The translations under genes and the position numbers were made by a program. From Patescibacteria group bacterium (lineage in GTDB: Bacteria > Patescibacteriota > Microgenomatia > UBA1406 > GWC2-37-13), in NCBI GenBank assembly GCA_023380935.1, contig JAMCST010000011.1, positions 62,001 to 126,000 of the forward strand: DNA of 64,000 bases, given 5' to 3'. Under the pieces are notes generated by a model, which saw nothing but the letters and a program-made list of their open reading frames with translations, made no database searches and had not been told where the DNA came from. Below, in pieces: positions 1 to 64,000 of this stretch; positions within the stretch are counted from its first letter, which is position 1, and every line of letters starts with the position of its first letter.

Positions 1-165
1 AAAATGCTGGATTTGTTTGACAACTGGGAGGATACACTCCAGCACCTGTTGGAACACCACCAATCCCAACCGCAAGACAAACCCAGCCCCAAACCGTCAA
101 CCATCAGCGTCATCGAGAAAATCAGGTCGGAAATTAACGCGAGAACCACTGGAAAAAACCACTAG
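1..165 (+). CDS. C-terminal end of an unrecognised protein (cut by window edge)
   Basis: Frame 1 is open from the first base to a TAG at 163-165. A methionine codon lies at 4, so the gene could be a 53-residue protein, but the frame is open upstream and it is more likely the tail of a longer gene. The visible part has an acidic/His stretch (DNWEDTLQHLLEHH), a Pro/Lys/Ser linker and a basic end. I do not recognise the family. It stands directly upstream of the rpoB promoter, where bacteria often carry ribosomal protein genes, but the sequence does not look like L7/L12. Confidence 0.4.
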   Translation, partial: KMLDLFDNWEDTLQHLLEHHQSQPQDKPSPKPSTISVIEKIRSEINARTTGKNH

Positions 166-176
166 GAAAAATCGTG

Positions 177-205
177 TTGACTTTACCGATGGGACTTGAT
201 ATATT
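177..205 (+). promoter_or_regulatory. sigma70-type promoter of the rpoBC-str operon
   Basis: TTGACT (177-182), a 17-nt spacer, then TATATT (200-205). Transcription would start near 212, giving a leader of about 70 nt before rpoB. The leader has no clear Shine-Dalgarno sequence near the start codon. It is the only good promoter ahead of the five-gene run down to fusA. Confidence 0.75.
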
Positions 206-280
206 TGGATAGCTTAAAATACTCCCTGTATATATTGTGGGGGGTATTATTGTTATCTTAATTTCTGCTTCTCAATAGCG

Positions 281-3200
281 ATGTCAACAACCAAAAAACC
301 AACCGCTCAACCCGCCAACGAAATTTATCTCGGCACCGAAGAAACGCTTATTAAACAGCTCGACCTGATCGAAAACCAAAAACAGTCGTGGAACCACTTC
401 CTCAACACCCAACTCAAAGAAATTATCACTGACTTCTTTCCGATTGACGACTATACCGGAAAAAAATTCTCTTTGCAGTTTGAAGACCTGCGCTTCGGCG
501 AACCCCACTTCCCCCTTAAACTCTGTCTGCAAAAAAAGCTTACCTACGAAACCCCGGTCTACGTCAGATTAAACCTGGAAAATAAAAAAACCGGCACGCA
601 AAAACGCCAGGACGTCTACTTCTTCAATCTCCCCAAAATGACCGACAAGGGCACCTTTATTATCAACGGCATCGAACGCGCCATCATTAGCCAAATCGCC
701 CGTTCACCGGGCGTTTATTTTACCGCCCAGATCGACAAAACCACCGGCCAGACCCTGTACAACGCCGAAATCCGCCCCTACATCGGTGCCTGGCTGGACT
801 TCACCATTAACAAAAACGGTTTAATTGAGGTTAAGGTCAACAAAAAAAGAAAATTCCTCGCGTCGGTACTGCTGCGGATCTTTGAAGGGGAAAGCAATAA
901 CCAACTGCTCGAGCACTTCGGCGACCTCGACCCGACACTGGTAGAAAAATACCTGTTACCCACCATCAAAAAAGACCGGACCAAGAACCGGGACGAGGCG
1001 GTCCTTGAATTTTACCGGAAAGTGCGCCCCGGCGAGCCGTTGATTGTGGAGAACGCCTACGAAACGCTTAACAATATTCTCTTTAACCAAAGGAAATACT
1101 CGCTTGCCGACGTCGGCCGCTATAAAATCAATAAAAAACTGGGGCTCGACCTGCCGATTACCAAAGAAAATCACGTCCTTACCAAAACGGATATCGTTAC
1201 GACCATCAAATATTTGATCAACCTGACTTTGAACAAGGGCGAATTTGACGACATCGATCATCTCGGCAACCGCCGCCTGCGCACGGTGGGTGAACTGATT
1301 GGCATGTACGGAATCCGCATGGGTATGGTACGCACCGAAAAAGAAATCAAGGAAAGGATGAGTCTGATCGCGGTCGACGTCAATCCGACGCCGGCCCAGA
1401 TCGTCAACTCCAAACCGATCCTGATGGCGATCAACTCCTTTTACCGCACCAGCCAGCTCTCAACCATCGTCGACCAAACCAATCCCCTGTCCGAACTGGA
1501 CAACTTGCGCCGCATCACCGTCGGCGGTCCGGGCGGAATCGAGAAAGAACGGGCATCGTTCTCCATCCGCGACATCTCTTCGTCCCAATACGGCAGAATC
1601 TGCCCGATCCGTTCACCCGAAGGACCGAATATCGGCGTCGTCACCTATATGTCGCTTTACAGCCGCGTTAACCAGTATGGCTTCCTGGAAACGCCGTACA
1701 AAAAAGTCGTCAACGTCGGCGACAAAAACCATCCGCGCATGCAGGTGACCGATGAGATCGTCTATCTCCAGGCCGACGACGAAGAACAATATTACATCAC
1801 TTCCGGTAACGCCACCGTCGACAAAAACCACTGCATTATGGAGGAAACCCTGGTGGTACGTCATCTTGGCGAGATTACCGAAGTCAACGTCGGACAGATC
1901 AATCTGGTTGACGTCTCGCCGCGTCAGATTTTGGGAGCGTCGGCCGCCCTGATTCCTTTTTTGCAGAACGACGATGCCAGCCGCGCCCTGATGGGAACCC
2001 ATATGCAGTGCCAGGCGGTTCCTTTGGTCAAACCGCGCGCGCCGGTGGTGGGAACCGGGATGGAAAAAAAAGTGGCCTCGGCGTTGGGACGCACCATCTA
2101 TGCCCCGGAAGACGGGACGGTGGACTATGTCGACGCCCGCACCATCGTGTTCAAGGGCAAAAGCGGCAAAAAATACCAGTACCAACTGGAGAGATTCGTC
2201 AAAACCAACAAAGATCTGGCGTTTGACCAGCGCCCGGTGATCGCTCCGAAAGAAAAACTGAAACGGGGACAGATTTTGGTCGATGGACCGGCTACCGAAA
2301 ACGGCAAAGTCGCCCTTGGACAGAATCTGGTGATCGCTTATACTTCGTTAAACGGATTAGGGTACGAAGACGGTTTTGTCATCTCCGAGCGCCTGATCAA
2401 AGACGACGCGCTTACTTCAATCAGTTGCGAGGAGTTCACCGCCGATCTGGTCGACACCAAACTCGGGCCGGAAGAACTCACCAGGGACATTCCCAACGTC
2501 CGCGAAGAAGTGCTGCAAAACCTCGATAAGGACGGGCTGGTGCTGGTCGGCACCGAGGTTAAGGGCGGAGACATCCTCGTCGGGAAGGTTGCTCCCAAAG
2601 GAGAAAAGGAACTCACGGCCGAAGAAAGATTGCTGCGGGCGATTTTCGGAGAAAAGGCCAAAGACGTAAAGGACACCTCTTTGCGCATGCCATACGGGAA
2701 ACGCGGCGTAGTGGTGAATATTGAGACGATCGACTCGAAAAAAGACCCGAACGAGTTGGAACCGAGCATCATCAAACGTATCATCGTAAACACGGCCCAA
2801 CTAAGAAAGATTTCCATCGGCGACAAACTGGCGGGGCGGCACGGCAACAAAGGCGTCATCTCGCGCGTCCTGCCCGAGTACGACATGCCGTATCTTGAAG
2901 ACGGCACGCCGGTTGACGTCATTCTCTCGCCTCTTTCAGTGTTGTCCCGGATGAACCTGGGTCAGTTTTTTGAGGCGTTATCCGGTCTGATCGCCTCAAG
3001 AAAGCATCAAAATATTTCGGTACCGGTCTTCGAAAGAATTGCCGAGGAGTTTATTACCGAGGAACTGAAGAAACTGGATCTGCCGGTCGATGGCAAAATG
3101 GCGGTCTACGACGGACAAACCGGCAAACCGTTCGATAGAAAAATTCTCGTGGGCGTGGGCTACATTATGAAACTGATCCACATGGTGGAAGACAAGTTTC

Positions 3201-3496
3201 ATGCCCGCTCCGTCGGTCCCTACTCGCTTGTTACCCAACAACCGCTCGGCGGCAAGTCGCAGATGGGCGGACAGCGCTTCGGGGAAATGGAGGTCTGGGC
3301 CTTGGAATCACACCGCGTTCCACACACTCTCCAGGAAATGCTTACCATTAAAAGCGATGACGTGCGCGGCCGGACCAAGGCTTTCGAGTCGATCATCAAA
3401 GGACTGGATATTCCGCAGTCAAATGTCCCGGAATCGTTCAACGTCCTGATTAAAGAACTGAATGCCCTGGGTTTATCAATTGATTACATCAAATAA
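281..3496 (+). CDS. rpoB: DNA-directed RNA polymerase subunit beta
   Basis: This is the beta subunit of RNA polymerase, forming half of the active-site cleft. At 1071 residues it is shorter than the 1342-residue E. coli protein and lacks its large lineage insertions. Landmarks are the rifampicin pocket around residues 391-420 (SQLSTIVDQTNPLSEL...), followed by GPGGIEKERA and SPEGPNIGV, the GDKLAGRHGNKGV block and the C-terminal GGKSQMGGQRFGEMEVWALE motif. In the rifampicin pocket, E. coli Q513, H526, S531 and L533 correspond to T395, N408, T413 and G415, while D516 (D398) and R529 (R411) are kept. The ATG start lacks an SD. The stop is one base before rpoC, so the two are surely co-transcribed. 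Confidence 0.98.
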   Translation: MSTTKKPTAQPANEIYLGTEETLIKQLDLIENQKQSWNHFLNTQLKEIITDFFPIDDYTGKKFSLQFEDLRFGEPHFPLKLCLQKKLTYETPVYVRLNLENKKTGTQKRQDVYFFNLPKMTDKGTFIINGIERAIISQIARSPGVYFTAQIDKTTGQTLYNAEIRPYIGAWLDFTINKNGLIEVKVNKKRKFLASVLLRIFEGESNNQLLEHFGDLDPTLVEKYLLPTIKKDRTKNRDEAVLEFYRKVRPGEPLIVENAYETLNNILFNQRKYSLADVGRYKINKKLGLDLPITKENHVLTKTDIVTTIKYLINLTLNKGEFDDIDHLGNRRLRTVGELIGMYGIRMGMVRTEKEIKERMSLIAVDVNPTPAQIVNSKPILMAINSFYRTSQLSTIVDQTNPLSELDNLRRITVGGPGGIEKERASFSIRDISSSQYGRICPIRSPEGPNIGVVTYMSLYSRVNQYGFLETPYKKVVNVGDKNHPRMQVTDEIVYLQADDEEQYYITSGNATVDKNHCIMEETLVVRHLGEITEVNVGQINLVDVSPRQILGASAALIPFLQNDDASRALMGTHMQCQAVPLVKPRAPVVGTGMEKKVASALGRTIYAPEDGTVDYVDARTIVFKGKSGKKYQYQLERFVKTNKDLAFDQRPVIAPKEKLKRGQILVDGPATENGKVALGQNLVIAYTSLNGLGYEDGFVISERLIKDDALTSISCEEFTADLVDTKLGPEELTRDIPNVREEVLQNLDKDGLVLVGTEVKGGDILVGKVAPKGEKELTAEERLLRAIFGEKAKDVKDTSLRMPYGKRGVVVNIETIDSKKDPNELEPSIIKRIIVNTAQLRKISIGDKLAGRHGNKGVISRVLPEYDMPYLEDGTPVDVILSPLSVLSRMNLGQFFEALSGLIASRKHQNISVPVFERIAEEFITEELKKLDLPVDGKMAVYDGQTGKPFDRKILVGVGYIMKLIHMVEDKFHARSVGPYSLVTQQPLGGKSQMGGQRFGEMEVWALESHRVPHTLQEMLTIKSDDVRGRTKAFESIIKGLDIPQSNVPESFNVLIKELNALGLSIDYIK

Positions 3497-3497
3497 A

Positions 3498-6400
3498 ATG
3501 GAAGAACCCAATACGGTTGATTTCAGCGGTTTGCGGATTCGCCTCGCCTCGCCCGACGACATCATCAAGTGGTCCAGGGGCGAGGTTACCAAACCGGAAA
3601 CGATCAACTACCGTACCTTCCGCGCCGAAAAAGACGGGTTGTTCGACGAAAGAATCTTCGGCCCCACCAAAGACTTCGAGTGTTACTGCGGCAAATACAA
3701 ACGGATGCGCTATAAAGGCATCGTCTGTGACCGCTGCGGCGTCGAGGTCACCACCTCGGCTGTCCGCCGGGAACGGATGGGGCACATTAAACTAGCCTCC
3801 CCAATCGCCCATATTTGGTACTTTAAAGGCACGACTTCTCCTCTGTCAATTCTCCTTGACATTCCTCCGCAGGCTCTGGAAAGAATCATCTATTACGCGC
3901 TTTACCTCGTCAACCAGGTCGACAAAGACAAGCAAAAACGCGCCCACCAGCAGTTGGAGAAACTGGCCAAGCAGAAACTGGAACAGCTTGACGCGGAACT
4001 GGAAAAGGAAAAAGACAAACTCGCCGACGAATTTGCCAAACAAAAACAAGAGATCGAGAAAAACATCGGCGCCAAGGAACAACGGGAGCTCACCGTTCAG
4101 GAAATGCAGGTTAAGGAAAAAGAAAAATTCCGCCAACTCACCGATAAATTCGTGGAGAAAAAAGCCCAGTCAACCGCGTTTTTCGACCGTCTCCTGAAAA
4201 TCGTCAAATCCATTAGGATCAACGACACGCTTGAGGAAGACGACTATCTTTATCTGCGCGAGCAAGAAGCCGCCGATTTCCTTGAGGTGGGCATGGGATC
4301 GGAAGTGATCTATAACATCCTCAACAGTTTCGATCTCAAAAACAGCTATCAAACCGCCATCGACGAACTGACCAAGGCCAAGGGTGACCGACGCAACAAA
4401 TTATTAAAGAAAGCCCGTTTGATTGAGGCGTTGCTCAAAGGCACGATCTCGCCCAACTGGATGATCATGACCGTTCTTCCGGTCATCCCCCCGGATCTGC
4501 GGCCGGTGGTCCAGCTGCCGGGAGGCAAATTCGCCACCTCGGACCTCAACGATTTTTACCGGCGGGTAATCAACCGCAACAATCGTCTGAAGCAGTTGAT
4601 CGACCTGGGCGCTCCGGAGATCATTTTGAGAAACGAAAAACGCATGCTCCAGGAGGCGGTTGATTCGTTGCTTGACCTGCAAAAATCGCGGGGAAAATCA
4701 CGCACACAACACCTTAACGTCAAGGTACTCAAGTCGCTCTCGGACATTTTGCGGGGCAAACAAGGCCGTTTCCGTCAGAATCTGTTGGGCAAGCGGGTCG
4801 ACTACTCCGGCCGCTCCACCATCATTGTCGGACCGGAACTGAAGATCAACCAGTGCGGCATTCCCAAGGAGATGGCGATCGAGTTGTTCAAACCACACCT
4901 GTTGCACGAAATCATCGTACGCGGTCTGGCTCCCAACATCAAAAGCGCCAAAAACTTTCTGGAGTTGAGAGAACCGGTGGTCTACGACATTCTTGAAGAG
5001 ATTACCAAAAACCATCCGGTGCTGTTAAACCGCGCCCCGACCCTGCATAAACTATCGATCCTTGGTTTTTATCCGGTCTTGACCGACTCGCACGCCATCA
5101 AACTTCACCCAACGGTCTGCGCCGGCTACAACGCCGACTTTGACGGCGACGCGATGGGCGTCTTTCTGCCGCTATCCAAAGGCGCCATCGACGAGGTCGC
5201 CCAACGGATGATGCCGTACCACAACCTGCTTAAACCGGCGGACGGATCACCCATTATCCTCCCCAACAAAGAAATGGCCCTGGGGATCTACTACTTAACC
5301 ACCGTCAACCACGCTTATGCCCAGTCCAAAGACGAAGAGTTGAAAACGTTTGCCAATGTCGACGAACCGATCAATGCCTACAACCTGGAAAAAATCGGCC
5401 TGCGTCAACCCATTATGGTGAAGGTCGGCGGTAAATTTGTCCGCACCACCACCGGCCGCATCATCTTTAATAACGCCCTGCCCAACGAACTGCGTTATAT
5501 CAACATGGACATCAAAGCCAGCGATATTAAAAACATCGTCATCGAGGCCATCAAGGTCTATGAAAATAAAGAACAGGTGGGAGAATTGATCGACAAACTC
5601 AAGGAAATCGGGTTTTTCGGCGCCAGCATTTCGGGCGGACTATCGCTGTCAATCTTTGACTGCGAGATCATTCCGGAAAAAAAGGCGATCGTCAAAAAAA
5701 CCGAAGACGAGATCAAAAAAGTCGAGAAAAAATATGACCAAGGATTGCTGACCCTGGAAGAAAAACGCCGATACAGCAACAAACTCTGGATCGAAACCAC
5801 GGAAAGACTGGCGGACAAAACCTGGGAGGCCCTGGATGAAGAAAATCCCGTCAAAGTGATCATTAAGTCCGGAGGCGCCCGGGCGTCGCGGGAACAGCTG
5901 AAGCAGCTATCGGCCATGAAAGGCCTGGTGGTCGACCCGTTGGGTAAGATTATCGAGGTACCGACCAAGTCGAACTATCGGGAAGGATTATCGATCTTTG
6001 AGTACGTCATCTCGGCGCGCGGCGCGCGCAAAGGACTAACCGATTCGGCCCTCAAAACCGCCGACGCCGGTTATCTCACCCGTCGCCTGGTCGACGTCTC
6101 GCACGACATGATTGTCCGCGAGGCCGACTGCAATACCGACGAAGGCCTGCTTATTTCGATCGACGATGAACGGGGCAATAAGTTTTTTGAGCGCATCAAG
6201 AACCGCTTTACTCTCAAGGACATCGTAAACAGCAAGAAACAGGTACTGGTTAAGGCCAATGAACTGATCGACGAAAAAAACATCGCTCTTCTTAAAGCCA
6301 ACAAGGTGGCAAAGGTCACGGTGCGCTCACCGTTTTACTGCCACTCAAAACACGGCGTCTGCCAGAAATGTTACGGCGTTGATCTTTCCAACAATCAGGT

Positions 6401-7268
6401 GGTAGACGTCGGCGTTCCGGTCGGAGTGATGGCCGCTCAGTCGATCGGAGAACCCGGCACCCAATTAACCATGCGTGTCCGTCACTTCGGCGGCATTGTC
6501 ATTTCCGACGTCACCCAGGGTCTGCCCCGGGTTGAGGAATTATTCGAAACCCGCACCCCAAAAGTGGTTTCACCGATTGCCGAAATGAACGGTAAAGTAA
6601 CAATCCAGGAAGATAATGACAAGGAAGTTTATATGGTCAAAATCGTCTCGGACGATAAAGACAACCCGCAGGAACAGAACTTTGTCATTCCGATGTCCCA
6701 ACAACTTAAGGTTAAAGATGGCGAAACGATCGCCAAGGGCAAGGCTCTCTGCGAGGGCTACCTGGACATTGATGACATTTTGGCGATTAAAGGCTTGCGT
6801 GCCGCCCAGATGTATTTGCTAAACGAAATTCAGAAGGTCTATGAATCTCAGGGCATTACCATCCATGATAAGCATTTTGAGGTGATTATCCGAAAAATGA
6901 GTGATAAGGTAATCATTGAGGACGAAGGTGATACCTCGTTTATCAAAGACGAGGTGGTTTCCCGGATCCGCTTCGAGGAAGAAAACAAAAAAATCCTGGC
7001 TCAAGGTGGCAAACCGGCCGTTGGCAAGATCTCCATCCTGGGGATCACCCGGGCAGCCATCTATACTGACTCTTGGTTGTCGGCTGCTTCATTCGAACAA
7101 ACCACCACGGTATTGAGTAACGCCGCCATTAAAGGTCAGGTGGATTACTTGTTGGGGCTGAAGGAAAATGTTATAATAGGCAGATTAATCCCAGTCACCA
7201 GAGACCTGATCGATAAGTATTACGGGAGTTTCACCGAACACTATGCCAACCATCAACCAACTGATTAA
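3498..7268 (+). CDS. rpoC: DNA-directed RNA polymerase subunit beta'
   Basis: This is the beta' subunit, which carries the catalytic Mg2+ loop. I take the ATG at 3498 ([10 protein letters not shown]) as start; it lies one base after the rpoB stop, whereas a longer frame would overlap rpoB. Length is then 1256 residues. Seen in order: the N-terminal zinc site (CYC ... CDRC), a long Lys/Glu/Gln-rich coiled-coil insert at about residues 140-222, the catalytic NADFDGD at 545-551, the second zinc site (C near READCNTD, then [11 protein letters not shown]) and the bridge-helix/trigger region [18 protein letters not shown]. The last 26 bases overlap rpsL. Confidence 0.98.
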
Positions 7269-7665
7269 AAAAAGGCGGGCAAAAAATGTGCGTAAATCGC
7301 GCTCTGCAGCGCTAAAGTCTAGCTTTAACGCGCTAAAACGGCGTTACGTGGACACCAATAACTCGTTTAAGCGGGGCGTCTGTACCGTGGTGAGAACGAT
7401 GACGCCGAAAAAACCCAACTCGGCGTTACGCAAGGTCGCCCGGGTTCGCCTTTCCAATAAAATGGAGGTTACCGCCTACATCCAGGGCATCGGCCACAAT
7501 CTCGCCGAGCACTCGATCGTGCTGGTCAGAGGCGGCCGCGTCAAGGACCTGCCCGGCGTCAAATACCACATTGTCCGGGGAAAATTTGACACCACCGGCG
7601 TGGCCAACCGCTCCACCTCCCGCTCAAAATACGGCGCCAAGTTAGAAAAAAAACCCGCCCAGTAA
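7243..7665 (+). CDS. rpsL: 30S ribosomal protein S12
   Basis: S12 sits at the decoding centre of the 30S subunit. The 140-residue protein starts [10 protein letters not shown] and has the conserved [11 protein letters not shown] block (both lysines of the streptomycin-sensitive form are present), [17 protein letters not shown] and RSKYG near the end. The N-terminal region before KRGVC is extended as in Gram-positive S12. The start lies 26 bases inside the end of rpoC in another frame, so translation is probably coupled. It is part of the operon rpoB-rpoC-rpsL-rpsG-fusA. Confidence 0.97.
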
Positions 7666-7671
7666 TCCCCT

Positions 7672-8145
7672 ATGCCCAGACACCGATACCAAAAACACAC
7701 CAATCAGTCCGACATGATCTATAAAAGCGCGGAAGTGACCAAATTGATCAACTATCTGATGATCGACGGCAAAAAAAGCGTCGCGGAAAAAATCGTCTAC
7801 GACGTGCTCGAGGCATTGAAAAAAGAGAGTCAGGACGGGCTGACCGTCTTAAATCAGGCGATCAACAACGTCGCCCCTCTGCACGAAGTGAAACCGCGCC
7901 GGTTGGGCGGCGCTTCGTACATGGTTCCGATCGAGGTAAGAAAAGAGCGCCGGCTGTTTTTGTCGCTCAACTGGATCATCAATGCGGCCAAGGCACGCCC
8001 CAACAAGGAGTATCATCAATTCAGCGACAAACTGTTGGCCGAGATTAAAGAAGCCGCCCACAACCAGGGACAGGCGGTAGCCAAAAAACTGGCGACCGAA
8101 AAACTGGCCGAATCCAACCGCGCCTTCGCCCATTTGCGATGGTAA
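7672..8145 (+). CDS. rpsG: 30S ribosomal protein S7
   Basis: S7 is the primary binder of the 16S 3' major domain. At 157 residues the protein is of normal length. Family signatures include the N-terminal MPRHRY, LINYLMIDGKKSVAEKIVYD, the VKPRRLGGASYMVPIEV strand region and C-terminal ESNRAFAHLRW. It starts 6 nt after rpsL with no SD visible, and is followed 24 nt later by fusA. Confidence 0.97.
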   Translation: MPRHRYQKHTNQSDMIYKSAEVTKLINYLMIDGKKSVAEKIVYDVLEALKKESQDGLTVLNQAINNVAPLHEVKPRRLGGASYMVPIEVRKERRLFLSLNWIINAAKARPNKEYHQFSDKLLAEIKEAAHNQGQAVAKKLATEKLAESNRAFAHLRW

Positions 8146-8169
8146 TGTTCTATTAATCAAGTTCGTCCT

Positions 8170-10275
8170 ATGGCCCAACCAAGCGCAATCACCAAGAATC
8201 GAGTGGTTCCGATTGACAAAATCCGCAACGTCGGCATCATCGCCCACATTGATTCGGGAAAAACCACGACAACCGAACGGCTCCTGTTCTATACCGGACG
8301 CACCTACAAGATCGGCGACATCGACGAAGGCAACACCCAGATGGACTGGATGCCGCAGGAACGGGAACGGGGCATCACGATTGTCTCGGCCGCCACCACC
8401 ACCTTCTGGAAAGACATGCGCATCAACATCATCGACACTCCCGGGCACGTGGACTTTACCGCCGAGGTCGAACGGTCGCTGCGCGTTTTGGATGGAGGCG
8501 TAGTGGTTTTCGACGCCGAGGAAGGCGTCCAGAGCCAGTCAGAAACCGTCTGGCGCCAAGCGGACAAGTATAAAGTGCCACGCATCTGCTTTATCAACAA
8601 GATGGACAAACTGGGGGCGAATTTTGAGGCAACGGTTGAAGAAATCAAGACGCGCCTGGGAGCCAAACCGGCGGTGATGGTCTATCCGATCGGCAAAGAA
8701 CAGGACTTTACCGGCGTGATTGACCTGTTAAGCCTGAAGGTGCTCGTCTGGGATCAGGACGATTCCCAAGGGGTCAAATTCAGCGTCACCGACAAGATTC
8801 CGGCCGATCTGGAAAACAAAGTCCAGGCGGCCCGCGCCCAACTGCTGGAAAGTATCGCCGAGACCGATGACGCCTTACTAAACAAGTATCTGTCCGGAGA
8901 GACCATCTCGGCGGCCGAAGCCAAACAAGCGCTAAGAAAGGCGACGATCGCCTATAAACTGATTCCCATTTTTTGCGGCACGTCGCTGCGCAATAAGGGC
9001 GTGCAGCCGATTCTCGACGCGATCGTCGACTACCTGCCCTCGCCGATGGACCTCAAACAAATCAAGGGCGTCAATCCCAAAACCAAAACCGAAGAAGTCC
9101 GCGAGTTGACCAACGACGAAAACTTTTCCGCCCTGGTCTTTAAGATCCAGCTTGATCCCCACGTGGGCAAGATCAACTACACCCGGATCTACTCCGGTAC
9201 CCTGGAATCGGGTTCGTACGTCTACAACATCAATAAAGGCAAACAGGAACGCGTCAGCCGCCTGCTTCTTATGCACGCCAATCAACGCGAAGAGATCGAT
9301 AAAGCCTACGCCGGGGAGATCGTCGCTCTGGTCGGACCGAAAGAATCGCGCACCGGCGACACTTTGGCCGACCAAAACAATCCGATTTTACTGGAACAGA
9401 TCAGCTTTCCCGAACCGGTCATTTCCCTGGCGATCGAACCGAAGACCAAGGCCGACCAGGAAAAGCTGTCTTACACCCTGCAGCGCCTGGCCGAGGAAGA
9501 CCCGACCTTTAAGGTAAAAATCAACCACGAAACCAACCAAACCATTATTGCCGGCATGGGCGAACTCCATCTGGAAATCCTGGTGGATCGGATGCGCCGG
9601 GAAATGGGCATGGACGTCAACGTCGGCAAACCCCAGGTCGCTTATAAAGAAACTATTACCAAAGCCGCCGACGGCGAAGGCAAATATATTAAACAGACCG
9701 GCGGTCACGGTCAATACGGTCACTGTCTGATCAAGATGGAACCGCTGGGCCGGGGAGAGGGCGTCAAGTTCCTCAATAAAATCAAAGGCGGGTCCATCCC
9801 TTCCGAGTTCGTCGGCTCGGTGGAAAAAGGCGTCAATGAGGCGCTGGAAAAGGGCGTGCTGCTTGGCTATCCGGTCACCGACATCCAGGTGACACTCTAT
9901 GACGGTAGTTACCACGAGGTCGATTCATCGGACATCGCTTTTAAGATCGCTGGCTCAATGGCGGTGACGGCCACCGCCCGACGCGCCGGTTTGACCCTGC
10001 TGGAACCGATTATGAAGCTTGAGGTAACGGTTCCCGAAGAATTCATGGGGGTGGTGATCGGCGACATCTCCAGTAAACGCGGCAAGATTCTCGGATCGGA
10101 AAAACGCAGCCGTTCGGTGGTCATCAAAACCAATGCTCCGCTGGCCGAGCTGTCGGGATATGCCACGGCGCTACGCTCACTGACGCAGGGCCGCGGCTTC
10201 TTTTATCTTGAACCATCACATTACGAAGAAGTCCCGCAGAATATCCTGAAAAACATGGTGGAAAAGAAAGTGTGA
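8170..10275 (+). CDS. fusA: Translation elongation factor G
   Basis: EF-G is the GTPase that drives ribosomal translocation. The 701-residue protein has all five domains. G motifs: AHIDSGKTT (P-loop; most EF-Gs have Ala where this has Ser), the switch region RERGITI, DTPGHVDF and NKMDKLGA. The domain IV hallmark GGHGQYGH is present, as is the C-terminal EVPQNILK of domain V. The gene closes the str-type operon. The usual tuf gene does not follow; instead a small EamA-type gene begins 4 nt after the stop. Confidence 0.97.
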   Translation: MAQPSAITKNRVVPIDKIRNVGIIAHIDSGKTTTTERLLFYTGRTYKIGDIDEGNTQMDWMPQERERGITIVSAATTTFWKDMRINIIDTPGHVDFTAEVERSLRVLDGGVVVFDAEEGVQSQSETVWRQADKYKVPRICFINKMDKLGANFEATVEEIKTRLGAKPAVMVYPIGKEQDFTGVIDLLSLKVLVWDQDDSQGVKFSVTDKIPADLENKVQAARAQLLESIAETDDALLNKYLSGETISAAEAKQALRKATIAYKLIPIFCGTSLRNKGVQPILDAIVDYLPSPMDLKQIKGVNPKTKTEEVRELTNDENFSALVFKIQLDPHVGKINYTRIYSGTLESGSYVYNINKGKQERVSRLLLMHANQREEIDKAYAGEIVALVGPKESRTGDTLADQNNPILLEQISFPEPVISLAIEPKTKADQEKLSYTLQRLAEEDPTFKVKINHETNQTIIAGMGELHLEILVDRMRREMGMDVNVGKPQVAYKETITKAADGEGKYIKQTGGHGQYGHCLIKMEPLGRGEGVKFLNKIKGGSIPSEFVGSVEKGVNEALEKGVLLGYPVTDIQVTLYDGSYHEVDSSDIAFKIAGSMAVTATARRAGLTLLEPIMKLEVTVPEEFMGVVIGDISSKRGKILGSEKRSRSVVIKTNAPLAELSGYATALRSLTQGRGFFYLEPSHYEEVPQNILKNMVEKKV

Positions 10276-10279
10276 TAGA

Positions 10280-10711
10280 ATGGACAGTATGAGTTGGTTG
10301 TTTTTTGCGATCCTGTCCGCTGTGTTTGCCGCCCTCACCGCCATTCTGGCTAAGATCGGCATCAAAGACGTCAACTCCAATCTGGCCACCGCCGTGCGCA
10401 CCGTCGTTATTCTCGTCTTTGCCTGGGGCATTGTGATTGCCCAAGGTACGGTCAAGGAACTGGGCTCGGTTTCCCGCTTTTCATTGCTCTTTCTGGTGCT
10501 TTCCGGATTGGCGACCGGACTGTCGTGGTTATTTTATTTCCGGGCACTGCAACTGGGTCAAGCGTCACACGTGGCGCCGATCGACAAATTCAGTCTGGTG
10601 CTGACCATCGTGCTCGCCGCCCTGATTCTCAAGGAAAAACTCACCTTCCCCATTGCCATCGGCGCCGTGCTCATGACCATCGGCACGGTCATCGTCGCAC
10701 TGGCAAAGTGA
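10280..10711 (+). CDS. EamA/DMT-family membrane transporter, single-repeat form
   Basis: This is a 143-residue protein, nearly all hydrophobic, with about four or five transmembrane helices. It matches one EamA repeat of the drug/metabolite transporter superfamily: LSAVFAALTAILAKIGIKDV at the start, SWLFYFRALQLGQASHVAPIDK in the middle and LKEKLTFPIAIGAVLMTIGT at the end. Full DMT transporters have two such repeats, so this form would work as a dimer. The substrate cannot be told. Translation may start at the ATG at 10280 or at 10289 (MSWLFF). It is 4 nt behind fusA and so belongs to the same transcript. Confidence 0.85.
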   Translation: MDSMSWLFFAILSAVFAALTAILAKIGIKDVNSNLATAVRTVVILVFAWGIVIAQGTVKELGSVSRFSLLFLVLSGLATGLSWLFYFRALQLGQASHVAPIDKFSLVLTIVLAALILKEKLTFPIAIGAVLMTIGTVIVALAK

Positions 10712-10724
10712 AAACTCATTGATG

Positions 10725-10949
10725 TTAAAGCAGCCGCTCCTGGCAGGTTTTACTCTTCAATTTCTTTAGGGCAGATTTTTCGATCTGACGGACTCTTTCG
10801 TCAGTCACGCGGTATTTTTTGCCGATCTTGGCTAGGCGCTGTTTTTTCAGTCGCCTCACCAACACGTCTTCTTCTTTGGGGCTCAAACGCCTGGAGGAAA
10901 TCAGCTTAGTGATGAAGTACTGCACGGTCTGATTAGCCATACTGCTCAT
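10725..10949 (-). CDS. Small sigma-70 region 4-like HTH protein
   Basis: This 74-residue protein is almost entirely one helix-turn-helix of the sigma region 4.2 type: RLAKIGKKYRVTDERVRQIE followed by KSALKKLK, matching the pattern in which the recognition helix RVRQIE reads the -35 box. No sigma region 2 or 3 is present, so it cannot act as a full sigma factor. It might modulate RNA polymerase or be a remnant. Start is at MSSMANQ or at the second Met. It is convergent with the EamA gene. Confidence 0.7.
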   Translation of the reverse strand: MSSMANQTVQYFITKLISSRRLSPKEEDVLVRRLKKQRLAKIGKKYRVTDERVRQIEKSALKKLKSKTCQERLL

Positions 10950-10978
10950 ATTATATCAGATCGCAGCAATCTAAACTC

Positions 10979-11584
10979 CTACGGTTCCAAACTGGCCCAG
11001 AGTAGTCTGGCGGCATAGGTTTTATGCGGCGACCAGCGGTCAACGATCAGCTGCATTTGCTTTGCGGATCGGCCGGGCTTTAGCCGGTACAGTTTGAAAA
11101 TTGCCTTTCTTAACCCCAAATCTCCGTAGGAAAACACGTCCGGCCGCCCCATGACAAACATCAAAAACATCTCGGCGGTCCACTGGCCAATCCCTTTTAC
11201 CATAATCAAGTCGGCAACGATCGCCTGGTCATCCATCGCCTCGTATTGATTAATCTTCAACCGCCGCTGGACGATCGCCTCGGCCAAGTGACGCAGATAG
11301 TCGGCCTTGGCATGCGACATCCCCACTGCCCGTAACTGATCATGGGATAAGTTCATCACGTCGGACGGACGGATCAAGGACGCAGGAAACAGTTTAACAA
11401 AACGGCCAAAAATGGTGTCTCCGGCTTTGCCGGACAGCTGCTGGCAGATGATCTCCCGGCACAGGCGCGCAAAATACCGTTGCGGCCTTTCCCGTTGGAT
11501 TGCCTCCAGTTTGCCGACGCGCAACGCCAGCCGGTGGAGTACCGGATCACGGGTTTTAAAATGATCGAGCGCCTGCTTATCCAT
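10979..11584 (-). CDS. HhH-GPD DNA glycosylase (AlkA/3-methyladenine type)
   Basis: This is a base-excision repair glycosylase of 201 residues. The helix-hairpin-helix reads MVKGIGQWTAEMFLMF and is followed by VFSYGDLGLRKA, whose Asp is the catalytic residue of the HhH-GPD superfamily. The N-terminal part (CREIICQQLSGKAGDTIF) matches the 3-methyladenine glycosylase II core without E. coli AlkA's extra N-terminal domain. No iron-sulfur cysteines are seen, which argues against MutY/Nth. It starts 11 nt from the end of the next gene upstream on the same strand. Confidence 0.88.
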   Translation of the reverse strand: MDKQALDHFKTRDPVLHRLALRVGKLEAIQRERPQRYFARLCREIICQQLSGKAGDTIFGRFVKLFPASLIRPSDVMNLSHDQLRAVGMSHAKADYLRHLAEAIVQRRLKINQYEAMDDQAIVADLIMVKGIGQWTAEMFLMFVMGRPDVFSYGDLGLRKAIFKLYRLKPGRSAKQMQLIVDRWSPHKTYAARLLWASLEP

Positions 11585-11595
11585 GTCTTAGTCTA

Positions 11596-12156
11596 TCATC
11601 GTTTGACCACCTGGCCGGTGGTGCTGTTGTAACACTCGGGAATCAGGCTGGTGGGATAGTCGGGATAACTGGTCAGGCTGGTACATTCGATCGTTCCGTT
11701 GCCGTCGGCAATGATCTTCCAGGTGCCCTGGTCGTTGACGGCAAAAAAATACCCGCCGCTTATTGCCCCGGTTTCCTTTACCCCGCCGCTGGCATAATGG
11801 CCGTCGTTGTGACTGACAGTGACTTCGATCTGAGTCGGATCCCAGTTGTGTTTTTGCACCAAAGCCGTCTTGATCGCCGCGCTGTCCGAGGCGCCGGCGC
11901 CTTCACACGGTTCTTCCCAGACACGCAGGCATTTGTTTTTCGCCGCGCACCAGGTATAGCCGGCCGAACCGATGCAGCCGTGCTCGTCGCGATCATTACC
12001 CACCAACTGGGCAGTGGGACTGGCCACCGGTGTTTCGCTGATGACCGTGGTTTCGGCCATTTTTTTCATCTCCTGGTTTCTCCCCACGGAAAACGCCGCC
12101 ACCATTAACGCCCCGACCATCGCCGCCGCCAAAAATCCGAAAATAAAGTTTCTCAT
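11596..12156 (-). CDS. Membrane-anchored secreted protein with GCIGSAGYTWC motif
   Basis: The 186-residue protein has an N-terminal membrane anchor (FIFGFLAAAMVGALMVAAFSV), a Ser/Thr/Pro/Glu linker and an extracytoplasmic part. The latter has a compact four-Cys element (CIGSAGYTWCAAKNKCLRVW then EEPC), followed by a small alpha/beta domain ending near the C-terminus with two more Cys. The Cys element recalls small inhibitor-like modules seen in bacterial surface proteins, but I cannot assign a function. I choose the ATG at 12156 because it follows GGCGGG at a plausible SD distance and a TATAAT at about 12186-12191; a TTG five codons upstream is also in frame. Confidence 0.6.
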   Translation of the reverse strand: MRNFIFGFLAAAMVGALMVAAFSVGRNQEMKKMAETTVISETPVASPTAQLVGNDRDEHGCIGSAGYTWCAAKNKCLRVWEEPCEGAGASDSAAIKTALVQKHNWDPTQIEVTVSHNDGHYASGGVKETGAISGGYFFAVNDQGTWKIIADGNGTIECTSLTSYPDYPTSLIPECYNSTTGQVVKR

Positions 12157-12201
12157 AAAAATTCCCGCCAATGAATAACAATTACATTATAACGCGAGTT
12201 T

Positions 12202-12600
12202 TCATTTAACTAAACGCAAAACTTTTGCATACGGCAAAAACAGCGGACTGGGCAGTTTGTCTTTGGGAAACCAGCGCCACTCGCTGCATTTGTCCGGCTC
12301 CCGGGCAATCGGATCGCCGGAAACATAGTCGCAGGCCATAAAGACGCTAACATAATGCTTGTGTTCCTGATGAAAGATGTCGTTGGTCGCGATAACCTGA
12401 CGGATATTAGTTACCTTAATCCCCACCTCCTCGTCGATCTCCCGCCGGACGCAGTCGTTAAAGCTTTCGCCAAACTCCAGGTGTCCCCCGGCGGTTTGCC
12501 AGGTGCCGGATCGATGGCCGCTGATCCGTCTGCCCAACAGAATGTCCTTGCCGCGCAGAATCAGTATGCCGATTCCCACCCGCATTTGAGGTTTTGCCAT
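12202..12600 (-). CDS. NUDIX hydrolase (MutT/NUDT15-like)
   Basis: This 132-residue NUDIX protein has the full box: GHLEFGESFNDCV continuing with RREIDEEVGI, i.e. G-x5-E-x7-REU-x-EE-x-G-U. The surrounding sequence (GIGILILRGKDILLGRR, GTWQTAGG) matches the group that clears damaged nucleotides such as 8-oxo-dGTP or acts on other nucleoside diphosphate derivatives. The exact substrate is not readable. A TATAAT lies only 6 nt before the ATG, so the mRNA may be leaderless. Confidence 0.85.
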   Translation of the reverse strand: MAKPQMRVGIGILILRGKDILLGRRISGHRSGTWQTAGGHLEFGESFNDCVRREIDEEVGIKVTNIRQVIATNDIFHQEHKHYVSVFMACDYVSGDPIAREPDKCSEWRWFPKDKLPSPLFLPYAKVLRLVK

Positions 12601-12606
12601 GATGCT

Positions 12607-12644
12607 ATTATAGCGTTTTTCGATTAGATAAGGAATTTTATCTA
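12607..12644 (-). promoter_or_regulatory. NUDIX gene promoter with overlapping palindrome
   Basis: On the minus strand, TATAAT occupies 12612-12607, 6 nt before the ATG. The expected -35 position falls inside a perfect inverted repeat, TAGATAA-6-TTATCTA (12625-12644), which could be a repressor operator. It could also be a stem at the end of the MazG-like transcript. Confidence 0.45.
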
Positions 12645-12652
12645 GGGGGTTC

Positions 12653-12967
12653 TTAATCCTTATCGGCTTCCAGTTGCTTGTCTATTCTCTCGGAAAGCTT
12701 GTCCATATTATCCATGAATGAAGCCTCAAGATCGATATTCAGCTTATGGGCCAAAACCAAAATCGACCAAAGACAGTCGGATATCTCGTGGGCGATCACG
12801 ACCCGATCGCCTGAATTTTCGATTAAATTAATCAGTTCGTTAACGTCTCTTAGAAAACCCTTGGCCAATTCTTTAACGGACCACTCCTTGCCGTTTTGTT
12901 TTATTTCCAGAAGCCCATACTTCTCTCTGATCTCCAAAGCTCTTTTTTGATATTTTTGTATGTCCAT
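12653..12967 (-). CDS. MazG-like nucleotide pyrophosphohydrolase
   Basis: This 104-residue all-helical protein (start MDIQKYQKRALEIREKYG; the six residues before it are unlikely to be translated) fits the MazG/all-alpha NTP pyrophosphatase fold. The metal-binding pattern is ELINLIEN...EISDCLWSILVLAH, i.e. paired E-x2-E/E-x2-D helices. Such enzymes hydrolyse non-canonical NTPs to NMP. It lies next to the NUDIX gene, so both may sanitise nucleotides. It is the last gene before composition turns AT-rich. Confidence 0.72.
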   Translation of the reverse strand: MDIQKYQKRALEIREKYGLLEIKQNGKEWSVKELAKGFLRDVNELINLIENSGDRVVIAHEISDCLWSILVLAHKLNIDLEASFMDNMDKLSERIDKQLEADKD

Positions 12968-12997
12968 AGGGTTAAAAAAATACAATTTTCCGGGCTA

Positions 12998-13024
12998 CGG
13001 AGCACTCCGAGTCTGGAATTTTTT
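12998..13024. repeat. Direct repeat, left copy, flanking the SIR2-like gene
   Basis: CGGAGCACTCCGAGTCTGG followed by AATTTTTT. It recurs at 14287-14312 with one deleted C and one T-to-C change, in the same orientation. The core ACTC-C-GAGT is palindromic. The two copies sit about 85 nt beyond the 3' end and about 37 nt beyond the 5' end of the SIR2-like gene. Confidence 0.75.
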
Positions 13025-13106
13025 AGGCCTTATGGTTTCAACAATACTTAGTAAAACTCCAAAACAAAATTGGAAAATAACATTAAAGCTTAAAATCATT
13101 TATCTT

Positions 13107-14249
13107 CTACGAAAACATACTATTAATTAATTGGTCGGGTTTATTAACTATATTTTTTATTCCACCAGTAAATGGTATAACTTTGTCTTTACCAAAGATA
13201 TCGTAATATCTATTCAGACTTTTTTCACCTAATGTACATACGATTACCTTTTTAAATGGTTTGTATCTATCTGCCTCTCTAAATAGCATTTTAGCATGAT
13301 GGTCTGTATCAGGAAATGAAAATCCAGCAAAAATTAACACATCTATTTTTAATATTTGTTGCCAAGCATTGTTCCAAATTTTTTTAAACAAAATTGATTT
13401 TTTATCATTTTGAAGATCAAGAGTTATATTTTGTTTAAAAAGATCAGGTGGAATAATAGTAGGTTCTTGAATATAGTCAGGTTTTTCATTAATAAATTGA
13501 CCTTGATTATATTTTTGCTCTACTATTTTTGAATCAATATTGCTAGGAATTTCAAAATTCCAACCAGATTGATTATTAAAAGTAGCCTTCCAATTTATTG
13601 AACCATGCATTTTAAATAGGGGAATTCCGTTTATATATCCTACGCTATGATTAGAATTAAAATAATATAATCTTTCTGTAAATTTTCCTTTGAACCATGC
13701 CTGTTCAACTGAATTATCATAGTTAAAAGTCGAGATTCCTTGTAAATCACTCGAGTTAAGTAATAAATTTAAAAAACTTGATAATATTTCTTTTTGTAGC
13801 TGAAGATTCCCATAGATTTGAAGAATAAGCTGTACAGCTTCCCATTGAGCTAATGGCCCAACACAACCTTCTTTTCCAACCCACGTAAGTTGGCAATTAA
13901 TATTGTTTCGAAAATTATCATCTATTTCAGATTTTTTTTGAAATAATTTTTCTAGTTTTTGATATTCGTGTTCTAAGGAGATAATTCTCTGAGCACTAAT
14001 TTGATTATTTGTTAATTTAGAAGCTAGATCAATATCTGACCATGTTGTCTCTAAAGAACTAAATTGCTTAATGTTTTGAAAAAAGTGTAATGCTGGAAAT
14101 TTTGCTTGATTATATAGTTTTTTAACTATTGCTGTATTGAAAAAATTCTGATCCATTGGAGAATCAAAATATAAATCACGATAGTCTATTGAAAATCCAT
14201 CAACGCTAGCTCCAGTTCCTAATACAAGAAAAGTTTTTTCTTTTTTCAT
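13107..14249 (-). CDS. SIR2-like (NAD-hydrolase fold) putative defence protein
   Basis: This 380-residue protein has Rossmann-type SIR2 motifs: FLVLGTGAS at residues 7-15 (NAD phosphate loop), STFNYDNSVEQAW (the conserved N-x-D region), FKMHGSINW (catalytic-type His) and DVLIFAGFSFPDTDHHAKML near the end. Proteins of this SIR2_2 type are commonly found in anti-phage systems, where they deplete NAD+. No classical deacetylase zinc ribbon is seen. No Argonaute, HerA or other known partner lies beside it, so it would act alone or with a distant partner. The gene is much more AT-rich than its neighbours and is bracketed by direct repeats, which points to horizontal acquisition. Confidence 0.8.
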   Translation of the reverse strand: MKKEKTFLVLGTGASVDGFSIDYRDLYFDSPMDQNFFNTAIVKKLYNQAKFPALHFFQNIKQFSSLETTWSDIDLASKLTNNQISAQRIISLEHEYQKLEKLFQKKSEIDDNFRNNINCQLTWVGKEGCVGPLAQWEAVQLILQIYGNLQLQKEILSSFLNLLLNSSDLQGISTFNYDNSVEQAWFKGKFTERLYYFNSNHSVGYINGIPLFKMHGSINWKATFNNQSGWNFEIPSNIDSKIVEQKYNQGQFINEKPDYIQEPTIIPPDLFKQNITLDLQNDKKSILFKKIWNNAWQQILKIDVLIFAGFSFPDTDHHAKMLFREADRYKPFKKVIVCTLGEKSLNRYYDIFGKDKVIPFTGGIKNIVNKPDQLINSMFS

Positions 14250-14259
14250 TCGATAATAT

Positions 14260-14272
14260 ATTGATAATCAAT
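14260..14272. promoter_or_regulatory. Palindrome in the SIR2-like gene promoter region
   Basis: ATTGAT-A-ATCAAT is a perfect inverted repeat 10 nt upstream of the SIR2-like start codon. AT-rich -10-like hexamers (TATATT on the minus strand) lie between it and the ATG. It could be an operator, but in AT-rich DNA such palindromes also occur by chance. Confidence 0.35.
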
Positions 14273-14286
14273 ATTATTTATCTTGG

Positions 14287-14312
14287 CGGAGCACTCGAGT
14301 CTGGAACTTTTT
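14287..14312. repeat. Direct repeat, right copy, flanking the SIR2-like gene
   Basis: CGGAGCACTCGAGTCTGG followed by AACTTTTT, the partner of 12998-13024. Here the core is the perfect palindrome ACTCGAGT. It overlaps the last 2 bases of the neighbouring acetyltransferase gene. Confidence 0.75.
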
Positions 14313-14739
14313 AATTATAAATTAAGCAAACTTTCCGTCCTTTTTCTAAATACATTCCGTGAGAATGAATCTTAAATCCCATTTTCTCATAGAATTTATA
14401 GACTGATTTGTCGGCAATGGTAAAGAAATGAAGCTTTGGGTATTTATCAAGGCATCTTCTCACCAGTGTTTGACCGATTCCCTTTATCTGGTAATCAGGA
14501 GAAACGATTAGGTTCCAAATAGTTGCAAACAAACTTTTATCTGTTAAAACTCTGACAAAAGCGATTAATTTATCATTATCATAAGCAGCGACAACGTATT
14601 GAGAATTACGAAAAGCTTTTTCGATTGCTCTTTTATAGATTTTTCTTTTGTGAGGGTGTTTTAAGAATTTAACCGAATAAAAAATATCAACCACCCTTTC
14701 ATAATCTAAGTCTTTAGTCTCCTTATAGATTATTGGCAT
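14311..14739 (-). CDS. GNAT-family N-acetyltransferase
   Basis: This 142-residue acetyltransferase has the acetyl-CoA pyrophosphate loop QIKGIGQTLVRRCL (Q/R-x-x-G-x-G) after the beta4 strand IWNLIVSPDY, and the C-terminal KFYEKMGFKIHSHGM typical of the fold. The substrate is unknown. Codon and base use is AT-rich like the adjoining SIR2-like gene. The upstream GIY-YIG gene on the same strand ends 7 nt before its start. Confidence 0.88.
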   Translation of the reverse strand: MPIIYKETKDLDYERVVDIFYSVKFLKHPHKRKIYKRAIEKAFRNSQYVVAAYDNDKLIAFVRVLTDKSLFATIWNLIVSPDYQIKGIGQTLVRRCLDKYPKLHFFTIADKSVYKFYEKMGFKIHSHGMYLEKGRKVCLIYN

Positions 14740-14746
14740 AAAGAAA

Positions 14747-14983
14747 TTATAACAAGTGTCTTTTCATAAACGCCCTTCCGGAGCCAGTTTTGAGGTATTT
14801 CTCAAAGTTAAAAGCAGTGTATCGGTTGGAAAAAGCAAAATAGGAAATGAGTTTTACCGGTAGTCTATCTTTAGTTGCCGACACATATCCTTTTTCGTGG
14901 CGAGTCAATCTTTTTTTAAGATTATCGCAGCAACCCAAATATGTTTTTTTATCTTTACAAATTATTATATAAACATAATACAT
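14747..14983 (-). CDS. GIY-YIG nuclease domain protein
   Basis: This 78-residue protein is a bare GIY-YIG domain of the UPF0213/YhbQ size class. It has YYVYIIICKDKKTYLG (the GIY...YIG strands, with YVY and YLG), a conserved Arg (KKRLTRHEKG) and the metal-binding Glu (FNFEKYLKTGSG). Lone domains like this are frequent in CPR genomes. It lies just downstream of tRNA-Ser, and a second GIY-YIG gene lies on the other side of that tRNA. Confidence 0.88.
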   Translation of the reverse strand: MYYVYIIICKDKKTYLGCCDNLKKRLTRHEKGYVSATKDRLPVKLISYFAFSNRYTAFNFEKYLKTGSGRAFMKRHLL

Positions 14984-14989
14984 AAGCGG

Positions 14990-15054
14990 ACTTCGTCTCG
15001 CCGAAGCTTTGCGAAGCTCGACTTCGCTCTTTCAGAGCTTCGTCGAAGCGAAGG
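14990..15054. repeat. Stem-loop-rich GAAGC/GCTTC segment downstream of tRNA-Ser
   Basis: The stretch is built from repeated CTTCG/CGAAG units. A clear hairpin is CGAAGCTC (15012-15019), a 15-nt loop, and GAGCTTCG (15035-15042). It follows the tRNA-Ser 3' end and could stabilise or end the transcript; there is no T-run. Confidence 0.5.
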
Positions 15055-15141
15055 CGGAGAGGGCGGGATTCGAACCCGCGATGACGTTGCCGCCATACCA
15101 GTTTTCGAGACTGGCCGATTCAACCACTCTCGCACCTCTCC
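15055..15141 (-). tRNA. tRNA-Ser(CGA)
   Basis: A complete class II tRNA lies on the minus strand. The acceptor stem GGAGAGG pairs with CCTCTCC, the anticodon arm is CCAGT-CTCGAAA-ACTGG (anticodon CGA, reading UCG), there is a long variable arm, and the T arm is GCGGG-TTCGAAT-CCCGC. The discriminator base is G, as in serine tRNAs, and CCA is not encoded. Its 5' half and four upstream bases are repeated exactly at 15448-15547 apart from an insert there. GIY-YIG genes lie on both sides. Confidence 0.95.
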
Positions 15142-15149
15142 TGGTTTAC

Positions 15150-15413
15150 CTAGGTCTTTATCTTAGAGTATAGGACCGATAACTGTTGTTTTAAAAAGCG
15201 CTTACCGTCGCTCGTCTTTAAATACTTTTCCCGTCTGCGTGCGTCTTCTTCTATTTTATACGCTTCGTAATGGATTAATTCGACCGGTAAAAAGGCCTTT
15301 GTCGACCGAACCTTGCCCCGTTGATGATCGACAACCCTTTGCCTTAGATCAACGGTATATCCGGTATACCAATCGTTATTCTTTAATTTTAAAATGTAAA
15401 CGTAAAAAAACAT
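15150..15413 (-). CDS. GIY-YIG nuclease domain protein inside a tRNA-Ser duplication
   Basis: This 87-residue lone GIY-YIG domain reads FFYVYILKLKNNDWYTGYTV (GIY/YIG strands), then RQRVVDHQRG with the conserved Arg, and REKYLKTSDGKRFL with the Glu. It is related to, but clearly different from, the 14747-14983 protein. The gene is enclosed by the intact tRNA-Ser on one side and a partial copy of the same tRNA on the other, as expected of a homing or integrating element that rebuilt the tRNA on insertion. Confidence 0.88.
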   Translation of the reverse strand: MFFYVYILKLKNNDWYTGYTVDLRQRVVDHQRGKVRSTKAFLPVELIHYEAYKIEEDARRREKYLKTSDGKRFLKQQLSVLYSKIKT

Positions 15414-15447
15414 GGGCGTTTTCCCCGATCGGTAATTAAGTTTCTAG

Positions 15448-15547
15448 TGCCGCCATACCAGTTTTCTTCCCGAGATAAACTCGGGACGCCACGGGTTCAT
15501 CCCGTGGCGAGACTGGCCGATTCAACCACTCTCGCACCTCTCCTGGT
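15448..15547 (-). pseudogene. Partial tRNA-Ser (5' half) interrupted in the anticodon loop
   Basis: Apart from a 42-nt insert, this is identical over 58 nt to 15088-15145: acceptor 5' strand, D arm, anticodon arm and the start of the variable arm, plus 4 nt of 5' flank. The T arm and acceptor 3' strand are absent, so it cannot make a tRNA. It begins 10 nt after the end of recF. Together with the intact tRNA it brackets the 15150-15413 GIY-YIG gene. Confidence 0.85.
15467..15508. repeat. 42-nt two-hairpin insert in the tRNA-Ser fragment
   Basis: On the minus strand it folds as GCCACGGG-ATGAA-CCCGTGGC (8 bp) followed after GT by CCCGAG-TTTAT-CTCGGG (6 bp). It lies within the anticodon triplet of the partial tRNA-Ser. 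It looks like a small palindromic repeat element; no target-site duplication is clear. Confidence 0.7.
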
Positions 15548-15557
15548 GCTTATTTTA

Positions 15558-16598
15558 CTACAAAGCGATGACGGATTTTGGCAGATTGGCAAACTGAGAC
15601 ATGGTTTCCCCGGTCGTGGTCAGTACCGCCTGGTACTTTTTGACCAACTCGACCACCATGGCGCTGTTTTTCCGGTCCAGTTCGGAGAAGATGTCATCCA
15701 GCAGCAAGATGGGCATGTGGTGATAATTCTCTTCGTAATAATTAATCTCGTTGATCTTTAACCAAAACACCGCCAGGCGCTGTTCGCTGCGCGCGCCGAA
15801 GTGTTGGAGGTTTTTGTCCCGGGTATTTTTCAATAAGAAATAAAAATCGTCCTTTTGCGGCCCGATCAGGGTGCGCCGGTAGCGCCGCTCCGACTCAAAC
15901 ACTTCCTCGAGTTTGGCCAGCGTCATCTCGTTTTTGTGGTAGTAAATGCCGAACTCCTTGTGGTCAAGCCGGGAATGGCGGTTGAGAAAATCAACGTAAG
16001 CTTGGCGCTTTTGGGTAATGTCGGTGGCCTGTTCGACCAGATAGCGGTTCCAGAACGCCAGCTCGTCTTTGAGGCGCTGCTCGTCGCGCTGGGTCTCAAG
16101 GATTTTGTTGCGCTTGTGCAGCGCGTTTTCGTAGTTCACCAGGCGTTTTTTGTACGCCAGGTCATAAAGGCCGATCTGTTTGTTGAAATAGTCGCGCCGT
16201 TTGTCCGGCGGACCGGTAATGATCTCGATCTGCTCCGGAGCGAACAAAATCGCCTTGGTCTGCTCGCGCAGATACTGCTGGGGCTTTTTTTTGCTGTTGT
16301 TGATCAGATACTGTTTTTCTACTCCGGCCGCCTTTTTGGTCAGGCGCAGACGGAAAGACAAGTCGGCCTCTCCGCCCAACCGGCCGACGACGTCGGCCGT
16401 CTGATGGCCGATCGTGATCAGCTCCTCCTCGCGGCTTTCCCGGAAACCCACCCCGTTGACGAAAAAGTATATCCCTTCGAGCAGGTTGGTCTTGCCGCGG
16501 GCATTTTCGCCCTTCACCACGGTCAGGCCGGGGCTAAAATCAAACATCGACTGGTCGAAGTTGCGGAAATGGTTAAAACGCAGGCGGCGCAAAGTCAT
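15558..16598 (-). CDS. recF: DNA replication and repair protein RecF
   Basis: RecF is an SMC-like ATPase that loads RecA at gaps with RecO/RecR. The 346-residue protein has Walker A GENARGKT at residues 30-37, the ABC signature region (HFGARSEQRLAVFWLKI) and Walker B MPILLLDDIFSELD followed by the TTTGETM switch. Length fits the family. In many bacteria recF lies with dnaA/dnaN/gyrB, but none of these is adjacent here. The stop codon is 10 nt from the partial tRNA-Ser. Confidence 0.95.
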   Translation of the reverse strand: MTLRRLRFNHFRNFDQSMFDFSPGLTVVKGENARGKTNLLEGIYFFVNGVGFRESREEELITIGHQTADVVGRLGGEADLSFRLRLTKKAAGVEKQYLINNSKKKPQQYLREQTKAILFAPEQIEIITGPPDKRRDYFNKQIGLYDLAYKKRLVNYENALHKRNKILETQRDEQRLKDELAFWNRYLVEQATDITQKRQAYVDFLNRHSRLDHKEFGIYYHKNEMTLAKLEEVFESERRYRRTLIGPQKDDFYFLLKNTRDKNLQHFGARSEQRLAVFWLKINEINYYEENYHHMPILLLDDIFSELDRKNSAMVVELVKKYQAVLTTTGETMSQFANLPKSVIAL

Positions 16599-16623
16599 AG
16601 ATGACGGTCATTAATATGATGAA

Positions 16624-17940
16624 TTATTTCTTCCGCAACACAAACACCGACTCGAAAAAGCTCGGGAGCTTGAAAAATCCCTTGCGCTGCAACACCACGC
16701 CCGGATGCTCCATGAATAGTTTTTTCCAGTATGTCTGGGACAGTACCGAAAGATGGGAAAAATCCCGGCCGTGCAGCAGATTGATCCAGCTGTTCTCGGT
16801 GGTATAGATTTTATGGTAGATGAAACGTCTGGTCACCCGGAAGGTTTCGTTGAGCGCTTGACGGATCTTTGAGCGCTCCAAATGCTCCATCACGTCAAAG
16901 GTCAAAACCAAGTCAAACTGGTTGTCGTGGTACGGCAACCGGCTGATGTTCCCCTGCTTGAGATAGGGTTGGATGGTTTTGTTGGCTAGACTGATGGCAA
17001 TGGCCGACAGTTCCACGCCGTAGGCCTCGATCCCCAAGCGACGCAGCGCCTTGACCAGACCGCCGGTGCCGCAACCCACGTCCAGACAGGTTTTGGGATT
17101 GAGAAACAGCTTGATAAGAAGCGCCCGATACAGATTCGCCAGTCCGTGAAACCAACGGCCGAACCGCGACTCCACCGTAGCTATCTTATGCTCGCCTTTC
17201 TTACCGGTATAGTAGTCGCGGTCATAAAAACTCGCGTCGATTCGGTAAGGCATGATGATTGTGCCGCGGAACTCCTCGCCGTTAAGAATTTTCTCGGTGT
17301 TCGCAAAATCAGAACCGTTGGTCACCACTACGGTTAGTCCGAGTTTTTTCGACCGTTGGGTAGCGATCGGGTCAAACGGAACATTGAGTCCGGGTGTCCA
17401 CTTTTTCCCCACCAGGTGTTCGAACTCCTCCCAGGTGATTTTTTTGATGATTTTGGCGTCGCGGTACTTTTTCGGGTCACGGTCATAGACCCAGTTGATG
17501 TTGGAAAGGTTGATGATCAAGTTGGCTTTATAGTGCTGGGCGGCCATTACGGCGCAGTAATCGGTTGACCAGCCCGGTTTCCAGCCGGCGCCGATGATGA
17601 TCGGTTCTTTCCAGGCATCAAACTTCCTGTTGTAGTACTGGATAATGCGCGGATGGGCGATGTCCTGGAAAATGGTGCGCAGCAGATGGGCGTTGACCCG
17701 GGTGAGATGGATCGCCAACCAATCCAGGTCGTCGTTGGTCACCCGGCCGATGATGTTTTTGCCGGCGTCACGATAAATGCGGGCAATGCTGCCGCCGCCG
17801 GCCACCAAGATGAAGCGCTTGCCCTGCGCCACATGCTTGCGGATAAACGTATTGAGCTGGCTCAGGAACTGGGTATCGACATCGCCGTTGGGCACAATCA
17901 GGCTGCCGCCAACCGAGATGACGATGGGTGCTTCTTTCAT
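16624..17940 (-). CDS. Fusion: archaeal-type UMP kinase + SAM-dependent methyltransferase
   Basis: One uninterrupted 438-residue frame holds two enzymes. Residues 1 to about 230 are an amino-acid-kinase fold protein of the archaeal PyrH type: VISVGGSL, ILVAGGGSIARIY, LDWLAIHLTRVNAHLL and GWKPGWSTDYCAV, the last being the UMP-site region. After a linker with FYDRDYYTGKKGEHK comes a class I methyltransferase with motif I LDVGCGTG at 286-293, VELS (motif II) and FDLVLTFDVMEHL (motif IV). UMP kinase makes UDP for RNA and sugar nucleotides; the methyl acceptor is unknown. I start at ATG 17940 rather than a TTG at 17952 that lies in a terminator T-run. The leader looks attenuator-like. Confidence 0.85.
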   Translation of the reverse strand: MKEAPIVISVGGSLIVPNGDVDTQFLSQLNTFIRKHVAQGKRFILVAGGGSIARIYRDAGKNIIGRVTNDDLDWLAIHLTRVNAHLLRTIFQDIAHPRIIQYYNRKFDAWKEPIIIGAGWKPGWSTDYCAVMAAQHYKANLIINLSNINWVYDRDPKKYRDAKIIKKITWEEFEHLVGKKWTPGLNVPFDPIATQRSKKLGLTVVVTNGSDFANTEKILNGEEFRGTIIMPYRIDASFYDRDYYTGKKGEHKIATVESRFGRWFHGLANLYRALLIKLFLNPKTCLDVGCGTGGLVKALRRLGIEAYGVELSAIAISLANKTIQPYLKQGNISRLPYHDNQFDLVLTFDVMEHLERSKIRQALNETFRVTRRFIYHKIYTTENSWINLLHGRDFSHLSVLSQTYWKKLFMEHPGVVLQRKGFFKLPSFFESVFVLRKK

Positions 17941-17950
17941 TTTTATGGAC

Positions 17951-17977
17951 AAAAAAAATCCCGACCGCTGCCGGGAT
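17951..17977 (-). terminator. Rho-independent terminator / possible attenuator
   Basis: Minus strand: ATCCCG-8-CGGGAT immediately followed by eight T's. It ends the operon that finishes at 18060, and because a promoter lies at 18058-18030 it is also in the leader of the kinase-methyltransferase gene, 11 nt before its ATG. Confidence 0.8.
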
Positions 17978-17988
17978 GATTTGCTAGC

Positions 17989-18015
17989 TTAGCCGTTAAT
18001 GAGCAACTGATACAT
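17989..18015 (-). CDS. Possible leader peptide MYQLLING
   Basis: A short minus-strand frame, ATG to TAA, encodes eight residues between the promoter at 18058-18030 and the terminator hairpin. The order promoter, short ORF, hairpin with T-run, gene resembles a transcription attenuator. The ORF is so short that chance cannot be excluded, and it has no SD. Confidence 0.3.
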   Translation of the reverse strand: MYQLLING

Positions 18016-18029
18016 ATTTGCGCGTCTTT

Positions 18030-18058
18030 ATTATAGCCGATCCTCCCCAGATTTACAA
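18030..18058 (-). promoter_or_regulatory. Promoter for the UMP kinase-methyltransferase gene
   Basis: Minus strand TTGTAA (18058-18053), 17-nt spacer, TATAAT (18035-18030). The start would be near 18023, giving a leader of roughly 80 nt that contains the short ORF and the terminator hairpin. Confidence 0.65.
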
Positions 18059-18059
18059 C

Positions 18060-18377
18060 CTAAATGATGCCGTTTCCCAGGCCGAAGATCAGCGCCACCA
18101 GCTTGACCAACAGATAGGAAACCAGCAGCAAGACAAAACCGATGATCCCGGCAGTGATTTTGGCCTGGGCCGACTTGATTTTATCCGCCGCCCCCTGGGA
18201 GGTCAAAAAATCATAACCGCCCCACACAATGATCAGAAACAACACGCCGGCGGCCAGCGGATAGATAAAAGTCACCAGACGGTTAACCACGTCGCCAAGC
18301 GTATTCAAGCCGCTACCCAACGGACCGGTAATAATTTGACCGTTAATGTTCAGTTGCTGGACTAAGATTCTGGTCAT
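18060..18377 (-). CDS. TrbC/VirB2-like (T4SS pilin family) membrane protein
   Basis: This 105-residue protein has two transmembrane helices separated by a short polar loop with TSQGAADKIKSAQAKITAG. The pattern hydrophobic-GG-ASG/QG-x-EKIKKAQ-hydrophobic is shared with 27524-28894 (C-terminus), 45071-45352 and 45355-45723. The family is widespread in CPR bacteria and compared with VirB2/TrbC conjugative pilins. I start at ATG 18377, which overlaps the upstream stop as ATGA and implies coupling. It ends the minus-strand operon that starts with the Clp-like gene. Confidence 0.7.
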   Translation of the reverse strand: MTRILVQQLNINGQIITGPLGSGLNTLGDVVNRLVTFIYPLAAGVLFLIIVWGGYDFLTSQGAADKIKSAQAKITAGIIGFVLLLVSYLLVKLVALIFGLGNGII

Positions 18378-19051
18378 CGTCTCGGTTTTGCCAAACTGGT
18401 AAAAATCAACCAAAGGGCGGCGTTAATCACCACCGATAACAGCAAATAACCGTTAATCTGGGCGGTTACCTGTTCGATTATCTGCCAACGTTCTCTGGTG
18501 ACTAGACCGCCAAGGTCAATCCCCAATATGTAAATAATACCAAAAACCAGCAGGACAACGGGAACGATATAAATCAGGTCGATCAGGTCCTGCTTTGAAG
18601 AAAACATCGTCGACGATACCGTATAGATCACATAACCCATCATCAGGGTCATCCACCACTGCGGCAACGGGAACAAATGCAGCAGCGCCAGCCACCAGAA
18701 AAATCCCACACCGGCCAAGATCGGCGCCACTCCGACCAAAATACCTCGGACAAAGTCCTTTTTTTCGTACAACACCCGTCCTAGTCTGATATAGTTTTTT
18801 TCCCACTCCGGCAGAATCCTTACTTCCCGGACCCGCAGCATCAATACCGTAGCCATGAGAAAGTGGGCAAACTCGTGGAGAATGGTACCGGGCAAATAGA
18901 GCAACGAAACTACCACGAACACTTTTTTTTCTCCGGTCAGAACGCGCCGCAAAAAGATAAATAACGCGTTGGTCGTCCGGCGTGACACTAAGTAAAGACC
19001 GACAATCAGGCAGAAAAATCCGATCACCTGGTAACGGGACAGATCGATCAT
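18374..19051 (-). CDS. Polytopic membrane protein with HEFAH metalloprotease-like motif
   Basis: This 225-residue integral membrane protein has about five or six helices. LLYLPGTILHEFAHFLMATV carries an HE-x-x-H zinc-binding motif in a membrane helix, as in M50/site-2-protease-like enzymes; SSKQDLIDLIYIVP later in the chain may supply the third ligand (Asp). The classic NPDG motif is not seen, so assignment to M50 is tentative. It overlaps both neighbours by ATGA and lies between a Pro/Thr-rich anchor protein and a pilin-like gene, so it may process a surface protein. Confidence 0.6.
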   Translation of the reverse strand: MIDLSRYQVIGFFCLIVGLYLVSRRTTNALFIFLRRVLTGEKKVFVVVSLLYLPGTILHEFAHFLMATVLMLRVREVRILPEWEKNYIRLGRVLYEKKDFVRGILVGVAPILAGVGFFWWLALLHLFPLPQWWMTLMMGYVIYTVSSTMFSSKQDLIDLIYIVPVVLLVFGIIYILGIDLGGLVTRERWQIIEQVTAQINGYLLLSVVINAALWLIFTSLAKPRR

Positions 19052-19422
19052 GGCGTCACCGAAGGGGCTAACGTGGGCGATGCCGAAGCCGGGGTCACCG
19101 TGGCCAAAGGCGGAACGATGGTGGTTACCAGTCCCGGCGCGGTGCTGGCTTCACCGGTCGCAGACGGACTGGTGATCGGCATCGGTATGGCGGTCGGCAT
19201 TTCCGTCGGACTGACCGGCGCCGGCGTGACGATGGCCGGAACGGCGTTGGTGGTCGACTGGCGCAGTTTATTCTGAATCAGCAAAAACAGCATCACCGCC
19301 AGTACGGCCGCCGTAATCGTGGCAATCACCAGTAGGACAACGTTGTTCCCACCCTCTTTAACTGGTGCGGCGGCTGGGCGTTCCTGAAACCGGGTTAGGT
19401 CAAGCGGGGTAAAGTTGTTCAT
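19048..19422 (-). CDS. Single-pass membrane protein with Pro/Thr/Ser-rich outer segment
   Basis: This 124-residue protein has a short basic/polar N-terminus, one strong transmembrane helix (VVLLVIATITAAVLAVMLFLLI), then about 75 residues almost only of Pro, Thr, Ser, Ala and Val to the C-terminus. It resembles a cell-wall-spanning stalk. ATG 19422 is preferred over an in-frame TTG at 19437 that overlaps the Clp-like gene. It is coupled to the HEFAH protein by an ATGA overlap. No enzyme domain is visible. Confidence 0.6.
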   Translation of the reverse strand: MNNFTPLDLTRFQERPAAAPVKEGGNNVVLLVIATITAAVLAVMLFLLIQNKLRQSTTNAVPAIVTPAPVSPTEMPTAIPMPITSPSATGEASTAPGLVTTIVPPLATVTPASASPTLAPSVTP

Positions 19423-19426
19423 GGTA

Positions 19427-22400
19427 TTAGTTGACAATTTTTTTCGCCTGGGCCGCCGGTGCCTCTGAATCTGAACCGGATGAGCTGGGTGAGGACGGTG
19501 GATTAATCTGATCTTCCGGTGTTTTTTTGGGTTCGACCACCGTTACGGCACGGGACACGCATTTCGGGCAGATGATGGTGGCATTGGGATAAACCTTGGT
19601 ACTGAACACCGTCTGGCACTGACGGCATTGGTATTGTTTGGTCTCCACGGTTTGAGATGGGCTTTTGTCCACGATCACTAGCCGTTCGACGTTAAAGACA
19701 AAGCCGTCACCCTGGAAATCTACCGTTACCTGGTCGCCGGCCGCCATTTTTTTCTCAATGATCAGGCTGGAAATCGGGTTCTCGACCAGTTTCTGAATCG
19801 CCCGCCGCAACGGCCGGGCGCCGAACACCGGATCAAACCCGGCCCGGACAATTTCTTTGAGGGCGGCCTCGGAATAACTGAAGCCCATGTCCTGTTCTTC
19901 GAGCGCTTTTTGCACTGACTTCAGTTGCAGTTTGACGATCGCCTTCATCTGACTAAAGCGCAACGGCTCGAACAGGATTACTTCGTCAAACCGGTTGATC
20001 AATTCGGGCCGGAAGAACTTGTGCAGTTCGGCCATCACCTTGGTGCGCAACTGAACAAACTGTTTTTTCTGGACTTCGTCATCCACCCGCTGTTTTTCCT
20101 GGATCTGTTTTTCCAACGGGAAATCCTGGCCAAAGTACTGCTGGATCGGTTTCATTAACCACTGATTGGTCTTGGCCTCACGGTACCAGATGGTATCGGC
20201 CACCACGACGAACTCGATACCCGCCGGCGAAAAAGCGTGAATGTCCCAGTAGGCGGTGGGAAAGTTGCCGCCGGCCACGGCGCTGTCCTTAAAGTAGTCC
20301 TTTAACAAACCGGTCTGCCAGTTTTTCCCGTTCATCTCCCGCACCCAATACCGGTCCTTGTGGGTGACGATCTCCTTGTCGTCGGGACTAAAGGCGTGGG
20401 TTTTAAGCATGGCGGTGGGTAATTGTTCGTCAGGCGCGTCCGGAAGCGCATTGATTACCACGTTGTCTTTGAATAGATTAACCAACGTCGCGGTTTTCCA
20501 GGTTTTGCCGGTGGTGGAGTTGCGCATGTAAGCCGTTTTGCCCTTGGTGATCATCTCGACGCCGCTGGCGGAAATGGCGTGGGTGTCAAATCCGTGGATG
20601 GGAAAATCAATCTTTGTCCCAACCGCATCCGCCTCGATTTCCTGGCCGGAAAAGTAGTCAAGCAGCATCTTTTCGTTCCATTTGCCCGTCTGTCCGTCTT
20701 TTTCAAAAATCTTATTGCCGATCGTCAGCATCTCTCTTCCCCGCGGAGAAAAGGTATAGGTGGAAAGTACCGGCGGTTCCTCGATCTCGCTCTTTCCCGC
20801 TTTCATCAGCTCCTGTTGGATGATGGGTGATCCGATGTTCGAAGTACAGATCACCACGGTGTTCTTGAAGGAAATCGTATGCCCTTTATTGTCGGTTAAA
20901 CGACCGTCGTCAAGAATCTGCAGCAAAATATTGAAAATGTCAGGGTGGGCCTTTTCGATTTCGTCAAACAACACCACCGAGTAGGGCTTGCGCCGCACCG
21001 CCTCGGTCAGCTTTCCCCCTTCTTCATAGCCGACATAGCCCGGCGGCGCGCCCAGCAGTTTGGCCACCTCGTGTTTTTCCATGTATTCGGTCATGTCAAA
21101 CCTCACCATTGCCTCTTCCTGGCCAAACAAAATATCGGCTAAGGTTTTGGCCAGTTCGGTTTTTCCGGTACCGGTCGGTCCCAAAAATACGAAGCTGCCG
21201 ATCGGACGCTGGGTCGATTTGAGGCCGGCCCGTCCGCGACGGATCGCCTGGGACACCGCCGCCACCGCCTCGTCCTGGCCGATCAGGCGTCGGTGCATGA
21301 TTTCCTCGAGATGCGATAGCTTTTCCATTTCCGATCCGCTGATCTTGGCGATGGGAATGCCGGTCCAGCGGGAAACGATCTCCTTGATGATCTCGCCGCT
21401 CACGGCCGTGGTCGTCTGGGATTTTCTCAGGTTGTATTCCTCTTTTTTATCGTTCAGTTGGGTCTGGATGTCGGCGATCTTTGATCGTAAAATTCTCGCC
21501 CTGACCTGATCGGTGGACTTTTCGCTTTCCTTGAGCTCCTGATTTAATTCGGCTACCCGCGTTTCCAACGACCGGATCTCTTCAGGTAACGAAATCATCG
21601 GCAAGCGCACCGCCGAAGCCGCCTCGTCAATCAAATCCACCGCCTTGTCCGGCAAAAACCGGTCACCCACATAACGTTTGGAAAGACGCACGGCGGCGTC
21701 GATCGCCTCGTCGGGAATCTGCACCCGGTGAAACGCCTCGTATTTACCCTTAATCGCCTTGAGCATCTTGATGGCTTGTTCTTCGTTGGGCTCGGGAACG
21801 ATCACCGGCTGAAAGCGCCGCTCCAGGGCCGGATCTTTTTCGATGTATTTTCGGTATTCGGTCAGGGTGGTGGCGCCGATCACCTGCATCTCGCCGCGGG
21901 ACAGGGCCGGCTTGAGAAAGTTGGCCGCGTCGCTGGTGCCTTCGTTGCCTCCCGCTCCCATGATGTTGTGGATCTCGTCGATGAACAGTATGATTTGGCC
22001 TTTGCTCGCTTTTACCTCTTCAATCAGGTCTTTCATCCGCTCTTCAAAATCGCCGCGGTGCGAGGCGCCGGCCAACAGGCTCATCAGATCCAGCGACAAA
22101 ATCCGTCGGTTGAGCAACGGCTCCGGCACCTGTTTGGCAACAATCTTCTCCGCCAACCCTTCAACAATGGCGGTTTTTCCCACCCCGGCCTCGCCGACCA
22201 AAGCGGGATTGTTCTTGGTGCGTCTTGACAAAATATGGATGACGCGCTCGATCGTGTCGTAACGCTCCACCACCGGATCAAGCAACCCCTGGGCGGCTTT
22301 GGCCGTCATGTCAATCGTATATTGCTCCAATGCGCTCTTCTTGGCCTGACGTCCTTGAGTGGCGTCCTGCTCTTCCAATCCTTCCTTTTTCCCCAGAATT

Positions 22401-23143
22401 TTCTTGTTCAGTTCCTCTTTTTTCAAACCCAGTTTGGCCAAAATCCGGGCGCCGGCTCCTTCACCTTCTTCGTAAAGCGCCAGCAAAATGTGCTCCGGGG
22501 AAATAAACTCAAAACCCAACTTACGCGCCACTACCAGTGAGTTATCGATGATCCGTTTGACGCGCGGCGCCATCTGGGGCAACTGAAGACGACTGCCTTT
22601 TTTATAGACTTTGGCCAGTTCCTCCTCGACCAGTTGCGGCTGCAGTTTAAGATCAACCAGCAGTTTATAGATCTCCCCATCGGAGAGCAACCCGTGCAAC
22701 AGATGCTCGCTGTCGATCAACTCGCTCTGGAGCTCCTTTGCCTTGGTCTGGGCCGATAAAAACACCCGATTGGACCGCTGGGTCAAATGGGTCATCAGGT
22801 CAAGATCGCTGCGTTTTTTGTCATTGAGATTGGAGTTGAGACTGGCGCCGGTTGGTCTATCCGATGCGTTTGGCGGCCGGGTGGCCGGAGCAGACGCGGT
22901 AGGCGCTTTGGCCTCGGTGGGAACGGGGCGACCCGGCGGTGTACCAATTCCGCTGTAGGCCGATCCGCTGCTCGGATGACCAATGCCGCTATATGATTGA
23001 GAATGGTCGACCGGAACGGCAAAACCGCTGTCGGCTACGCCGCTGGCAGAAGGAGGAGCGGTCGCGGGCGGCGGAATCACCTGGGTTGTTTTTACTGTTG
23101 ATTGATTGCTGGATTTTTTAATAAAATCAAAGAAACCGGCCAT
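19427..23143 (-). CDS. ClpC/ClpB-like AAA+ unfoldase with four-repeat insertion in D2
   Basis: This 1238-residue HSP100 protein has, in order: an approximately 105-residue Pro/Ser/Gly-rich disordered N-terminus; a double Clp-N domain; AAA-1 with GEAGVGKT near residue 316, Walker [10 protein letters not shown] and the R-finger region LERRFQ; a short coiled-coil M-domain; AAA-2 with GPTGTGKT near 655 and [13 protein letters not shown]; sensor-1 TSNIG at 767-771. Between this and FFRPELINR (about 1043-1051) ClpC proteins have about 40 residues including the ClpP-docking VGF/IGL loop. Here there are about 270, with four tandem (Y/H)A-F-S-P-x-G-x-E repeats (about 795-1008) and no docking loop. After the small domain follow a C4 zinc ribbon (CRQC...CPKC) and a Ser/Pro-rich tail. 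It heads a surface-protein operon, suggesting a role in secretion rather than ClpP proteolysis. Confidence 0.9.
20100..20775 (-). repeat. Four tandem protein repeats inserted in the Clp-like D2 domain
   Basis: The repeats start near 20761, 20584, 20400 and 20240, i.e. 53-61 codons each. Their first lines are [36 protein letters not shown] and [12 protein letters not shown]; each then has an aromatic strand ([46 protein letters not shown]) and ends L-x-x-Y/L-F. The F-S-P-x-G-x-E-x-V rhythm recalls beta-propeller (WD40-like) blades. Confidence 0.85.
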
Positions 23144-23181
23144 ATTTTTATTATGGAGGAAATCTCCGGTATTGTCAATAT

Positions 23182-24465
23182 ATGATAAAGAAATTGATCG
23201 CGGTGGCGGCGGTGGTTTTATCTCTAATTCTCATTGTCCTAATTATTTTTCGGCTGCGACCGACCGGCGTTGCCCAGCCGGTAATCCAAGTTGGCAATAA
23301 CTCGCCCACCCTGTTTCCGATCAGCATCAAACCGACGGCTGACGCCGCGGCGGCCAACAATGGTCTGTTAGACTACCGCCAGCTTACCTTGTTGAACAGC
23401 AACCAAACCGTCACGCTCAAACAGCTGCAACCAAACCTGCCTTATGTTTCGTCTGACTTCAGCGTCGAGTACTCGCCGTTGCTTAACCAGTACGTCATCA
23501 CCAAACACACCAACCAGGCGGACGCACAGATCTCGCTTTGGGCCCAACAACACAACCTGTCAGGTCTGATCAGCGACCAGAATCTGTTTCCGGTGGAAAC
23601 GACTCAAACTGTCGCCGACAAAGAAAATATCTACCAAAAAAACCGCGAGCTGACGCTATTGTCAACCCCGACGGCTGTCCCCACCACCGCCGCGCTTGAC
23701 AACACCGACGAAGGCGCCAGTTTGCAGGAGCTGTTTGCCAGCTTGTTTAATATTGATGTGTCCGGTTTGACCGGGACGGAAACGGTTATTCCAACTCCAA
23801 TCCCTTCACCTGCGCCTACCACGATCCCTACTCAATCTTCGGTTGCCGCCACCGCCCCGTTGCCGCTTCCGACCCTCACGCCGACCGCTGTTCCCAGTCT
23901 GATCCCCACCGCATCGGCTGGCGGCGCCAGTTCATTGACGGCACTGATGAACGAAGCGGCGCAAAAGGTCGGCGTGCCGGAAAAGATTTTGGAAGCGGTG
24001 ATCTCGATCGAAAACCCGTCCGCCTTTAACCTTTCGCCGGAAGCGATTGCCCGCCAGTCAACTCCGGGCAGCGGACTTACCTGTCCGATTGCCAGCTGTT
24101 CCGAACAAGGCCCGATGCAGATGACCACCGGGCGCGACAGCAACGGCCGCACCGACTGCCCCCAGTGCTGCTGGAACGGCCAGTGCACCGGCTACTGCCC
24201 CAATGCCTGGAGCATCTACGGGCGCAGCGTCAATACCTACGGCGGCTATACGCACACGCCCAATCCCTGTGACCTGCGCGACAATATCTACGCCGCCGCC
24301 CTGAAGTTAAAGACCGACAGCACTGCCACCGGCGCCACCAGCTGGACCCAGGCCGAGGTCAACCGGGCCGGGCTGCGCTATCACGGCAACTGCACCTACC
24401 CGTATGCCAGACTGGGCAACCGCACCTACTGTGATTATTTGTGGTGGTACTACCAAACTCAATGA
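23182..24465 (+). CDS. Membrane-anchored lytic transglycosylase-like (VirB1-type) protein
   Basis: This 427-residue protein has an N-terminal membrane anchor ([19 protein letters not shown]), an alpha/beta module at about 65-150 with [15 protein letters not shown], an [11 protein letters not shown] segment, a long Thr/Pro/Ser linker, and a C-terminal lysozyme-like domain. In that domain [15 protein letters not shown] gives the catalytic-type Glu and GPMQMT and [11 protein letters not shown] follow the SLT pattern; many Cys suggest disulfides outside the cell. It would cut peptidoglycan glycan strands to let an apparatus through. It overlaps the next gene by ATGA and shares its N-terminal module. 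Confidence 0.75.
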
Positions 24466-25685
24466 AAAAAATCGTCCTGGCCGCTTTGATTGTTTTAGCA
24501 GTCATCTTGGCTATTGTCGTGATCATCGGCCGGCTCCGGTCGATCCAACGCCCCGTCACTGATACAACCGTTGTGCCCACCGTTACTGCCATCCCGCTGC
24601 CCTCCACCCGTTTTCCTACCAGCAGCACGACCGCAGACACAACCGCCCAATACCGACAACTCCCGGTCATTACTCCGATAGTCACCGACAACTTTGACTA
24701 CCAGCAATCCACCGTACCGGTCAGGCCGCCGCCCAATCTTGACGATCTGAAAAACGGCGCGGTTTACGATACCGACAATTTGAAGATTAGTTACTCGTCG
24801 ACCTTGGACAAATATGTCTTGACCAGAAAAACCTATTTGGCCCAAAAAGAGATTGACGAATGGACCCGGGCCACTGACCTGATCGGCCAGATCAACAACC
24901 CGGCGCTCTTTGTTGATCAGCCAAGCACCATATCTGCAACCGTCGCGCCTTCATCATCACCCACCTCGTCCTCGAGTTCGACAACCGCCAGCACCGCCAC
25001 TGATGCCACCGACCTGACCGAGCTGTTTCGTTCGCTCTTTTCCATTCCCATCGGCGGCAGTACCGCTGACAATCTGATTCCCACCCTGGCCAACCCGGCG
25101 CCGTTGTCCAGTACCGCGGCCGCCATCACCCCGGTCAAAACCATTGACAACCTGGTATATTTTGCCCAGTGCAACGGCCAGTATGACCAGTATCCCCTGC
25201 CGCAGGGTTGTACGCTGTGCCAGTCCGGCTGCGGCCCGACCACCGCCACCATGGTGATCGCTTCATACGCTCAACCCGGCTTTGTTCCTCCCACCACCGT
25301 TGATTATTATCGTCAGCAACAGTTTACTCTCGGCTGCGCCGGATCAAAGGTCAACGACTTGAAACAAACCCTAAACGATCACGGCGTCGCCACGACTCCA
25401 TATTTGCTTTTTAACGGCGCCCGCGCCAACCAGATTGTTTCCACCCTGAAACAGTATCTGGCCGACGGCTGGACTCTGGTAACAGTCGGGGAATATGCCG
25501 ACAACAGCCCCAGCTGCGGCAAATGCGGCCATTTTTTTTGGGTGATTGACGTGGACGCCAACGACAACGTTTGGGCGCTGGATCCGTTTTACGGCCGTTT
25601 CCAAAACCCGCAGCCGTTCAACGAAAACAGCCTTTACCCTTATCCGAAGTACGTGGCCGCCTTTGGGGTGAAGGCGAACCGTTGA
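24462..25685 (+). CDS. Membrane-anchored C39-like cysteine peptidase
   Basis: This 407-residue protein, starting at ATG 24462 (overlapping the previous stop as ATGA), has an N-terminal helix (IVLAALIVLAVILAIVVII), a module with YSSTLDKYVLTRKT that parallels the previous protein, LTELFRSLFSI, a Ser/Thr/Ala linker, and a C-terminal papain-like domain of the C39 type. The catalytic set is Cys in QSGCGPTTATMV, His in KCGHFFWVIDVD and Asp in WALDPFYG. It would act outside the membrane on peptide cross-links or on an exported protein. It pairs with the transglycosylase-like gene. Confidence 0.78.
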   Translation: MKKIVLAALIVLAVILAIVVIIGRLRSIQRPVTDTTVVPTVTAIPLPSTRFPTSSTTADTTAQYRQLPVITPIVTDNFDYQQSTVPVRPPPNLDDLKNGAVYDTDNLKISYSSTLDKYVLTRKTYLAQKEIDEWTRATDLIGQINNPALFVDQPSTISATVAPSSSPTSSSSSTTASTATDATDLTELFRSLFSIPIGGSTADNLIPTLANPAPLSSTAAAITPVKTIDNLVYFAQCNGQYDQYPLPQGCTLCQSGCGPTTATMVIASYAQPGFVPPTTVDYYRQQQFTLGCAGSKVNDLKQTLNDHGVATTPYLLFNGARANQIVSTLKQYLADGWTLVTVGEYADNSPSCGKCGHFFWVIDVDANDNVWALDPFYGRFQNPQPFNENSLYPYPKYVAAFGVKANR

Positions 25686-25711
25686 CAAGCGTTAAGCGAT
25701 TGCCGTACAAT
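25682..25711 (+). promoter_or_regulatory. Promoter giving a leaderless VirB6/TrbL-like mRNA
   Basis: TTGACA (25682-25687), an 18-nt spacer and TACAAT (25706-25711), with the ATG at 25717, only 5 nt on. The expected +1 is at or beside the A of the ATG. The -35 overlaps the stop of the preceding gene. Confidence 0.7.
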
Positions 25712-25716
25712 GGATT

Positions 25717-27507
25717 ATGCCTGTGTTTAATAATATCGCCTTACTCAAACCGTTTATTGCCCGTGGCTTCAGAATCGCTAAAAAGGCGATCATTGTCCTG
25801 ATCGCCTATTTCGTGATCATTAATCTGTTCTTCTATTTCATCAATAAGGACAAGATACAGCTACATACCTATGACCCGGTACAGCGCAACCGGGAAAAGA
25901 TCTACGCGACCATTAACGATCCCGAACTCAACTCGTCTGAAATGGGGAAAATCGACATTGCCCTGTACCGCTATACCAACTGCTGGTTAATCGGAGAGGC
26001 CTGCACCGACAACCCGGCCGACGGCAATGCCAACGTCAACCACAGCGTCACCGGCTTTCTTAGCAGCCTGCTGGTGCTACCGTTTACCCAGCCGCCGGCC
26101 TCGGGCATCCATTGGGCGATCAGCGGTCTGCAAAACGCCGGCTTTATCCCCAAAACCTATGCGGCCGAGGGGGTGGGGTTTGCCGCGCTGGGTGGCTTCA
26201 GGCCGATCTGGACTCTATTCCGTAACTTCGTGATGATGATCATGGTGCTGGTTGTGGTAACGATTGGGTTTATGATCATGTTCCGCTCCAAGATCAACGC
26301 ACAGACGGTTATCTCGATCGAAAATTCCCTGCCCAAGATCGTCATTGCCTTGTTACTGATTACCTTCTCCTTTGCCATTGCCGGTTTCATGATCGACCTG
26401 ATGTATATTTGTATGGGACTGGTCGTGACGCTGTTAAAGACCAACAACCAGTTCACCACCCTGGAACCGCAGGACTTTTTACGGGGCAATGTTAACCTCT
26501 GGCAGTACTTATCGCCGTTTGGCAACAATTTTGGCACCATTATTGATGTTGCAAACAGCCTATATGGAATTCTGCCTTCTGCGATTCAAACCGCCATTAA
26601 TACCGTAATTTATTCTGTTTTGGGGAATCTGGTGATTGGGATGGCCGGCGGTTTGGCGTCGCGCAAACTACCGGCATTAAAGTCAGCAGCATCATACCTT
26701 AACCCGTTAAGCTTGGGTCAAAAAATCCTTAATTACGCCGTAACTAAAGCCAGCTCACTAAGCAAGCTTAGTTTTATTGCTAAAGTGGGGGCAGGAACCG
26801 GCACTGTCGTAGTCAGCTTAGCCTTAGGGGTTATTCTTATTGCCTTAACATATCTAGTTGATTCACTAATTCTCCCTCACGCTGGAAGATTAATCGTGGT
26901 GGTTTTGCTACTTCTCTCATTGTTATTTATTTATTTTCGGATTCTTTTCATGCTTCTTTCCACTTATTTAAGCACGATTCTGCTGGTGATTTTTTCGCCG
27001 CTGATCCTGGCTCTGGAGGCAGTTCCGGGCAAAAACTCGTTTTCCAGCTGGATTAAAAATCTGGCCCTGAATTTATTGACTTTCCCGGCTTTTGTGCTGT
27101 TATTGATGGTCGCGCAGATTATCATCAGTATGGACACTTCCCAAGCCGGCATGGCCTGGAAACCGCCGTTTTTGTTTAATTTTGATGCCGGCGCTTTTCA
27201 AACGATTGTCGGCGGGGTTTTGCTATTTGCCATCCCTGATTTAATTAAAGGACTAAAAGAGGCTACCGGAGTCAAACCGATGCCGCTGAACATTGGCGTT
27301 GGCACCATGTTTACTGGAATCACATCAACTCTAGGTGGAGGAATGGGTGTGCTTGGTCAGTTTAGCACCATTAATTTGGGCCTAAGCGCTTTAGGAGTTA
27401 AGGACGGCTTAGGGGGAATACTGGACAAGAATGTTTTTAAAAGAGTAAAAGGCTACGCGGCTGGATTAGGAGGACCCAAAAAACCTACCCAATCGACTAA
27501 CGACTAA
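25717..27507 (+). CDS. VirB6/TrbL-like polytopic membrane protein
   Basis: This 596-residue protein has an N-terminal helix, a polar extracytoplasmic part (about residues 45-140), then at least six hydrophobic helices in blocks: FVMMIMVLVVVTIGFMIMF, IVIALLLITFSFAIAGFMI, VVSLALGVILIALTYLV, LIVVVLLLLSLLFIYFRIL. This is the layout of the VirB6/TrbL inner-membrane channel subunit of type IV secretion systems as annotated in CPR genomes. The C-terminus is soluble and glycine-rich. The middle (about 26540-26980) is more AT-rich than the ends. No VirB4/VirD4 ATPase lies in the window. Confidence 0.65.
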   Translation: MPVFNNIALLKPFIARGFRIAKKAIIVLIAYFVIINLFFYFINKDKIQLHTYDPVQRNREKIYATINDPELNSSEMGKIDIALYRYTNCWLIGEACTDNPADGNANVNHSVTGFLSSLLVLPFTQPPASGIHWAISGLQNAGFIPKTYAAEGVGFAALGGFRPIWTLFRNFVMMIMVLVVVTIGFMIMFRSKINAQTVISIENSLPKIVIALLLITFSFAIAGFMIDLMYICMGLVVTLLKTNNQFTTLEPQDFLRGNVNLWQYLSPFGNNFGTIIDVANSLYGILPSAIQTAINTVIYSVLGNLVIGMAGGLASRKLPALKSAASYLNPLSLGQKILNYAVTKASSLSKLSFIAKVGAGTGTVVVSLALGVILIALTYLVDSLILPHAGRLIVVVLLLLSLLFIYFRILFMLLSTYLSTILLVIFSPLILALEAVPGKNSFSSWIKNLALNLLTFPAFVLLLMVAQIIISMDTSQAGMAWKPPFLFNFDAGAFQTIVGGVLLFAIPDLIKGLKEATGVKPMPLNIGVGTMFTGITSTLGGGMGVLGQFSTINLGLSALGVKDGLGGILDKNVFKRVKGYAAGLGGPKKPTQSTND

Positions 27508-27523
27508 CACATCTTAATCGGAC

Positions 27524-28894
27524 TTAACCAAATCCCGGAATTCCAAGAATACTGACTCCGATCAGACGAAGAATAAAGACCGAGAAAATGATCAGAATCA
27601 ATCCGGTAATACAGGCAGTTAGATTTTGTTGGGCTTTTTTGATCTTTTCCGCGTTGCCGGCTGATGTCTGGATGGAGATGGCAGAGTAAATGATACAGAG
27701 CAAAGAAATGATGCCGGCCAGACCAATGGCTTTGGGAAAAATGTCCTCGCTGATCAGCGCCTGCCAGCTTCGGAAATGGATACAACCGATCGCGCTCCAA
27801 TAACCTTTTTCTTCTACCGCACACTTAACACAATTATTGTATTCGGTCGCTTGCCCCAAATAATCATTACAAAGAGCGGCGTTGCGATAGTCGTTAACGC
27901 AGTTGGCGTACTCAACCGGATCGGTATACTTGTTACATTTTGCGTTCTGTCTATCGTTTTCATCATAAACACACTTACATTGCTGGGAAGAACAAACGTT
28001 GTCCGGATTATCCGGCATGCTTCCCACAAGACAGGCATTCATAATCTGGTTATCCTTCTGGGCGGTTGCGGGATTAACTCTTTCACTAATGCTTTTTAGT
28101 ACACCGGCAATTTTGTCCGCCAAGCTTGTCGAAGTATTATCGCCGGCAACACTGGCCGTATCCATTAAATCAGAGGCTGGACTAGAACTGTCGACACAAC
28201 AACAATTTCTACTATTACCCACGCCTTCAGGATCGCCACAGGTCACACCGATTTCGTTGCGCGGTTGACATGCGGCGGAAATATTATCATTAACATCCCT
28301 GGTTTCGCTGCAGACCGTGTCGGAACTACATTCTTCTTTTAGTTGAAGAGTGTTGTTTCCAGCACAGGTATAAACTTTCCCGTTATTACAATAGCTTTCT
28401 CCCTGACGATAGTACAATCCCTTATCGATACAGGCGTTTTTTAATAGTCCTTGGCTCTGGAATTCGTTGCATGGCAAGCGTGCTTTCACGGCTTCCTCTT
28501 CGTTTAAACAGCATTTGATACTACCCACATAACCCCGAATGTCACTGATGGTATGACAAACATATCCATAACCATTAGGGCAGTTAGCTAACACATCAAG
28601 ATCCAAAAAAGCGCTCTTGTCAACACAGCCTTCTTTATAAGTAGCGGTCGAGTAGTTACTACACTGCAGATTTAGTTTACGCGCATCATCTTCGGTGGCA
28701 CAACACTGATTGCCACCTGGCAGACTGCATTCCCAATAATAGTCGGTCGGGCAACGCCCAAGATCGGCAACATTGGCCCCCCACAGTGTTTTTAATTTAC
28801 AACCCGTCGCCGCCGAAACACGAGCAGGAAAAACAAACACCAACAAACCAATCACCACTAACAAAATAGGAATCAAACGCCAGAAACGCTGCAT
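27524..28894 (-). CDS. Cys-rich secreted protein fused to a T4SS pilin-like C-terminus
   Basis: This 456-residue protein has a signal/anchor helix ending FVFPARVSAATG, about 330 residues with dozens of Cys in repeated CC and CxnC spacings (GNQCCATEDD, SIKCCLNEEE, NCCCVDSSS), and a C-terminal two-helix unit, LAGIISLLCIIYSAISIQTS then GNAEKIKKAQQNLTACITGL. That unit is the pilin-like module of 18060-18377. The Cys-rich part must be disulfide-bonded outside the cell. The architecture suggests a pilus or cell-surface subunit with a large exposed domain. It is convergent with the VirB6/TrbL-like gene, 16 nt apart. Confidence 0.7.
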   Translation of the reverse strand: MQRFWRLIPILLVVIGLLVFVFPARVSAATGCKLKTLWGANVADLGRCPTDYYWECSLPGGNQCCATEDDARKLNLQCSNYSTATYKEGCVDKSAFLDLDVLANCPNGYGYVCHTISDIRGYVGSIKCCLNEEEAVKARLPCNEFQSQGLLKNACIDKGLYYRQGESYCNNGKVYTCAGNNTLQLKEECSSDTVCSETRDVNDNISAACQPRNEIGVTCGDPEGVGNSRNCCCVDSSSPASDLMDTASVAGDNTSTSLADKIAGVLKSISERVNPATAQKDNQIMNACLVGSMPDNPDNVCSSQQCKCVYDENDRQNAKCNKYTDPVEYANCVNDYRNAALCNDYLGQATEYNNCVKCAVEEKGYWSAIGCIHFRSWQALISEDIFPKAIGLAGIISLLCIIYSAISIQTSAGNAEKIKKAQQNLTACITGLILIIFSVFILRLIGVSILGIPGFG

Positions 28895-28901
28895 AATATT
28901 A

Positions 28902-28931
28902 ATGATAGCAGATTCTACTTTTTCTTTCCAA
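28902..28931 (-). promoter_or_regulatory. Promoter of the Cys-rich pilin-fusion gene
   Basis: Minus strand TTGGAA (28931-28926), 18-nt spacer, TATCAT (28907-28902), then 7 nt to the ATG at 28894. The promoter overlaps the 3' end of the 1180-residue gene and would give a leaderless mRNA. Confidence 0.5.
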
Positions 28932-31900
28932 ATGCTTCTTTAAATGCCTTTTGGATCCAAAAGGCAAGCAAAATCACCAAGGCAATCGGGATATATCGAT
29001 TGATCATATCAAAAATTACAGCCCGGGCGTCGCCACCGTACTCTTGTCTTAATTGTTCCGACCACCATTTGTAATCAGCCTTTCTTCTCCGAAACGGAAG
29101 AGGAATTTTAATCGCTTTTTTAAATAGCTGTTTTTCTTTACCGCCGATCTTAATTTTGTTAGGAATGGTTAAATGATCCGGCAAATTAAACTCAATTTCT
29201 TTTATTAACGGTAATTTTATTTTTACCGGCCATGGTTCATAGGTGGGCGTTTTTTGCAATTCGTAAGGATGCACCGGTAAAATATGCCAGCTTTCCAAGG
29301 CGGTGCAAAAAAGATCGATTGTCCGGCTGTCCCACTCCCAAACCGTCTGTCCCCGACCGGCAAACTCGGCGGCCAAAGAGTTGAGTTTGTTGGTGCCAAA
29401 AATTCCCCCATAGGGCTTGGAAAATGCATCCGCCTTAAAAAAGGCAACAGTCAAGGCCGCCATGTGGTGAGCTAAACGATGGGCCGCTTCCGGACCATGC
29501 ATGCTTTCCACCATCTTTTTTGCGGTATCAATTAGTTTGACGATCTCCGAAAAATTCTGCTTTCCGTCGCGTGATGCTTCCACTAGGGTTGGTAACAATT
29601 TGGAGATTGATCCGGCCACGTTTTTCTCGGTTGCGGCAATCTCGCCGATTGCCCGGGCAATGGTTCTGTCACCGCTGGCTGCATGGGCCAACAGACTGCG
29701 CTCCAGTTCCTCAACCGCAATGGCAAACGGAAATGGCGTTTTTTTGGCGTCGTCTTGGTACGTTCTTGCAAATTCTTCAAGATAAGCCTTCTCCTTAATA
29801 TACTTTTTATTTTCATCATAGACTTTAAGAGCTCTCCCGATGCGTTCTGTATCCCCACCGACAAGTTTCTTTAAATAATCGTTAAGTTTTTCTCTTGTTA
29901 ATTCATACTGGTTTCCAAGATCGATATTTTCCATTTTCTTACCTTGCTTGGTGGCTTGCTGAATCGCCTTGGTTATCTCATCTCTCAACATGGTTTCGGC
30001 AATACAGATATCTTTAATGGCTGTATCATACTGAACCAGGCCCTGATCTCCGGTAAAACCGCCGTTTTTCCTGATAATTTCCCATAACCGTTCCCGGCCG
30101 GAAACGGTTTTGGTCGTTTCCATACGCAAAAACTTGGTGGGAATTCTTTGGTCAATTGCCCGTGCCAGCGTATCGAAAAAGAAAGTTTTGTAAGAACCAG
30201 CTAGGTCTTTATTTTTCTCCAACGCGGCGAATTTTTCTTTGATCGTATCGTTAGTTGCCTGGTGATCAAAATAACGTCTATAAATGTGGGTAAACAACTC
30301 TCTACGATTATTTTCTTGGACCTTGTCGTCCTTGTTATAAAAATTCGTCGTCGCAATAGTATCGGGACTGGTGATAAAATCTTTCATTACCTCAACCCCG
30401 ATATTCTCAATGGCTTTCCACGATTTAACCACGTCAAGATTCCCTCCCGGTTTTACCAAATGATGCTCATACGAATTAAAGTCGCGCCAACCGGCCCGAG
30501 AGTAGATACTCCCCACTCTGGCCGGATTGATCCAGTCGATAAACCGCATGCGTCCATTTTTCCAGTCATCGGCCGACTTGCCGCTGTTAAACGAGTTAAC
30601 GCCGTCTTTCATGTAATCACGGAGCTTGCTATGATCCCAGGCTGACAACTGACGCAGGTCCTTGCCTTCTACCGGCAAAAACAGCAGGTTGCCCACCAAC
30701 AGGCTTTCCGAAGAAAAACGCAGATTCTCGTGCCCCATTTGGTTAAAAACCTTAAACATCTGGGCATCCCGCTTGGTATAGGAAGCAAAGTTCGGTGTGC
30801 CATCCGGGTTTTTCGGCGGGTCGGCAATCGCACCCAGTTCAAGTGCGCGCATCGACAAACTATAATTGTCGCCGCGCGCCATGGCTAGCGCCCGCCTGAT
30901 TCTTTGCCTAGCCTCTTGAGGGTCTTCACGATACAGATCTTTGTATATCTTCTCAAGGGACTCCAATGTTTCGGTTTCCACCGGCGTCAGTTTAGTTTCC
31001 GAATCTAACGTCTCCATGGTCGGCTGGTGGATCCAGTTGTACTTGGCAAAGTTCGCCTCCATAAACTTATCCTCCAGGCGCGAGGCAGTCAGCATTTTAT
31101 CGGCATCAACCAAATGCAATGCCTCGTCATGCGATTTTTGTCCCATCATTTGGTCGGCATATTGCTCCAGTCGCCCGTAAAAACCATGCTCGTCGGGCGG
31201 CTGGTGAGACAAGGCACCAGCGTTGTGCAAAAAACGATGCGCTTCAATGTTGGTGGCCACGCTGTTAACCACTCCCAAAAAATACTCGTTAAAATCAACC
31301 TGCTTTGGCTCGGTAAAACAAGTATAACGGCGTTTAACTACTTCAAACTTACCCTTACCGCTTTCTACATCTTTATATTTTGGTTCAGCCGAAACCAGGG
31401 TGTCATAGACAACCTGCTTTTCGTTGTGCCACTGGATTTTATTAACGACCGAGTCTTGGGAAAAGGTCGCGTGCATAATACCGGATAGTTTTCTCTCAAA
31501 CGCCGTCCGCAAGTAGGTGATACCATAAACCCCTTGTTTTTGTTCAATCATTTCGACAAACTCGCCCGGCGCTGATTCATCAACATCCTGATAAAGTTTA
31601 CCGACCAGCATGGTAATGCGGCGTTTCAGGTCGGTGGAAAACTCTGCGTTGACTTCCTTATCAGATAGGTGATGAGGTTCTTTTTGTTGTCGAGCAAATT
31701 CCTTATGTTCAGTCTCAACATACTCCTCAAAGGCTTTAGGTGAGGCAAGCGCACTAATCAGTTTTCGGTCTTTTTCCATCGGGTATTTTTCCCAGAACCA
31801 CGACCTGTCCTGAAACTCACTCATCCCGGCAGTGGCTCCGGTTCTTTCCAGACCGAACTCACGATTAATGCGGGGGGCGTCCCAACCGTTTTCCACGGCG

Positions 31901-32457
31901 GTCATGACCATTGCCTGTTGCAGTTCTCCGTAGAGCGACGGCGACAGTTGCGACAACAACGCCAACTGATTAAACTCGGCCACCAAACCTTCTACGTTAT
32001 TTATCTCGCCGTTAACCAGCCTATATATCAGATGGTGTAAATAAGGAGCATTCTGTTCGTTAATATTGCTTAGGGAGATGCTGGTGCTAAGTTTTTCCAG
32101 AGTTGACTGGGCCAGCTGTTTTAGCTCGGCCGGCGCCGGTTGGCCGTTGGGAAGCAGGTCTGGCAACGGCGCTTTCCCCTCCTGGACGGCCAATAGGGTC
32201 CTGATCACCGCGGTACGGGTTGTGTGCGCCTTGGCCTTATCGCTGTTTTTGTCGTTGACGTCGCCTGCGAACTGATCCGGAACTTTACCTTGACTGATGA
32301 TGCTTAACTCGATTTTGGCCCGCGTTTCTCCGGCGGCCTGAACGGCATTGTTGAGCATTTCGGCCGCTTTTTGCGCCGTAAAATCAGCCGACCGCACTTC
32401 GGCCTTTAAGACGTCGATCTCGGTGGGCGTTCCGTTGCCGGGAATCGGCTCTGTCAT
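28915..32457 (-). CDS. 1180-residue tail-anchored protein of unknown function
   Basis: I do not recognise this protein. It is long, highly charged, mostly helical by composition (many Lys/Glu/Leu/Ala heptad-like stretches), without signal peptide and without P-loop or other nucleotide motifs. The only clear hydrophobic helix is at the very end (YIPIALVILLAFWIQKAF), followed by a basic tail, so it is probably anchored by its C-terminus with the bulk in the cytoplasm. It lies between jag and the Cys-rich pilin fusion, 20 nt from the latter, so a structural role with the surface apparatus is possible. Confidence 0.8.
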   Translation of the reverse strand: MTEPIPGNGTPTEIDVLKAEVRSADFTAQKAAEMLNNAVQAAGETRAKIELSIISQGKVPDQFAGDVNDKNSDKAKAHTTRTAVIRTLLAVQEGKAPLPDLLPNGQPAPAELKQLAQSTLEKLSTSISLSNINEQNAPYLHHLIYRLVNGEINNVEGLVAEFNQLALLSQLSPSLYGELQQAMVMTAVENGWDAPRINREFGLERTGATAGMSEFQDRSWFWEKYPMEKDRKLISALASPKAFEEYVETEHKEFARQQKEPHHLSDKEVNAEFSTDLKRRITMLVGKLYQDVDESAPGEFVEMIEQKQGVYGITYLRTAFERKLSGIMHATFSQDSVVNKIQWHNEKQVVYDTLVSAEPKYKDVESGKGKFEVVKRRYTCFTEPKQVDFNEYFLGVVNSVATNIEAHRFLHNAGALSHQPPDEHGFYGRLEQYADQMMGQKSHDEALHLVDADKMLTASRLEDKFMEANFAKYNWIHQPTMETLDSETKLTPVETETLESLEKIYKDLYREDPQEARQRIRRALAMARGDNYSLSMRALELGAIADPPKNPDGTPNFASYTKRDAQMFKVFNQMGHENLRFSSESLLVGNLLFLPVEGKDLRQLSAWDHSKLRDYMKDGVNSFNSGKSADDWKNGRMRFIDWINPARVGSIYSRAGWRDFNSYEHHLVKPGGNLDVVKSWKAIENIGVEVMKDFITSPDTIATTNFYNKDDKVQENNRRELFTHIYRRYFDHQATNDTIKEKFAALEKNKDLAGSYKTFFFDTLARAIDQRIPTKFLRMETTKTVSGRERLWEIIRKNGGFTGDQGLVQYDTAIKDICIAETMLRDEITKAIQQATKQGKKMENIDLGNQYELTREKLNDYLKKLVGGDTERIGRALKVYDENKKYIKEKAYLEEFARTYQDDAKKTPFPFAIAVEELERSLLAHAASGDRTIARAIGEIAATEKNVAGSISKLLPTLVEASRDGKQNFSEIVKLIDTAKKMVESMHGPEAAHRLAHHMAALTVAFFKADAFSKPYGGIFGTNKLNSLAAEFAGRGQTVWEWDSRTIDLFCTALESWHILPVHPYELQKTPTYEPWPVKIKLPLIKEIEFNLPDHLTIPNKIKIGGKEKQLFKKAIKIPLPFRRRKADYKWWSEQLRQEYGGDARAVIFDMINRYIPIALVILLAFWIQKAFKEAFGKKK

Positions 32458-32491
32458 ATGATAAAATTCTACTCTGCAGCGATAAAAAAAT

Positions 32492-32719
32492 CTAGTCGGG
32501 ATTTGACTTTTTTCTTAGGGTTTGGTAAAGCTGAACGACGATGAAAAAACTCAACGACGAGTTGCGGATAAACTCGGTCACGTTGCTGCACTCCAGGCAA
32601 CTGGAACGGTTGATCCAGTAATAGAAAAAATCGAAGACGATCAGTCCCGGCAGAAAGATCAACCAAACCAAATTAAGCTTCGGTCGGCTGATCGGCGGCC
32701 GTTTCTCCTGATGACTCAT
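32492..32719 (-). CDS. Small membrane protein (75 aa)
   Basis: A short polar N-terminus (MSHQEKRPPISRPK) is followed by a hydrophobic hairpin, LVWLIFLPGLIVFDFFYYWI and SLSFFIVVQLYQTL, with CLEC in the loop between. It overlaps the end of jag by 47 nt and precedes the 1180-residue gene on the same strand. Two helices with a short loop fit a small inner-membrane protein; no family recognised. A 198-nt frame in another phase here is a shadow. Confidence 0.5.
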   Translation of the reverse strand: MSHQEKRPPISRPKLNLVWLIFLPGLIVFDFFYYWINRSSCLECSNVTEFIRNSSLSFFIVVQLYQTLRKKSNPD

Positions 32720-33173
32720 GTTCCTTTAAGTCTATCACAAGCCGGCGGTCGCGGCCTTCTCCCACCGAATAGGTAGTCATTTCCGGGTAACTGGCCGTGA
32801 CGAATTCATGAATTACCCTTCTTTCGTACGAGGAAAATCCGCGCATGTAGCTTGGCTGGCGATTTTCCTTGACCCGCTCCGCCGCATCCGCCGCCATACT
32901 TTGCAGGCGCTCTTTTTGCTTTTCCCGGTAGTCGTTAACGTTCACCAGCAGATTCACCGCCTCACTGAATTGCTTGTATAAAATTACCTCAAGGATCTTC
33001 TGCAACGAGCGGATGGTTTCCCCGTGACGGCCGATAATGGTCGGGGCTTCGGCATCTGCCTTAATCACCACATGAAACAAACCGTCCTCCTCTTCCACCT
33101 TAACCTCGAACTGACTGATCATCTGGGCCAACAGCGCTTCGGTCGTGGTTTTAATCGTCGAAACTTTGTCCAT
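32673..33173 (-). CDS. jag: KhpB/Jag RNA-binding protein (KH + R3H)
   Basis: This is a 166-residue protein of the Jag/SpoIIIJ-associated family. After an N-terminal part come the KH domain with the GxxG loop in IIGRHGETIRSLQ and the R3H domain with FSSYERRVIHEFV. The linker NDYREKQKERL is typical. Jag binds RNA and influences cell-wall growth and division in Gram-positive bacteria. It follows yidC in the conserved rpmH-yidC-jag order. Confidence 0.92.
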   Translation of the reverse strand: MDKVSTIKTTTEALLAQMISQFEVKVEEEDGLFHVVIKADAEAPTIIGRHGETIRSLQKILEVILYKQFSEAVNLLVNVNDYREKQKERLQSMAADAAERVKENRQPSYMRGFSSYERRVIHEFVTASYPEMTTYSVGEGRDRRLVIDLKEHESSGETAADQPTEA

Positions 33174-33197
33174 AAGTAAAACGTAAAATTAATAATA

Positions 33198-34013
33198 TTA
33201 ATTAGCGGGTTTTTTGGCCGAACCGGCATTCATCTGGCGATACTGCAAAATGCCGAAAATGGAAAAGATATTCCAATAAAGCGACAGGCCGATCGGCAAG
33301 GTATAGGCAAAATAGGCGATCATCAGGGGAAAAACATAGCGCATCTGGGTGTTCATGGCTTTCTGAAAATCCCCGGTCTGATTGGCTTTTCCGTCTTTTT
33401 TGCTGGCGTCGGCGTTTTTTTCCGCTGGAGCCGCCGCCATCGCCGGCGTCATCGTCTTGGTCTGAAAATACTGCAACACCCCGGTGATCACGGGAATCAA
33501 ATAATAGACCCAAAGTTTGGCCTTGGCCGGAGTCAGGGCGAGATTCAATCCGAAAAACCACGGATCAACCGCGTTGATTTTTAACCAGGGTAAATAGACC
33601 ACACGATTGATGTCGGTAATCACCTTTTGTCCATTCACCAGCAGCAACGACAGGGTTTGGTAAAGCGCGATGAAGATGGGAAACTGGATGATCATGAAAA
33701 GACAGCTGCCGGCCGGATTGATTCCGGCTTGCTGGTATAACTTCAGTTGCTCTTCCTGGAGTTTCTTCGGGTTGTTTTTGTGTTTAAGGTTGAGTCGGTC
33801 AAGATGAGGCTTCAGGTCGGCCATTTTTTTTGACGACTCCAGCTGCTGCCGGAAAAAAGGATGGACCAACAAACGCACCGCCACTGTCAAAGCGATCAAG
33901 GAAAAACCAAACGCGCCCGGCAGGTGAAGGCTCAAAAACAACTTGTAAAACAGCATCAACACATTAAGAATCGGGAAAACGAACAAAGAGTTGAAAAAAT
34001 TTGGTTGTAGCAT
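33198..34013 (-). CDS. yidC: Membrane protein insertase YidC/Oxa1
   Basis: This is a 271-residue insertase of the short (Gram-positive/Oxa1) type. Helices include LMLFYKLFLSLHLPGAFGFS, the groove helix LTVAVRLLVHPFF with the conserved Arg, then the cytoplasmic coiled-coil hairpin (LKPHLDRLNLKHKNNPKKLQ), QAGINPAGSCLFMIIQFPIF and a C-terminal helix pair. It inserts membrane proteins such as F-ATPase subunit c, with or without SecYEG. Upstream is rpmH; the usual rnpA between them is missing. Confidence 0.93.
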   Translation of the reverse strand: MLQPNFFNSLFVFPILNVLMLFYKLFLSLHLPGAFGFSLIALTVAVRLLVHPFFRQQLESSKKMADLKPHLDRLNLKHKNNPKKLQEEQLKLYQQAGINPAGSCLFMIIQFPIFIALYQTLSLLLVNGQKVITDINRVVYLPWLKINAVDPWFFGLNLALTPAKAKLWVYYLIPVITGVLQYFQTKTMTPAMAAAPAEKNADASKKDGKANQTGDFQKAMNTQMRYVFPLMIAYFAYTLPIGLSLYWNIFSIFGILQYRQMNAGSAKKPAN

Positions 34014-34079
34014 GACTGATTAACTGAAAATTGGATTAAAGGCGCGTTGAGACCGCCGACTCAACTCTAAATTATAAGA

Positions 34080-34217
34080 TCATACGGTAACTTTCCTTCT
34101 TCCTTTGGCTCGGCGCCTCTTGAGAACGTCACGACCGCCTTTTGTCCTCATCCGGTGCAAAAAGCCGTGTTTTTTTGCCCGTTTTGTCTTTTTGGGCTGA
34201 TAGGTACGCTTCGGCAT
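34080..34217 (-). CDS. rpmH: 50S ribosomal protein L34
   Basis: This 45-residue basic protein, [18 protein letters not shown] then [20 protein letters not shown], matches L34 in length and in every conserved block. It sits 9 nt after the valS stop. Between its stop and yidC there are only 66 nt, holding a small GTTGAG-8-CTCAAC hairpin and no room for rnpA. Confidence 0.97.
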
Positions 34218-34226
34218 ATGAAAATA

Positions 34227-36422
34227 TTAAAACTGGGAATTCAAAATGCTGGCATGTTTTCCCTTAAACACCTGCCAGACGGCCTCGGTAACAAACGGCA
34301 TGAACGGATGCAACATCTGTAAATTGGCCAGATATACTGCCGTTAATTTTTCCTGAACCTCAATGTTACCATGTTGCAGGGCGGCTTTCAACTGTTCGAC
34401 GTAATAATCGGCCAACCGGTGCCAGATGAACTGGTAAACCTGACCCAAAGCCCGGGCAAACTGGTAGCTGTCCATCGCCCGCCCGTATTTCTGTTTTTCT
34501 TCGTTAAACTCCCGCTCCAGTTTTTTCATGATTTTGGTCGACGCCGCGCCAGTGGCCTTTGATTGATCATCTGCCGCAGTACGCTGCGTGTTCAAGTTGA
34601 GAAACCGACCGATGTTCCAGACCTTGTTGGCAAAGTTGCGCATGCCCCGGACGCGGTCTTCGGCCAGATTGACCTTGCTGCCGGCGCTGGTGCCAAAAAT
34701 CAAGGCCGCCCGGAACGCATCGGCTCCGTAACGGTCAACCAGGGTGATCGGATTAATCACGTTACCCTTGCTTTTGCTCATCTTCTGTCCCTGGGCATCC
34801 GCGACCATTGACCAAAGGTAAACGTGTTTGAACGGCACCTGGTGGCGCAGATACAGGGAAAACATCATCATGCGCGACACCCAGAACGGCAGAATGTCGG
34901 ACAGTGTCCCTAACATGTCGGTCGGGTAACGGGTTTGGTACTCGGTTTTTTTTAAGGTCACCAACGGCCACTGACCCGATGAAAACCAGGTGTCAAAGGT
35001 ATCGGTCTCCTGGAGAAAACGCTCGCCCGGACAACTGACATTGACCACATACCGCGCGGCCTTGTCGGCCATCAGTTTTTGGAGACCGGCTTTAATCTCG
35101 GCCAAATCATGTTGTTGAAGCAGTCGTTTGATTGTTCCCTGTTGCTGTTTTTTCTCCCGATCCAAAAACACCACGTAAAGATCCGGATTCTGGTCGACGT
35201 TGTACCAGGCAGGAATTCTGATTCCCCAGACAATCTGGCGGCTGATCGGCCAGTCATGCATGGTTTTCAGCCACTGGTTCATCTGTTTGACATAACGTCT
35301 GGGATGAAACTCAACCGCCTTGGCTTTAACCGCGGCCAGCACCGGCTGTTTCAGTTTGTCGACCTTGATAAACCAGTTGGGCACGACCATCGGTTCCAGG
35401 TCGCGCCGGCATTTGTAGCATACCGTAACGCTGTGTTGGTAATGCTCGTCGACCTTCTCCAGCAGGCCGGCGCGTTTCAGATCGTCGGCCACGCGTCCAC
35501 GCGCCTGCTTGACTTTTAGGCCCGCGTAAGGACCGGCCCGGTGGTTGAGCCGGCCGGAAAAGTCGATCACCGATTTGATCTCCAGGTGATGACGTTGTCC
35601 CACGGCAAAGTCGTTATGGTCATGGGCCGGGGTGATCTTGACCACTCCGGTACCGAACTCCGGATCAACGTAGGTGTCGGCAATCACCTTGATTCTAAAC
35701 TTACCGAGCAAGCCGGCCGCCTCGATTTCCTTTCCCACCCATTTCTGGTAACGCTTGTCGCGCGGATGCACCGCCAAGGCGGTATCGCCGAACTTCGTCT
35801 CCGGCCGAACCGTGGCCAGAACAAACGGCCCGTATTTAATGTAGTAAAGCGGGTCGGTGCGCTCGACATGATCAACCTCCAACTCGGACAACGAGGTGCC
35901 GCAGTGGGTGCAGTAGTTGACAATATAGTCCGACCGGTACACGTACTTTTCCTGTTCCATTTTGACGAAAGTCGCGAACACCGCGTCCAGTACCGGCTGA
36001 TCCAGGGTAAAGACGCTACGACTCCACTGGGCCAAAAATCCCAACCGCTTGAACTGCTGGTAAATTAAACCGGAGTTGTCTTTGACAAACTGGTAGATGT
36101 TGGCAAAAAGCGTCTGGCGGTCAAAATCAAGCCGCGATTTGCCCTGCTTGGCTAGGTTTTTTTCGTAGACATACTGGGTCTCAAAACCGGCGTGGTCCAT
36201 GCCCGGCACCCACAGCGCTGCCCAACCGGTCATGAGTTTGTAACGGATCATCAGGTCGTCGATCACATACATGCCGTGCCCGGCATGGAGCGAAGCGTTG
36301 GCGTTGGGCGGCGGCATCAGGATGGTATACGGCCGTCCGCGGCGTTCATGAGCTAAGATCGTTTTTTCCCATCCATCGTAAAGCGGTTTTTCAAATAAAG
36401 ACGGCTGAAATTTGCTGTCCAT
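34227..36422 (-). CDS. valS: Valyl-tRNA synthetase
   Basis: This class I synthetase has HIGH motif HAGH at 46-49 and KMSKS at 547-551. Val-type features are PPPNANASLHAGH, WVPGMDHAGFETQ, the CP1 editing domain with TVRPETKFGDTALAVHP and ITPAHDHNDF, and PMVVPNWFIKV. At 731 residues it lacks the C-terminal coiled coil of the 951-residue E. coli enzyme. It heads the run valS-rpmH-yidC-jag. A TAGAAT lies 7 nt before the ATG, so the mRNA may be leaderless; its promoter overlaps that of the divergent membrane-protein gene. Confidence 0.95.
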   Translation of the reverse strand: MDSKFQPSLFEKPLYDGWEKTILAHERRGRPYTILMPPPNANASLHAGHGMYVIDDLMIRYKLMTGWAALWVPGMDHAGFETQYVYEKNLAKQGKSRLDFDRQTLFANIYQFVKDNSGLIYQQFKRLGFLAQWSRSVFTLDQPVLDAVFATFVKMEQEKYVYRSDYIVNYCTHCGTSLSELEVDHVERTDPLYYIKYGPFVLATVRPETKFGDTALAVHPRDKRYQKWVGKEIEAAGLLGKFRIKVIADTYVDPEFGTGVVKITPAHDHNDFAVGQRHHLEIKSVIDFSGRLNHRAGPYAGLKVKQARGRVADDLKRAGLLEKVDEHYQHSVTVCYKCRRDLEPMVVPNWFIKVDKLKQPVLAAVKAKAVEFHPRRYVKQMNQWLKTMHDWPISRQIVWGIRIPAWYNVDQNPDLYVVFLDREKKQQQGTIKRLLQQHDLAEIKAGLQKLMADKAARYVVNVSCPGERFLQETDTFDTWFSSGQWPLVTLKKTEYQTRYPTDMLGTLSDILPFWVSRMMMFSLYLRHQVPFKHVYLWSMVADAQGQKMSKSKGNVINPITLVDRYGADAFRAALIFGTSAGSKVNLAEDRVRGMRNFANKVWNIGRFLNLNTQRTAADDQSKATGAASTKIMKKLEREFNEEKQKYGRAMDSYQFARALGQVYQFIWHRLADYYVEQLKAALQHGNIEVQEKLTAVYLANLQMLHPFMPFVTEAVWQVFKGKHASILNSQF

Positions 36423-36454
36423 GGCCTTTATTCTATCATATATAATGTCTTGTT

Positions 36455-38608
36455 ATGAGCTGGGTTGTCATTACCCTATCTTGGTATATTTGGTGGCTGG
36501 CGATCGGATTAATCTTCTTTCCGCTGACGCGCCGGCTTTTCCACCGGTTTGCCGATCAGGGTTATCCGTTTGCCAAAACCGGCGGAGTTGTCTTGATCAG
36601 CTATCTGATGTTTGTTTTGGGTATTGTCCGCCTCACTCCTTTTACCCAGGCCAGCCTATACCTACTGGTCAGTCTGGGCTTATTGGTGTCACTGTACTGC
36701 CAAAGACGCTGGGCGAGTCAAACCCAACCGCGTCCCAACTGGGTAATCATCGGGGTTGAAGAGGGTTTGTTTCTGGCCGCGCTGCTTTTTCTGGCCTTTG
36801 TCCGCGGCCAGGAACCCTCGATCCACGGCCTGGAAAAATATATGGATTTCGGCTTCATCAACTCGATTCTGCGTTCAAGCCATTTTCCGCCGCTGGACAT
36901 GTGGCTGTCGGCCGACCGACAAAATCCCAACGGCTTTCCCATTAATTACTACTATTTCGGCCACCTGACCGGGGCGGTGCTGATCAAACTGACCGGGGTC
37001 AACCCCGCGACCGGATACAATCTTATTCTTGCCTCGATCTTCGCCCAAGCCATGACCTTAAGTTTTTCTTTGGCGCTTAACCTGGTGAGTTTTCTGCAGT
37101 CGTTGGTCAACCGGGTAGCGATCAAGGTAAGGTCGCTGATCGGATACGGCCTGCTGGGCAGTTTTATCGTCAACCTGGCCGGCAACCTGCACACCATTTA
37201 TCTGTTTACCACCGGTTACCCGCCGGACCAGCCGCTGCCTTTTTGGCAGATTTTCTCCGGCTATCATCCGGAAAAATACTGGTATCCCAACGCTACCCGG
37301 TTTATTCCCTTTACCATCCACGAGTTTCCTGCCTATTCCTATGTGGTGGCCGATCTGCACGGTCACGTGTTTGATATCCCCTTTGTCCTGTTTACCTTGG
37401 CGTTTTTCCTGGCCTTGTTTATGGGGGCTTCCGACGCAACCCACCAACCCAAAACCGCCTCAACCTCTCAACGCGTAATTTTTAACTCCCTTTTGCTCGG
37501 TTTTCTCACCGCGGTGCACTACATGACCAATGCGTTTGACGGACCGATCTACTTCTTGCTGGGACTAATCGTGTTTTTCCTGCTTTACCGAGCCACCGAC
37601 CTGTTTTTGCTCAGCGCCGCGTTGCTGGCCGCGGCGTTTTTGCTGTTTTCTTTTCCGTTTTCCTTTTTCTTTAAACCGTTTGTGTCGGGAATCGGGCTCA
37701 ACTGCAGTCCCCAGTTTTTGGTGCGGCTGCGCCAACTCGGGCCGTTCCTGTTCGAACCGGGCAACTGTCAACCCGATCCGCTGTGGATGCTGTTTGTGTT
37801 GTGGGGCTTTTTTTGGATCAGTTTTGTCCTGTTGTTTATCGCAGCGCGCCGGCGACTCCGGTCCCGCCCGTTGCCTTTTCCTTTGGTTTATCTCCTGCTG
37901 CTTTTCTCTTTTGGTACCGTTCTGGTGATTATCCCCGAGTTTTTCTACATCAAGGACATTTATCCGGCCCATTTCCGGGCCAACACCATGTTCAAACTGG
38001 GTTATCAGGCTTTTATCATGATGGGGATGGCCACTACCGGGGTGTTCTTTCTCCTGCGCCAGTGGCGCGGCTGGCGAAGTTGGTTGGGCAAATTGCTCTT
38101 GCTGGCGGCCTTTGTTCTCGTGTTTCTCTATCCTTTTTTTGCTTTTCCGGGTTATTACGGCCACTTTAACCGGCCGCCCCAACTGGCCGGCGACGCCTGG
38201 ATGCTCACCACCAGCCCGGACGACAAAGAGGTCATCGACTATCTGAATCGCCACATCAAGGGACAACCGGTCATCCTTGAAGCCCAGGGCGACTCTTATA
38301 CCGATTATGACCGCATTTCCGCCTATACCGGTTTGCCGACGGTGGCCGGCTGGTGGGTGCACGAATGGCTCTGGCGCGGATCACCCAATATTGTCGGCAG
38401 CCGCATCGACGACATTGTCAACATTTATCAATCCCACGACCTTAGTCAAACCAAACGGCTACTGGCCAAATACCAGGTAGACTATGTGATCGTCACTCCG
38501 TTGGAAAGAAACAAATACCCACAACTTTACGAACACAAGTTTTCTCAAATCGGGAAACGGATTTTTCGCAGCCAAGACGGTAAGGCAACGATCTACCAGA
38601 TTAATTAA
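36455..38608 (+). CDS. YYY-type polytopic membrane protein (DUF2298-like)
   Basis: This 717-residue protein has about fifteen hydrophobic helices. The conserved block GLEKYMDFGFINSILRSSHF ... DMWLSADRQN ... PINYYYFGHLTGAVLIKL contains the Tyr-Tyr-Tyr that names the Chlor_Arch_YYY family, known in Chloroflexi, archaea and CPR. The layout resembles GT-C membrane glycosyltransferases (acidic residues in the first large loop, soluble C-terminal part EVIDYLNRHIKGQPVILEAQ), so a lipid-linked sugar role is plausible but unproven. A TATAAT ends 8 nt before the ATG. Confidence 0.8.
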   Translation: MSWVVITLSWYIWWLAIGLIFFPLTRRLFHRFADQGYPFAKTGGVVLISYLMFVLGIVRLTPFTQASLYLLVSLGLLVSLYCQRRWASQTQPRPNWVIIGVEEGLFLAALLFLAFVRGQEPSIHGLEKYMDFGFINSILRSSHFPPLDMWLSADRQNPNGFPINYYYFGHLTGAVLIKLTGVNPATGYNLILASIFAQAMTLSFSLALNLVSFLQSLVNRVAIKVRSLIGYGLLGSFIVNLAGNLHTIYLFTTGYPPDQPLPFWQIFSGYHPEKYWYPNATRFIPFTIHEFPAYSYVVADLHGHVFDIPFVLFTLAFFLALFMGASDATHQPKTASTSQRVIFNSLLLGFLTAVHYMTNAFDGPIYFLLGLIVFFLLYRATDLFLLSAALLAAAFLLFSFPFSFFFKPFVSGIGLNCSPQFLVRLRQLGPFLFEPGNCQPDPLWMLFVLWGFFWISFVLLFIAARRRLRSRPLPFPLVYLLLLFSFGTVLVIIPEFFYIKDIYPAHFRANTMFKLGYQAFIMMGMATTGVFFLLRQWRGWRSWLGKLLLLAAFVLVFLYPFFAFPGYYGHFNRPPQLAGDAWMLTTSPDDKEVIDYLNRHIKGQPVILEAQGDSYTDYDRISAYTGLPTVAGWWVHEWLWRGSPNIVGSRIDDIVNIYQSHDLSQTKRLLAKYQVDYVIVTPLERNKYPQLYEHKFSQIGKRIFRSQDGKATIYQIN

Positions 38609-38642
38609 TTGGGGCTCTACAACAATCTTTATCAATCAATTC

Positions 38643-38671
38643 TTGACAAAACCGGCTTTTTTTGCTATGTT
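38643..38671 (+). promoter_or_regulatory. Promoter of the short hairpin RNA
   Basis: TTGACA (38643-38648), exactly 17 nt, TATGTT (38666-38671). The expected +1 is G38679, which is also the first base of the stem-loop that follows. No ORF starts downstream on this strand before the terminator-like T-run. Confidence 0.7.
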
Positions 38672-38678
38672 AATTAAC

Positions 38679-38733
38679 GAGCATTACTACTCGTCGTCCC
38701 CTCTATACGAGCGATAGTGATGCTCTTATTTTT
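38679..38733 (+). ncRNA. Putative 55-nt hairpin RNA with its own terminator
   Basis: From the predicted +1 the RNA folds at once: GAGCATTACTA pairs with TAGTGATGCTC (one G-T pair), then a 3-nt bulge, then CTCGT with ACGAG, around a 12-nt loop. The stem ends at 38725 and is followed by TTATTTTTT. Promoter, stem and T-run make a self-contained unit. Its 3' end meets the stop codon of a convergent 48-codon ORF, and read-through of that gene would be fully antisense to it. No known RNA family is recognised. Confidence 0.5.
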
Positions 38734-38879
38734 TATAGCTGATACAAAGTTACCGGAATATTCAGATTCTTCTTCACCAGTTGGCTAAACTGCCGTCTGA
38801 CAAACTCGGTAAACTCCTTTTTTCCACCCGTTTCCAATCTTTTTCCGCTACGAGTAGGAAATAAGCGCGTATTGATCAT
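38733..38879 (-). CDS. 48-residue basic protein, unrecognised
   Basis: MINTRLFPTRSGKR, then a helix-like stretch KEFTEFVRRQFSQLVKK and NIPVTLYQL at the end. It is basic and not hydrophobic. I place the start at 38879 because the consensus promoter at 38915-38887 overlaps any longer version and puts +1 at or next to this ATG, making the message leaderless. The gene faces the 55-nt hairpin RNA tail to tail. A nucleic-acid-binding role would fit the charge but is not shown. Confidence 0.5.
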   Translation of the reverse strand: MINTRLFPTRSGKRLETGGKKEFTEFVRRQFSQLVKKNLNIPVTLYQL

Positions 38880-38886
38880 ATTTTTA

Positions 38887-38915
38887 ACTATAAACAAGTT
38901 GCTGGCAATTGTCAA
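38887..38915 (-). promoter_or_regulatory. Consensus promoter of the 48-residue ORF
   Basis: Minus strand TTGACA (38915-38910), 17-nt spacer, TATAGT (38892-38887), 7 nt before the ATG. This is the best match to the sigma70 consensus in the window. Confidence 0.8.
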
Positions 38916-38940
38916 GTCCTATAGAAAAATAGCTCTATTT

Positions 38941-38956
38941 TATAGGATGTCCTATA
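38941..38956. promoter_or_regulatory. Palindromic operator-like site
   Basis: TATAGGA-TG-TCCTATA, a perfect inverted repeat 25 nt upstream of the -35 of the 48-residue ORF. A half site, TCCTATA, recurs at 38917-38923 just upstream of that -35, so a repressor or activator could span both. Confidence 0.45.
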
Positions 38957-39064
38957 TTATAACATCTCAATCTTGGAGCCTATTACCGCTCTAATAAAAT
39001 AGAATAATTCTATGTGGATAACTCAGATGTCTTGGCCGGTGTGAATTTTGTATAATATTCAAGT

Positions 39065-39847
39065 ATGGAAATTGGCCTGCTCACCTATAACGTCCTGTTT
39101 AACCAGGCATTCACTCGGCTGGGTCCGGTGCTGAAACAGTATCATCCCGACCTCCTCTGTCTACAGGAAGTTGATACCCAGGACATTAATCTGAAGTTGA
39201 TCGAGGACTACGGTTATCGCCTGGCAGACTACTCCAATTCTTTTCTCAAGTTCGGCCGGATTTACGGACAGGCCACCTTTTACCACCGCAACAGTCCGGT
39301 GAAATTTATCAACTCCAATGCTTTATATCTGAAAAAAAGCGTTTACGAACTGCTTTCTGCCCTGGTCAAGACATTTAAAGGAGACAACAGTTCCCGCACC
39401 ATCCTGGAAACCCGGTTTGCCCTGCCCGGAGGCCGGGAAAAAATCATCGTCTATAACCTACATCTTTCCAACTTCGGGCTGAACGGAATTCGCCTCAAAC
39501 AGCTTAACCAACTCCTGACCAAAACCCGCCGCCTGCGTGGTAACCCGGCCCTCATCGTTACCGGTGACTTTAATTATCCTTACGGGCGCAAAAAGCTGGA
39601 GCGCTTAATGCAGCGGTATCAGTTACGCGAAGCCACCCGCAACGTTAACTTTACCTTCAAGCGCATCAAAGGCACCAAGTATAATCCGTTCATTTGCTGG
39701 GGCGACAAGCTGATCAGCTTGTTGGGAAGAAAAAATCATAAGCTTGACTATATTTTCTACCGTGGCTTAAACCTGCGGCAAACCGAGAAAATCAACATCC
39801 AGCTTTCCGACCATTATCCGATTTTAAGCCGATTTATCACCCGTTGA
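39065..39847 (+). CDS. Endonuclease/exonuclease/phosphatase (EEP) family hydrolase
   Basis: This 260-residue protein has the EEP metal-dependent phosphoesterase core: LLTYNVLF, LLCLQEVD (metal Glu), IIVYNLHLS (His), LIVTGDFNYP (Asp/Asn), HKLDYIFYR and the terminal SDHYPI (catalytic Asp-His). The superfamily includes DNases, sphingomyelinases and inositol phosphatases, and the substrate is not evident. There is no signal peptide. TATAAT (39051-39056) lies 8 nt before the ATG. Its end overlaps the convergent glycosyltransferase by 11 nt. Confidence 0.85.
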   Translation: MEIGLLTYNVLFNQAFTRLGPVLKQYHPDLLCLQEVDTQDINLKLIEDYGYRLADYSNSFLKFGRIYGQATFYHRNSPVKFINSNALYLKKSVYELLSALVKTFKGDNSSRTILETRFALPGGREKIIVYNLHLSNFGLNGIRLKQLNQLLTKTRRLRGNPALIVTGDFNYPYGRKKLERLMQRYQLREATRNVNFTFKRIKGTKYNPFICWGDKLISLLGRKNHKLDYIFYRGLNLRQTEKINIQLSDHYPILSRFITR

Positions 39848-40676
39848 TATCGACCACGACCAGGTCTTTAATCGTCTTTTCCACCTGTTTAAGATAGCGG
39901 CGCAGCTGGATCAACCGGCTCAACTGATGGTTGGTTTTCTCCCGATACTGGCCGCCGCCCATCTCGTAACGGAAAAGGCGTTTGTCCATTTTCTTTTTCA
40001 ACAGCACATGAGCCGCCGCGACCATGTATTTATAGAAAAGCACCAGCTGTCCTTCGTTTTTGAACCGGCGTAATGAGACGTTAATGCTGATGCGCGAGAC
40101 AAACTGGGCTCTGACTCCCCAGGCGTTGGCCTGGGAAATGATGTTGTGGTCTTCGGAAAGAAACAGCCGGTCGTCAAACCCGCCGATTAAACGAAAAAAC
40201 TGCTTTTCCCAGATCATGTTGCCGCCGGTAGAAAACGGCCGCGGCGTAAACTGGGACAACTCCACAATCAAATTGCTTAAGTTAATCAGCAAGTTAATAT
40301 GGGGCAGGGCTTTGTCTTTGGATCTGATTTTGGGAATATAGAGCAACGCGGGACGACGCCGGATCACCTGTTTCAGGCGCAGCAGGAAGTTGGGTTTGAT
40401 GCGGCTGTCGGCATCCAGAAACACCAGGTACCGCCCTCTGGCCTTGAACGCCCCGTAGTTTCTTTGGCTGGCGACCTGGCGCTTTTTCATCTGGAACAAG
40501 CGCAGTTGCAGTTTGACGTAGCCGCGGGCGCGTTCGACCGTCTGATCGGTGGAACGGGCGTCGACAATCACCGTCTCGAAGTCAGACTCGCTTTGTTTGC
40601 TTAGGTCGTTAAGCAACCGGGGAAGGTAACGCGCCTCGTTCAGCGTCGGCACGATGACGGAAAAAAAAGGACGCAT
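39837..40676 (-). CDS. Family 2 glycosyltransferase
   Basis: This 279-residue GT-A enzyme begins FFSVIVPTLNEARYLPRLLN, has the nucleotide-sugar Asp in TVIVDARSTDQT, the DxD-type FLDADSRI and an acceptor-loop FLSEDHNI. The C-terminal part is basic with one amphipathic/hydrophobic stretch (LVLFYKYMVAAAHVLL) that could bring it to the membrane. It likely adds sugars to a surface polymer or lipid. TATAAT lies 8 nt before the ATG on the minus strand. Confidence 0.88.
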   Translation of the reverse strand: MRPFFSVIVPTLNEARYLPRLLNDLSKQSESDFETVIVDARSTDQTVERARGYVKLQLRLFQMKKRQVASQRNYGAFKARGRYLVFLDADSRIKPNFLLRLKQVIRRRPALLYIPKIRSKDKALPHINLLINLSNLIVELSQFTPRPFSTGGNMIWEKQFFRLIGGFDDRLFLSEDHNIISQANAWGVRAQFVSRISINVSLRRFKNEGQLVLFYKYMVAAAHVLLKKKMDKRLFRYEMGGGQYREKTNHQLSRLIQLRRYLKQVEKTIKDLVVVDING

Positions 40677-40788
40677 ATGGTGTTATTATAGCGCATCGCG
40701 TCACCGGCGCCTTACCCAAACAATCAGGCTTCACTCAATGATAGTTTAACGGCATAACCGTTCGTACGCTCCATTTGTCTATTTGTTT

Positions 40789-40818
40789 TTGCAAATTGTG
40801 CTATGACCGGTATACAAT
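40789..40818 (+). promoter_or_regulatory. Promoter of the second GT2 gene
   Basis: TTGCAA (40789-40794), 18-nt spacer, TACAAT (40813-40818), 6 nt before the ATG at 40825; a leaderless start is expected. Confidence 0.55.
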
Positions 40819-40824
40819 CTTAAT

Positions 40825-41496
40825 ATGACCGTCACTGTTGTCATCCCCTGTTACAACGAAGAACGCTATCTTGGCGGTTGTCTCACTGCCCTGTCCCGCC
40901 AAACCTTAAAACCGGACCAGATTATCGTGGTCGACAACCGCAGCCGCGACCGTTCACGCCACATCGCCGCCCGGTATGCCGTCCGGATCATTACCGAAAC
41001 CCGCCAAGGCATGATCTTTGCCCGCAACACCGGTTTTAACGCCTGCCGCACTACGATTATTGCTCGTTGTGACGCCGACTCCCGACCACCGACCGACTGG
41101 GTAGCGAACATTTGCCGGTTTTTTGAAACAACTGCGTCTGACGCCGGCTCCGGACCAATCGGGTTTTACGACCTTCCCAACCGGTCGATTTTCCCTTCCG
41201 TTATCTACCAACGCCTGGCGACCCTTTATCAACGCTATCCGCCCCTGATCGGTCCGAACATGTTTTTACGCCGGTCCATCTGGGAAAAGGTCAAGGATAC
41301 GGTCTGCACCCGGGAAGAGCATGTACACGAAGACATTGATCTAGCCATTCACATTCATCAGGCCGGCGGGAAGATCGGCTTTACCCGTGACGTGATCAAC
41401 TATGCGTCGGCGCGCAGAATGAAACGCCGCCCCTTATCTTTTTTTGGCGAGTATCCCGTACGCCTCATTAAAACCTGGCGCCATCATTCTGTTTGA
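40825..41496 (+). CDS. Family 2 glycosyltransferase
   Basis: This is a 223-residue GT-A enzyme: VTVVIPCYNEERYLGGCLTA at the start, IIVVDNRSRDRS, the DxD-like ARCDADSRPP and EEHVHEDIDLAIHIHQAGG as the ED-type catalytic-base region. It is shorter than the preceding GT2 and lacks a membrane helix. The two GT2 genes are divergent around a 148-nt spacer. Its end overlaps the convergent DNA ligase gene by 13 nt. Confidence 0.88.
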   Translation: MTVTVVIPCYNEERYLGGCLTALSRQTLKPDQIIVVDNRSRDRSRHIAARYAVRIITETRQGMIFARNTGFNACRTTIIARCDADSRPPTDWVANICRFFETTASDAGSGPIGFYDLPNRSIFPSVIYQRLATLYQRYPPLIGPNMFLRRSIWEKVKDTVCTREEHVHEDIDLAIHIHQAGGKIGFTRDVINYASARRMKRRPLSFFGEYPVRLIKTWRHHSV

Positions 41497-43220
41497 ACCG
41501 AAGCGGCTTTAACCGCCATTTCTTTTAGCTCACCCACCGTGGTAATGTCCGTGGGTGATTTATCAGTGCGAAACCGCTCCAACCGGGGAAAACGCAACGC
41601 CAGTTCAGCCGTATGGACCGGCGAACGGGTGATTTCGTCGGCCCGGATCTCCACCACAATGGCCGGCTGCAACCACACGTCGCAGTCCATGGATTTATCC
41701 ACCAGATAGTTGGCGGGGCAGTCTTGACGTTTGACATTCTGTGTCCGGCGCTTCAGCTGATGCCACTCATCGTCGGTCAGACCGGTTCCGATTTTGGCCA
41801 CGGTCAGGTAACGGTCACGTTTCTCATCATACACGCCCACCAAAAACGCCCCGATGCCAAAACCGGTCCGTTTGCCTTTGCCCAGATCATAACCCATCAC
41901 CAGACAGTCAATCGTGTCGTTTATCTTGGCGGAATAACTGCGTTTAAACTTAATCCAGTTCCAACCCCGCGCTCCCGGCTGGTAGACGCCGTCCAGTTTT
42001 TTGGCTAAAATTCCTTCCAGTCCGGCGCCGATCGCCCGTTCAAACCGGCCTTCAATCGCGGCCGGCTGCGTCTCAATGTGCTGATCCGTCAGGCAGATCA
42101 CCTGATTTTTTGTCCGGCCCAAGACCGTCTCCAGTTGCTTACGGCGCAACGAAAACTCACGCTCGAGGTAACTGACACCGTTAACATACAGCAACTCGAA
42201 GACGAAGAAACGCAGCGGCACCTCTTTGGCTTTGGCGCTGACGTCATACTTGCGTTTGCGCTGTACCGTTTCCTGAAACGGCCGCATTGTCTGACGCACC
42301 GGATCAAACCCCACCGCCTCACCTTCAATAATCGCCTCGTCGGCTTTGATCTGCTGACGCGCCGCAGCCATGATGTCGGGAAACATATAGGAAACCTCCT
42401 CGAGATTGCGCGAGAAAATCTTTACCGTCGCACTGGAGCGGTGGTAATGTATCTGGAGACGAAAACCGTCGTACTTGGGCTCAATGGCGCAGCGGCCGAT
42501 CTGCTCGATAATTTCCTTACCCGAAGACAGCCGTTCGGCACGCATCATGATGATCGGCGTGAACAAACGCGGCCCGATCTTACCCAGTATCGCCCTACCG
42601 TTTTCCTTGAGCTCCTTGCCCAACAAGCCTAGGTCCGGCCGGACGTGATATACCTTTTCGATCGGCGGGCGCAGGCTTTTGTCGCCGGTCAGCATCCAGG
42701 AAAAGGCGTCAAGCACGGTCATGTCGGAAAACCCCAGCCGCAGCACGCCCAGCGGGATGCGCACCAGATAGCGGCAGCTCAACGGATCGAGCTCCTGAAC
42801 CAGTTGCGCCAACTGCGCTTGTTTATACTTTTGCGCTCCGTCGCCCTCGATCTGCGCCAACTGCTTGAGAGCGAGAAAAACCGCGCCAACGCTGCGGTCG
42901 TTAGCCTCTAAAGACATCGAGCGCTCCTTAAAATACTGGACCGCTTCTCCCAGGTCGCCCAAACGCCGGTACTGGTCATGGAAAAGCCGCGGCTCCAGCC
43001 GGAGGGTGGCGGCGATGGTTTTGACTACGCTCTTCTCCGCCATGCCAAAGTCTAGTTTTACGTATTGCGGCGCCACCCGACCCTGCAGCAAATAAACCAC
43101 CTGCTCGATCTCCGCCGCCGACAGGCGGCCGAACAACTCGGCCAGGAGACGGGTGATTTCCAGCCGCGACCGGGTCGTCTCTATCTGTTTGATGTATAAA
43201 GCCAGTTGAGAAAATTTCAT
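41484..43220 (-). CDS. ATP-dependent DNA ligase, archaeal type
   Basis: The 578-residue protein has the three-part form of archaeal/eukaryotic ligase I: an all-helical DNA-binding domain (to about 215), the nucleotidyltransferase domain with adenylated Lys249 in AIEPKYDGFRLQIHY, motif III-like FFVFELLYVNG and motif IV GLEGILAKKLDG, motif V WIKFKRSY, and the OB domain. It is unlike the short Ku-associated LigD ligases. Whether an NAD-dependent LigA also exists cannot be seen here. The gene starts 7 nt after the upstream Fic gene. Confidence 0.92.
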   Translation of the reverse strand: MKFSQLALYIKQIETTRSRLEITRLLAELFGRLSAAEIEQVVYLLQGRVAPQYVKLDFGMAEKSVVKTIAATLRLEPRLFHDQYRRLGDLGEAVQYFKERSMSLEANDRSVGAVFLALKQLAQIEGDGAQKYKQAQLAQLVQELDPLSCRYLVRIPLGVLRLGFSDMTVLDAFSWMLTGDKSLRPPIEKVYHVRPDLGLLGKELKENGRAILGKIGPRLFTPIIMMRAERLSSGKEIIEQIGRCAIEPKYDGFRLQIHYHRSSATVKIFSRNLEEVSYMFPDIMAAARQQIKADEAIIEGEAVGFDPVRQTMRPFQETVQRKRKYDVSAKAKEVPLRFFVFELLYVNGVSYLEREFSLRRKQLETVLGRTKNQVICLTDQHIETQPAAIEGRFERAIGAGLEGILAKKLDGVYQPGARGWNWIKFKRSYSAKINDTIDCLVMGYDLGKGKRTGFGIGAFLVGVYDEKRDRYLTVAKIGTGLTDDEWHQLKRRTQNVKRQDCPANYLVDKSMDCDVWLQPAIVVEIRADEITRSPVHTAELALRFPRLERFRTDKSPTDITTVGELKEMAVKAASVQTE

Positions 43221-43227
43221 ACTACGA

Positions 43228-44271
43228 TTAAACCATCACGTAGCGCGCCGCCTTGGTGCTGCCGATTTTCCTAATCAGATTTTTTTTGACCAGATCCTGG
43301 ATGTCGCGCAGCACCGTATCCTCGGATACCGCCGGAAATAGGGTTAAGAAAGACTGGTTTTGCATATAACCGACTTCCTGGATATACTCGACAATCTTCA
43401 CCTGACGTTCGGTCAGGTAAATCTGGCGGCCGCCGAACCGCTCTTTCATCTTGACGTCACGGGACAGCTTTAGCACCTTTTCCTTGATCTTTTCGAACTC
43501 GATCGCGCCGCCGCCGGTAAAGTATTCCAACCAAGCACTTAGGTCGCCGGCCGAAGCTTTTTGCAGGTTTTCGTAATAACTGACCGCGTCCCGGTCGTAA
43601 TATTCTTCCAGAGAAAAAAAACGCCGGATATCGTAGCCGCCCAGCATTAAGATCAAGGTGGCCACCGAGCGCGACACCCGGCCGTTGCCGTCGATAAACG
43701 GGTGAATCCGCACCATCTCATGGTGGGCAATCCCGGCCTTGAGCACCGGATGGATCTCGTCCTTCCCTACCCGATTGACCCAGTAGATAAATTCGCGCAT
43801 CAAAAACGGCACCTCAATGGCCGGTGGCGGTCGGAACGTCACCGCGCCGGTCTGGGAGTTGCGGATGATCACCTGTTTATGGCGGTATTCCCCGGCCTGA
43901 TCCTGAGTCAAAATCTTGGCGACGATAATGCGATGGAGTTTTTTAATCAACGGTTCGGTGATTTTGTCGATCTGGCGCTGCGCCTCTTCGTCAATCGCCT
44001 CAATCACCCGACGGTAGTTGATGATCTCTTGGATGTCGCGCGGCCGGCCGATCACCGTTTTACCCAACAACACGTCTTTGGCTTCGTCCTTGTGCAGACG
44101 ATTGCCTTCGATATGGGTACCGTGATAAGCGGAACGAACAATCGCGTCTTCCTTGAATTGTTTCTCCCACAACGGCAGCAACGGAGCGTGGCGGATCACC
44201 TCTTCGGCCGCTTCAATCTGGGCAATGTTGCTAAGAATTTTATTGGTGATCTGGAATTTGGGCGCGAACAT
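43228..44271 (-). CDS. Fic-family protein with N-terminal inhibitory helix and C-terminal wHTH
   Basis: This 347-residue Fic enzyme has the complete motif HPFIDGNGRVSR at residues 190-201, so it should be able to transfer AMP (or another group) to a hydroxyl side chain. GTHIEGNRL near residue 52 fits the (S/T)xxxE(G/N) inhibitory helix, placing it in the self-inhibited class II. The C-terminal 70 residues (LTERQVKIVEYIQEVGYM...) form a winged helix. Such Fic-wHTH proteins are common in bacteria; targets are unknown and no antitoxin gene is adjacent. Confidence 0.9.
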   Translation of the reverse strand: MFAPKFQITNKILSNIAQIEAAEEVIRHAPLLPLWEKQFKEDAIVRSAYHGTHIEGNRLHKDEAKDVLLGKTVIGRPRDIQEIINYRRVIEAIDEEAQRQIDKITEPLIKKLHRIIVAKILTQDQAGEYRHKQVIIRNSQTGAVTFRPPPAIEVPFLMREFIYWVNRVGKDEIHPVLKAGIAHHEMVRIHPFIDGNGRVSRSVATLILMLGGYDIRRFFSLEEYYDRDAVSYYENLQKASAGDLSAWLEYFTGGGAIEFEKIKEKVLKLSRDVKMKERFGGRQIYLTERQVKIVEYIQEVGYMQNQSFLTLFPAVSEDTVLRDIQDLVKKNLIRKIGSTKAARYVMV

Positions 44272-44293
44272 GTAATGTTATTATAACAAAGCA

Positions 44294-45007
44294 TCAGGCA
44301 CCAAAACGGCGTTGACGACCGAGGTAGTCGGCAATACATTGATCAAAATCGGCGGCGGTGAAGTCGGGAAATAACTTGTCGACAAACGCGTATTCGCTGT
44401 ACTGTGACTGCCATAACATAAAGCCTGAAGTGCGCTGCTGGGCGCTGGTGCGGATAATCAGATCCGGTTCGGGTTGGGGCAGGTCTTTGGTGTCCAAGTA
44501 ACGATCCAGACCGTTCTTCTCCAAATCACGCCCCCCTAGGTTGCCCTTTTCCAGTTTACTGATTGCCCTGATGACCTCGTCCCGGCCGCCGTAGTCCAGG
44601 GCGATTGCCAGGTAATGGCGCCGGAAGGCCCGGGTTTTTTCCTCGGCGTCGCTGATCTTTTTTTTCAGCGTCGGCGGCAGCCGGTCTTTTCTGCCCAGGT
44701 GGACAATCCGCACCTGGTCGACCAACGCCTCACGCAGGTGAAGACTGATGGCCCGCTCAAATAAACCCATGAGGTGGTTAACCTCGCCGGCGGCCCGCTT
44801 CCAGTTTTCGGTGGAAAAGGCCCAGTAGGTAAGTATCTTAATTCCCATCCGGCGGGCGTGCTTGGCAAGCTGGTTGGCCCGGTCATAGCCGCGCTGATGT
44901 CCGACCAGGGCCGGTAAATGATGCTTTTTGGCCCAGCGCCGGTTGCCGTCGGGAATCACGGCCACGTGAACCGGCAAACGCACGTCGCCCTTGGTTGATT
45001 TTTCCAT
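44294..45007 (-). CDS. uppS: Isoprenyl (undecaprenyl) diphosphate synthase, cis-prenyltransferase
   Basis: This 237-residue enzyme condenses IPP onto farnesyl/geranyl diphosphate to make the C50-C55 lipid carrier. The catalytic Asp is in VIPDGNRRWAKKH; bacterial enzymes mostly read MDGNGRWA, while IPDGNRRWA is commoner in archaea. Other blocks are YWAFSTENWKR, ALDYGGRDE and the substrate loop DLIIRTSAQQR, where the usual Gly-Glu is Ala-Gln. It lies on the same strand just beyond the isoprenoid operon, separated by two plus-strand pilin-like genes. Confidence 0.92.
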   Translation of the reverse strand: MEKSTKGDVRLPVHVAVIPDGNRRWAKKHHLPALVGHQRGYDRANQLAKHARRMGIKILTYWAFSTENWKRAAGEVNHLMGLFERAISLHLREALVDQVRIVHLGRKDRLPPTLKKKISDAEEKTRAFRRHYLAIALDYGGRDEVIRAISKLEKGNLGGRDLEKNGLDRYLDTKDLPQPEPDLIIRTSAQQRTSGFMLWQSQYSEYAFVDKLFPDFTAADFDQCIADYLGRQRRFGA

Positions 45008-45035
45008 TAAGGATGATTGAATTGCTGTATTTAAG

Positions 45036-45064
45036 TTGACATTATAGCTAATTTCTCATAAACT
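45036..45064 (+). promoter_or_regulatory. Promoter of the two pilin-like genes
   Basis: TTGACA (45036-45041), 17-nt spacer, TAAACT (45059-45064), ATG at 45071 after 6 nt; expected leaderless. Confidence 0.65.
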
Positions 45065-45070
45065 GGAAAT

Positions 45071-45352
45071 ATGCAAATTAACCCGACCACCTTTGCTCCG
45101 GCTCGGTTTGCCAACCTTGCCTCGATCGCCAACCTGATCATTCCCATCCTTATGGTCGGCGCGGCCATTATTTTTTTAGTAATGGTGATCCGCGCCGCTT
45201 TTTCTTATCTGATGGCCAGCGGCAATCCGGAAAACATCAAAAAAGCCCAAAAAGCCCTGAGCTTTGCCGTGGTCGGACTGGTACTGGTAATTTTGGCCTA
45301 TACTATAATCAAGGTGATTGCTTTTGTATTTAATATTTCCCTGTTCTTTTAA
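45071..45352 (+). CDS. TrbC/VirB2-like (T4SS pilin family) membrane protein
   Basis: This 93-residue protein has two long transmembrane helices, LIIPILMVGAAIIFLVMVI and FAVVGLVLVILAYTIIKVIA, joined by SGNPENIKKAQKALS, the loop signature shared with the other pilin-like proteins of the window. Its promoter lies 6 nt upstream. The next gene of the same family starts 2 nt after the stop. Role by family: subunit of a pilus or secretion-like envelope structure; not proven in CPR. Confidence 0.72.
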   Translation: MQINPTTFAPARFANLASIANLIIPILMVGAAIIFLVMVIRAAFSYLMASGNPENIKKAQKALSFAVVGLVLVILAYTIIKVIAFVFNISLFF

Positions 45353-45354
45353 CG

Positions 45355-45723
45355 ATGAAGTTGGCCGCAGACATCAAGGATATTTTTGGCACGGTTAACC
45401 CGCCGGCCGGCACGCCAGGCGGCGGCGATCCGATTGCCGGCATCGGCAAGGTGTTTTCGGTAGCGATCCAGTTTGTCCTCATCCTCGCCGCCGTCCTGGT
45501 ATTGGTCCAGCTGGTGGTGGCGGCCATCGAATGGATCGTTTCCAGCGGCGAAAAGGAAAAGCTGCTCAAGGCCCAGAACAAAATCATGAACGCGGTGGTC
45601 GGACTGCTCTTTATTTTTGTTGCTTTTACCGTGTTTTCGGTAATCGTTAACGTTGTGCTGGGCGGAAAAATCATCCAGTGCACTCCGGACGGCTGCAGCT
45701 TTGACCTGCCGCAGTTAAAATAA
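45355..45723 (+). CDS. TrbC/VirB2-like (T4SS pilin family) membrane protein
   Basis: This 122-residue protein has an N-terminal polar Gly/Pro-rich part, then two helices, FVLILAAVLVLVQLVVAAIE and AVVGLLFIFVAFTVFSVIV, with SSGEKEKLLKAQNKI between them. A short C-terminal tail has two Cys (CTPDGCSFD), which suggests a disulfide outside. It is the partner of 45071-45352. The end overlaps the convergent mvaD by 9 nt. Confidence 0.72.
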   Translation: MKLAADIKDIFGTVNPPAGTPGGGDPIAGIGKVFSVAIQFVLILAAVLVLVQLVVAAIEWIVSSGEKEKLLKAQNKIMNAVVGLLFIFVAFTVFSVIVNVVLGGKIIQCTPDGCSFDLPQLK

Positions 45724-46689
45724 GTGGTGATCCGTCAACCTGGTTCCTCCGGTTGGATAGTTAACTACATAGTTGATCAAACCGATTTGTTTTAGTTTGG
45801 TTTTGACGGCAATTTGCCCTGTCGGTTGACAGATGAGGTGGACGCTCGCCCCGGCGTCGATGGTAAAATACACCGGCAAACCCTCCTGGCGCCACCGCCA
45901 CACCGCCTGAATGATCTCCACGGTTTTGGGAGACCAGTAAAACAACGGCGGGGCCGAGGTCATCATCACCGTGTGCAGTTCCAGCGCCTCGGTCTCTATC
46001 AACTCACCAAAACGAGGGAAATCGCGCGTTTTGATATACGATTTAAGCCGGGTGTTTTTATTGTCCATACCGGCCAGCCGGGTGCGAAAAAACGGACTGG
46101 TCCAAACCAAACGCTGGCCGGCGCTGGTGGGGATCTTCTTGGCACCGGCGCCTACCATTACCGCAATATCCAACAACCGCCAGTGATCGGCCGGAAAAAG
46201 CGTTTCGGCGTACGAGGTGGCGCTCGATCTGCCTTTTTTCCACTCGACAAATCCGGCCGGGATCGAACGGCAAGCCGAACCCGATCCGAGACGGGCCATG
46301 ATCGATAGTTCTTTTTCCGATAACATCAGCCCGGCCGCGCTGGTGGCGGCCACGGTCAACGCGGCAAAACCCGAGGCCGAAGACGCCAGGCCGGCCGATT
46401 TGTCAAAGTTGTTCACCGACTCCACCCGGGCAAAGCTGGCCGATCCGGATCGATGACGAACCTGGTCAAGAAAACCCACCACCCGCTCGGCTTCTCGTCG
46501 TTCGTTGGTACCGTCGATCACCACCGTGTCTTGGCGATACTGTTGGGAAAACTCCACTGTCGTGGTAGTAAACAGGTGACTGAGGTTCATGGAAATGCTG
46601 CTATTAGTTGGCAAACGCAGCTTTTCGTCACGCTTCCCCCAGTATTTGATAAAGGCGATGTTCGATGGTGCAATCGCAGTGGTTTTCAC
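45715..46689 (-). CDS. mvaD: Diphosphomevalonate decarboxylase
   Basis: This GHMP-fold enzyme (324 residues) converts mevalonate 5-diphosphate to isopentenyl diphosphate with ATP. Signatures: APSNIAFIKYWGKRD at the start, LPTNSSISMNL, the ATP loop KSAGLASSASGFAAL, GSGSACRSIPAGFVEW and FTIDAGASVHL with the catalytic Asp. The start is GTG at 46689, overlapping the upstream stop as GTGA. It is the last gene of the combined isoprenoid operon. Some family members decarboxylate mevalonate monophosphate instead, which matters because no ordinary phosphomevalonate kinase is evident. Confidence 0.92.
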   Translation of the reverse strand: MKTTAIAPSNIAFIKYWGKRDEKLRLPTNSSISMNLSHLFTTTTVEFSQQYRQDTVVIDGTNERREAERVVGFLDQVRHRSGSASFARVESVNNFDKSAGLASSASGFAALTVAATSAAGLMLSEKELSIMARLGSGSACRSIPAGFVEWKKGRSSATSYAETLFPADHWRLLDIAVMVGAGAKKIPTSAGQRLVWTSPFFRTRLAGMDNKNTRLKSYIKTRDFPRFGELIETEALELHTVMMTSAPPLFYWSPKTVEIIQAVWRWRQEGLPVYFTIDAGASVHLICQPTGQIAVKTKLKQIGLINYVVNYPTGGTRLTDHHLF

Positions 46690-47186
46690 GCAATGAGTTT
46701 AAGGATTTTTAGCGTGTTAATGCTACCCGGAGTGATTTTGTCGGCCATTTTTCCCAACTGGTCCGGAAGGAAAAAATCAACCGACTCTACCTCGGTTTTA
46801 TCCAACCGGTACTCGCCCTGATATTGACAGGTGTAGATGGAGGTCATCTCGCCTTCCCGGTGATTACGAAAAATGGTTTTGGTGACAAACTTGAGCGGCA
46901 GCGTTACCCCGATTTCTTCCTTAGCTTCACGCAAGGCTGCCTGGCGGTAGGTTTCCCCCGGTTTGACATGACCGGCTACGGACAAACCATAATAGCCGGG
47001 ATAGGTGTCCTTCAATCGGCTACGTTTCTGCAGCATTACCCGTTTTTGTTTGTCGAAGATTACGATATCCACCGCCCGGTGAATCAGGTCGGGCCGGTGA
47101 TGACAGAGGTCACGGTCAAAGTATCCGATAAGTTTGTCGGCCTCGTCCACCACGACAAACGGTTCTTTTTTATTATCTTTGGGCAT
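46686..47186 (-). CDS. IDI-like NUDIX protein
   Basis: This 166-residue NUDIX protein has a complete box (GHVKPGETYRQAALREAK then EEIGV). The context, HRAVDIVIFDKQKRVMLQKR, the WPG-like YPGYYGLSVAGH and NHREGEMTSIYTCQY, resembles type I isopentenyl-diphosphate isomerase. In true IDI-1 the residue before Gly-His is the catalytic Cys (VCGH); here it is Ala (VAGH). So it may be an IDI-like NUDIX hydrolase of the YfcD group or an altered isomerase. Its place between mevalonate kinase and mvaD, coupled to mvaD by GTGA, favours a role in isoprenoid metabolism. Confidence 0.75.
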   Translation of the reverse strand: MPKDNKKEPFVVVDEADKLIGYFDRDLCHHRPDLIHRAVDIVIFDKQKRVMLQKRSRLKDTYPGYYGLSVAGHVKPGETYRQAALREAKEEIGVTLPLKFVTKTIFRNHREGEMTSIYTCQYQGEYRLDKTEVESVDFFLPDQLGKMADKITPGSINTLKILKLIA

Positions 47187-47188
47187 GG

Positions 47189-48106
47189 TTATGGTTCTAA
47201 CTTGACTCCGGCAGCATGGTTGGCCACCGGGATCAGTTCACCGCCGGCAGCGCTGATCGCCTGTTCCACTGCTTGTCTAGTCGTCTTTGTTACCAGAGCA
47301 ATCATGCAGTCGCCGCCGCCCGCCCCGGATAGCTTGGCACCCAATGCGCCCGCCTCAAGCGCCCGTGCAATCATCGTGTCAAGTTTGGGGATACTGACGC
47401 CCAACTGTGCCAACAAGCGCTGGTTTTCGGTCATCAGTCGACCAACCCGGCGGTAATCGGCTTTTTCCAGCGCCGACCGCGCCTGCTCTACCAATACGGC
47501 AATCTCGGAAAAAATCCGGCGCATCTGCACACGGCGGTGGCGAAACGCTTCGCTGACTTTACGGATATAAAACGGCGTGTCGGCCTTCACCCCCGAATAA
47601 CCGACCACCAGATCCAAAGGCTGTCTCGTTGCTACCGGGATAATGACTTTGCCTCCGGTCACAAAGTAGAGCGTTTTTCCGTAAGTAGCTACAGCAATGT
47701 CAAAACCCGATCCCACTCCCTGGATACGCAGATTAACCCGGTAGCTTAGGTCAAAGATCTGACGGGCGTCCAAATCCTGACCAAATAACCGACCCAGCGC
47801 TTTGAAGGTGGCCACTGTCACGGCCGACGACGAACCCAAACCGACCCGGTGGGAAAAATCCCCGTTGGTTTTGATGCGCACGGCTTGATTGATCTTAAAC
47901 CGCTTCTTGAAATAGGCTAACGATTCCAATACAAACCGGCTTTCTTTAACCTGGGGAGCGATAATTTCGTCCTCGCTGGCCGTGATTCTCTCCGCCTCGA
48001 CATACAGGCGCTTGTCCACCGCCGTGACCAGACAGGGATATCCGTAAACCACCGCATGCTCTCCGAACAACATCAACTTCCCTGGCGCCGAAACCTTAAT
48101 CGTCAT
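47189..48106 (-). CDS. mvk: Mevalonate kinase
   Basis: This GHMP kinase of 305 residues phosphorylates mevalonate at O5. N-terminal VSAPGKLMLFGEHAVVYGYP is the mevalonate kinase signature; the ATP loop is RVGLGSSSAVTVA, GVGSGFDIAVATYG carries the catalytic Asp, and LSGAGGGDCMIAL is motif 3. The start overlaps the upstream GHMP gene as ATGA, and the stop is 2 nt before the NUDIX gene. It is the first recognisable mevalonate-pathway step in the operon. Confidence 0.92.
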   Translation of the reverse strand: MTIKVSAPGKLMLFGEHAVVYGYPCLVTAVDKRLYVEAERITASEDEIIAPQVKESRFVLESLAYFKKRFKINQAVRIKTNGDFSHRVGLGSSSAVTVATFKALGRLFGQDLDARQIFDLSYRVNLRIQGVGSGFDIAVATYGKTLYFVTGGKVIIPVATRQPLDLVVGYSGVKADTPFYIRKVSEAFRHRRVQMRRIFSEIAVLVEQARSALEKADYRRVGRLMTENQRLLAQLGVSIPKLDTMIARALEAGALGAKLSGAGGGDCMIALVTKTTRQAVEQAISAAGGELIPVANHAAGVKLEP

Positions 48107-49047
48107 AATTGCACCGATTCCTTTCTTAACCCTGTATCCGACTGACGCAACCGATAACAGGGCCAGCGTCTGGCTCGACAGGCCGCTTCTAGCGGCTTAC
48201 CGTCCTTGGCCAAAAACAACAGAAAACCAGATCCGGACCGACGGCCGCCGCTGCCGCTGATCTTGCCTGTTCCCCAGGACCGCAGCGTATGCAGCATGGC
48301 TTTGGCCGACCGGGAAACCAGTCCTAAGCGCTCAAACATCGTTTCCTCTTCCTGCAGACAACGGGAAAATAAGGCGGGCTGGTCGGTTGCCAGCGCGACG
48401 ATCGTTTTCTTGGTGAGTTTTTCCATCTGATTGAGCCGCTGTTCGGTCAGACGCGGCACTCTATTATACAATTTTCCCAGCTCGGTCGCCATCTGGACCG
48501 GCGTTTCTTGCGCCATACCGCTATCAACGAGATAGAGCCGGTCGGCGATCGAACGCGGCATTTTCAGATTGAGACGGGAAATGGTTTTAAGAAAACCGAA
48601 TTCCTTACGACAGTAAAGCAGTCCTCCGAAACATAGCGTGCTTGAGTCGATTCCGGAGGCGCGGTTGTCGGTGCGTTTTTCGCATTGATAGGCCAACTGG
48701 TTTATCACTTCCGGAGGAAAGGGCTTGCGCCCGAAAAACTCCAGCAACGCGGCCACTGCCGTCACCCGCCGCGCTGTCGTCGACCCTAGCCGCCGGTCAA
48801 CCGGAGCCATGGATTTGATCTGATAACTGAACCGCCGGTCGTCAAACTTGATCCGCTGCTGTTTTAGGTACTGTCGGACGCAATCGACCACCAACGCCAC
48901 CGCTTGATTGCCAGCGGCTACGTCACTATCCCGAACCGTCAAACTCAACCGGAAATCAACCGCGGCCGCCAGCACCGGCTTGCCGTAGATCCAGCCAGGA
49001 GCACCGGAAAGCCAGACCCGGGTCGGAACCGAATAGGAAACGATCAT
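48103..49047 (-). CDS. Divergent GHMP-superfamily protein, candidate phosphomevalonate kinase
   Basis: This 314-residue protein has the GHMP layout but altered motifs. Motif 1 is VPTRVWLSGAPGWIYGKP (instead of APGKLMLFGEH), the ATP loop is RRLGSTTARRVTAVAAL (instead of GLGSSSA), and motif 3 is SGSGGRRSGSGFLLFLA. An ASGIDSST segment may hold the catalytic Asp. By position, immediately before mevalonate kinase and coupled to it, it is the best candidate for phosphomevalonate kinase or another mevalonate kinase-like step, but the sequence alone does not prove activity. Confidence 0.65.
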   Translation of the reverse strand: MIVSYSVPTRVWLSGAPGWIYGKPVLAAAVDFRLSLTVRDSDVAAGNQAVALVVDCVRQYLKQQRIKFDDRRFSYQIKSMAPVDRRLGSTTARRVTAVAALLEFFGRKPFPPEVINQLAYQCEKRTDNRASGIDSSTLCFGGLLYCRKEFGFLKTISRLNLKMPRSIADRLYLVDSGMAQETPVQMATELGKLYNRVPRLTEQRLNQMEKLTKKTIVALATDQPALFSRCLQEEETMFERLGLVSRSAKAMLHTLRSWGTGKISGSGGRRSGSGFLLFLAKDGKPLEAACRARRWPCYRLRQSDTGLRKESVQL

Positions 49048-49058
49048 AGTTAGGTATT

Positions 49059-50171
49059 TTACCTTATTTTGGCGATTTCCTCGATGTATCCTTTTTCCTG
49101 CAGGACGCGTTTCACCTCGGTCAGAAACACCGGCAGCGCATCCGCTTCTCTGACGGTTTTGATTACCCGCCCCTGTTTAATAATGGCCGCCTGGCGTTTT
49201 CCGCCGCACAGACCGATATCGGCAAAACGCGCTTCGCCCGGTCCGTTGACCACACAACCCATCACCGCCACCCGAATCGGCGCGTCGACCTTTGCGAGAG
49301 CCGCTTCTACCCGGCGAGCCAGCCCGATCAGGTTGATCTCGGTGCGACCGCAGGTGGGACAGGCAATCAGTTCTACGCCTTTTTGTCTGAGTTTGAGCGC
49401 CTTTAACATTTCCCAGGCTACCCGCACCTGTTCTTTAGGATCGGCGCTAATCGATACTCTGATGGTATCGCCTACGCCCATCGCCAAGATCGAGCCGATC
49501 CCGACGGCGCTCTTGACGATTCCCGACCAGGACGGACCGGCCTCGGTAATCCCGACATGCAGGGGGTAACGATAACGCTGCGCGAACAGTAAATATGCCT
49601 GCCGGGTTGTCTGGACATCCGACCCTTTAAGAGAAACAACTATGTCGGAAAAATTCAGTTCCTCGCAGATTTTAATCTGGCGGGCGGCCGACTCCAGCAT
49701 GACGCGCGCGATCCCGAACCGGCCGTATTGTTGCAGCAGGTCCTTTTCCAGCGAACCCATGTTGATGCCGATGCGTACCGGCAGATGTTGCCTTTGACAG
49801 GCCTTGATCACGCTGACTACCTTATCCCGGTTGCCGATATTCCCCGGATTGATCCTGATTTTGTCGACCCCTTGTTTTATGGCTTCCAGCGCGATCTGGT
49901 ATTGGAAATGGATATCGGCGACCAAAGGCAGGTTGATTTGTTTTTTAATCTCGCCCAGCGCGCGCGCCGACTCGATGTCGGGAACGGTGCAGCGGACGAT
50001 TTCACAGCCGGCTTTTTCCAGTTGATGAACCTGCCTTACGGTCGCGGCCACGTCTTTGGTTTTGGTCTGGGTCATCGACTGGACCGTGACGGGGTGGCCG
50101 CCGCCGATTTTGATTCTCCCGACTCGAACCACCCGAGTATGTTCCCTTTTAATCAGATTGTGTGTGTCCAT
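49059..50171 (-). CDS. ispG: 4-hydroxy-3-methylbut-2-enyl-diphosphate synthase
   Basis: This is the penultimate MEP-pathway enzyme (370 residues), a 4Fe-4S protein converting MEcPP to HMBPP. The N-terminal TIM barrel has IKIGGGHPVTVQSMTQTKT, LVADIHF and RINPGNIG; the cluster Cys lie in ACPTCGRTEI and VMGCVVNGPGEA. It overlaps the end of ispE by 19 nt, and the next gene downstream, a GHMP protein, follows after 11 nt. That is the join between the MEP and mevalonate halves of the operon. Confidence 0.96.
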   Translation of the reverse strand: MDTHNLIKREHTRVVRVGRIKIGGGHPVTVQSMTQTKTKDVAATVRQVHQLEKAGCEIVRCTVPDIESARALGEIKKQINLPLVADIHFQYQIALEAIKQGVDKIRINPGNIGNRDKVVSVIKACQRQHLPVRIGINMGSLEKDLLQQYGRFGIARVMLESAARQIKICEELNFSDIVVSLKGSDVQTTRQAYLLFAQRYRYPLHVGITEAGPSWSGIVKSAVGIGSILAMGVGDTIRVSISADPKEQVRVAWEMLKALKLRQKGVELIACPTCGRTEINLIGLARRVEAALAKVDAPIRVAVMGCVVNGPGEARFADIGLCGGKRQAAIIKQGRVIKTVREADALPVFLTEVKRVLQEKGYIEEIAKIR

Positions 50172-51010
50172 ATGGCTTGCGAATATTTATCAGTTAACTG
50201 CCGATAGGCGCGCCAAGCGGCGGACCGCGTCAAAAAAAACCCGGCCAGCGCCAGCCCCGACCCCAACAACAAGGTTTGTCTCGCTCCGGCATCGATCAGG
50301 TTGTGAGTGACCTGACGGAGACTAGGAAAGGCGGTAAAGGCGGCGTCGGAAAAGTCGTTAAATAGATGGTCGATGGTTTTTGACTTGTTTTTGATCTTGA
50401 CCGCCGCTTTGATTTCTTCCAACTCCTCAAGATGGCGACCGATCAAGTTAGGGTTGAGACGGCCGTACATCCAGGCGGTGGCCGGCTTTTCCGGTTCGGG
50501 AACAACGATAACCAACCACAACCTGGGCAGCCGGAAAGGTAAAGAAACAACCCGACCGCCGTCCCCTTCTATTTGACACAGGCCGCCCCGCAGACAGTAG
50601 TGAACGTCTTTTCCCAGTTGATCGGCCAGACGATCAAGGTCGATCCGACCCGGTCGATAACGCCATAGTTTGGTGAGCGCGGTCAGGGTAGCGGCCGCGT
50701 CACAGCTGCCGCCGGCCAAGCCGGCCTTAACCGGAATATTTTTTTTCAGGTTAATCTTGACGCCGAGATTTTCGTCACCCAACATATGCTTCAGCAATCG
50801 CGCCGCTTTAACTATTAAATTACCGTCGTGGTCGAGCCGGGGATCATCGCTGACCAGATCAATCGATTTATTTTGTCTGACAAAACGCAGTTCATCAAAC
50901 AGGTTAATCTGGCAGTTGAGAAACCTGACCGGAAACAGGCCGCTGGACAACCGGCGGGGCAACACATGAAGATTGAGATTTAACTTGGCGTAAGCCTTAA
51001 CTTTAAGCAT
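50153..51010 (-). CDS. ispE: 4-diphosphocytidyl-2-C-methyl-D-erythritol kinase
   Basis: This is the GHMP kinase of the MEP pathway, 285 residues from the ATG at 51010 (MLKVKAYAKLNLNLHV), which overlaps the ispF end by 8 nt; a longer in-frame start would run deep into ispF. The ATP loop reads PVKAGLAGGSCDAAATL (commonly GGGSSDAA), and LGKDVHYCLRGG carries the catalytic Asp. Motif 3 is TLLLGSGLALAGFF, less glycine-rich than usual. It phosphorylates CDP-ME at the 2-hydroxyl. Confidence 0.9.
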   Translation of the reverse strand: MLKVKAYAKLNLNLHVLPRRLSSGLFPVRFLNCQINLFDELRFVRQNKSIDLVSDDPRLDHDGNLIVKAARLLKHMLGDENLGVKINLKKNIPVKAGLAGGSCDAAATLTALTKLWRYRPGRIDLDRLADQLGKDVHYCLRGGLCQIEGDGGRVVSLPFRLPRLWLVIVVPEPEKPATAWMYGRLNPNLIGRHLEELEEIKAAVKIKNKSKTIDHLFNDFSDAAFTAFPSLRQVTHNLIDAGARQTLLLGSGLALAGFFLTRSAAWRAYRQLTDKYSQAIWTHTI

Positions 51011-51488
51011 CCTTTGCCAAATTGACAATTGACCAAGCCTGAACCCCATCGCCGCGGCCAAACGCCGTCAGATCCTCGCCTGAAGTAAAGGTAATCCCCA
51101 CCTGACCAACCCGCACATGCACCAATCGGGCAATCTCCACTTTAATTTTTTTTATCTGTGCCATGGTCAGTCTCGGCAACTTCGCCTCGACGCTGACCGC
51201 CAGGTTGACGACCCGGTAGCCGGAGGCGGCGACTTTTTCGTAAATATAAGTCAGGAATTTGCGGCTGTCTTTAATCCCTTGTTTCAGACACATGGAGTCG
51301 GCCCAGGTCCCGAGCGAGTCACCGCCGACCGCGGAACTGATGGCGTTACACAGACTATGTAAAATCACATCGCCGTCAGAGTTGGCCTGCAGACCGCCGG
51401 ACGATGCGAGCGTCACGCCACCCAATACCAGCGGTTTTTTTTCCCCGGCAAACCGGTGTGAGTCCTGACCGATCCCGACCTTATTCAT
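51003..51488 (-). CDS. ispF: 2-C-methyl-D-erythritol 2,4-cyclodiphosphate synthase
   Basis: This 161-residue trimeric zinc enzyme forms MEcPP from CDP-ME 2-phosphate. Zinc ligands are in GQDSHRF (Asp, His) and NSDGDVILHSLCNA (His); the C-terminal TSGEDLTAFGRGDGVQAW matches the CMP-binding/closing segment (usual form TTTExLGxxGRxEGI). It overlaps ispD by 8 nt, starting inside its last codons. Confidence 0.96.
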   Translation of the reverse strand: MNKVGIGQDSHRFAGEKKPLVLGGVTLASSGGLQANSDGDVILHSLCNAISSAVGGDSLGTWADSMCLKQGIKDSRKFLTYIYEKVAASGYRVVNLAVSVEAKLPRLTMAQIKKIKVEIARLVHVRVGQVGITFTSGEDLTAFGRGDGVQAWSIVNLAKDA

Positions 51489-52191
51489 AGTTTTTGGCTA
51501 AATGGTAATTGCGGAATAACTGACGGGCAAAAATCAGATCCTCATAATAAGTGATTTTAATGTTGTGGTTGGAACAAGGCACGGTTTTGGCATACACTCC
51601 GATTCTTTCCAACAACTGGGTATCGTCGGTTCCGGTAAAGTGACTGAGTCGGGCGTGTTTAAACGCCTTGGCCAGTAGATGATACTTGGCCACCTGCGGC
51701 GTTTGGGCGTGCCAGCAACTCTGGCGTGCCGGTGTGTGTTTGACTGTCTGCTGGGCGTTGATGATTTTGATCGTGTCTTTGGCCGGTTGGGCCAAGAGCG
51801 CGGCTCCGTGTTTTCCGGCGGCCGCATAAACCGCCATGATTTCTTTTATGGTCACAAACGGATTGACGGCGTTATGAATCCCGACTAGATCTTCGGGGGC
51901 GGCGGTTTTTTTCAACCAGTCGATCGCCTTGTGACTCGACAATTGCCGGTTAGCCTCGGATGGGAGAACGACGCGGATTTTCTTAAACTTGCCTTTTTTG
52001 ATGATTTTGTCCAGCGCCGCCATGTCCTGTTTCCGTACCACCAAGATGATGGCGTCAATCAACGGGTGGTTTTCGAAAACGCGCATGGTCCAGCTGATAA
52101 TCGGCTGGCGGGCAATACTCAGAAAAACTTTATTTACCGGCGTTTTCATCCGTTCGCCGTTGCCGCCGGCCACAATTACTATCCAGTTCAT
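51481..52191 (-). CDS. ispD: 2-C-methyl-D-erythritol 4-phosphate cytidylyltransferase
   Basis: This 236-residue nucleotidyltransferase makes CDP-ME from MEP and CTP. The N-terminal CTP loop is VIVAGGNGERMKTPVNKVFL (usual AAGxGxRM). Further marks are ISWTMRVFENHPLID, HNAVNPFVT (for the common DAARP), AKDTIKII, ARQSCWHAQTPQ and TDDTQLLERIG. Several standard positions vary (HNAVNP in place of HDAARP), so the enzyme is divergent, but all blocks are present and the neighbours are ispF and dxr. Confidence 0.93.
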   Translation of the reverse strand: MNWIVIVAGGNGERMKTPVNKVFLSIARQPIISWTMRVFENHPLIDAIILVVRKQDMAALDKIIKKGKFKKIRVVLPSEANRQLSSHKAIDWLKKTAAPEDLVGIHNAVNPFVTIKEIMAVYAAAGKHGAALLAQPAKDTIKIINAQQTVKHTPARQSCWHAQTPQVAKYHLLAKAFKHARLSHFTGTDDTQLLERIGVYAKTVPCSNHNIKITYYEDLIFARQLFRNYHLAKNYE

Positions 52192-52192
52192 A

Positions 52193-52648
52193 TCATTTTC
52201 CCATAATTTGTATTAATATCTGCCGCTGACGGGCCACATCCAACTCCACCATAAAGATACGCTGATACCGACCCAGCATCAACTGCCCATTAACAATGGG
52301 AACCGTTTCGGACGTCCCCATCAACAGATGAAGACAGTGGGAATGACCGTTCAGACAGTCGGAGGCGCCGACTGCGCAACTGAGATTTTCCGTTCTGATG
52401 CCCAGGTCGTTGTGGCGATAGTAAATTTCGCGGGGAATCAATCGGGCAACCAGGTCACGAAAATCCCCAAAAAGCCCGCTCTCCTGTTCATTGATGCGCA
52501 CGGCCACCGTGGTATGGCGACTGTAGATTAACGCCTGACCGTCACTGATCTTTGTCCTTTTAACCATAAGTTCGACCATTTCGGTCAGGTCGATAAACTC
52601 AAGAAATTGTTGCGTTTTTATGGTGATTTGGCGGTTGATGATTTTCAT
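52193..52648 (-). CDS. yjbQ: YjbQ/UPF0047 family protein
   Basis: This 151-residue protein of the YjbQ family has the conserved set IYSRHTTVAVRINEQE, HNDLGIRTENLS, NGHSHCLHLLMGTSE and GRYQRIFMVELD. Family members form trimers and some show thiamine-phosphate synthase activity. The gene sits between dxr and ispD, with 15 nt and 1 nt spacing, so it is a member of the operon although it is not a MEP enzyme. DXP, the substrate of Dxr, is also a precursor of the thiamine thiazole, which might explain the link (inference). Confidence 0.9.
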   Translation of the reverse strand: MKIINRQITIKTQQFLEFIDLTEMVELMVKRTKISDGQALIYSRHTTVAVRINEQESGLFGDFRDLVARLIPREIYYRHNDLGIRTENLSCAVGASDCLNGHSHCLHLLMGTSETVPIVNGQLMLGRYQRIFMVELDVARQRQILIQIMGK

Positions 52649-52663
52649 GTTGTTTCGGGTCGG

Positions 52664-53833
52664 TTAACGAATAACGGTGCGGGCGTAACGTCTTGCCCAT
52701 TGATCGGCGGCTAAGATCGCCGCAAACGACAGTTGTTTTTCCGCCTGATGTTTTTCCATCGTGCGGTAAATGATTTTGGGAATGTCGAGAAAGGCGATGC
52801 GTTTTTGCAAAAACAATTCCACCGCCACCTCATCGGCGGCATTCATCACGGTCGGCATGGTGCTACCGGTCTTAAGGGCGGCGTAGGCGTAGTTCAGACA
52901 GGGAAATCGGGCGTGGTCCGGCCGTTCGAAGGTCAACTGACCAATTTTAATCAGGGAAAAATGATTGGGCGGCGCCGCGATCCGGTCGGGGAAGGACAGG
53001 GCATACTGGATCGGGATCTTCATGTCGGGCTGGCCGAACTGGCCGATGACCGAGTGGTCAACAAACTCCACTGCCGAATGAAGAATGCTCTGCGGATGAA
53101 CCACCACCTCAATCTGCCGCGCCGACAGATTAAACAACCACTTCGCCTCGATTACTTCCAAACCCTTATTCATTAAGGTAGCGCTATCGATCGTGATTCT
53201 CGCCCCCATTTTCCAGTTGGGATGATTAAGGGCCTGTTCCACCGTGACCCGGCGCAGTTCGCTTATGGTTTTGCCACGCAAGGCTCCCCCGCTGCAGGTG
53301 AGGATGATTTTTTCGACTTCCCGGGGCGACCCGGCCCTCAAACTCTGCCAGATGGCGCTGTGTTCGCTGTCGATCGGCAGCAGCCGGATCGGCGGTTTCC
53401 CCTGTCGCGCTCGCTCCTGATTTTTGCGTCTGATCTCTTGATTGATCAACTCGCCGGCCAGCACCATCACCTCTTTGGTGGCCAACGCGACGTCTTTTCC
53501 CGCTCGGATTGCTTCCAGAGTCGGCCGCAGACCCTTGGCGCCGCTGATCGCCACCACCATCAAGTCGTAGTCCGCTTCTTTGACTAGTCGGAGCATGCCG
53601 GCTTCACCGGAGAACAACCGCACACCCTTGACGCCGGACAGTTGGCGGTTTGGCTCTTGGTCAATCACCGCCGCATAGCGGGGCCTGAATTCTTTAATCT
53701 GTTGTTCGAGTCGTTCGATTTGGCTTCGACAAACCAACCCCACCAGCCTAAACCGGTCGGGATGACGTTTAATCACCACCAGAGTCTGGGTGCCGATCGA
53801 TCCGGTTGAGCCCAAAATGACGATTTTTTTCAT
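52664..53833 (-). CDS. dxr: 1-deoxy-D-xylulose 5-phosphate reductoisomerase
   Basis: This is the first committed MEP enzyme (389 residues), NADPH- and metal-dependent. NADPH loop: IVILGSTGSIGTQTL; substrate/metal region: IDSEHSAIWQSL, TCSGGALRG and NHPNWKMGARITIDSATLMN followed by KGLEVIEAKWLF. The usual LANKE(S) segment reads LATKEVMV here, a Thr for Asn change. C-terminal alpha domain NAADEVAVELFL is intact. It lies 9 nt after ispH. The preceding enzyme, Dxs, is not encoded in the window. Confidence 0.95.
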   Translation of the reverse strand: MKKIVILGSTGSIGTQTLVVIKRHPDRFRLVGLVCRSQIERLEQQIKEFRPRYAAVIDQEPNRQLSGVKGVRLFSGEAGMLRLVKEADYDLMVVAISGAKGLRPTLEAIRAGKDVALATKEVMVLAGELINQEIRRKNQERARQGKPPIRLLPIDSEHSAIWQSLRAGSPREVEKIILTCSGGALRGKTISELRRVTVEQALNHPNWKMGARITIDSATLMNKGLEVIEAKWLFNLSARQIEVVVHPQSILHSAVEFVDHSVIGQFGQPDMKIPIQYALSFPDRIAAPPNHFSLIKIGQLTFERPDHARFPCLNYAYAALKTGSTMPTVMNAADEVAVELFLQKRIAFLDIPKIIYRTMEKHQAEKQLSFAAILAADQWARRYARTVIR

Positions 53834-53842
53834 AAATGTGAC

Positions 53843-54799
53843 TTAAGACAGACCGGCGGGCAAAGGAAACTGTACCGCCTCGGTTTTATAGACTATTTCT
53901 TTGATGATCGGCCGCCCGGCGGCCAGATAATCAACCACTCGTCGTACCTCGGTCTCCGGGGTCGAGGCCCCGGCGGCCACGCCGACCGAACGCACTCCTT
54001 TTAGCCAGACAGGGTTGATTTCGGACTCGTCGTTTACCAGATAGGCGGCCACGCCGTTGTTTCGCGCCACCTCCTTCAGTCGGTTGCAGTTGGAACTGTG
54101 CTGCGATCCAACCACCATGATCAGCTCCGCTTGTTTGGCCAGCTGGCGTACCGCGTCCTGACGGTTTTGCGTGGCATAACAGATGTCAAAAGTCGGCGGC
54201 AGAATAATCTGCGGATAGGTACGGCGTAAAAACGCGACGATGGTTGTGGTGTCGGAAAAACTCAGGGTGGTTTGGGTCAGCGCCACCAATTTTCCGATCC
54301 GGGATAATCTAAGCGCTTTGGCTTCGGACAGGTCAGCCACCAGCTTGATTGATTCTGGCGCCACCTCTCCCATCACCCCTACCCCCTCGGGATGACGGTG
54401 GTGACCGATGTAAACGATAAAGTAACCTTCCCGGGCGTATCGTTTCGCCTCAAGATGGACTTTGGTAACCAGCGGACAGACGGCGTCATAAACCGTCAGT
54501 TGTTTGTCTTTGGCTCTTTGATAAACGGCCGGCGGCGTGCCGTGCGCGCTAAAAACCACCACCGAACCGTCGGGAACCGTCTCGATGTCTTCGACAAACA
54601 CCGCGCCTTTTTTCTCAAACTCGGCCACCACGCGGCGATTGTGGACAATGGCGTGACGCACATAGACCGGAGCGCCGTGTTTTTCCAAAACGCGCTCAAG
54701 CACGGTGATGGCCCGCCGCACGCCGGCGCAGAATCCTCGCGGCGCCGCCGCATAGATTTGTTCCACCGACTTTACCGATCCGGCCGGATTGGTCCGCAT
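53843..54799 (-). CDS. ispH: 4-hydroxy-3-methylbut-2-enyl diphosphate reductase
   Basis: This is the last MEP enzyme (318 residues): it reduces HMBPP to IPP and DMAPP, so it would supply both isomers without an isomerase. The three cluster Cys are in PRGFCAGV (C24), YDAVCPLVTKVH and FDICYATQNRQ; GHHRHPEGVGVMGE holds the active-site His and Glu, and SSNCNRLKEVA follows. First gene of the 11-gene isoprenoid run. Upstream lies a long inverted repeat (54849-54890). Confidence 0.96.
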   Translation of the reverse strand: MRTNPAGSVKSVEQIYAAAPRGFCAGVRRAITVLERVLEKHGAPVYVRHAIVHNRRVVAEFEKKGAVFVEDIETVPDGSVVVFSAHGTPPAVYQRAKDKQLTVYDAVCPLVTKVHLEAKRYAREGYFIVYIGHHRHPEGVGVMGEVAPESIKLVADLSEAKALRLSRIGKLVALTQTTLSFSDTTTIVAFLRRTYPQIILPPTFDICYATQNRQDAVRQLAKQAELIMVVGSQHSSNCNRLKEVARNNGVAAYLVNDESEINPVWLKGVRSVGVAAGASTPETEVRRVVDYLAAGRPIIKEIVYKTEAVQFPLPAGLS

Positions 54800-54848
54800 A
54801 TTTAATTTATGAGTCGACTAGCCGGGGAAAATCATTTATCGAACCTTT

Positions 54849-54890
54849 AACCTGTCAGGTTTTGGTTTAAGCTCAAGAACCTGACAGGTT
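54849..54890. repeat. Inverted repeat made of AACCTGNCAGGTT palindromes
   Basis: AACCTGTCAGGTT (54849-54861), 16 nt, AACCTGACAGGTT (54878-54890): a 13-bp perfect stem whose arms are each palindromic. It lies between the ispH start and the end of the Yip1-like gene; no T-run follows. A related ACCTG-G-CAGGT palindrome occurs at 63948-63968. Confidence 0.75.
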
Positions 54891-54898
54891 AATCTGAC

Positions 54899-55510
54899 TT
54901 AAATCAACGGTACCCTAAATAGTTTCAGACGATAAAGCAAAAATGCATACGGAACCAACCAACACAAGTAAAGACCGATGAGGTAGGCGATCCGGTAAAA
55001 ATTCAACCGGCCGGAAAAACGCAGCGCCAGAAACACGAGAATGATCTTCCAACCCAACAGGCTGATCGAAAAAACGATAAAGACGACGCTGAACGACTGC
55101 CCCAAAAGCGACAGGGTACGCGGAGGCGGCAGCAGGCAATAAAGAGTCGAGTTGACGATGAACCAAACCAGGGTCGGCACCAGAGTATATGAGTAGGGCA
55201 GGATCAGGTCGCGCCAGTCGCCGTGGCCGTGCAACTGTTTGATACCCCAGGAAAAAAACGCGACCGTCGCGCCTAAACCGAACAAAAATACCAGGAAGAT
55301 CGGCCCGGCAGCGTACTCCGGCGGGCGCAGGCGGTTACTCCACCAAAGATAAAAATAAACCATGGCGATGATGATCGTCAGTTGCTGCCAGTCACGGCCC
55401 TGGCTGATCTTGCGCATCGTTTTATAGGGAAAGAAGATCAACCCGCCGGTTCGTCTGACCACCATGATTAGGCTGGCCAACCAACCGGACACCAGTTGCC
55501 TAAAATCCAT
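54899..55510 (-). CDS. Polytopic membrane protein, Yip1-like
   Basis: This 203-residue protein has about five transmembrane helices: TIIIAMVYFYLWW, IFLVFLFGLGATVAFFSWGI, LVPTLVWFIVNSTLYCLLP, FIVFSISLLGWKIILVFLAL and YLIGLYLCWLVPYAFLLYRL. The N-terminal FPYKTMRKISQGRDW is reminiscent of the bacterial Yip1 domain family. Its start overlaps the small membrane protein upstream by 11 nt, and both follow an ECF sigma gene, so it may belong to that regulon. Function unknown. Confidence 0.65.
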   Translation of the reverse strand: MDFRQLVSGWLASLIMVVRRTGGLIFFPYKTMRKISQGRDWQQLTIIIAMVYFYLWWSNRLRPPEYAAGPIFLVFLFGLGATVAFFSWGIKQLHGHGDWRDLILPYSYTLVPTLVWFIVNSTLYCLLPPPRTLSLLGQSFSVVFIVFSISLLGWKIILVFLALRFSGRLNFYRIAYLIGLYLCWLVPYAFLLYRLKLFRVPLI

Positions 55511-55733
55511 ATTGGAGCAGATCGGTTAATTTGACCAAGAATGGGCCGACAACGAGATAAGTAACCAATACCAACCCAAAGGTCAACGGCACGATAAAAA
55601 CAAACGGATGCGTCTTGAAGCGGCGGGTCAGGTCCTGATATAACCCGTCCAGGCCGGGGTGCCCGAGACGATCGGGCGCCAACTGAAAAATCTCCCGATA
55701 TTTCCTGCTAATCTGGTGGGGAACGCTGGGCAT
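55500..55733 (-). CDS. Small single-pass membrane protein (77 aa)
   Basis: About 43 cytoplasmic-looking residues (ISRKYREIFQLAPDRLGHPG, LYQDLTRRFKTHP) are followed by one transmembrane helix, VFIVPLTFGLVLVTYLVVGP, and a short tail. It stands 25 nt behind the ECF sigma gene. The position is that of an anti-sigma factor, but no zinc-finger (ZAS) motif is visible, so that role is only a possibility. Confidence 0.6.
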   Translation of the reverse strand: MPSVPHQISRKYREIFQLAPDRLGHPGLDGLYQDLTRRFKTHPFVFIVPLTFGLVLVTYLVVGPFLVKLTDLLQYGF

Positions 55734-55758
55734 TGACCGTACGGCAAACTGTTAACCT

Positions 55759-56310
55759 TCAATCAAGGGCTCTAAACGTCCGGACAAAGGCGCGCCGGGC
55801 GCGAAAAATCAGGCTTTCGGCCGCCTTAAACTTCAGAGACAATCGCCGGGCGATGGCTTTGACTTTTTCTCCTTCGATATATTTGAGTCGTAACACCAAA
55901 CGGTAATCATTCGGCAACCGTACCAACACCGCATTAATCTTGTCACGCAATGCATTTTTCTCCAACTCCTCGTCAATAAGAAAGGTCTTCAACCCTTCGA
56001 CCAAAGACTGCGGCAGAGAAGAAAACAGTACCCTTTTGAGTTTTTTTTTGCGCATGAAGTCGATCAATTTATGCCGGGTAATGGCAAACAGATAGGTTCT
56101 TAATGAGCACTGGAAATGGAAGTCGCGCAGACCCTCAAAAAAATCCACCAGGCTGTCCTGCACCAGTTCCTCACAGACGTGGACGTCTTTGATCTGGCGC
56201 CGGACAAACAGGAACAGAGCGCGATGATTGGCCGCGTAAAACCGCCGCAGCATGGTTTCATCCCGGCGACGCAGGGCCGCCACCATCATCTTGTCATCGA
56301 CGCATTTCAT
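55759..56310 (-). CDS. ECF-type RNA polymerase sigma factor
   Basis: This 183-residue protein has sigma region 2 (LRRFYAANHRALFLFVRR, EELVQDSLVDFFEGL, SLRTYLFAITRHKLIDFMRK) and region 4 (LPNDYRLVLRLKYIEGEKVK and AIARRLSLKFKAAESLIFRA), with no regions 1 or 3. It is the only sigma factor with both core domains in the window. Two membrane-protein genes follow on the same strand. The gene is divergent from the DUF4340 gene across a 22-nt spacer that must hold both promoters. Confidence 0.9.
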   Translation of the reverse strand: MKCVDDKMMVAALRRRDETMLRRFYAANHRALFLFVRRQIKDVHVCEELVQDSLVDFFEGLRDFHFQCSLRTYLFAITRHKLIDFMRKKKLKRVLFSSLPQSLVEGLKTFLIDEELEKNALRDKINAVLVRLPNDYRLVLRLKYIEGEKVKAIARRLSLKFKAAESLIFRARRAFVRTFRALD

Positions 56311-56318
56311 ACTATAAT
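56291..56318 (+). promoter_or_regulatory. Promoter of the DUF4340 gene
   Basis: TTGTCA (56291-56296), 16-nt spacer, TATAAT (56313-56318); the ATG at 56333 is 14 nt on, so the leader is at most about 8 nt. The -35 lies inside the start of the divergent sigma gene. Confidence 0.65.
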
Positions 56319-56332
56319 ATTGTACAGAAAAT

Positions 56333-57217
56333 ATGAGACAACGAAATCAGAAAAGAATCGCGGCCTTGATGACGACGCTGGTACTGCTGGCGGGATTTTT
56401 CCTGTTGAAGGACCGGGTGGCTCAACATTTCCAGCCGCCGGTCCCTTACCTTATTAGTCTAGATAAAAACGACATTAACCGCATCGAAATCACCGCCGCC
56501 GACCAGACAACCCGTCTGGAAAAATCAGGCAAGCAATGGTCGGTAACGGACAAGGGCAACGTCTATCCGGCCGACCCGCAGCGCGTCAAGGAAATCATTA
56601 ACGCGTTACTGAACATAAGAAAAGACGGGTTAGTCTCGATCAACAAGAATCATCAGTCGGAATTCGGCTTTGGCAAGCAAGCGGTCCGGCTAAAAACCAA
56701 AACCGCCCAGGTTAGCCTGACGGTCGGCGACAACGCCGGAATGGACCAGAACTATATCCGACGCAACCAGGACAACCAGATCTATCTGGCCACCGGCCTG
56801 ACCGGAGTATTTTCTCCCGGCGACTACCGCGACCTTAATCTTCACCTGTTTGCCGACGAAACCAAAGTTAAACAGATTCAGCTGATCCAGAATGGCCAGT
56901 CGCTCGAACTGAAAAAAAATCACGACCAGTGGTTCGTCAACGGAAAGGCTGCTCAACGGGAAAAGGTCGATTATTTTATCAACGACCTAAAAACCCTCAA
57001 GGCCAGCGACATGTTGACCCAGTCCGCCGCCCCTTCTCTTGGTGAACCGGCCGGCCTGACGATCATTGTCACCACCGACCAGGAGATACGGCTGCAGGCT
57101 TATTATCAAGATCAGGACCATTACTGGGTTACCACTAACCGCCAGAACTATGTTTATTCGGTGCCGGCCGCCTATATCGCCGGACTGCAAAAGAAAGAAG
57201 CCGACTTTACGCAATAA
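56333..57217 (+). CDS. Membrane-anchored DUF4340-like protein
   Basis: This 294-residue protein has an N-terminal membrane helix (IAALMTTLVLLAGFFLL) and an extracytoplasmic part of two similar beta-rich units: IEITAADQTTRLEKSGKQWS...YPADPQRVKEIINALLN and IQLIQNGQSLELKKNHDQWF...AQREKVDYFINDLKTLKA. This duplicated 'x-W-x-V ... D-x-x-x-V-x-x-x-x-x-x-L' pattern is that of DUF4340 proteins, which occur in gliding/ABC-transport contexts. It is convergent with the next gene, 10 nt apart. Confidence 0.75.
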   Translation: MRQRNQKRIAALMTTLVLLAGFFLLKDRVAQHFQPPVPYLISLDKNDINRIEITAADQTTRLEKSGKQWSVTDKGNVYPADPQRVKEIINALLNIRKDGLVSINKNHQSEFGFGKQAVRLKTKTAQVSLTVGDNAGMDQNYIRRNQDNQIYLATGLTGVFSPGDYRDLNLHLFADETKVKQIQLIQNGQSLELKKNHDQWFVNGKAAQREKVDYFINDLKTLKASDMLTQSAAPSLGEPAGLTIIVTTDQEIRLQAYYQDQDHYWVTTNRQNYVYSVPAAYIAGLQKKEADFTQ

Positions 57218-57227
57218 CCCACCCCTG

Positions 57228-59003
57228 TCATTGCGTGCTCACCTGGTAAATTTTGTTGTCTTTTAGGCCGTAAATGTTGTTTTGGTAAACCACAAAATCG
57301 CTGATTTTCTTGAAGATTGAAGCATTGATCTGCTTTTCGTAAGTCCCGTTTTTTTCCATCACGTAGACCGCGCCGTTTTGCTTGTCCCAACCATAAACCC
57401 GATCCAGGTCTTTATTAGTGTAAATCTTGGTGATCGTGATGGTTTGACTGGGAAAGGCGGTGACAAATCCGTCCCGCAGTCCGGCGGTGTATTTGACGAC
57501 ATGGTCGGAAAAACCGACATAAACCGAGGAGTCGATGGCCAACGAGTTGGCGGCGGCAAAAGACACCGCCTGGTCAGGCTTGAGATATGAGGTTTTGGTG
57601 CCGAATCCGTCACTGGTGCCGGCGTATTTATAGATGTCGTTCTTAGCCTGATCCAACAGATAGACGTTGCTGTTATATACCCAGATTCCCTTGATCTTTC
57701 CCCAGTCCTTATCGGGAACAATCACCGTTTTAAGCTCGCCCTCGCCGTCAACCCGGTCAACTCCCTGTGTCGCTCCGTAACCAAAAACCGCGTCGTTGTA
57801 TACCGCGACCAAGCCTGCTTGTTTCAGGGCGGAATAATTTTTTTTCGTCAGCGATTTTTTCTCGAGCGAAACGAGAAACAGATCGCCGGTGTTTTTGTCA
57901 ATGGCGGCGAGTTGATCTTGATCCAAACTCATGATGTCGGCGCGCGCGTTCTTCTCCTCGAGCGCCAGATCAAAGAACTCGGTCGCCCCCTTCTCTTCTT
58001 TTTTCAGAAGCTGATTTTCTTTATCCTGAATCGCCGATCTTAAGGCGGGAATCTCCTGGCTGTCGTTGCTTTTCACCTCATGGGTCAGTTGATCGAGGAT
58101 CTGATTGGCTTCGTTAATCCGGGTCAGTGCCTGGGGCAGATCGAGATAGGCCTCGTCATCGGCCTGCTGCAGTTTGGCGTTGATCGCCTGTTTGGCGTTG
58201 GTGATCTTTTCCTGCTGCAGGGCAAGCGCGCGACGCTTGACCCCCAACCCGACACTCCAGACAAAAATGAGAAAAATAACAAGCAATACCACGATGGTCA
58301 GTTTTCGGCTCTTGGTCTGCGGCAGGTAGGCCCGGAGCTGGGCGAGCCTTTCCTGGACATTTCCCCACCGGCGGCGGTTTGCGACCTTGGCCGCTGGCTC
58401 AGGAAAAACGTTTGACGTTTCCGGCGGCTCAGGCTGATTGGCGACGGCGGCGGTCTGAAACTGCACCAATAACGCCGCACCGCCGTCAGCGGCGCTCGGC
58501 AGCGTCTTACCGAGTTGGTCCACCATGGTCTGCAGCGACGCCGCTGTCAAACACAGTTTTTTTAGTGCGGTTTCACCGGCCAAGAGATCGGCCAACTGGA
58601 CGGTGGAAAAAATTACCACATCGTCAGAATCGATGTAGCCGGAGGCGCTGTTGGTCCCTGAAATCAGACGGGCAAACTGATGGTTTTTTTTCAAGTAAAC
58701 CACGCCTTCGCCGACTGTCTTGATGTAGATCAGGTTATCCTTTAAATAACCGCAGGCCAGGGAAAAGCCGATCGGCAGCCGGGAATCGCGCACGATGGCA
58801 TCCACCGCTTGATTGAACTCGGCCAGATGGGAAAAGTTCGACTGCACCAAAGCGTCTTCGATCTTTTCCAGGACGGCCTGATTGGCTGCGGCCGCGTGCC
58901 GCTCGGTCAAAAGAAACACGAAGATCCCTCCTTCTTTGATAATCGAGGGAGCGTATTTCCCCTCTTGATTTCCCAGATAGGCGATTGCCTGGTAATCAAT
59001 CAT
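57228..59003 (-). CDS. Degenerate PP2C-like domain + TM helix + coiled coil + propeller-like domain
   Basis: This is a 591-residue protein. Residues 1 to about 180 resemble a PP2C phosphatase (FSLACGYLKDNLIYIKTVGE, then GVVYL and DSDDVVIFSTVQLADLL), but the metal Asp-Gly positions are changed (VGE for VGD, STV for SDG) and the N-terminal DG-x-GG is absent, so it is probably inactive. A membrane helix (LTIVVLLVIFLIFVWSVGL) near 240 is followed by a Gln/Ala-rich coiled coil and about 280 residues of short beta repeats (NTGDLFLVSL, NSNVYLLDQA, GAVYVMEKNG) like a propeller. It could be a transmembrane sensor or scaffold. Unrecognised as a named family. Confidence 0.65.
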   Translation of the reverse strand: MIDYQAIAYLGNQEGKYAPSIIKEGGIFVFLLTERHAAAANQAVLEKIEDALVQSNFSHLAEFNQAVDAIVRDSRLPIGFSLACGYLKDNLIYIKTVGEGVVYLKKNHQFARLISGTNSASGYIDSDDVVIFSTVQLADLLAGETALKKLCLTAASLQTMVDQLGKTLPSAADGGAALLVQFQTAAVANQPEPPETSNVFPEPAAKVANRRRWGNVQERLAQLRAYLPQTKSRKLTIVVLLVIFLIFVWSVGLGVKRRALALQQEKITNAKQAINAKLQQADDEAYLDLPQALTRINEANQILDQLTHEVKSNDSQEIPALRSAIQDKENQLLKKEEKGATEFFDLALEEKNARADIMSLDQDQLAAIDKNTGDLFLVSLEKKSLTKKNYSALKQAGLVAVYNDAVFGYGATQGVDRVDGEGELKTVIVPDKDWGKIKGIWVYNSNVYLLDQAKNDIYKYAGTSDGFGTKTSYLKPDQAVSFAAANSLAIDSSVYVGFSDHVVKYTAGLRDGFVTAFPSQTITITKIYTNKDLDRVYGWDKQNGAVYVMEKNGTYEKQINASIFKKISDFVVYQNNIYGLKDNKIYQVSTQ

Positions 59004-59004
59004 A

Positions 59005-59235
59005 CTAAAGCTGCACTGCCCAGATTAATAATATTATACCAATCACGATCTGGATCAGCGATCCTAGATATATTAACCCGTTTTTGTCGCTCTGGACGGT
59101 TTTCGTCATAATCTGGGTCTGTTTGTAAATGACAATGGCAAACAAAAGATACATTAGGGAAAACACCAGGGTAAATGCTTTGACGAACCAAGCCAAGACG
59201 GCGTGATTGGTAAACCAGTCGGACAGGATAATCAT
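59005..59235 (-). CDS. Small two-helix membrane protein (76 aa)
   Basis: Two hydrophobic helices, FVKAFTLVFSLMYLLFAIVI and YLGSLIQIVIGIILLIWAV, are separated by a polar stretch YKQTQIMTKTVQSDKNG. It overlaps the PH-domain gene upstream by 4 nt (ATGA type) and precedes the PP2C/propeller gene by 1 nt, so the three are one unit. Family not named; similar small proteins are common in CPR genomes. Confidence 0.65.
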   Translation of the reverse strand: MIILSDWFTNHAVLAWFVKAFTLVFSLMYLLFAIVIYKQTQIMTKTVQSDKNGLIYLGSLIQIVIGIILLIWAVQL

Positions 59236-59783
59236 GGTGAGTTTGGGGCGTTAATTAACTGATTAATCAATTTGGCAACTTCGGCCGGACGGGGAATGTT
59301 AATGTACTCGATATTCACCTCGGTACCGGCAGTCTGGATATAGACATCGCCGTAATTGAACAAAGAAGCGATAAACCCTCCCCCCTTGGAGGTTACATCC
59401 TCAATTTTATTGAGGTTGCTGTAGGTGACTTCCCGATAAATCAACGACGACAGGTCGACGTCCACTACTCTTTCGTTAGTGATGATACCGACATTGAAAT
59501 ACCAAGTTAGGAAATTTACCCATAAATAGCTGAAAATCACGGCAACCGCCAAACCATTGATAAAAACCACTTGGCTGGTGGTGAGAAAATTTACCATGAA
59601 GTAGTTGGCTCCGAACAGGGCCATCACAAACGCAAAAGCGTTGATGATCCAGTAAATTTGGGTTACCGGATGGGCCCGGATGACCAGGATTACCTGTTCG
59701 TTGTCGCTCTGGGCTTCGAATCTAACGTTCGGCCGGACACAGAAAGCGTGAAGTACGTGGTGAGAGCTCGCCTGAACGTCCAT
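59232..59783 (-). CDS. Membrane protein with bacterial PH domain (YdbS-like)
   Basis: This 183-residue protein has a short N-terminal part, two transmembrane helices (IYWIINAFAFVMALFGANYF, VVFINGLAVAVIFSYLWVNF) and a C-terminal bacterial PH (bPH_2) domain: WYFNVGIITNERVVDVDLS, EVTYSNLNKIEDVTSKGGGF and YGDVYIQTAGTEVNIEYINI. The order helices then PH domain is that of YdbS/YdbT proteins. TATAAT lies 8 nt before the ATG on the minus strand. Confidence 0.8.
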   Translation of the reverse strand: MDVQASSHHVLHAFCVRPNVRFEAQSDNEQVILVIRAHPVTQIYWIINAFAFVMALFGANYFMVNFLTTSQVVFINGLAVAVIFSYLWVNFLTWYFNVGIITNERVVDVDLSSLIYREVTYSNLNKIEDVTSKGGGFIASLFNYGDVYIQTAGTEVNIEYINIPRPAEVAKLINQLINAPNSP

Positions 59784-59827
59784 TAACCAATATTATATAC
59801 TATATAAGGACATAAACTAAACTTCGC

Positions 59828-59856
59828 TTGCTATTTATCCGCTTCTTCCATATAAT
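59828..59856 (+). promoter_or_regulatory. Promoter of the 5S rRNA gene
   Basis: TTGCTA (59828-59833), 17-nt spacer, TATAAT (59851-59856); predicted +1 near 59863, which coincides with the 5' end of the 5S terminal stem. Confidence 0.7.
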
Positions 59857-59861
59857 TAGCC

Positions 59862-59984
59862 TGTCCTGGTTACCGGAGCGACTTGGTCCCACCCTTTCCC
59901 ATCCCGAACAAGGTCGTGAAACGAGTCAGCGCCAATGATACTATCACGCTTAGCGTGAGGGGAAAGTAGGTCGTAGCCAGGACA
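59862..59984 (+). rRNA. rrf: 5S ribosomal RNA
   Basis: The terminal stem TGTCCTGG pairs with CCAGGACA. Loop-C landmark CCCATCCCGAAC is exact, followed by GTCAGCGCCAATGATACT and GGGGAAAGTAGGTCG, the universal loop E/helix V region. Helix IV carries TCACGC-TTA-GCGTGA. The 3' stem runs into a T-run (ATTTTTT) that can end transcription. No 16S, 23S or tRNA lies beside it, so this 5S is a separate transcription unit. Confidence 0.93.
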
Positions 59985-59988
59985 TTTT

Positions 59989-60579
59989 TTATTGGATTTG
60001 CGACTCCTTGAAATTAACTCCCGCCGGTAGGGTAAAACGGCCGTCGTCCACCGGGGTTTTTTGGCAGTGGGAAAACAACTGAGTCAAGGCGGCGCTGGCC
60101 GAACCCGAGTTCTCCTCGGGCAACCACTCACCGATTGCCGTTTGTATCACCGACTGATCGAGTAGACCGGTTTGCAGCAGACTATCCGCCAAGTCAACAT
60201 AAGTGGATAGACCGCAGATTTTTTCTCCGGTTTGATCAATCCACGAATAAAAACAGTCGCCCTGCAAAAGATAATGGTTGTCTTGATGTTCGGCGTAAAC
60301 CCGATGGTTTTTTATCCAGAGGGCCAGGCCGGCACTGCGACACTGCCACGGCCCGGTCAGGTTAATTGATGCTGCCGGGCTGGCCGGTGTTATCTCATCG
60401 GTCAGCGGCGCCGTGGTCGGCAAAGACTGCGTCGACGCCTGGCGCGGCGACGGAAAGGCGGGGCCGAAAAAATAGTGCCGGTAGGCCAGCAACAGCGCCA
60501 CGACCACCACCACACCCGGGACTACCACGACCCAACGGGAAAACGCGGAAAAAAACGGTGTCAGGTCTTTTTTGATCAT
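59989..60579 (-). CDS. Membrane-anchored extracytoplasmic protein, unrecognised
   Basis: This 196-residue protein is read from ATG 60579 (MIKKDLTPFFSAF); the in-frame extension upstream overlaps the DUF2130 gene and is Pro/Arg-rich, so I leave it out. One helix, WVVVVPGVVVVVALLLAY, is followed by a Ser/Thr/Pro linker and a small domain with four Cys (GPWQCRSAG, GDCFYSWID, GEKICGLSTY, FSHCQKT). No family recognised. It is convergent with the 5S gene. Confidence 0.55.
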   Translation of the reverse strand: MIKKDLTPFFSAFSRWVVVVPGVVVVVALLLAYRHYFFGPAFPSPRQASTQSLPTTAPLTDEITPASPAASINLTGPWQCRSAGLALWIKNHRVYAEHQDNHYLLQGDCFYSWIDQTGEKICGLSTYVDLADSLLQTGLLDQSVIQTAIGEWLPEENSGSASAALTQLFSHCQKTPVDDGRFTLPAGVNFKESQIQ

Positions 60580-60583
60580 AGGA

Positions 60584-61744
60584 TTAAAATAGGGTCTCGG
60601 ACGAGTCTGGTTTGGCGCCGGACGACAACTCCAGGCCGGATAACTCCGGCAGAGTTTTGCCGACAATGCCCTCGAGATCGCCGTGCATGCCGAGAATGTT
60701 GTTCAGGACGAGCTGAATATGTTTTTCCTGCCTGGCCCATTTTTTGGTAAACCAATCCTGTTCTTTTTTCAATTCGTCGCGCAGTTGCTGGTAGGCTTCG
60801 TAAATCGCCTCAACCCGCTGGCGAAATTCCACGCCGGTCAGGTAATTCCATAAGATCTCCTTTTTCTCCGTCTTTCCCACCAGCGCCTGCCTGACGCCGG
60901 CCACGCCGATCAATGAAGCGCGCACGGCCGTGGCCAGTCCCAACACCGAATCGTAATCACCCACCCAGATGTCGTGACGGAGGCCGAAGCGCTTGATCGG
61001 CGCCGGTAATGACTGGGAAATCAAAATCGCCACCTCGGCTTTCAGCGCCCGCTGGTCTTCTTTGAGTTTGGCGATCCAGCCTTCGCTCCAGGCTTTGGTC
61101 CGTTTCAACTCCCAGATGATTGAACCGCAGCGCCGGCCGGACGGGTTGATCACGGTCTGGACAATGTCGCCGCCGCGCGTTCCCTTGGCCACCGGCGTGA
61201 TCTGGTCGTAGGGAAAGGCCTGTCTGAGCAGCTGTTCCAACTCGAGCTCCAACACCTCTCCCTGGGTCTGCTGTGACCCTTGCTCGAGTTTGCGTTTCAA
61301 TTCGTCATTGGCTTTTAACGCCTCCTGCAGTTTTTTTTCATACTCGAGCTGTTTCAGACGATTGGCCTCATCCTGTCTTTTCCTTTCCTCTTCCCGGATC
61401 TTTTCCTGTTCGGCGACCAGTCTTTTTTCCATTTCCAGCGCTCTTTGCTCGTTGTCCTTCTTGAGCGCCCGGATTAACCGGTTAAGTTCGAGCAACTGTT
61501 CCTGAAGAGTATGGTTTTGCTTGCGTAGTTCTTCCAGTTCATTAGCCTTGTCTTTGAGTTGCAGTTCCATTTCCTTGGTGATTTTTTCCTTGAGGCTGAC
61601 GGCCAACTCCTGCTCTTTTTTTTGCACCGCCGCCACATATTTCTGCCGGTATTCCCGCTGGTATTTTTCCTGCACCTGATGAGACAGCGCTTCGGTCAAG
61701 GGAATCGGTTTCTTGCAATGGGGACAGATGATCTGATCGTGCAT
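60584..61744 (-). CDS. DUF2130 protein: zinc finger, coiled coil, nuclease-like domain
   Basis: This 386-residue protein begins with a zinc-binding CPHCKKPI, has a coiled coil of about 130 residues rich in Glu/Lys/Gln (YQREYRQKYVAAVQ...KRKLEQGSQQ), and then the DUF2130 domain: QGEVLELELEQLLRQAFPYD, KGTRGGDIVQTV and GSIIWELKRTKAWS. The D...E-x-K arrangement is that of PD-(D/E)xK nucleases, so it may be a DNA-processing enzyme; no activity is established for the family as far as I know. It starts 72 nt from the next upstream gene. Confidence 0.85.
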   Translation of the reverse strand: MHDQIICPHCKKPIPLTEALSHQVQEKYQREYRQKYVAAVQKKEQELAVSLKEKITKEMELQLKDKANELEELRKQNHTLQEQLLELNRLIRALKKDNEQRALEMEKRLVAEQEKIREEERKRQDEANRLKQLEYEKKLQEALKANDELKRKLEQGSQQTQGEVLELELEQLLRQAFPYDQITPVAKGTRGGDIVQTVINPSGRRCGSIIWELKRTKAWSEGWIAKLKEDQRALKAEVAILISQSLPAPIKRFGLRHDIWVGDYDSVLGLATAVRASLIGVAGVRQALVGKTEKKEILWNYLTGVEFRQRVEAIYEAYQQLRDELKKEQDWFTKKWARQEKHIQLVLNNILGMHGDLEGIVGKTLPELSGLELSSGAKPDSSETLF

Positions 61745-61816
61745 ATGCAGTAATTATACATCCTGATCCAACCGCCGTGTCGACTGACGCAGCTAGATTA
61801 ATTGGCGAAGACAAAA

Positions 61817-62281
61817 CTAGAATTTAAAGACTTTGAACCCTTCGCTTCCGTACAACGCTTCGTTGAATAATTTGATCAGCGTCGGTCTGATTCGGTAAAC
61901 CTTGGAGTTAATGACTTTATGGATTATGTTCTTCAGATTGACCACATCGGCCAGGCCCGGATTGACCCGATTCCACATCGAAACAATCGTCTTTAGCTTT
62001 GAACGGTTACTTTCTTCATTGACTTTCCCCTGAATTTGCAGGCCGATTTTTTTAGCGGTGACCTTTTGACTGGAGTCGGCAATATTTACCGCAACTTGAG
62101 AATTACGACGGGTATTTTGAATATGCGTAGTGGTGGATTCGCTGACAAAGAATAAATTAAAATCGTCATCCACCACATAATATACCGAGCACGACCAGAG
62201 GCCGGTTGGCCCGGTGGTCGTCAGCGTCATTAAACGCTGTGATCTAAGATAGTCCAGTAAAGTCTGTTTGTCTTGCGTCAT
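61817..62281 (-). CDS. Pyridoxamine 5'-phosphate oxidase-like FMN-binding protein
   Basis: This 154-residue split-barrel protein is read from ATG 62281 (MTQDKQTLLDYLRSQRLMTL). The FMN-fold pattern is LTTTGPTGLWSCSVYYVVDD, FNLFFVSESTTTHIQN and SQVAVNIADSS, followed by KIGLQIQGKV. Members reduce or bind diverse substrates; it is not PdxH itself, being short and without its C-terminal motif. A single base separates it from the mscL stop region upstream, so the two are probably co-transcribed. Confidence 0.78.
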   Translation of the reverse strand: MTQDKQTLLDYLRSQRLMTLTTTGPTGLWSCSVYYVVDDDFNLFFVSESTTTHIQNTRRNSQVAVNIADSSQKVTAKKIGLQIQGKVNEESNRSKLKTIVSMWNRVNPGLADVVNLKNIIHKVINSKVYRIRPTLIKLFNEALYGSEGFKVFKF

Positions 62282-62282
62282 A

Positions 62283-62588
62283 TTATGACGGTTTTTTCTT
62301 GTCCAGCTTGTCCAAACGTAACAACTTGACGCCGTAATAAACCACCAGAGCAATCACCAGAAAATCAATCAGGTTGCTGATAAAATTACCCACCATAAAT
62401 TTGGCCGGTCCCAGTTTAACGGTAGCCGTGTCCAGTCCTTTGGCCAATCCCAGTACCAACCCCAGAATCGGGTTGATCAAATCAGTGACTAAAGCGCTGA
62501 CTAGCTTGGCAACGGCGCCGCCCAGGATAAATCCAACCGCCAGACCGACCACGCCCTGTTCCCGGATAAAATGAATAAATCCTTTCAT
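62283..62588 (-). CDS. mscL: Large-conductance mechanosensitive channel
   Basis: This 101-residue protein has N-terminal amphipathic MKGFIHFIREQG, TM1 VVGLAVGFILGGAVAKLVSA with the glycine-packed pore, a short periplasmic loop, TM2 VGNFISNLIDFLVIALVVYY and a basic tail (LRLDKLDKKKPS). The cytoplasmic helix is shorter than in E. coli MscL (136 residues). It releases solutes at hypo-osmotic shock. It follows enolase on the same strand, 20 nt apart. Confidence 0.93.
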   Translation of the reverse strand: MKGFIHFIREQGVVGLAVGFILGGAVAKLVSALVTDLINPILGLVLGLAKGLDTATVKLGPAKFMVGNFISNLIDFLVIALVVYYGVKLLRLDKLDKKKPS

Positions 62589-62608
62589 TAACTATAACTA
62601 ACCACTTG

Positions 62609-63898
62609 TTAATCTAAAACAAACGGGAACTTCGGCATTAGCGCCCGCGTCTGCAGTTCGCGTTCGATCGTCATCAACCGGTTGTACTTGGCTACCCGTT
62701 CGCTGCGGCAGGGAGCTCCGGTTTTGATCTGTCCGGTCCCCATCGCCACCACCAAATCGGCGATAAAGCTGTCCTCGGTCTCGCCGCTGCGATGGGAAAC
62801 GACGGCGGTCATATGGTGTTGACGCGCCAGCAAAATCGCCTTGATCGTTTCGGTCAAGGTGCCGATCTGGTTCACCTTGATCAAAATCGAGTTGGTGGTG
62901 GACTCGGCAATGCCCCGCTGCAGGCGCTTGATGTTCGTGACGTAAAGATCGTCGCCGACGACCTGAATTTTTCCCTTGGTCCGGTTGGTCGTCTCGGCAA
63001 AGCCCGTCCAGTCATCCTGATCGAAAATATCCTCCAGGGAAATAATCGGATACCGCTTGAGCAGATCCTGATAAAACTCAACCAGCCCGAAACTATCAAC
63101 CACCCGGTGGTCCTTTTTCAGTTGATACTGGCCGTCACGGAAAAACTCCGAGGCGGCCGCGTCGATTCCCAGCTGTACGTCTTTGCCCGGTTGGTAACCG
63201 GCGGCTACCACTGCTTCGTTGATCAGGCCGAACGGCTCTTCGTTATTTGCCACGCGCGGGGCAAACCCGCCTTCGTCGCCGACGCTGATCGAATATCCTT
63301 TGCTCTTGAGGCGTTGTTTTAACTGCTGGTAGATTTCCGCTCCCATCTGGACTGCCTGACACACCGAAGTCGCTCCCACCGGAATCACCATAAACTCCTG
63401 AATGTCGGTGGCCCAGTCGGCGTGCTTTCCTCCGTTCATGATGTTGAACTGGGGAAACGGCATGGTATACCGACCGGAAAAATCCGGATTAAAACGGCTT
63501 AAATAGGCGTAAAGCGGTTGCTTCAAAGAGGCGGCGGCAGCACGCGCTACAGCCATGGAGACGGCCAAAATGGCGTTGGCTCCGAGACTGGCTTTGTTTG
63601 CCGTTCCGTCCAGTCCGATCATGGTTTCGTCAACCGCCCGCTGGTCTTGGACATCCAGTCCGATCAGGGCCGGAGCGATTTTTTGGTTGACGTTGGCGGC
63701 GGCCGTCAACACGCCCAAACCGCCGTAGCGTTTTTGGTCGCCGTCACGCAGTTCGACCGCTTCATACTTGCCGGTTGAGGCTCCGGAAGGCACGGCGGCC
63801 CAACCAACTGACTGGTCGTCCAACCCCACGGTGGCGGCCACGGTCGGATTACCGCGGCTGTCCAGAATTTCCTCGGCGTGAATCGCCCTGATTTTCAT
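62609..63898 (-). CDS. eno: Enolase
   Basis: Enolase interconverts 2-phosphoglycerate and phosphoenolpyruvate. The 429-residue protein has AEEILDSRGNPTV at the start, GANAILAVSMA, FNIMNGGKHADWATDIQEFM, VGDEGGFAP, the Mg2+ ligands in SLEDIFDQDDW and VVGDDLYVTN, the catalytic Lys in ILIKVNQIGTLTET and SHRSGETEDSFIADL. Typical length. A TATGAT lies 8 nt before the ATG. Confidence 0.97.
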   Translation of the reverse strand: MKIRAIHAEEILDSRGNPTVAATVGLDDQSVGWAAVPSGASTGKYEAVELRDGDQKRYGGLGVLTAAANVNQKIAPALIGLDVQDQRAVDETMIGLDGTANKASLGANAILAVSMAVARAAAASLKQPLYAYLSRFNPDFSGRYTMPFPQFNIMNGGKHADWATDIQEFMVIPVGATSVCQAVQMGAEIYQQLKQRLKSKGYSISVGDEGGFAPRVANNEEPFGLINEAVVAAGYQPGKDVQLGIDAAASEFFRDGQYQLKKDHRVVDSFGLVEFYQDLLKRYPIISLEDIFDQDDWTGFAETTNRTKGKIQVVGDDLYVTNIKRLQRGIAESTTNSILIKVNQIGTLTETIKAILLARQHHMTAVVSHRSGETEDSFIADLVVAMGTGQIKTGAPCRSERVAKYNRLMTIERELQTRALMPKFPFVLD

Positions 63899-63930
63899 AC
63901 GGTATAATCATAACAAATTATCGGCGGGGT

Positions 63931-63968
63931 TTGGTTCTAACCAACCTAACCAACCTGGCAGGTTGGTT
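63931..63968. repeat. GGTT/AACC palindromic cluster
   Basis: TTGGTT-CT-AACCAA (63931-63944) is followed by AACCAACCTG (63948-63957), a central G, and CAGGTTGGTT (63959-63968). The inner ACCTG-n-CAGGT is shared with the inverted repeat at 54849-54890. It lies upstream of enolase; the gene on the other side is outside the window. Confidence 0.65.
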
Positions 63969-64000
63969 AACGGGTTAATAGAAAACTCTCGAACAAGCGG

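Follow-up and report, generated by a model that had tools for sequence, protein, structure and literature searches.

UMP kinases are hexamers and form the gateway to UDP, UTP and CTP; those of the archaeal type are, to our knowledge, single-domain proteins. For expression control of a pyrimidine gene the closest described system is pyrBI of E. coli, which works by translation coupling on a leader peptide (PMC5021804), and E. coli ribosomes can suppress a terminator when the stop codon lies within about 27 nt of it (PMC4824070). Here a gene is described in which an archaeal-type UMP kinase is continued, in the same frame, by a SAM-dependent methyltransferase, and which is preceded by a recurrent leader. 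It lies in a 64,000-nt stretch of contig JAMCST010000011.1 from a Patescibacteria group bacterium (the window), and is referred to as pyrH-MT. The reading that we favour, at a probability of roughly 55%, is that of a bifunctional UMP kinase-methyltransferase with an acceptor of the glycan or nucleotide-sugar type, the expression of which is set by a translation-coupled attenuator.

Two enzymes in one reading frame

On the minus strand of the window, the frame 16624-17952 is open and has its natural ATG at 17940; pyrH-MT (16624..17940, minus strand, stop codon counted) thus encodes an uninterrupted protein of 438 aa. The archaeal-type UMP kinase domain (aa 6-229; 17254..17925, minus strand) was identified by profile search with TIGR02076 (pyrH_arch), which scored 171.2 bits against a cut-off of 158.05, and the class I SAM methyltransferase domain (approximately aa 235-438; 16627..17238, minus strand) by PF08241 (Methyltransf_11), which matched aa 286-371 with an E value of 1.2e-17. 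Motif I of the methyltransferase, LDVGCGTG, is intact at aa 286-293. The initial annotation had read the frame in the same way, as a UMP kinase of archaeal type joined to a class I methyltransferase with intact motif I, and the profile scores bear this out; it had also regarded the fusion as an arrangement not known for pyrH, and in the literature lists searched no paper on such a fusion was recognised.

The AF2 model of pyrH-MT had a mean pLDDT of 85.5. In structure alignments of the model, the kinase half matched the S. solfataricus UMP kinase 2j4j with Z 28.7 (rmsd 2.1, 223 residues aligned) and the P. furiosus UMP kinase with Z 28.6. The methyltransferase half, folded alone, reached Z 18.4 to 1ve3 and Z of about 18 to class I methyltransferases generally; these fold matches were ties among enzymes with many substrates, so that no substrate was singled out. 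The kinase ends at about aa 231, and the stretch FYDRDYY at aa 238-244 already matches the N-terminal part of two free-standing methyltransferases (L157 and L158). The chain is composed of two whole enzymes, nearly without a linker. No NCBIfam methyltransferase model scored above its cut-off for the methyltransferase half; TIGR03587 (pseudaminic acid biosynthesis-associated methylase) gave 41.7 bits, short of its cut-off of 112.05. As an architecture the protein is new; the two enzyme families combined in it are known ones.

Distribution, gene neighbourhood and history of the fusion

The nearest relatives of the window's pyrH-MT are found in Candidatus Roizmanbacteria (Microgenomatia). Contigs were searched with an alignment query, which returned 80 loci; a single-protein query returned none. 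The initial annotation had proposed a search for the same fusion in other genomes: it was present as one ORF, with no stop at the boundary, in 43 genomes (window included), at 50-67% identity except for one shortened copy at 47%. Because the same uninterrupted fused ORF occurs in so many genomes, an assembly, frameshift or sequencing error at the domain boundary was ruled out. The fusion is common in the family to which the window belongs and in the sister families of that family; other parts of the class show it only sporadically (G079, G088, G249, and also G091, whose copy is interrupted by a frameshift). In the remainder of the class and phylum the kinase is unfused or has no close match, and among 379 sampled genomes of the phylum no full-length fusion was found outside the class. 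One long frame (G434) was examined as a candidate fusion and rejected, since it proved to be the kinase frame extended on its upstream side. In the window's own genome (85% complete) pyrH-MT was the only UMP kinase match, and a second UMP kinase was sought there and not found; the same genome yielded no close free-standing paralogue of the methyltransferase, the sole match being partial and 34% identical.

The gene next to pyrH-MT, 25 nt downstream, is recF (15558..16598, minus strand; TIGR00611, 234 bits against a cut-off of 172). A recF relative was present in 110 loci, mostly immediately 3' of pyrH irrespective of whether pyrH was fused, and the unfused kinases of other relatives sit at the same pyrH-recF locus. 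The neighbours of pyrH-MT in the window are recF, a pilin-like gene and clpB, with no sugar genes among them. In G091 pyrF and pyrE are followed, in this order, by one small gene, a divergent kinase paralogue, pyrH-MT and recF, and the presence of pyrF and pyrE at this locus supports a pyrimidine role.

Several further features of these neighbourhoods were recorded. The paralogue of G091 (L172, 7679-8666), which lies directly upstream of the frameshift-split pyrH-MT and behind pyrE and pyrF, is a divergent UMP kinase of 244 aa that scores 145 bits (below the cut-off) and has SLRGS in place of SxGGS. In G249 (Gottesmanbacteria; L171, 3432-4685) a gene for a 417-aa ATPase-like protein stands between pyrH-MT and recF. 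The ClpB-like protein of the window (19427-23143, minus strand; 1238 aa) scores below the ClpB cut-off and carries approximately 250 extra residues, with about four repeats by eye, between AAA_2 (646-780) and ClpB_D2-small (1063-1141); ClpB-like relatives adjoining pyrH in Roizmanbacteria are often 1250-1600 aa long. A 380-aa protein encoded at 13107-14249 (minus strand) came marginally short of the SIR2_2 threshold (24.4 against 24.5 bits) and is possibly the product of a defence gene. A tRNA gene (15055-15141, minus strand) is situated between recF and two small ORFs that were named GIY-YIG-like by sequence reading.

In the kinase tree, unfused Roizmanbacterial kinases are nested within fused ones, the Gottesmanbacteria fusion stands next to an unfused relative, and the fused/unfused label requires 6 changes (approximately 32 when shuffled). 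In the methyltransferase tree every fused domain falls on one side of a single branch (weak support, 68), which allows a single origin. An old fusion followed by repeated loss of the methyltransferase is the simplest reading of these trees; losses, a second origin and domain exchange may each have played a part. Motif I is kept in all but one of 47 fused copies. In the exception (G066; L115 and L045 are the same copy) it has gone by an in-frame gap, and the sister copy L110 still has it. With unfused kinases nested among the fused and one fused copy devoid of motif I, the methyltransferase domain is dispensable.

Both halves are under purifying selection, with dN/dS ratios in close pairs of 0.02-0.10 (kinase) and 0.04-0.17 (methyltransferase), values that are rough because dS is near saturation in most pairs. 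The halves also co-evolve: their pairwise distances were correlated with a Mantel r of 0.73, which was reached in 0 of 999 permutations. These results bear on the alternative that the fusion is a neutral accident, in which the two enzymes are unrelated and have the frame and promoter in common, with no link in function. The apparently repeated loss of the methyltransferase half is what such an accident would lead one to expect, but the fusion has been kept across a bacterial order and in three further lineages with almost no linker, and both purifying selection and co-evolution of the halves speak against it, although selection on each enzyme alone could explain part of that signal. We consider a neutral accident doubtful, while granting it some weight.

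Probable activities of the two halves and a possible methyl acceptor

In the kinase half, residues R54, D73, T126 and D155 are invariant, and S9 stands where bacterial enzymes have a lysine and P. furiosus has Asp. The four invariant residues align with those of the P. furiosus UMP kinase, at positions which in the T. thermophilus UMP kinase contact nucleotides (PMC12404492). Across 29 members, the methyltransferase half has invariant Y243, G289, G293, H376, T380, D393, S395 and W405. Given these invariant residues, UMP kinase and methyltransferase activities are both likely on the evidence of sequence. The N-terminal half would then be the UMP kinase of the cell, converting UMP and ATP to UDP and ADP, and the C-terminal half an active SAM-dependent methyltransferase carried on it. 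Because UMP kinases are hexameric, the assembled kinase would be predicted to display six methyltransferase domains, and the fusion would tie the amount of methyltransferase to that of kinase.

The residues of the methyltransferase half also help to judge a different role for it, that of a SAM sensor which tunes the UMP kinase and so makes pyrimidine supply responsive to one-carbon status, while methylating little or not at all. A permanent fusion to a central metabolic enzyme would suit a sensor, as would the faster evolution of the methyltransferase half relative to the kinase, and there is precedent in the regulatory ligand-binding domains that are established as fusions to enzymes of the amino-acid-kinase fold, for example aspartate kinase. 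A bare sensor, however, would have no need of the acceptor-side residues H376, T380, D393, S395 and W405, which are invariant in the 29 members, and we regard a mainly sensory role as unlikely.

The gene neighbourhoods of free-standing methyltransferases give an indication of the acceptor. Among the nearest relatives examined, L157, L158, L159 and L161 adjoin or are fused to glycosyltransferases; of the others, L156 adjoins tsaD and L165 is fused to a TPP enzyme. Because several of the nearest free-standing relatives thus adjoin glycosyltransferase genes, a small acceptor of the glycan or nucleotide-sugar type appears most likely and is our best guess, a lean and not a proof. The initial annotation had suggested either a coupling of UDP supply to methylation of a uridine-derived product or the bringing together of two enzymes for making surface sugars, a proposal for which the glycosyltransferase neighbours are weak support. 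The same neighbourhoods count against methylation of the kinase's own UMP, UDP or a derivative to give a modified uridine nucleotide, which was the first suggestion of that annotation. Such a reaction would profit from the fusion, which would put the two active sites on one particle, but modification of the pool would presumably be costly, given that all UTP and CTP depend on UMP kinase, and we know of no methylated uridine nucleotide of this kind in these bacteria; we judge it very improbable. The position of UMP kinase as a gateway and the stability of the fusion across one bacterial order together suggest a permanent tie, in that order, between some methylation and the supply of pyrimidines.

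The pyrH leader and its relation to known systems

Upstream of pyrH-MT, on the minus strand, the window contains a promoter-like element TTGTAA-17-TATAAT (18030..18058; -10 at 18035-18030), a leader ORF encoding MYQLLING (17989..18015) with its stop 11 nt before a hairpin, and the GC-rich, terminator-like hairpin itself (17977-17958; fold z -3.1), which together with its T-run (17951..17977) ends 10 nt upstream of the ATG. Of 48 fused loci, approximately 24 have a similar hairpin at the same place (26 hits were obtained, two of which lie far upstream), about half being without one. The -10 recurs at the same place in relatives, and the recurring order is a -10 (mostly TATAAT), an ATG usually 10-18 nt further on, a short ORF, the hairpin and T-run, and finally the start of pyrH. 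The leader ORF has 6-22 codons and an unconserved peptide, its stop usually precedes the hairpin by 5-19 nt, and the distance from the T-run to the pyrH start is only about 10-25 nt. By eye, several fused copies that have no hairpin show a TATAAT close before the start instead, and the T content of the leaders varies, that of the window not being notably U-rich. The same leader precedes a Roizmanbacterial pyrH that is unfused (L117), and it therefore belongs to pyrH and not to the fusion. Searched against Rfam, the leaders of the window and of seven loci matched no family, a result that is compatible with a known riboswitch or leader.

For statistical evaluation, the 31 leaders with both hairpin and -10 were scored against 500 dinucleotide shuffles of the stretch between these two elements. 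A leader ORF was present in 27 of the 31 (shuffles 11.1 +/- 2.2, maximum 19) and a stop near the hairpin in 23 (shuffles 3.8 +/- 1.7, maximum 10); since the pattern had been spotted ahead of the test and the loci share ancestry, these statistics describe and do not predict. In 440 kb of the window's own genome the leader layout was found at one of 47 hairpin-T sites, namely that of pyrH, and in 718 kb from relatives at 23 of 30 pyrH hairpins as against one of 23 others, after reassignment of one row (L093) that is pyrH itself. Within the DNA scanned, the leader layout is nearly specific to pyrH.

The hairpin might also be read as the mere terminator of the upstream pilin-like gene, with no regulatory role for pyrH-MT, and many loci do have a same-strand gene ending about 80-150 nt upstream. 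At L060 and L062, however, an opposite-strand gene intervenes and the end of the nearest gene on the same strand is almost 1 kb distant, so the hairpin is unlikely to be an upstream gene's terminator there. The consensus -10 upstream of the hairpin, the short distance from T-run to start and leader ORF statistics above those of every shuffle point in the same direction, and we judge a mere terminator function of this kind improbable.

By analogy with E. coli pyrBI, the simplest reading of the leader is a translation-coupled transcription attenuator, here on a UMP kinase gene. RNA polymerase would start at the TATAAT element, so that the leader peptide would begin very near the RNA 5' end. A ribosome following close behind the polymerase would cover the region of the leader stop and block formation of the terminator hairpin, which would allow pyrH-MT to be read; should the polymerase run ahead of the ribosome, the hairpin would form and transcription would end. 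As in pyrBI, scarcity of UTP would slow the polymerase and thereby make read-through more likely. UTP is proposed as the signal by this analogy, and general translation status is the alternative. The attenuator would set expression of pyrH-MT and probably also of recF behind it. No literature on attenuators in these bacteria was recognised, and the leader provides a well-defined example on which gene regulation can be tested in bacteria that have strongly reduced genomes and hardly any genetics. In the most elaborate form of the proposal, six active methyltransferases, borne on a hexameric UMP kinase, would act on a UDP-linked product that is made next to them, and the whole unit would be controlled by a UTP-sensing leader-peptide attenuator, all in bacteria of the Candidate Phyla Radiation; this form has in our estimate a low probability.

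Compared with the UMP kinases of TIGR02076 (P. furiosus 2BMU, S. solfataricus 2J4J), pyrH-MT is alike in fold, domain length and nucleotide-contacting residues; it differs in being bacterial and in the methyltransferase that follows in the same chain. With the Methyltransf_11/23 enzymes of glycosyltransferase loci, its methyltransferase shares motif I, an N-terminal YxxxY(F) stretch and a D-S/T-H-like motif, all of them present in free-standing relatives that adjoin glycosyltransferases, but it is fused behind a UMP kinase and stands at the pyrH-recF locus. The leader has in common with that of E. coli pyrBI (pyrL) a promoter, a leader peptide (translated in pyrBI, putatively so here), an intrinsic terminator within reach of the ribosome and a pyrimidine gene next in line (PMC5021804, PMC4824070), whereas the leader described here would control pyrH, has an ORF of 6-22 codons that starts almost at the predicted 5' end, and belongs to another phylum.

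Follow-up and report, generated by a model that had tools for sequence, protein, structure and literature searches.

We found that a 64,000-nucleotide stretch of DNA from a Patescibacteria group bacterium (hereafter the window) encodes, as one open reading frame on its minus strand (19427-23143), a ClpC-class double-AAA+ Hsp100 unfoldase of 1238 amino acids (P0001), in which the second ATPase module (D2) is interrupted by a 270-residue insert that we confidently interpret, from its predicted structure, as a four-bladed β-propeller. The reading that we favor, and that we hold to be somewhat likelier true than false, is that the protein is a ClpC-derived unfoldase which works independently of ClpP and whose exit face would bear six propellers as binding modules. 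In Clp unfoldases, the face turned toward ClpP is regarded as a surface for docking the protease. In these uncultured Microgenomates bacteria, whose lineage is without ClpP, a conserved propeller is built into that very site and has been kept across several families, which makes it testable to what use an unfoldase puts its exit face once the protease is gone. In the open literature searched, we found no account of a Clp ATPase with a β-propeller inside it.

Pfam recognized Clp_N, two AAA domains, AAA_lid_9, and ClpB_D2-small in the 1238-residue protein. Its first 115 residues (22799-23143, minus strand, as are all coordinates within this gene) form a low-complexity and, from their composition, presumably disordered extension, the length of which varies among orthologs from 0 to 292 residues with an identity of about 30%, and the Clp_N domain follows at residues 116-252 (22388-22798; PF02861, E 2e-18). 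The D1 module, delimited by PF00004 and its motifs (residues 271-452; 21788-22333), contains Walker A GEAGVGKT at residue 317 and Walker B LFIDE at residue 386, while its pore loop 1 reads SHRG (residues 361-364; 22052-22063), with the tyrosine of KYRG changed to histidine. This histidine (SHRG or KHRG) is shared by almost every member of the order and of families f25, f4, f21, f24, f31, and f18, whether or not the propeller is present; tyrosine or phenylalanine stands there in f15, f20, and f32, as compared with KYRG in solved ClpC. The first part of the D2 core (residues 606-772; 20828-21328; positions 1-135 of PF07724) holds the Walker [13 protein letters not shown] pore loop, Walker B VLFDE, and sensor-1 TSN. 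The insert interrupts the AAA_2 match at model position 135/136, and the remainder of D2 (PF07724 positions 136-166) lies, together with the small subdomain (PF10431, E 3.6e-24), at residues 1043-1145 (19709-20017). Both ATPase modules possess catalytic motifs. Near the C-terminus, a CxxC-x(n)-CxxC ribbon (residues 1165-1200; 19544-19651) is kept in most orthologs. The disordered N-terminus and the C-terminal zinc ribbon described in the initial annotation are both present in the protein, and orthologs with and without the propeller have them in common.

As delimited by motif boundaries and alignment, the insert covers residues 773-1042 (20018-20827), being preceded by TSNIGS at residues 767-772 and followed by [11 protein letters not shown] (FFRPELINR) from residue 1043. 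The initial annotation had described a 270-residue insert with four repeats between sensor-1 and the RPE motif of D2, and both its coordinates and its description proved accurate; in propeller-less orthologs, the same stretch usually measures about 26-64 residues as against 270. The repeats start at residues 794, 853, 914, and 967. When the four repeat columns, taken over 35 orthologs, were compared profile against profile, every pair scored a probability of 97-99% with an E-value between 1e-10 and 3e-17, hence the repeats are not due to chance. Their number is exactly four throughout the order, and the alignment indicated that longer inserts have longer linkers. The AlphaFold2 model obtained with 35 orthologous inserts (pLDDT 92.7, pTM 0.87) consists of four predicted units with four β-strands and a short helix apiece, in line with the earlier description of the repeats as propeller-like. 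The alignment, the model, and the profile comparison together place blade 1 at residues 794-832 (20648-20764), blade 2 at residues 853-892 (20468-20587), after which comes a loop that is nearly invariant, [16 protein letters not shown], blade 3 at residues 914-951 (20291-20404), and blade 4 at residues 967-1005 (20129-20245). A second model, comprising D2 and the insert (pLDDT 88.1, pTM 0.82), showed a complete D2 with the propeller set on a helical stalk, predicted to be a continuous 34-residue helix (residues 1010-1043; 20015-20116). This model matched NBD2 of ClpB with a TM-score of 0.92 to the target, and also ClpC in ClpC-ClpP complexes.

No known domain in Pfam, NCBIfam, or PDB sequences matched the insert, and the Pfam hemopexin family matched neither the insert from the window nor any of the 35 members. 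When the insert model was compared with the PDB using Foldseek, hemopexin domains came out on top (E 2e-8, probability 1.00, about 10% identity), the best targets being serum hemopexin, MMPs, vitronectin, and plant albumins, with a TM-score to target of about 0.7 for the isolated domains. The predicted insert resembles these proteins in having four blades of four strands, whereas it differs from them in being presumably cytosolic, in lying inside an AAA+ module, and in its lack of a Pfam hemopexin match. We do not claim common descent of the two, since sequence methods gave no connection between the insert and hemopexin.

The absence of a docking tripeptide, also reported in the initial annotation, was borne out: the pattern [ILVAM]G[FLY] does not occur within the insert from the window, and the inserts of 8 of 34 relatives contain scattered, unconserved tripeptides, which argues against an IGF or VGF loop hidden there. 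ClpP had no match in the window's own genome (85% complete). Among the 374 genomes sampled from the class, canonical ClpP (E below 1e-40) was found in 11, none of which has a propeller-bearing Clp. Three propeller-Clp genomes (G069, G077, and G107) encode ClpP-like proteins that are divergent (E about 1e-18 to 1e-20), with frames of 188-199 residues in the first two; L036, L037, and L038 hold divergent ClpP-like proteins from three genomes of the order that have no canonical ClpP. At the docking site, IGF or LGF is found in the ClpC copies of those genomes of the class that encode ClpP (L236 and L237): in G099, the only one of them for which two ClpC-class genes were examined, the copy with an LGF loop is a separate one, and G119 has IGF. 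The proposed independence from ClpP is supported by the absence of ClpP from the window's own genome, of canonical ClpP from all propeller-Clp genomes, and of the tripeptide from the insert. The further proposal that the propeller replaces the docking loop did not hold, because the propeller-less orthologs have no docking tripeptide either, save for isolated spacer matches elsewhere (VGY in L104, MGL in L233), and to speak of a replaced loop is therefore an overstatement. Loss of the docking loop accompanies loss of ClpP, and gain of the propeller is a different event.

The closest solved chains to a propeller-less ortholog were ClpC of Staphylococcus aureus and Bacillus subtilis (E 4e-236), which align with it end to end through Clp_N, D1, a short middle region, D2, and D2-small. 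Between D1 and D2, its alignment to ClpC 6em8 shows no large gaps, and the D2 fold of ClpC agrees with the model. From these proteins, the Clp from the window is set apart by the lack of the ClpP tripeptide, in place of which stands the 270-residue propeller, by the D1 pore histidine, the disordered N-terminal extension, and the C-terminal zinc ribbon, and by its 85%-complete genome, in which ClpP was not found. According to PMC11006417, the IGL/F motif is missing from stand-alone disaggregases, and the protein is like the Hsp100s ClpB, ClpG, and ClpL in being without this motif and hence without ClpP (PMC11006417). Unlike ClpB and these disaggregases, it has a middle region of ClpC length; it scores below the curated cutoffs for ClpB, ClpG, and ClpK (942.1 bits as against 1232.1 for ClpB, TIGR03346), and its genome encodes a separate ClpB-like protein. 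The kinship with ClpV that had been suggested was not supported: with TIGR03345, the protein scored 732.6, below both the cutoff of 884.95 and its own ClpB score of 942.1, and among solved proteins ClpC comes closest. It shares with ClpV/TssH independence from ClpP and a location near envelope or secretion genes, but its neighbors are T4SS-like rather than T6SS, and no T6SS proteins were present among the neighbors scanned.

Propeller inserts were detected in 47 of the 83 genomes of the order, which is that of Roizmanbacteria and its relatives, i.e. in the window's own genome, in G073 as a reduced reading frame, and in 45 others, which rules out an assembly artifact or a one-off event. Elsewhere in the class, propeller-bearing Clps occur in families f25, f4, and f21, and the named matches (Ca. 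Roizmanbacteria, Woesebacteria, and Gottesmanbacteria) all belong to Microgenomates, while a phylum-wide search of 380 genomes gave two matches only, both from the window's own family. A viral origin was rejected, as no relative lay on a viral contig. Some orthologs, above all those of one large genus, have a short or charged spacer instead of the propeller; in one of them (L102, 8432-11173), a 141-residue Lys/Glu/Asp-rich linker occupies the site. No propeller remnants were found in the short inserts, and one retained repeat in the short insert of L104 is consequently unsupported. On the tree of Clp cores, propeller presence required at least eight changes by parsimony, three of them forced by well-supported branches, and propeller-bearing genes are interspersed among the others, a single clade being rejected (AU test, p 5e-9). 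Pairwise identities of propeller and core are correlated (Mantel rho 0.82, 0 of 2000 permutations), and this agreement of distances favors losses over repeated gains. Propeller and core co-evolve, with several apparent losses, and vertical inheritance with repeated loss of the propeller fits these data best; recombination is a possible source of the interspersed genes. The dN/dS ratio was about 0.13 (L085/L086) and 0.09 (L083/L084) in the two pairs with estimable dS, and the propeller evolves faster than D2 (54% versus 86% identity among orthologs).

Outside intact Clps, the same propeller family was found in secreted proteins of Microgenomates, most of them with dockerin-like domains. Its repeats occur in a GH42-like protein (L241), a pectate-lyase-like protein (L270), a GH2-like protein (L271), and DUF2961 and unnamed secreted proteins (L240 and L273). 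Homology was detected by sequence in both directions, with four blades in the best cases, and a reciprocal profile built from the secreted-protein propellers retrieved the Clp insert from the window at E 9.8e-13. One propeller family is thus common to secreted glycan-active proteins, where a plausible function is an accessory binding role, and to a presumably cytosolic AAA+ machine; the secreted dockerin-bearing proteins differ from the latter in that they are extracellular and have the propeller joined to glycan-active domains rather than built into a Clp. In genome G073, a 352-residue reading frame (L109, 9667-10725) at the syntenic place of the Clp has four intact-looking blades and a degenerate D2 with GPTGPAKT and no Walker B, the N-domain, D1, and D2-small being missing. 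Retention of four blades after loss of the ATPase motifs suggests that the propeller may have a role of its own, although this case could be a decaying gene in one genome.

These observations bear on two other explanations. The propeller might be a near-neutral insertion, tolerated by a permissive loop and without any specific role, as could be expected from its faster evolution (which would fit a neutral or a stabilizing insert), from its apparent loss on several occasions with no other change, and from the charged linkers at the same site in other orthologs, such as that of 141 residues in L102. We consider this very unlikely, given that four blades and the core residues are kept across several families, that an intact fold is predicted, and that the propeller persists in L109 despite decay of the ATPase. 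Alternatively, the propeller could recognize clients with no docking of a partner. Client-recognizing adaptors such as MecA and ClpS serve other Clps, and accessory domains of carbohydrate-active proteins, the kind of protein in which relatives of this propeller are modules, commonly bind ligands. Such an adaptor seems unlikely, because the propeller would lie at the exit of D2, on the other side from client entry, if the geometry deduced from homology holds.

The Clp gene opens a series of overlapping minus-strand genes. The first (19048-19437), whose frame overlaps the end of Clp, encodes a single-TM protein starting with (F/Y)TP(L/I); in 16 of 41 loci, such a protein is the one immediately following Clp, and its conserved start is, by sequence, a possible docking peptide. 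The second (18374-19051), overlapping the preceding frame, encodes a multi-TM HExxH membrane protein that is weakly M50-like (HEFAH motif; E 0.004 to Peptidase_M50B for the protein of a relative). An HExxH gene adjoins Clp in about half of the loci of the order and is the shared neighbor in f25 (five of six loci, the sixth contig holding Clp only). The third (18060-18413) encodes a small T4SS_pilin-like protein (PF18895, 32.7 bits versus a cutoff of 26.6), whose gene follows Clp at a short distance downstream in almost every locus of the order, propeller present or absent; next to the propeller-bearing Clps of f25, f4, and f21, no adjacent pilin was detected. On the other side of Clp lie, on the plus strand, genes for two divergent secreted proteins, one of them weakly C39 peptidase-like (23182-25685), and for a protein with about 10 TM segments (25717-27507), which is VirB6/TrbL-like by topology only and belongs to no Pfam or NCBIfam family. 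These are followed on the minus strand (27524-32457, by synteny) by a 456-residue pilin-domain protein (PF18895 E 4e-4, below the cutoff) and a large membrane-anchored surface protein of 1180 residues. Pfam-annotated neighbors include pilin-like proteins, RecF, a kinase, and others.

One explanation suggested by this neighborhood is a ClpV-like secretion or pilus ATPase, in which the propeller would dock the ring onto a T4SS-like pilin apparatus and the Clp would extract or recycle its subunits. The pilin gene downstream, the multi-TM, secreted wall-active-like, and second pilin-domain proteins nearby, and a VirB4-like ATPase (NF045971) in 18 of the 20 genomes searched are in its favor. Nonetheless, propeller-less orthologs have an identical neighborhood, the propeller-bearing Clps of f25, f4, and f21 have no detected adjacent pilin, the score is under the ClpV cutoff, and virB4, where it shares a contig with Clp, is about 90 kb or more away, with no match (PF19044) in the window's own genome (85% complete), so that we regard this explanation as rather doubtful. 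The term 'Clp' is absent from a 2025 survey of Patescibacteria T4SS (PMC12102498). Within the order, the propeller is associated with neither the HExxH nor the pilin neighbor. Of the link to a pilus or secretion system put forward in the initial annotation, the linkage to the T4SS_pilin gene is real in the order, but the idea that the propeller underlies it was not supported. A connection of Clps of this type to membrane or pilus functions appears plausible from gene order, with the propeller not specifically tied to it. The same gene series could instead point to a replacement protease complex, with propellers in lieu of ClpP-docking loops and substrates passed to the adjoining HExxH membrane protein, whose gene overlaps within the same apparent operon, is the shared neighbor in f25, and stays beside the degenerate gene in L109. 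Within the order, however, that gene is absent from half of the loci with a propeller-bearing Clp and adjoins Clp in half of those without the propeller, and its product has a weak M50B match only, which makes such a complex quite unlikely.

For the ClpP-independent unfoldase that we favor, the following mode of action can be proposed. Substrates would enter via the N-domains and be pulled mainly by D2, since the pore tyrosine of D1 is histidine in this Clp family. Homology suggests that the hexamer would display six propellers on its exit face, as the homologous loop in Clp-ClpP structures points outward beside the D2 exit pore. The propellers would act as a fixed binding module, by which either the ring is docked onto a partner or the emerging chain is held. 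A docking partner would probably be membrane-bound, given the apparently cotranscribed membrane genes. That the propeller has apparently been lost more than once while Clp was kept suggests a tuning or targeting function that the core action of the machine can do without. The data also suggest that substrates are handed to something other than a protease. A more specific version, in which six hemopexin-fold propellers, akin to a binding module of secreted proteins and ringed on the exit face where ClpP docks in the ClpC relatives, would have turned a degradation machine into a delivery machine supplying a membrane or pilus-assembly partner with unfolded proteins, is tentative, and we see it as possible but not probable.

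Two further observations were made in the course of this analysis. At L003 (G000:C14), we noted a 738-residue double-AAA Clp paralog with N-terminal hydrophobic, probably membrane, segments, and paralogs of similar size are encoded in many genomes of the order. Elsewhere in the window (44294-54799), the two isoprenoid routes are represented by closely spaced genes, those of the MEP route (DXR, IspG/GcpE, and IspH/LytB) and one for a mevalonate diphosphate decarboxylase-like protein.
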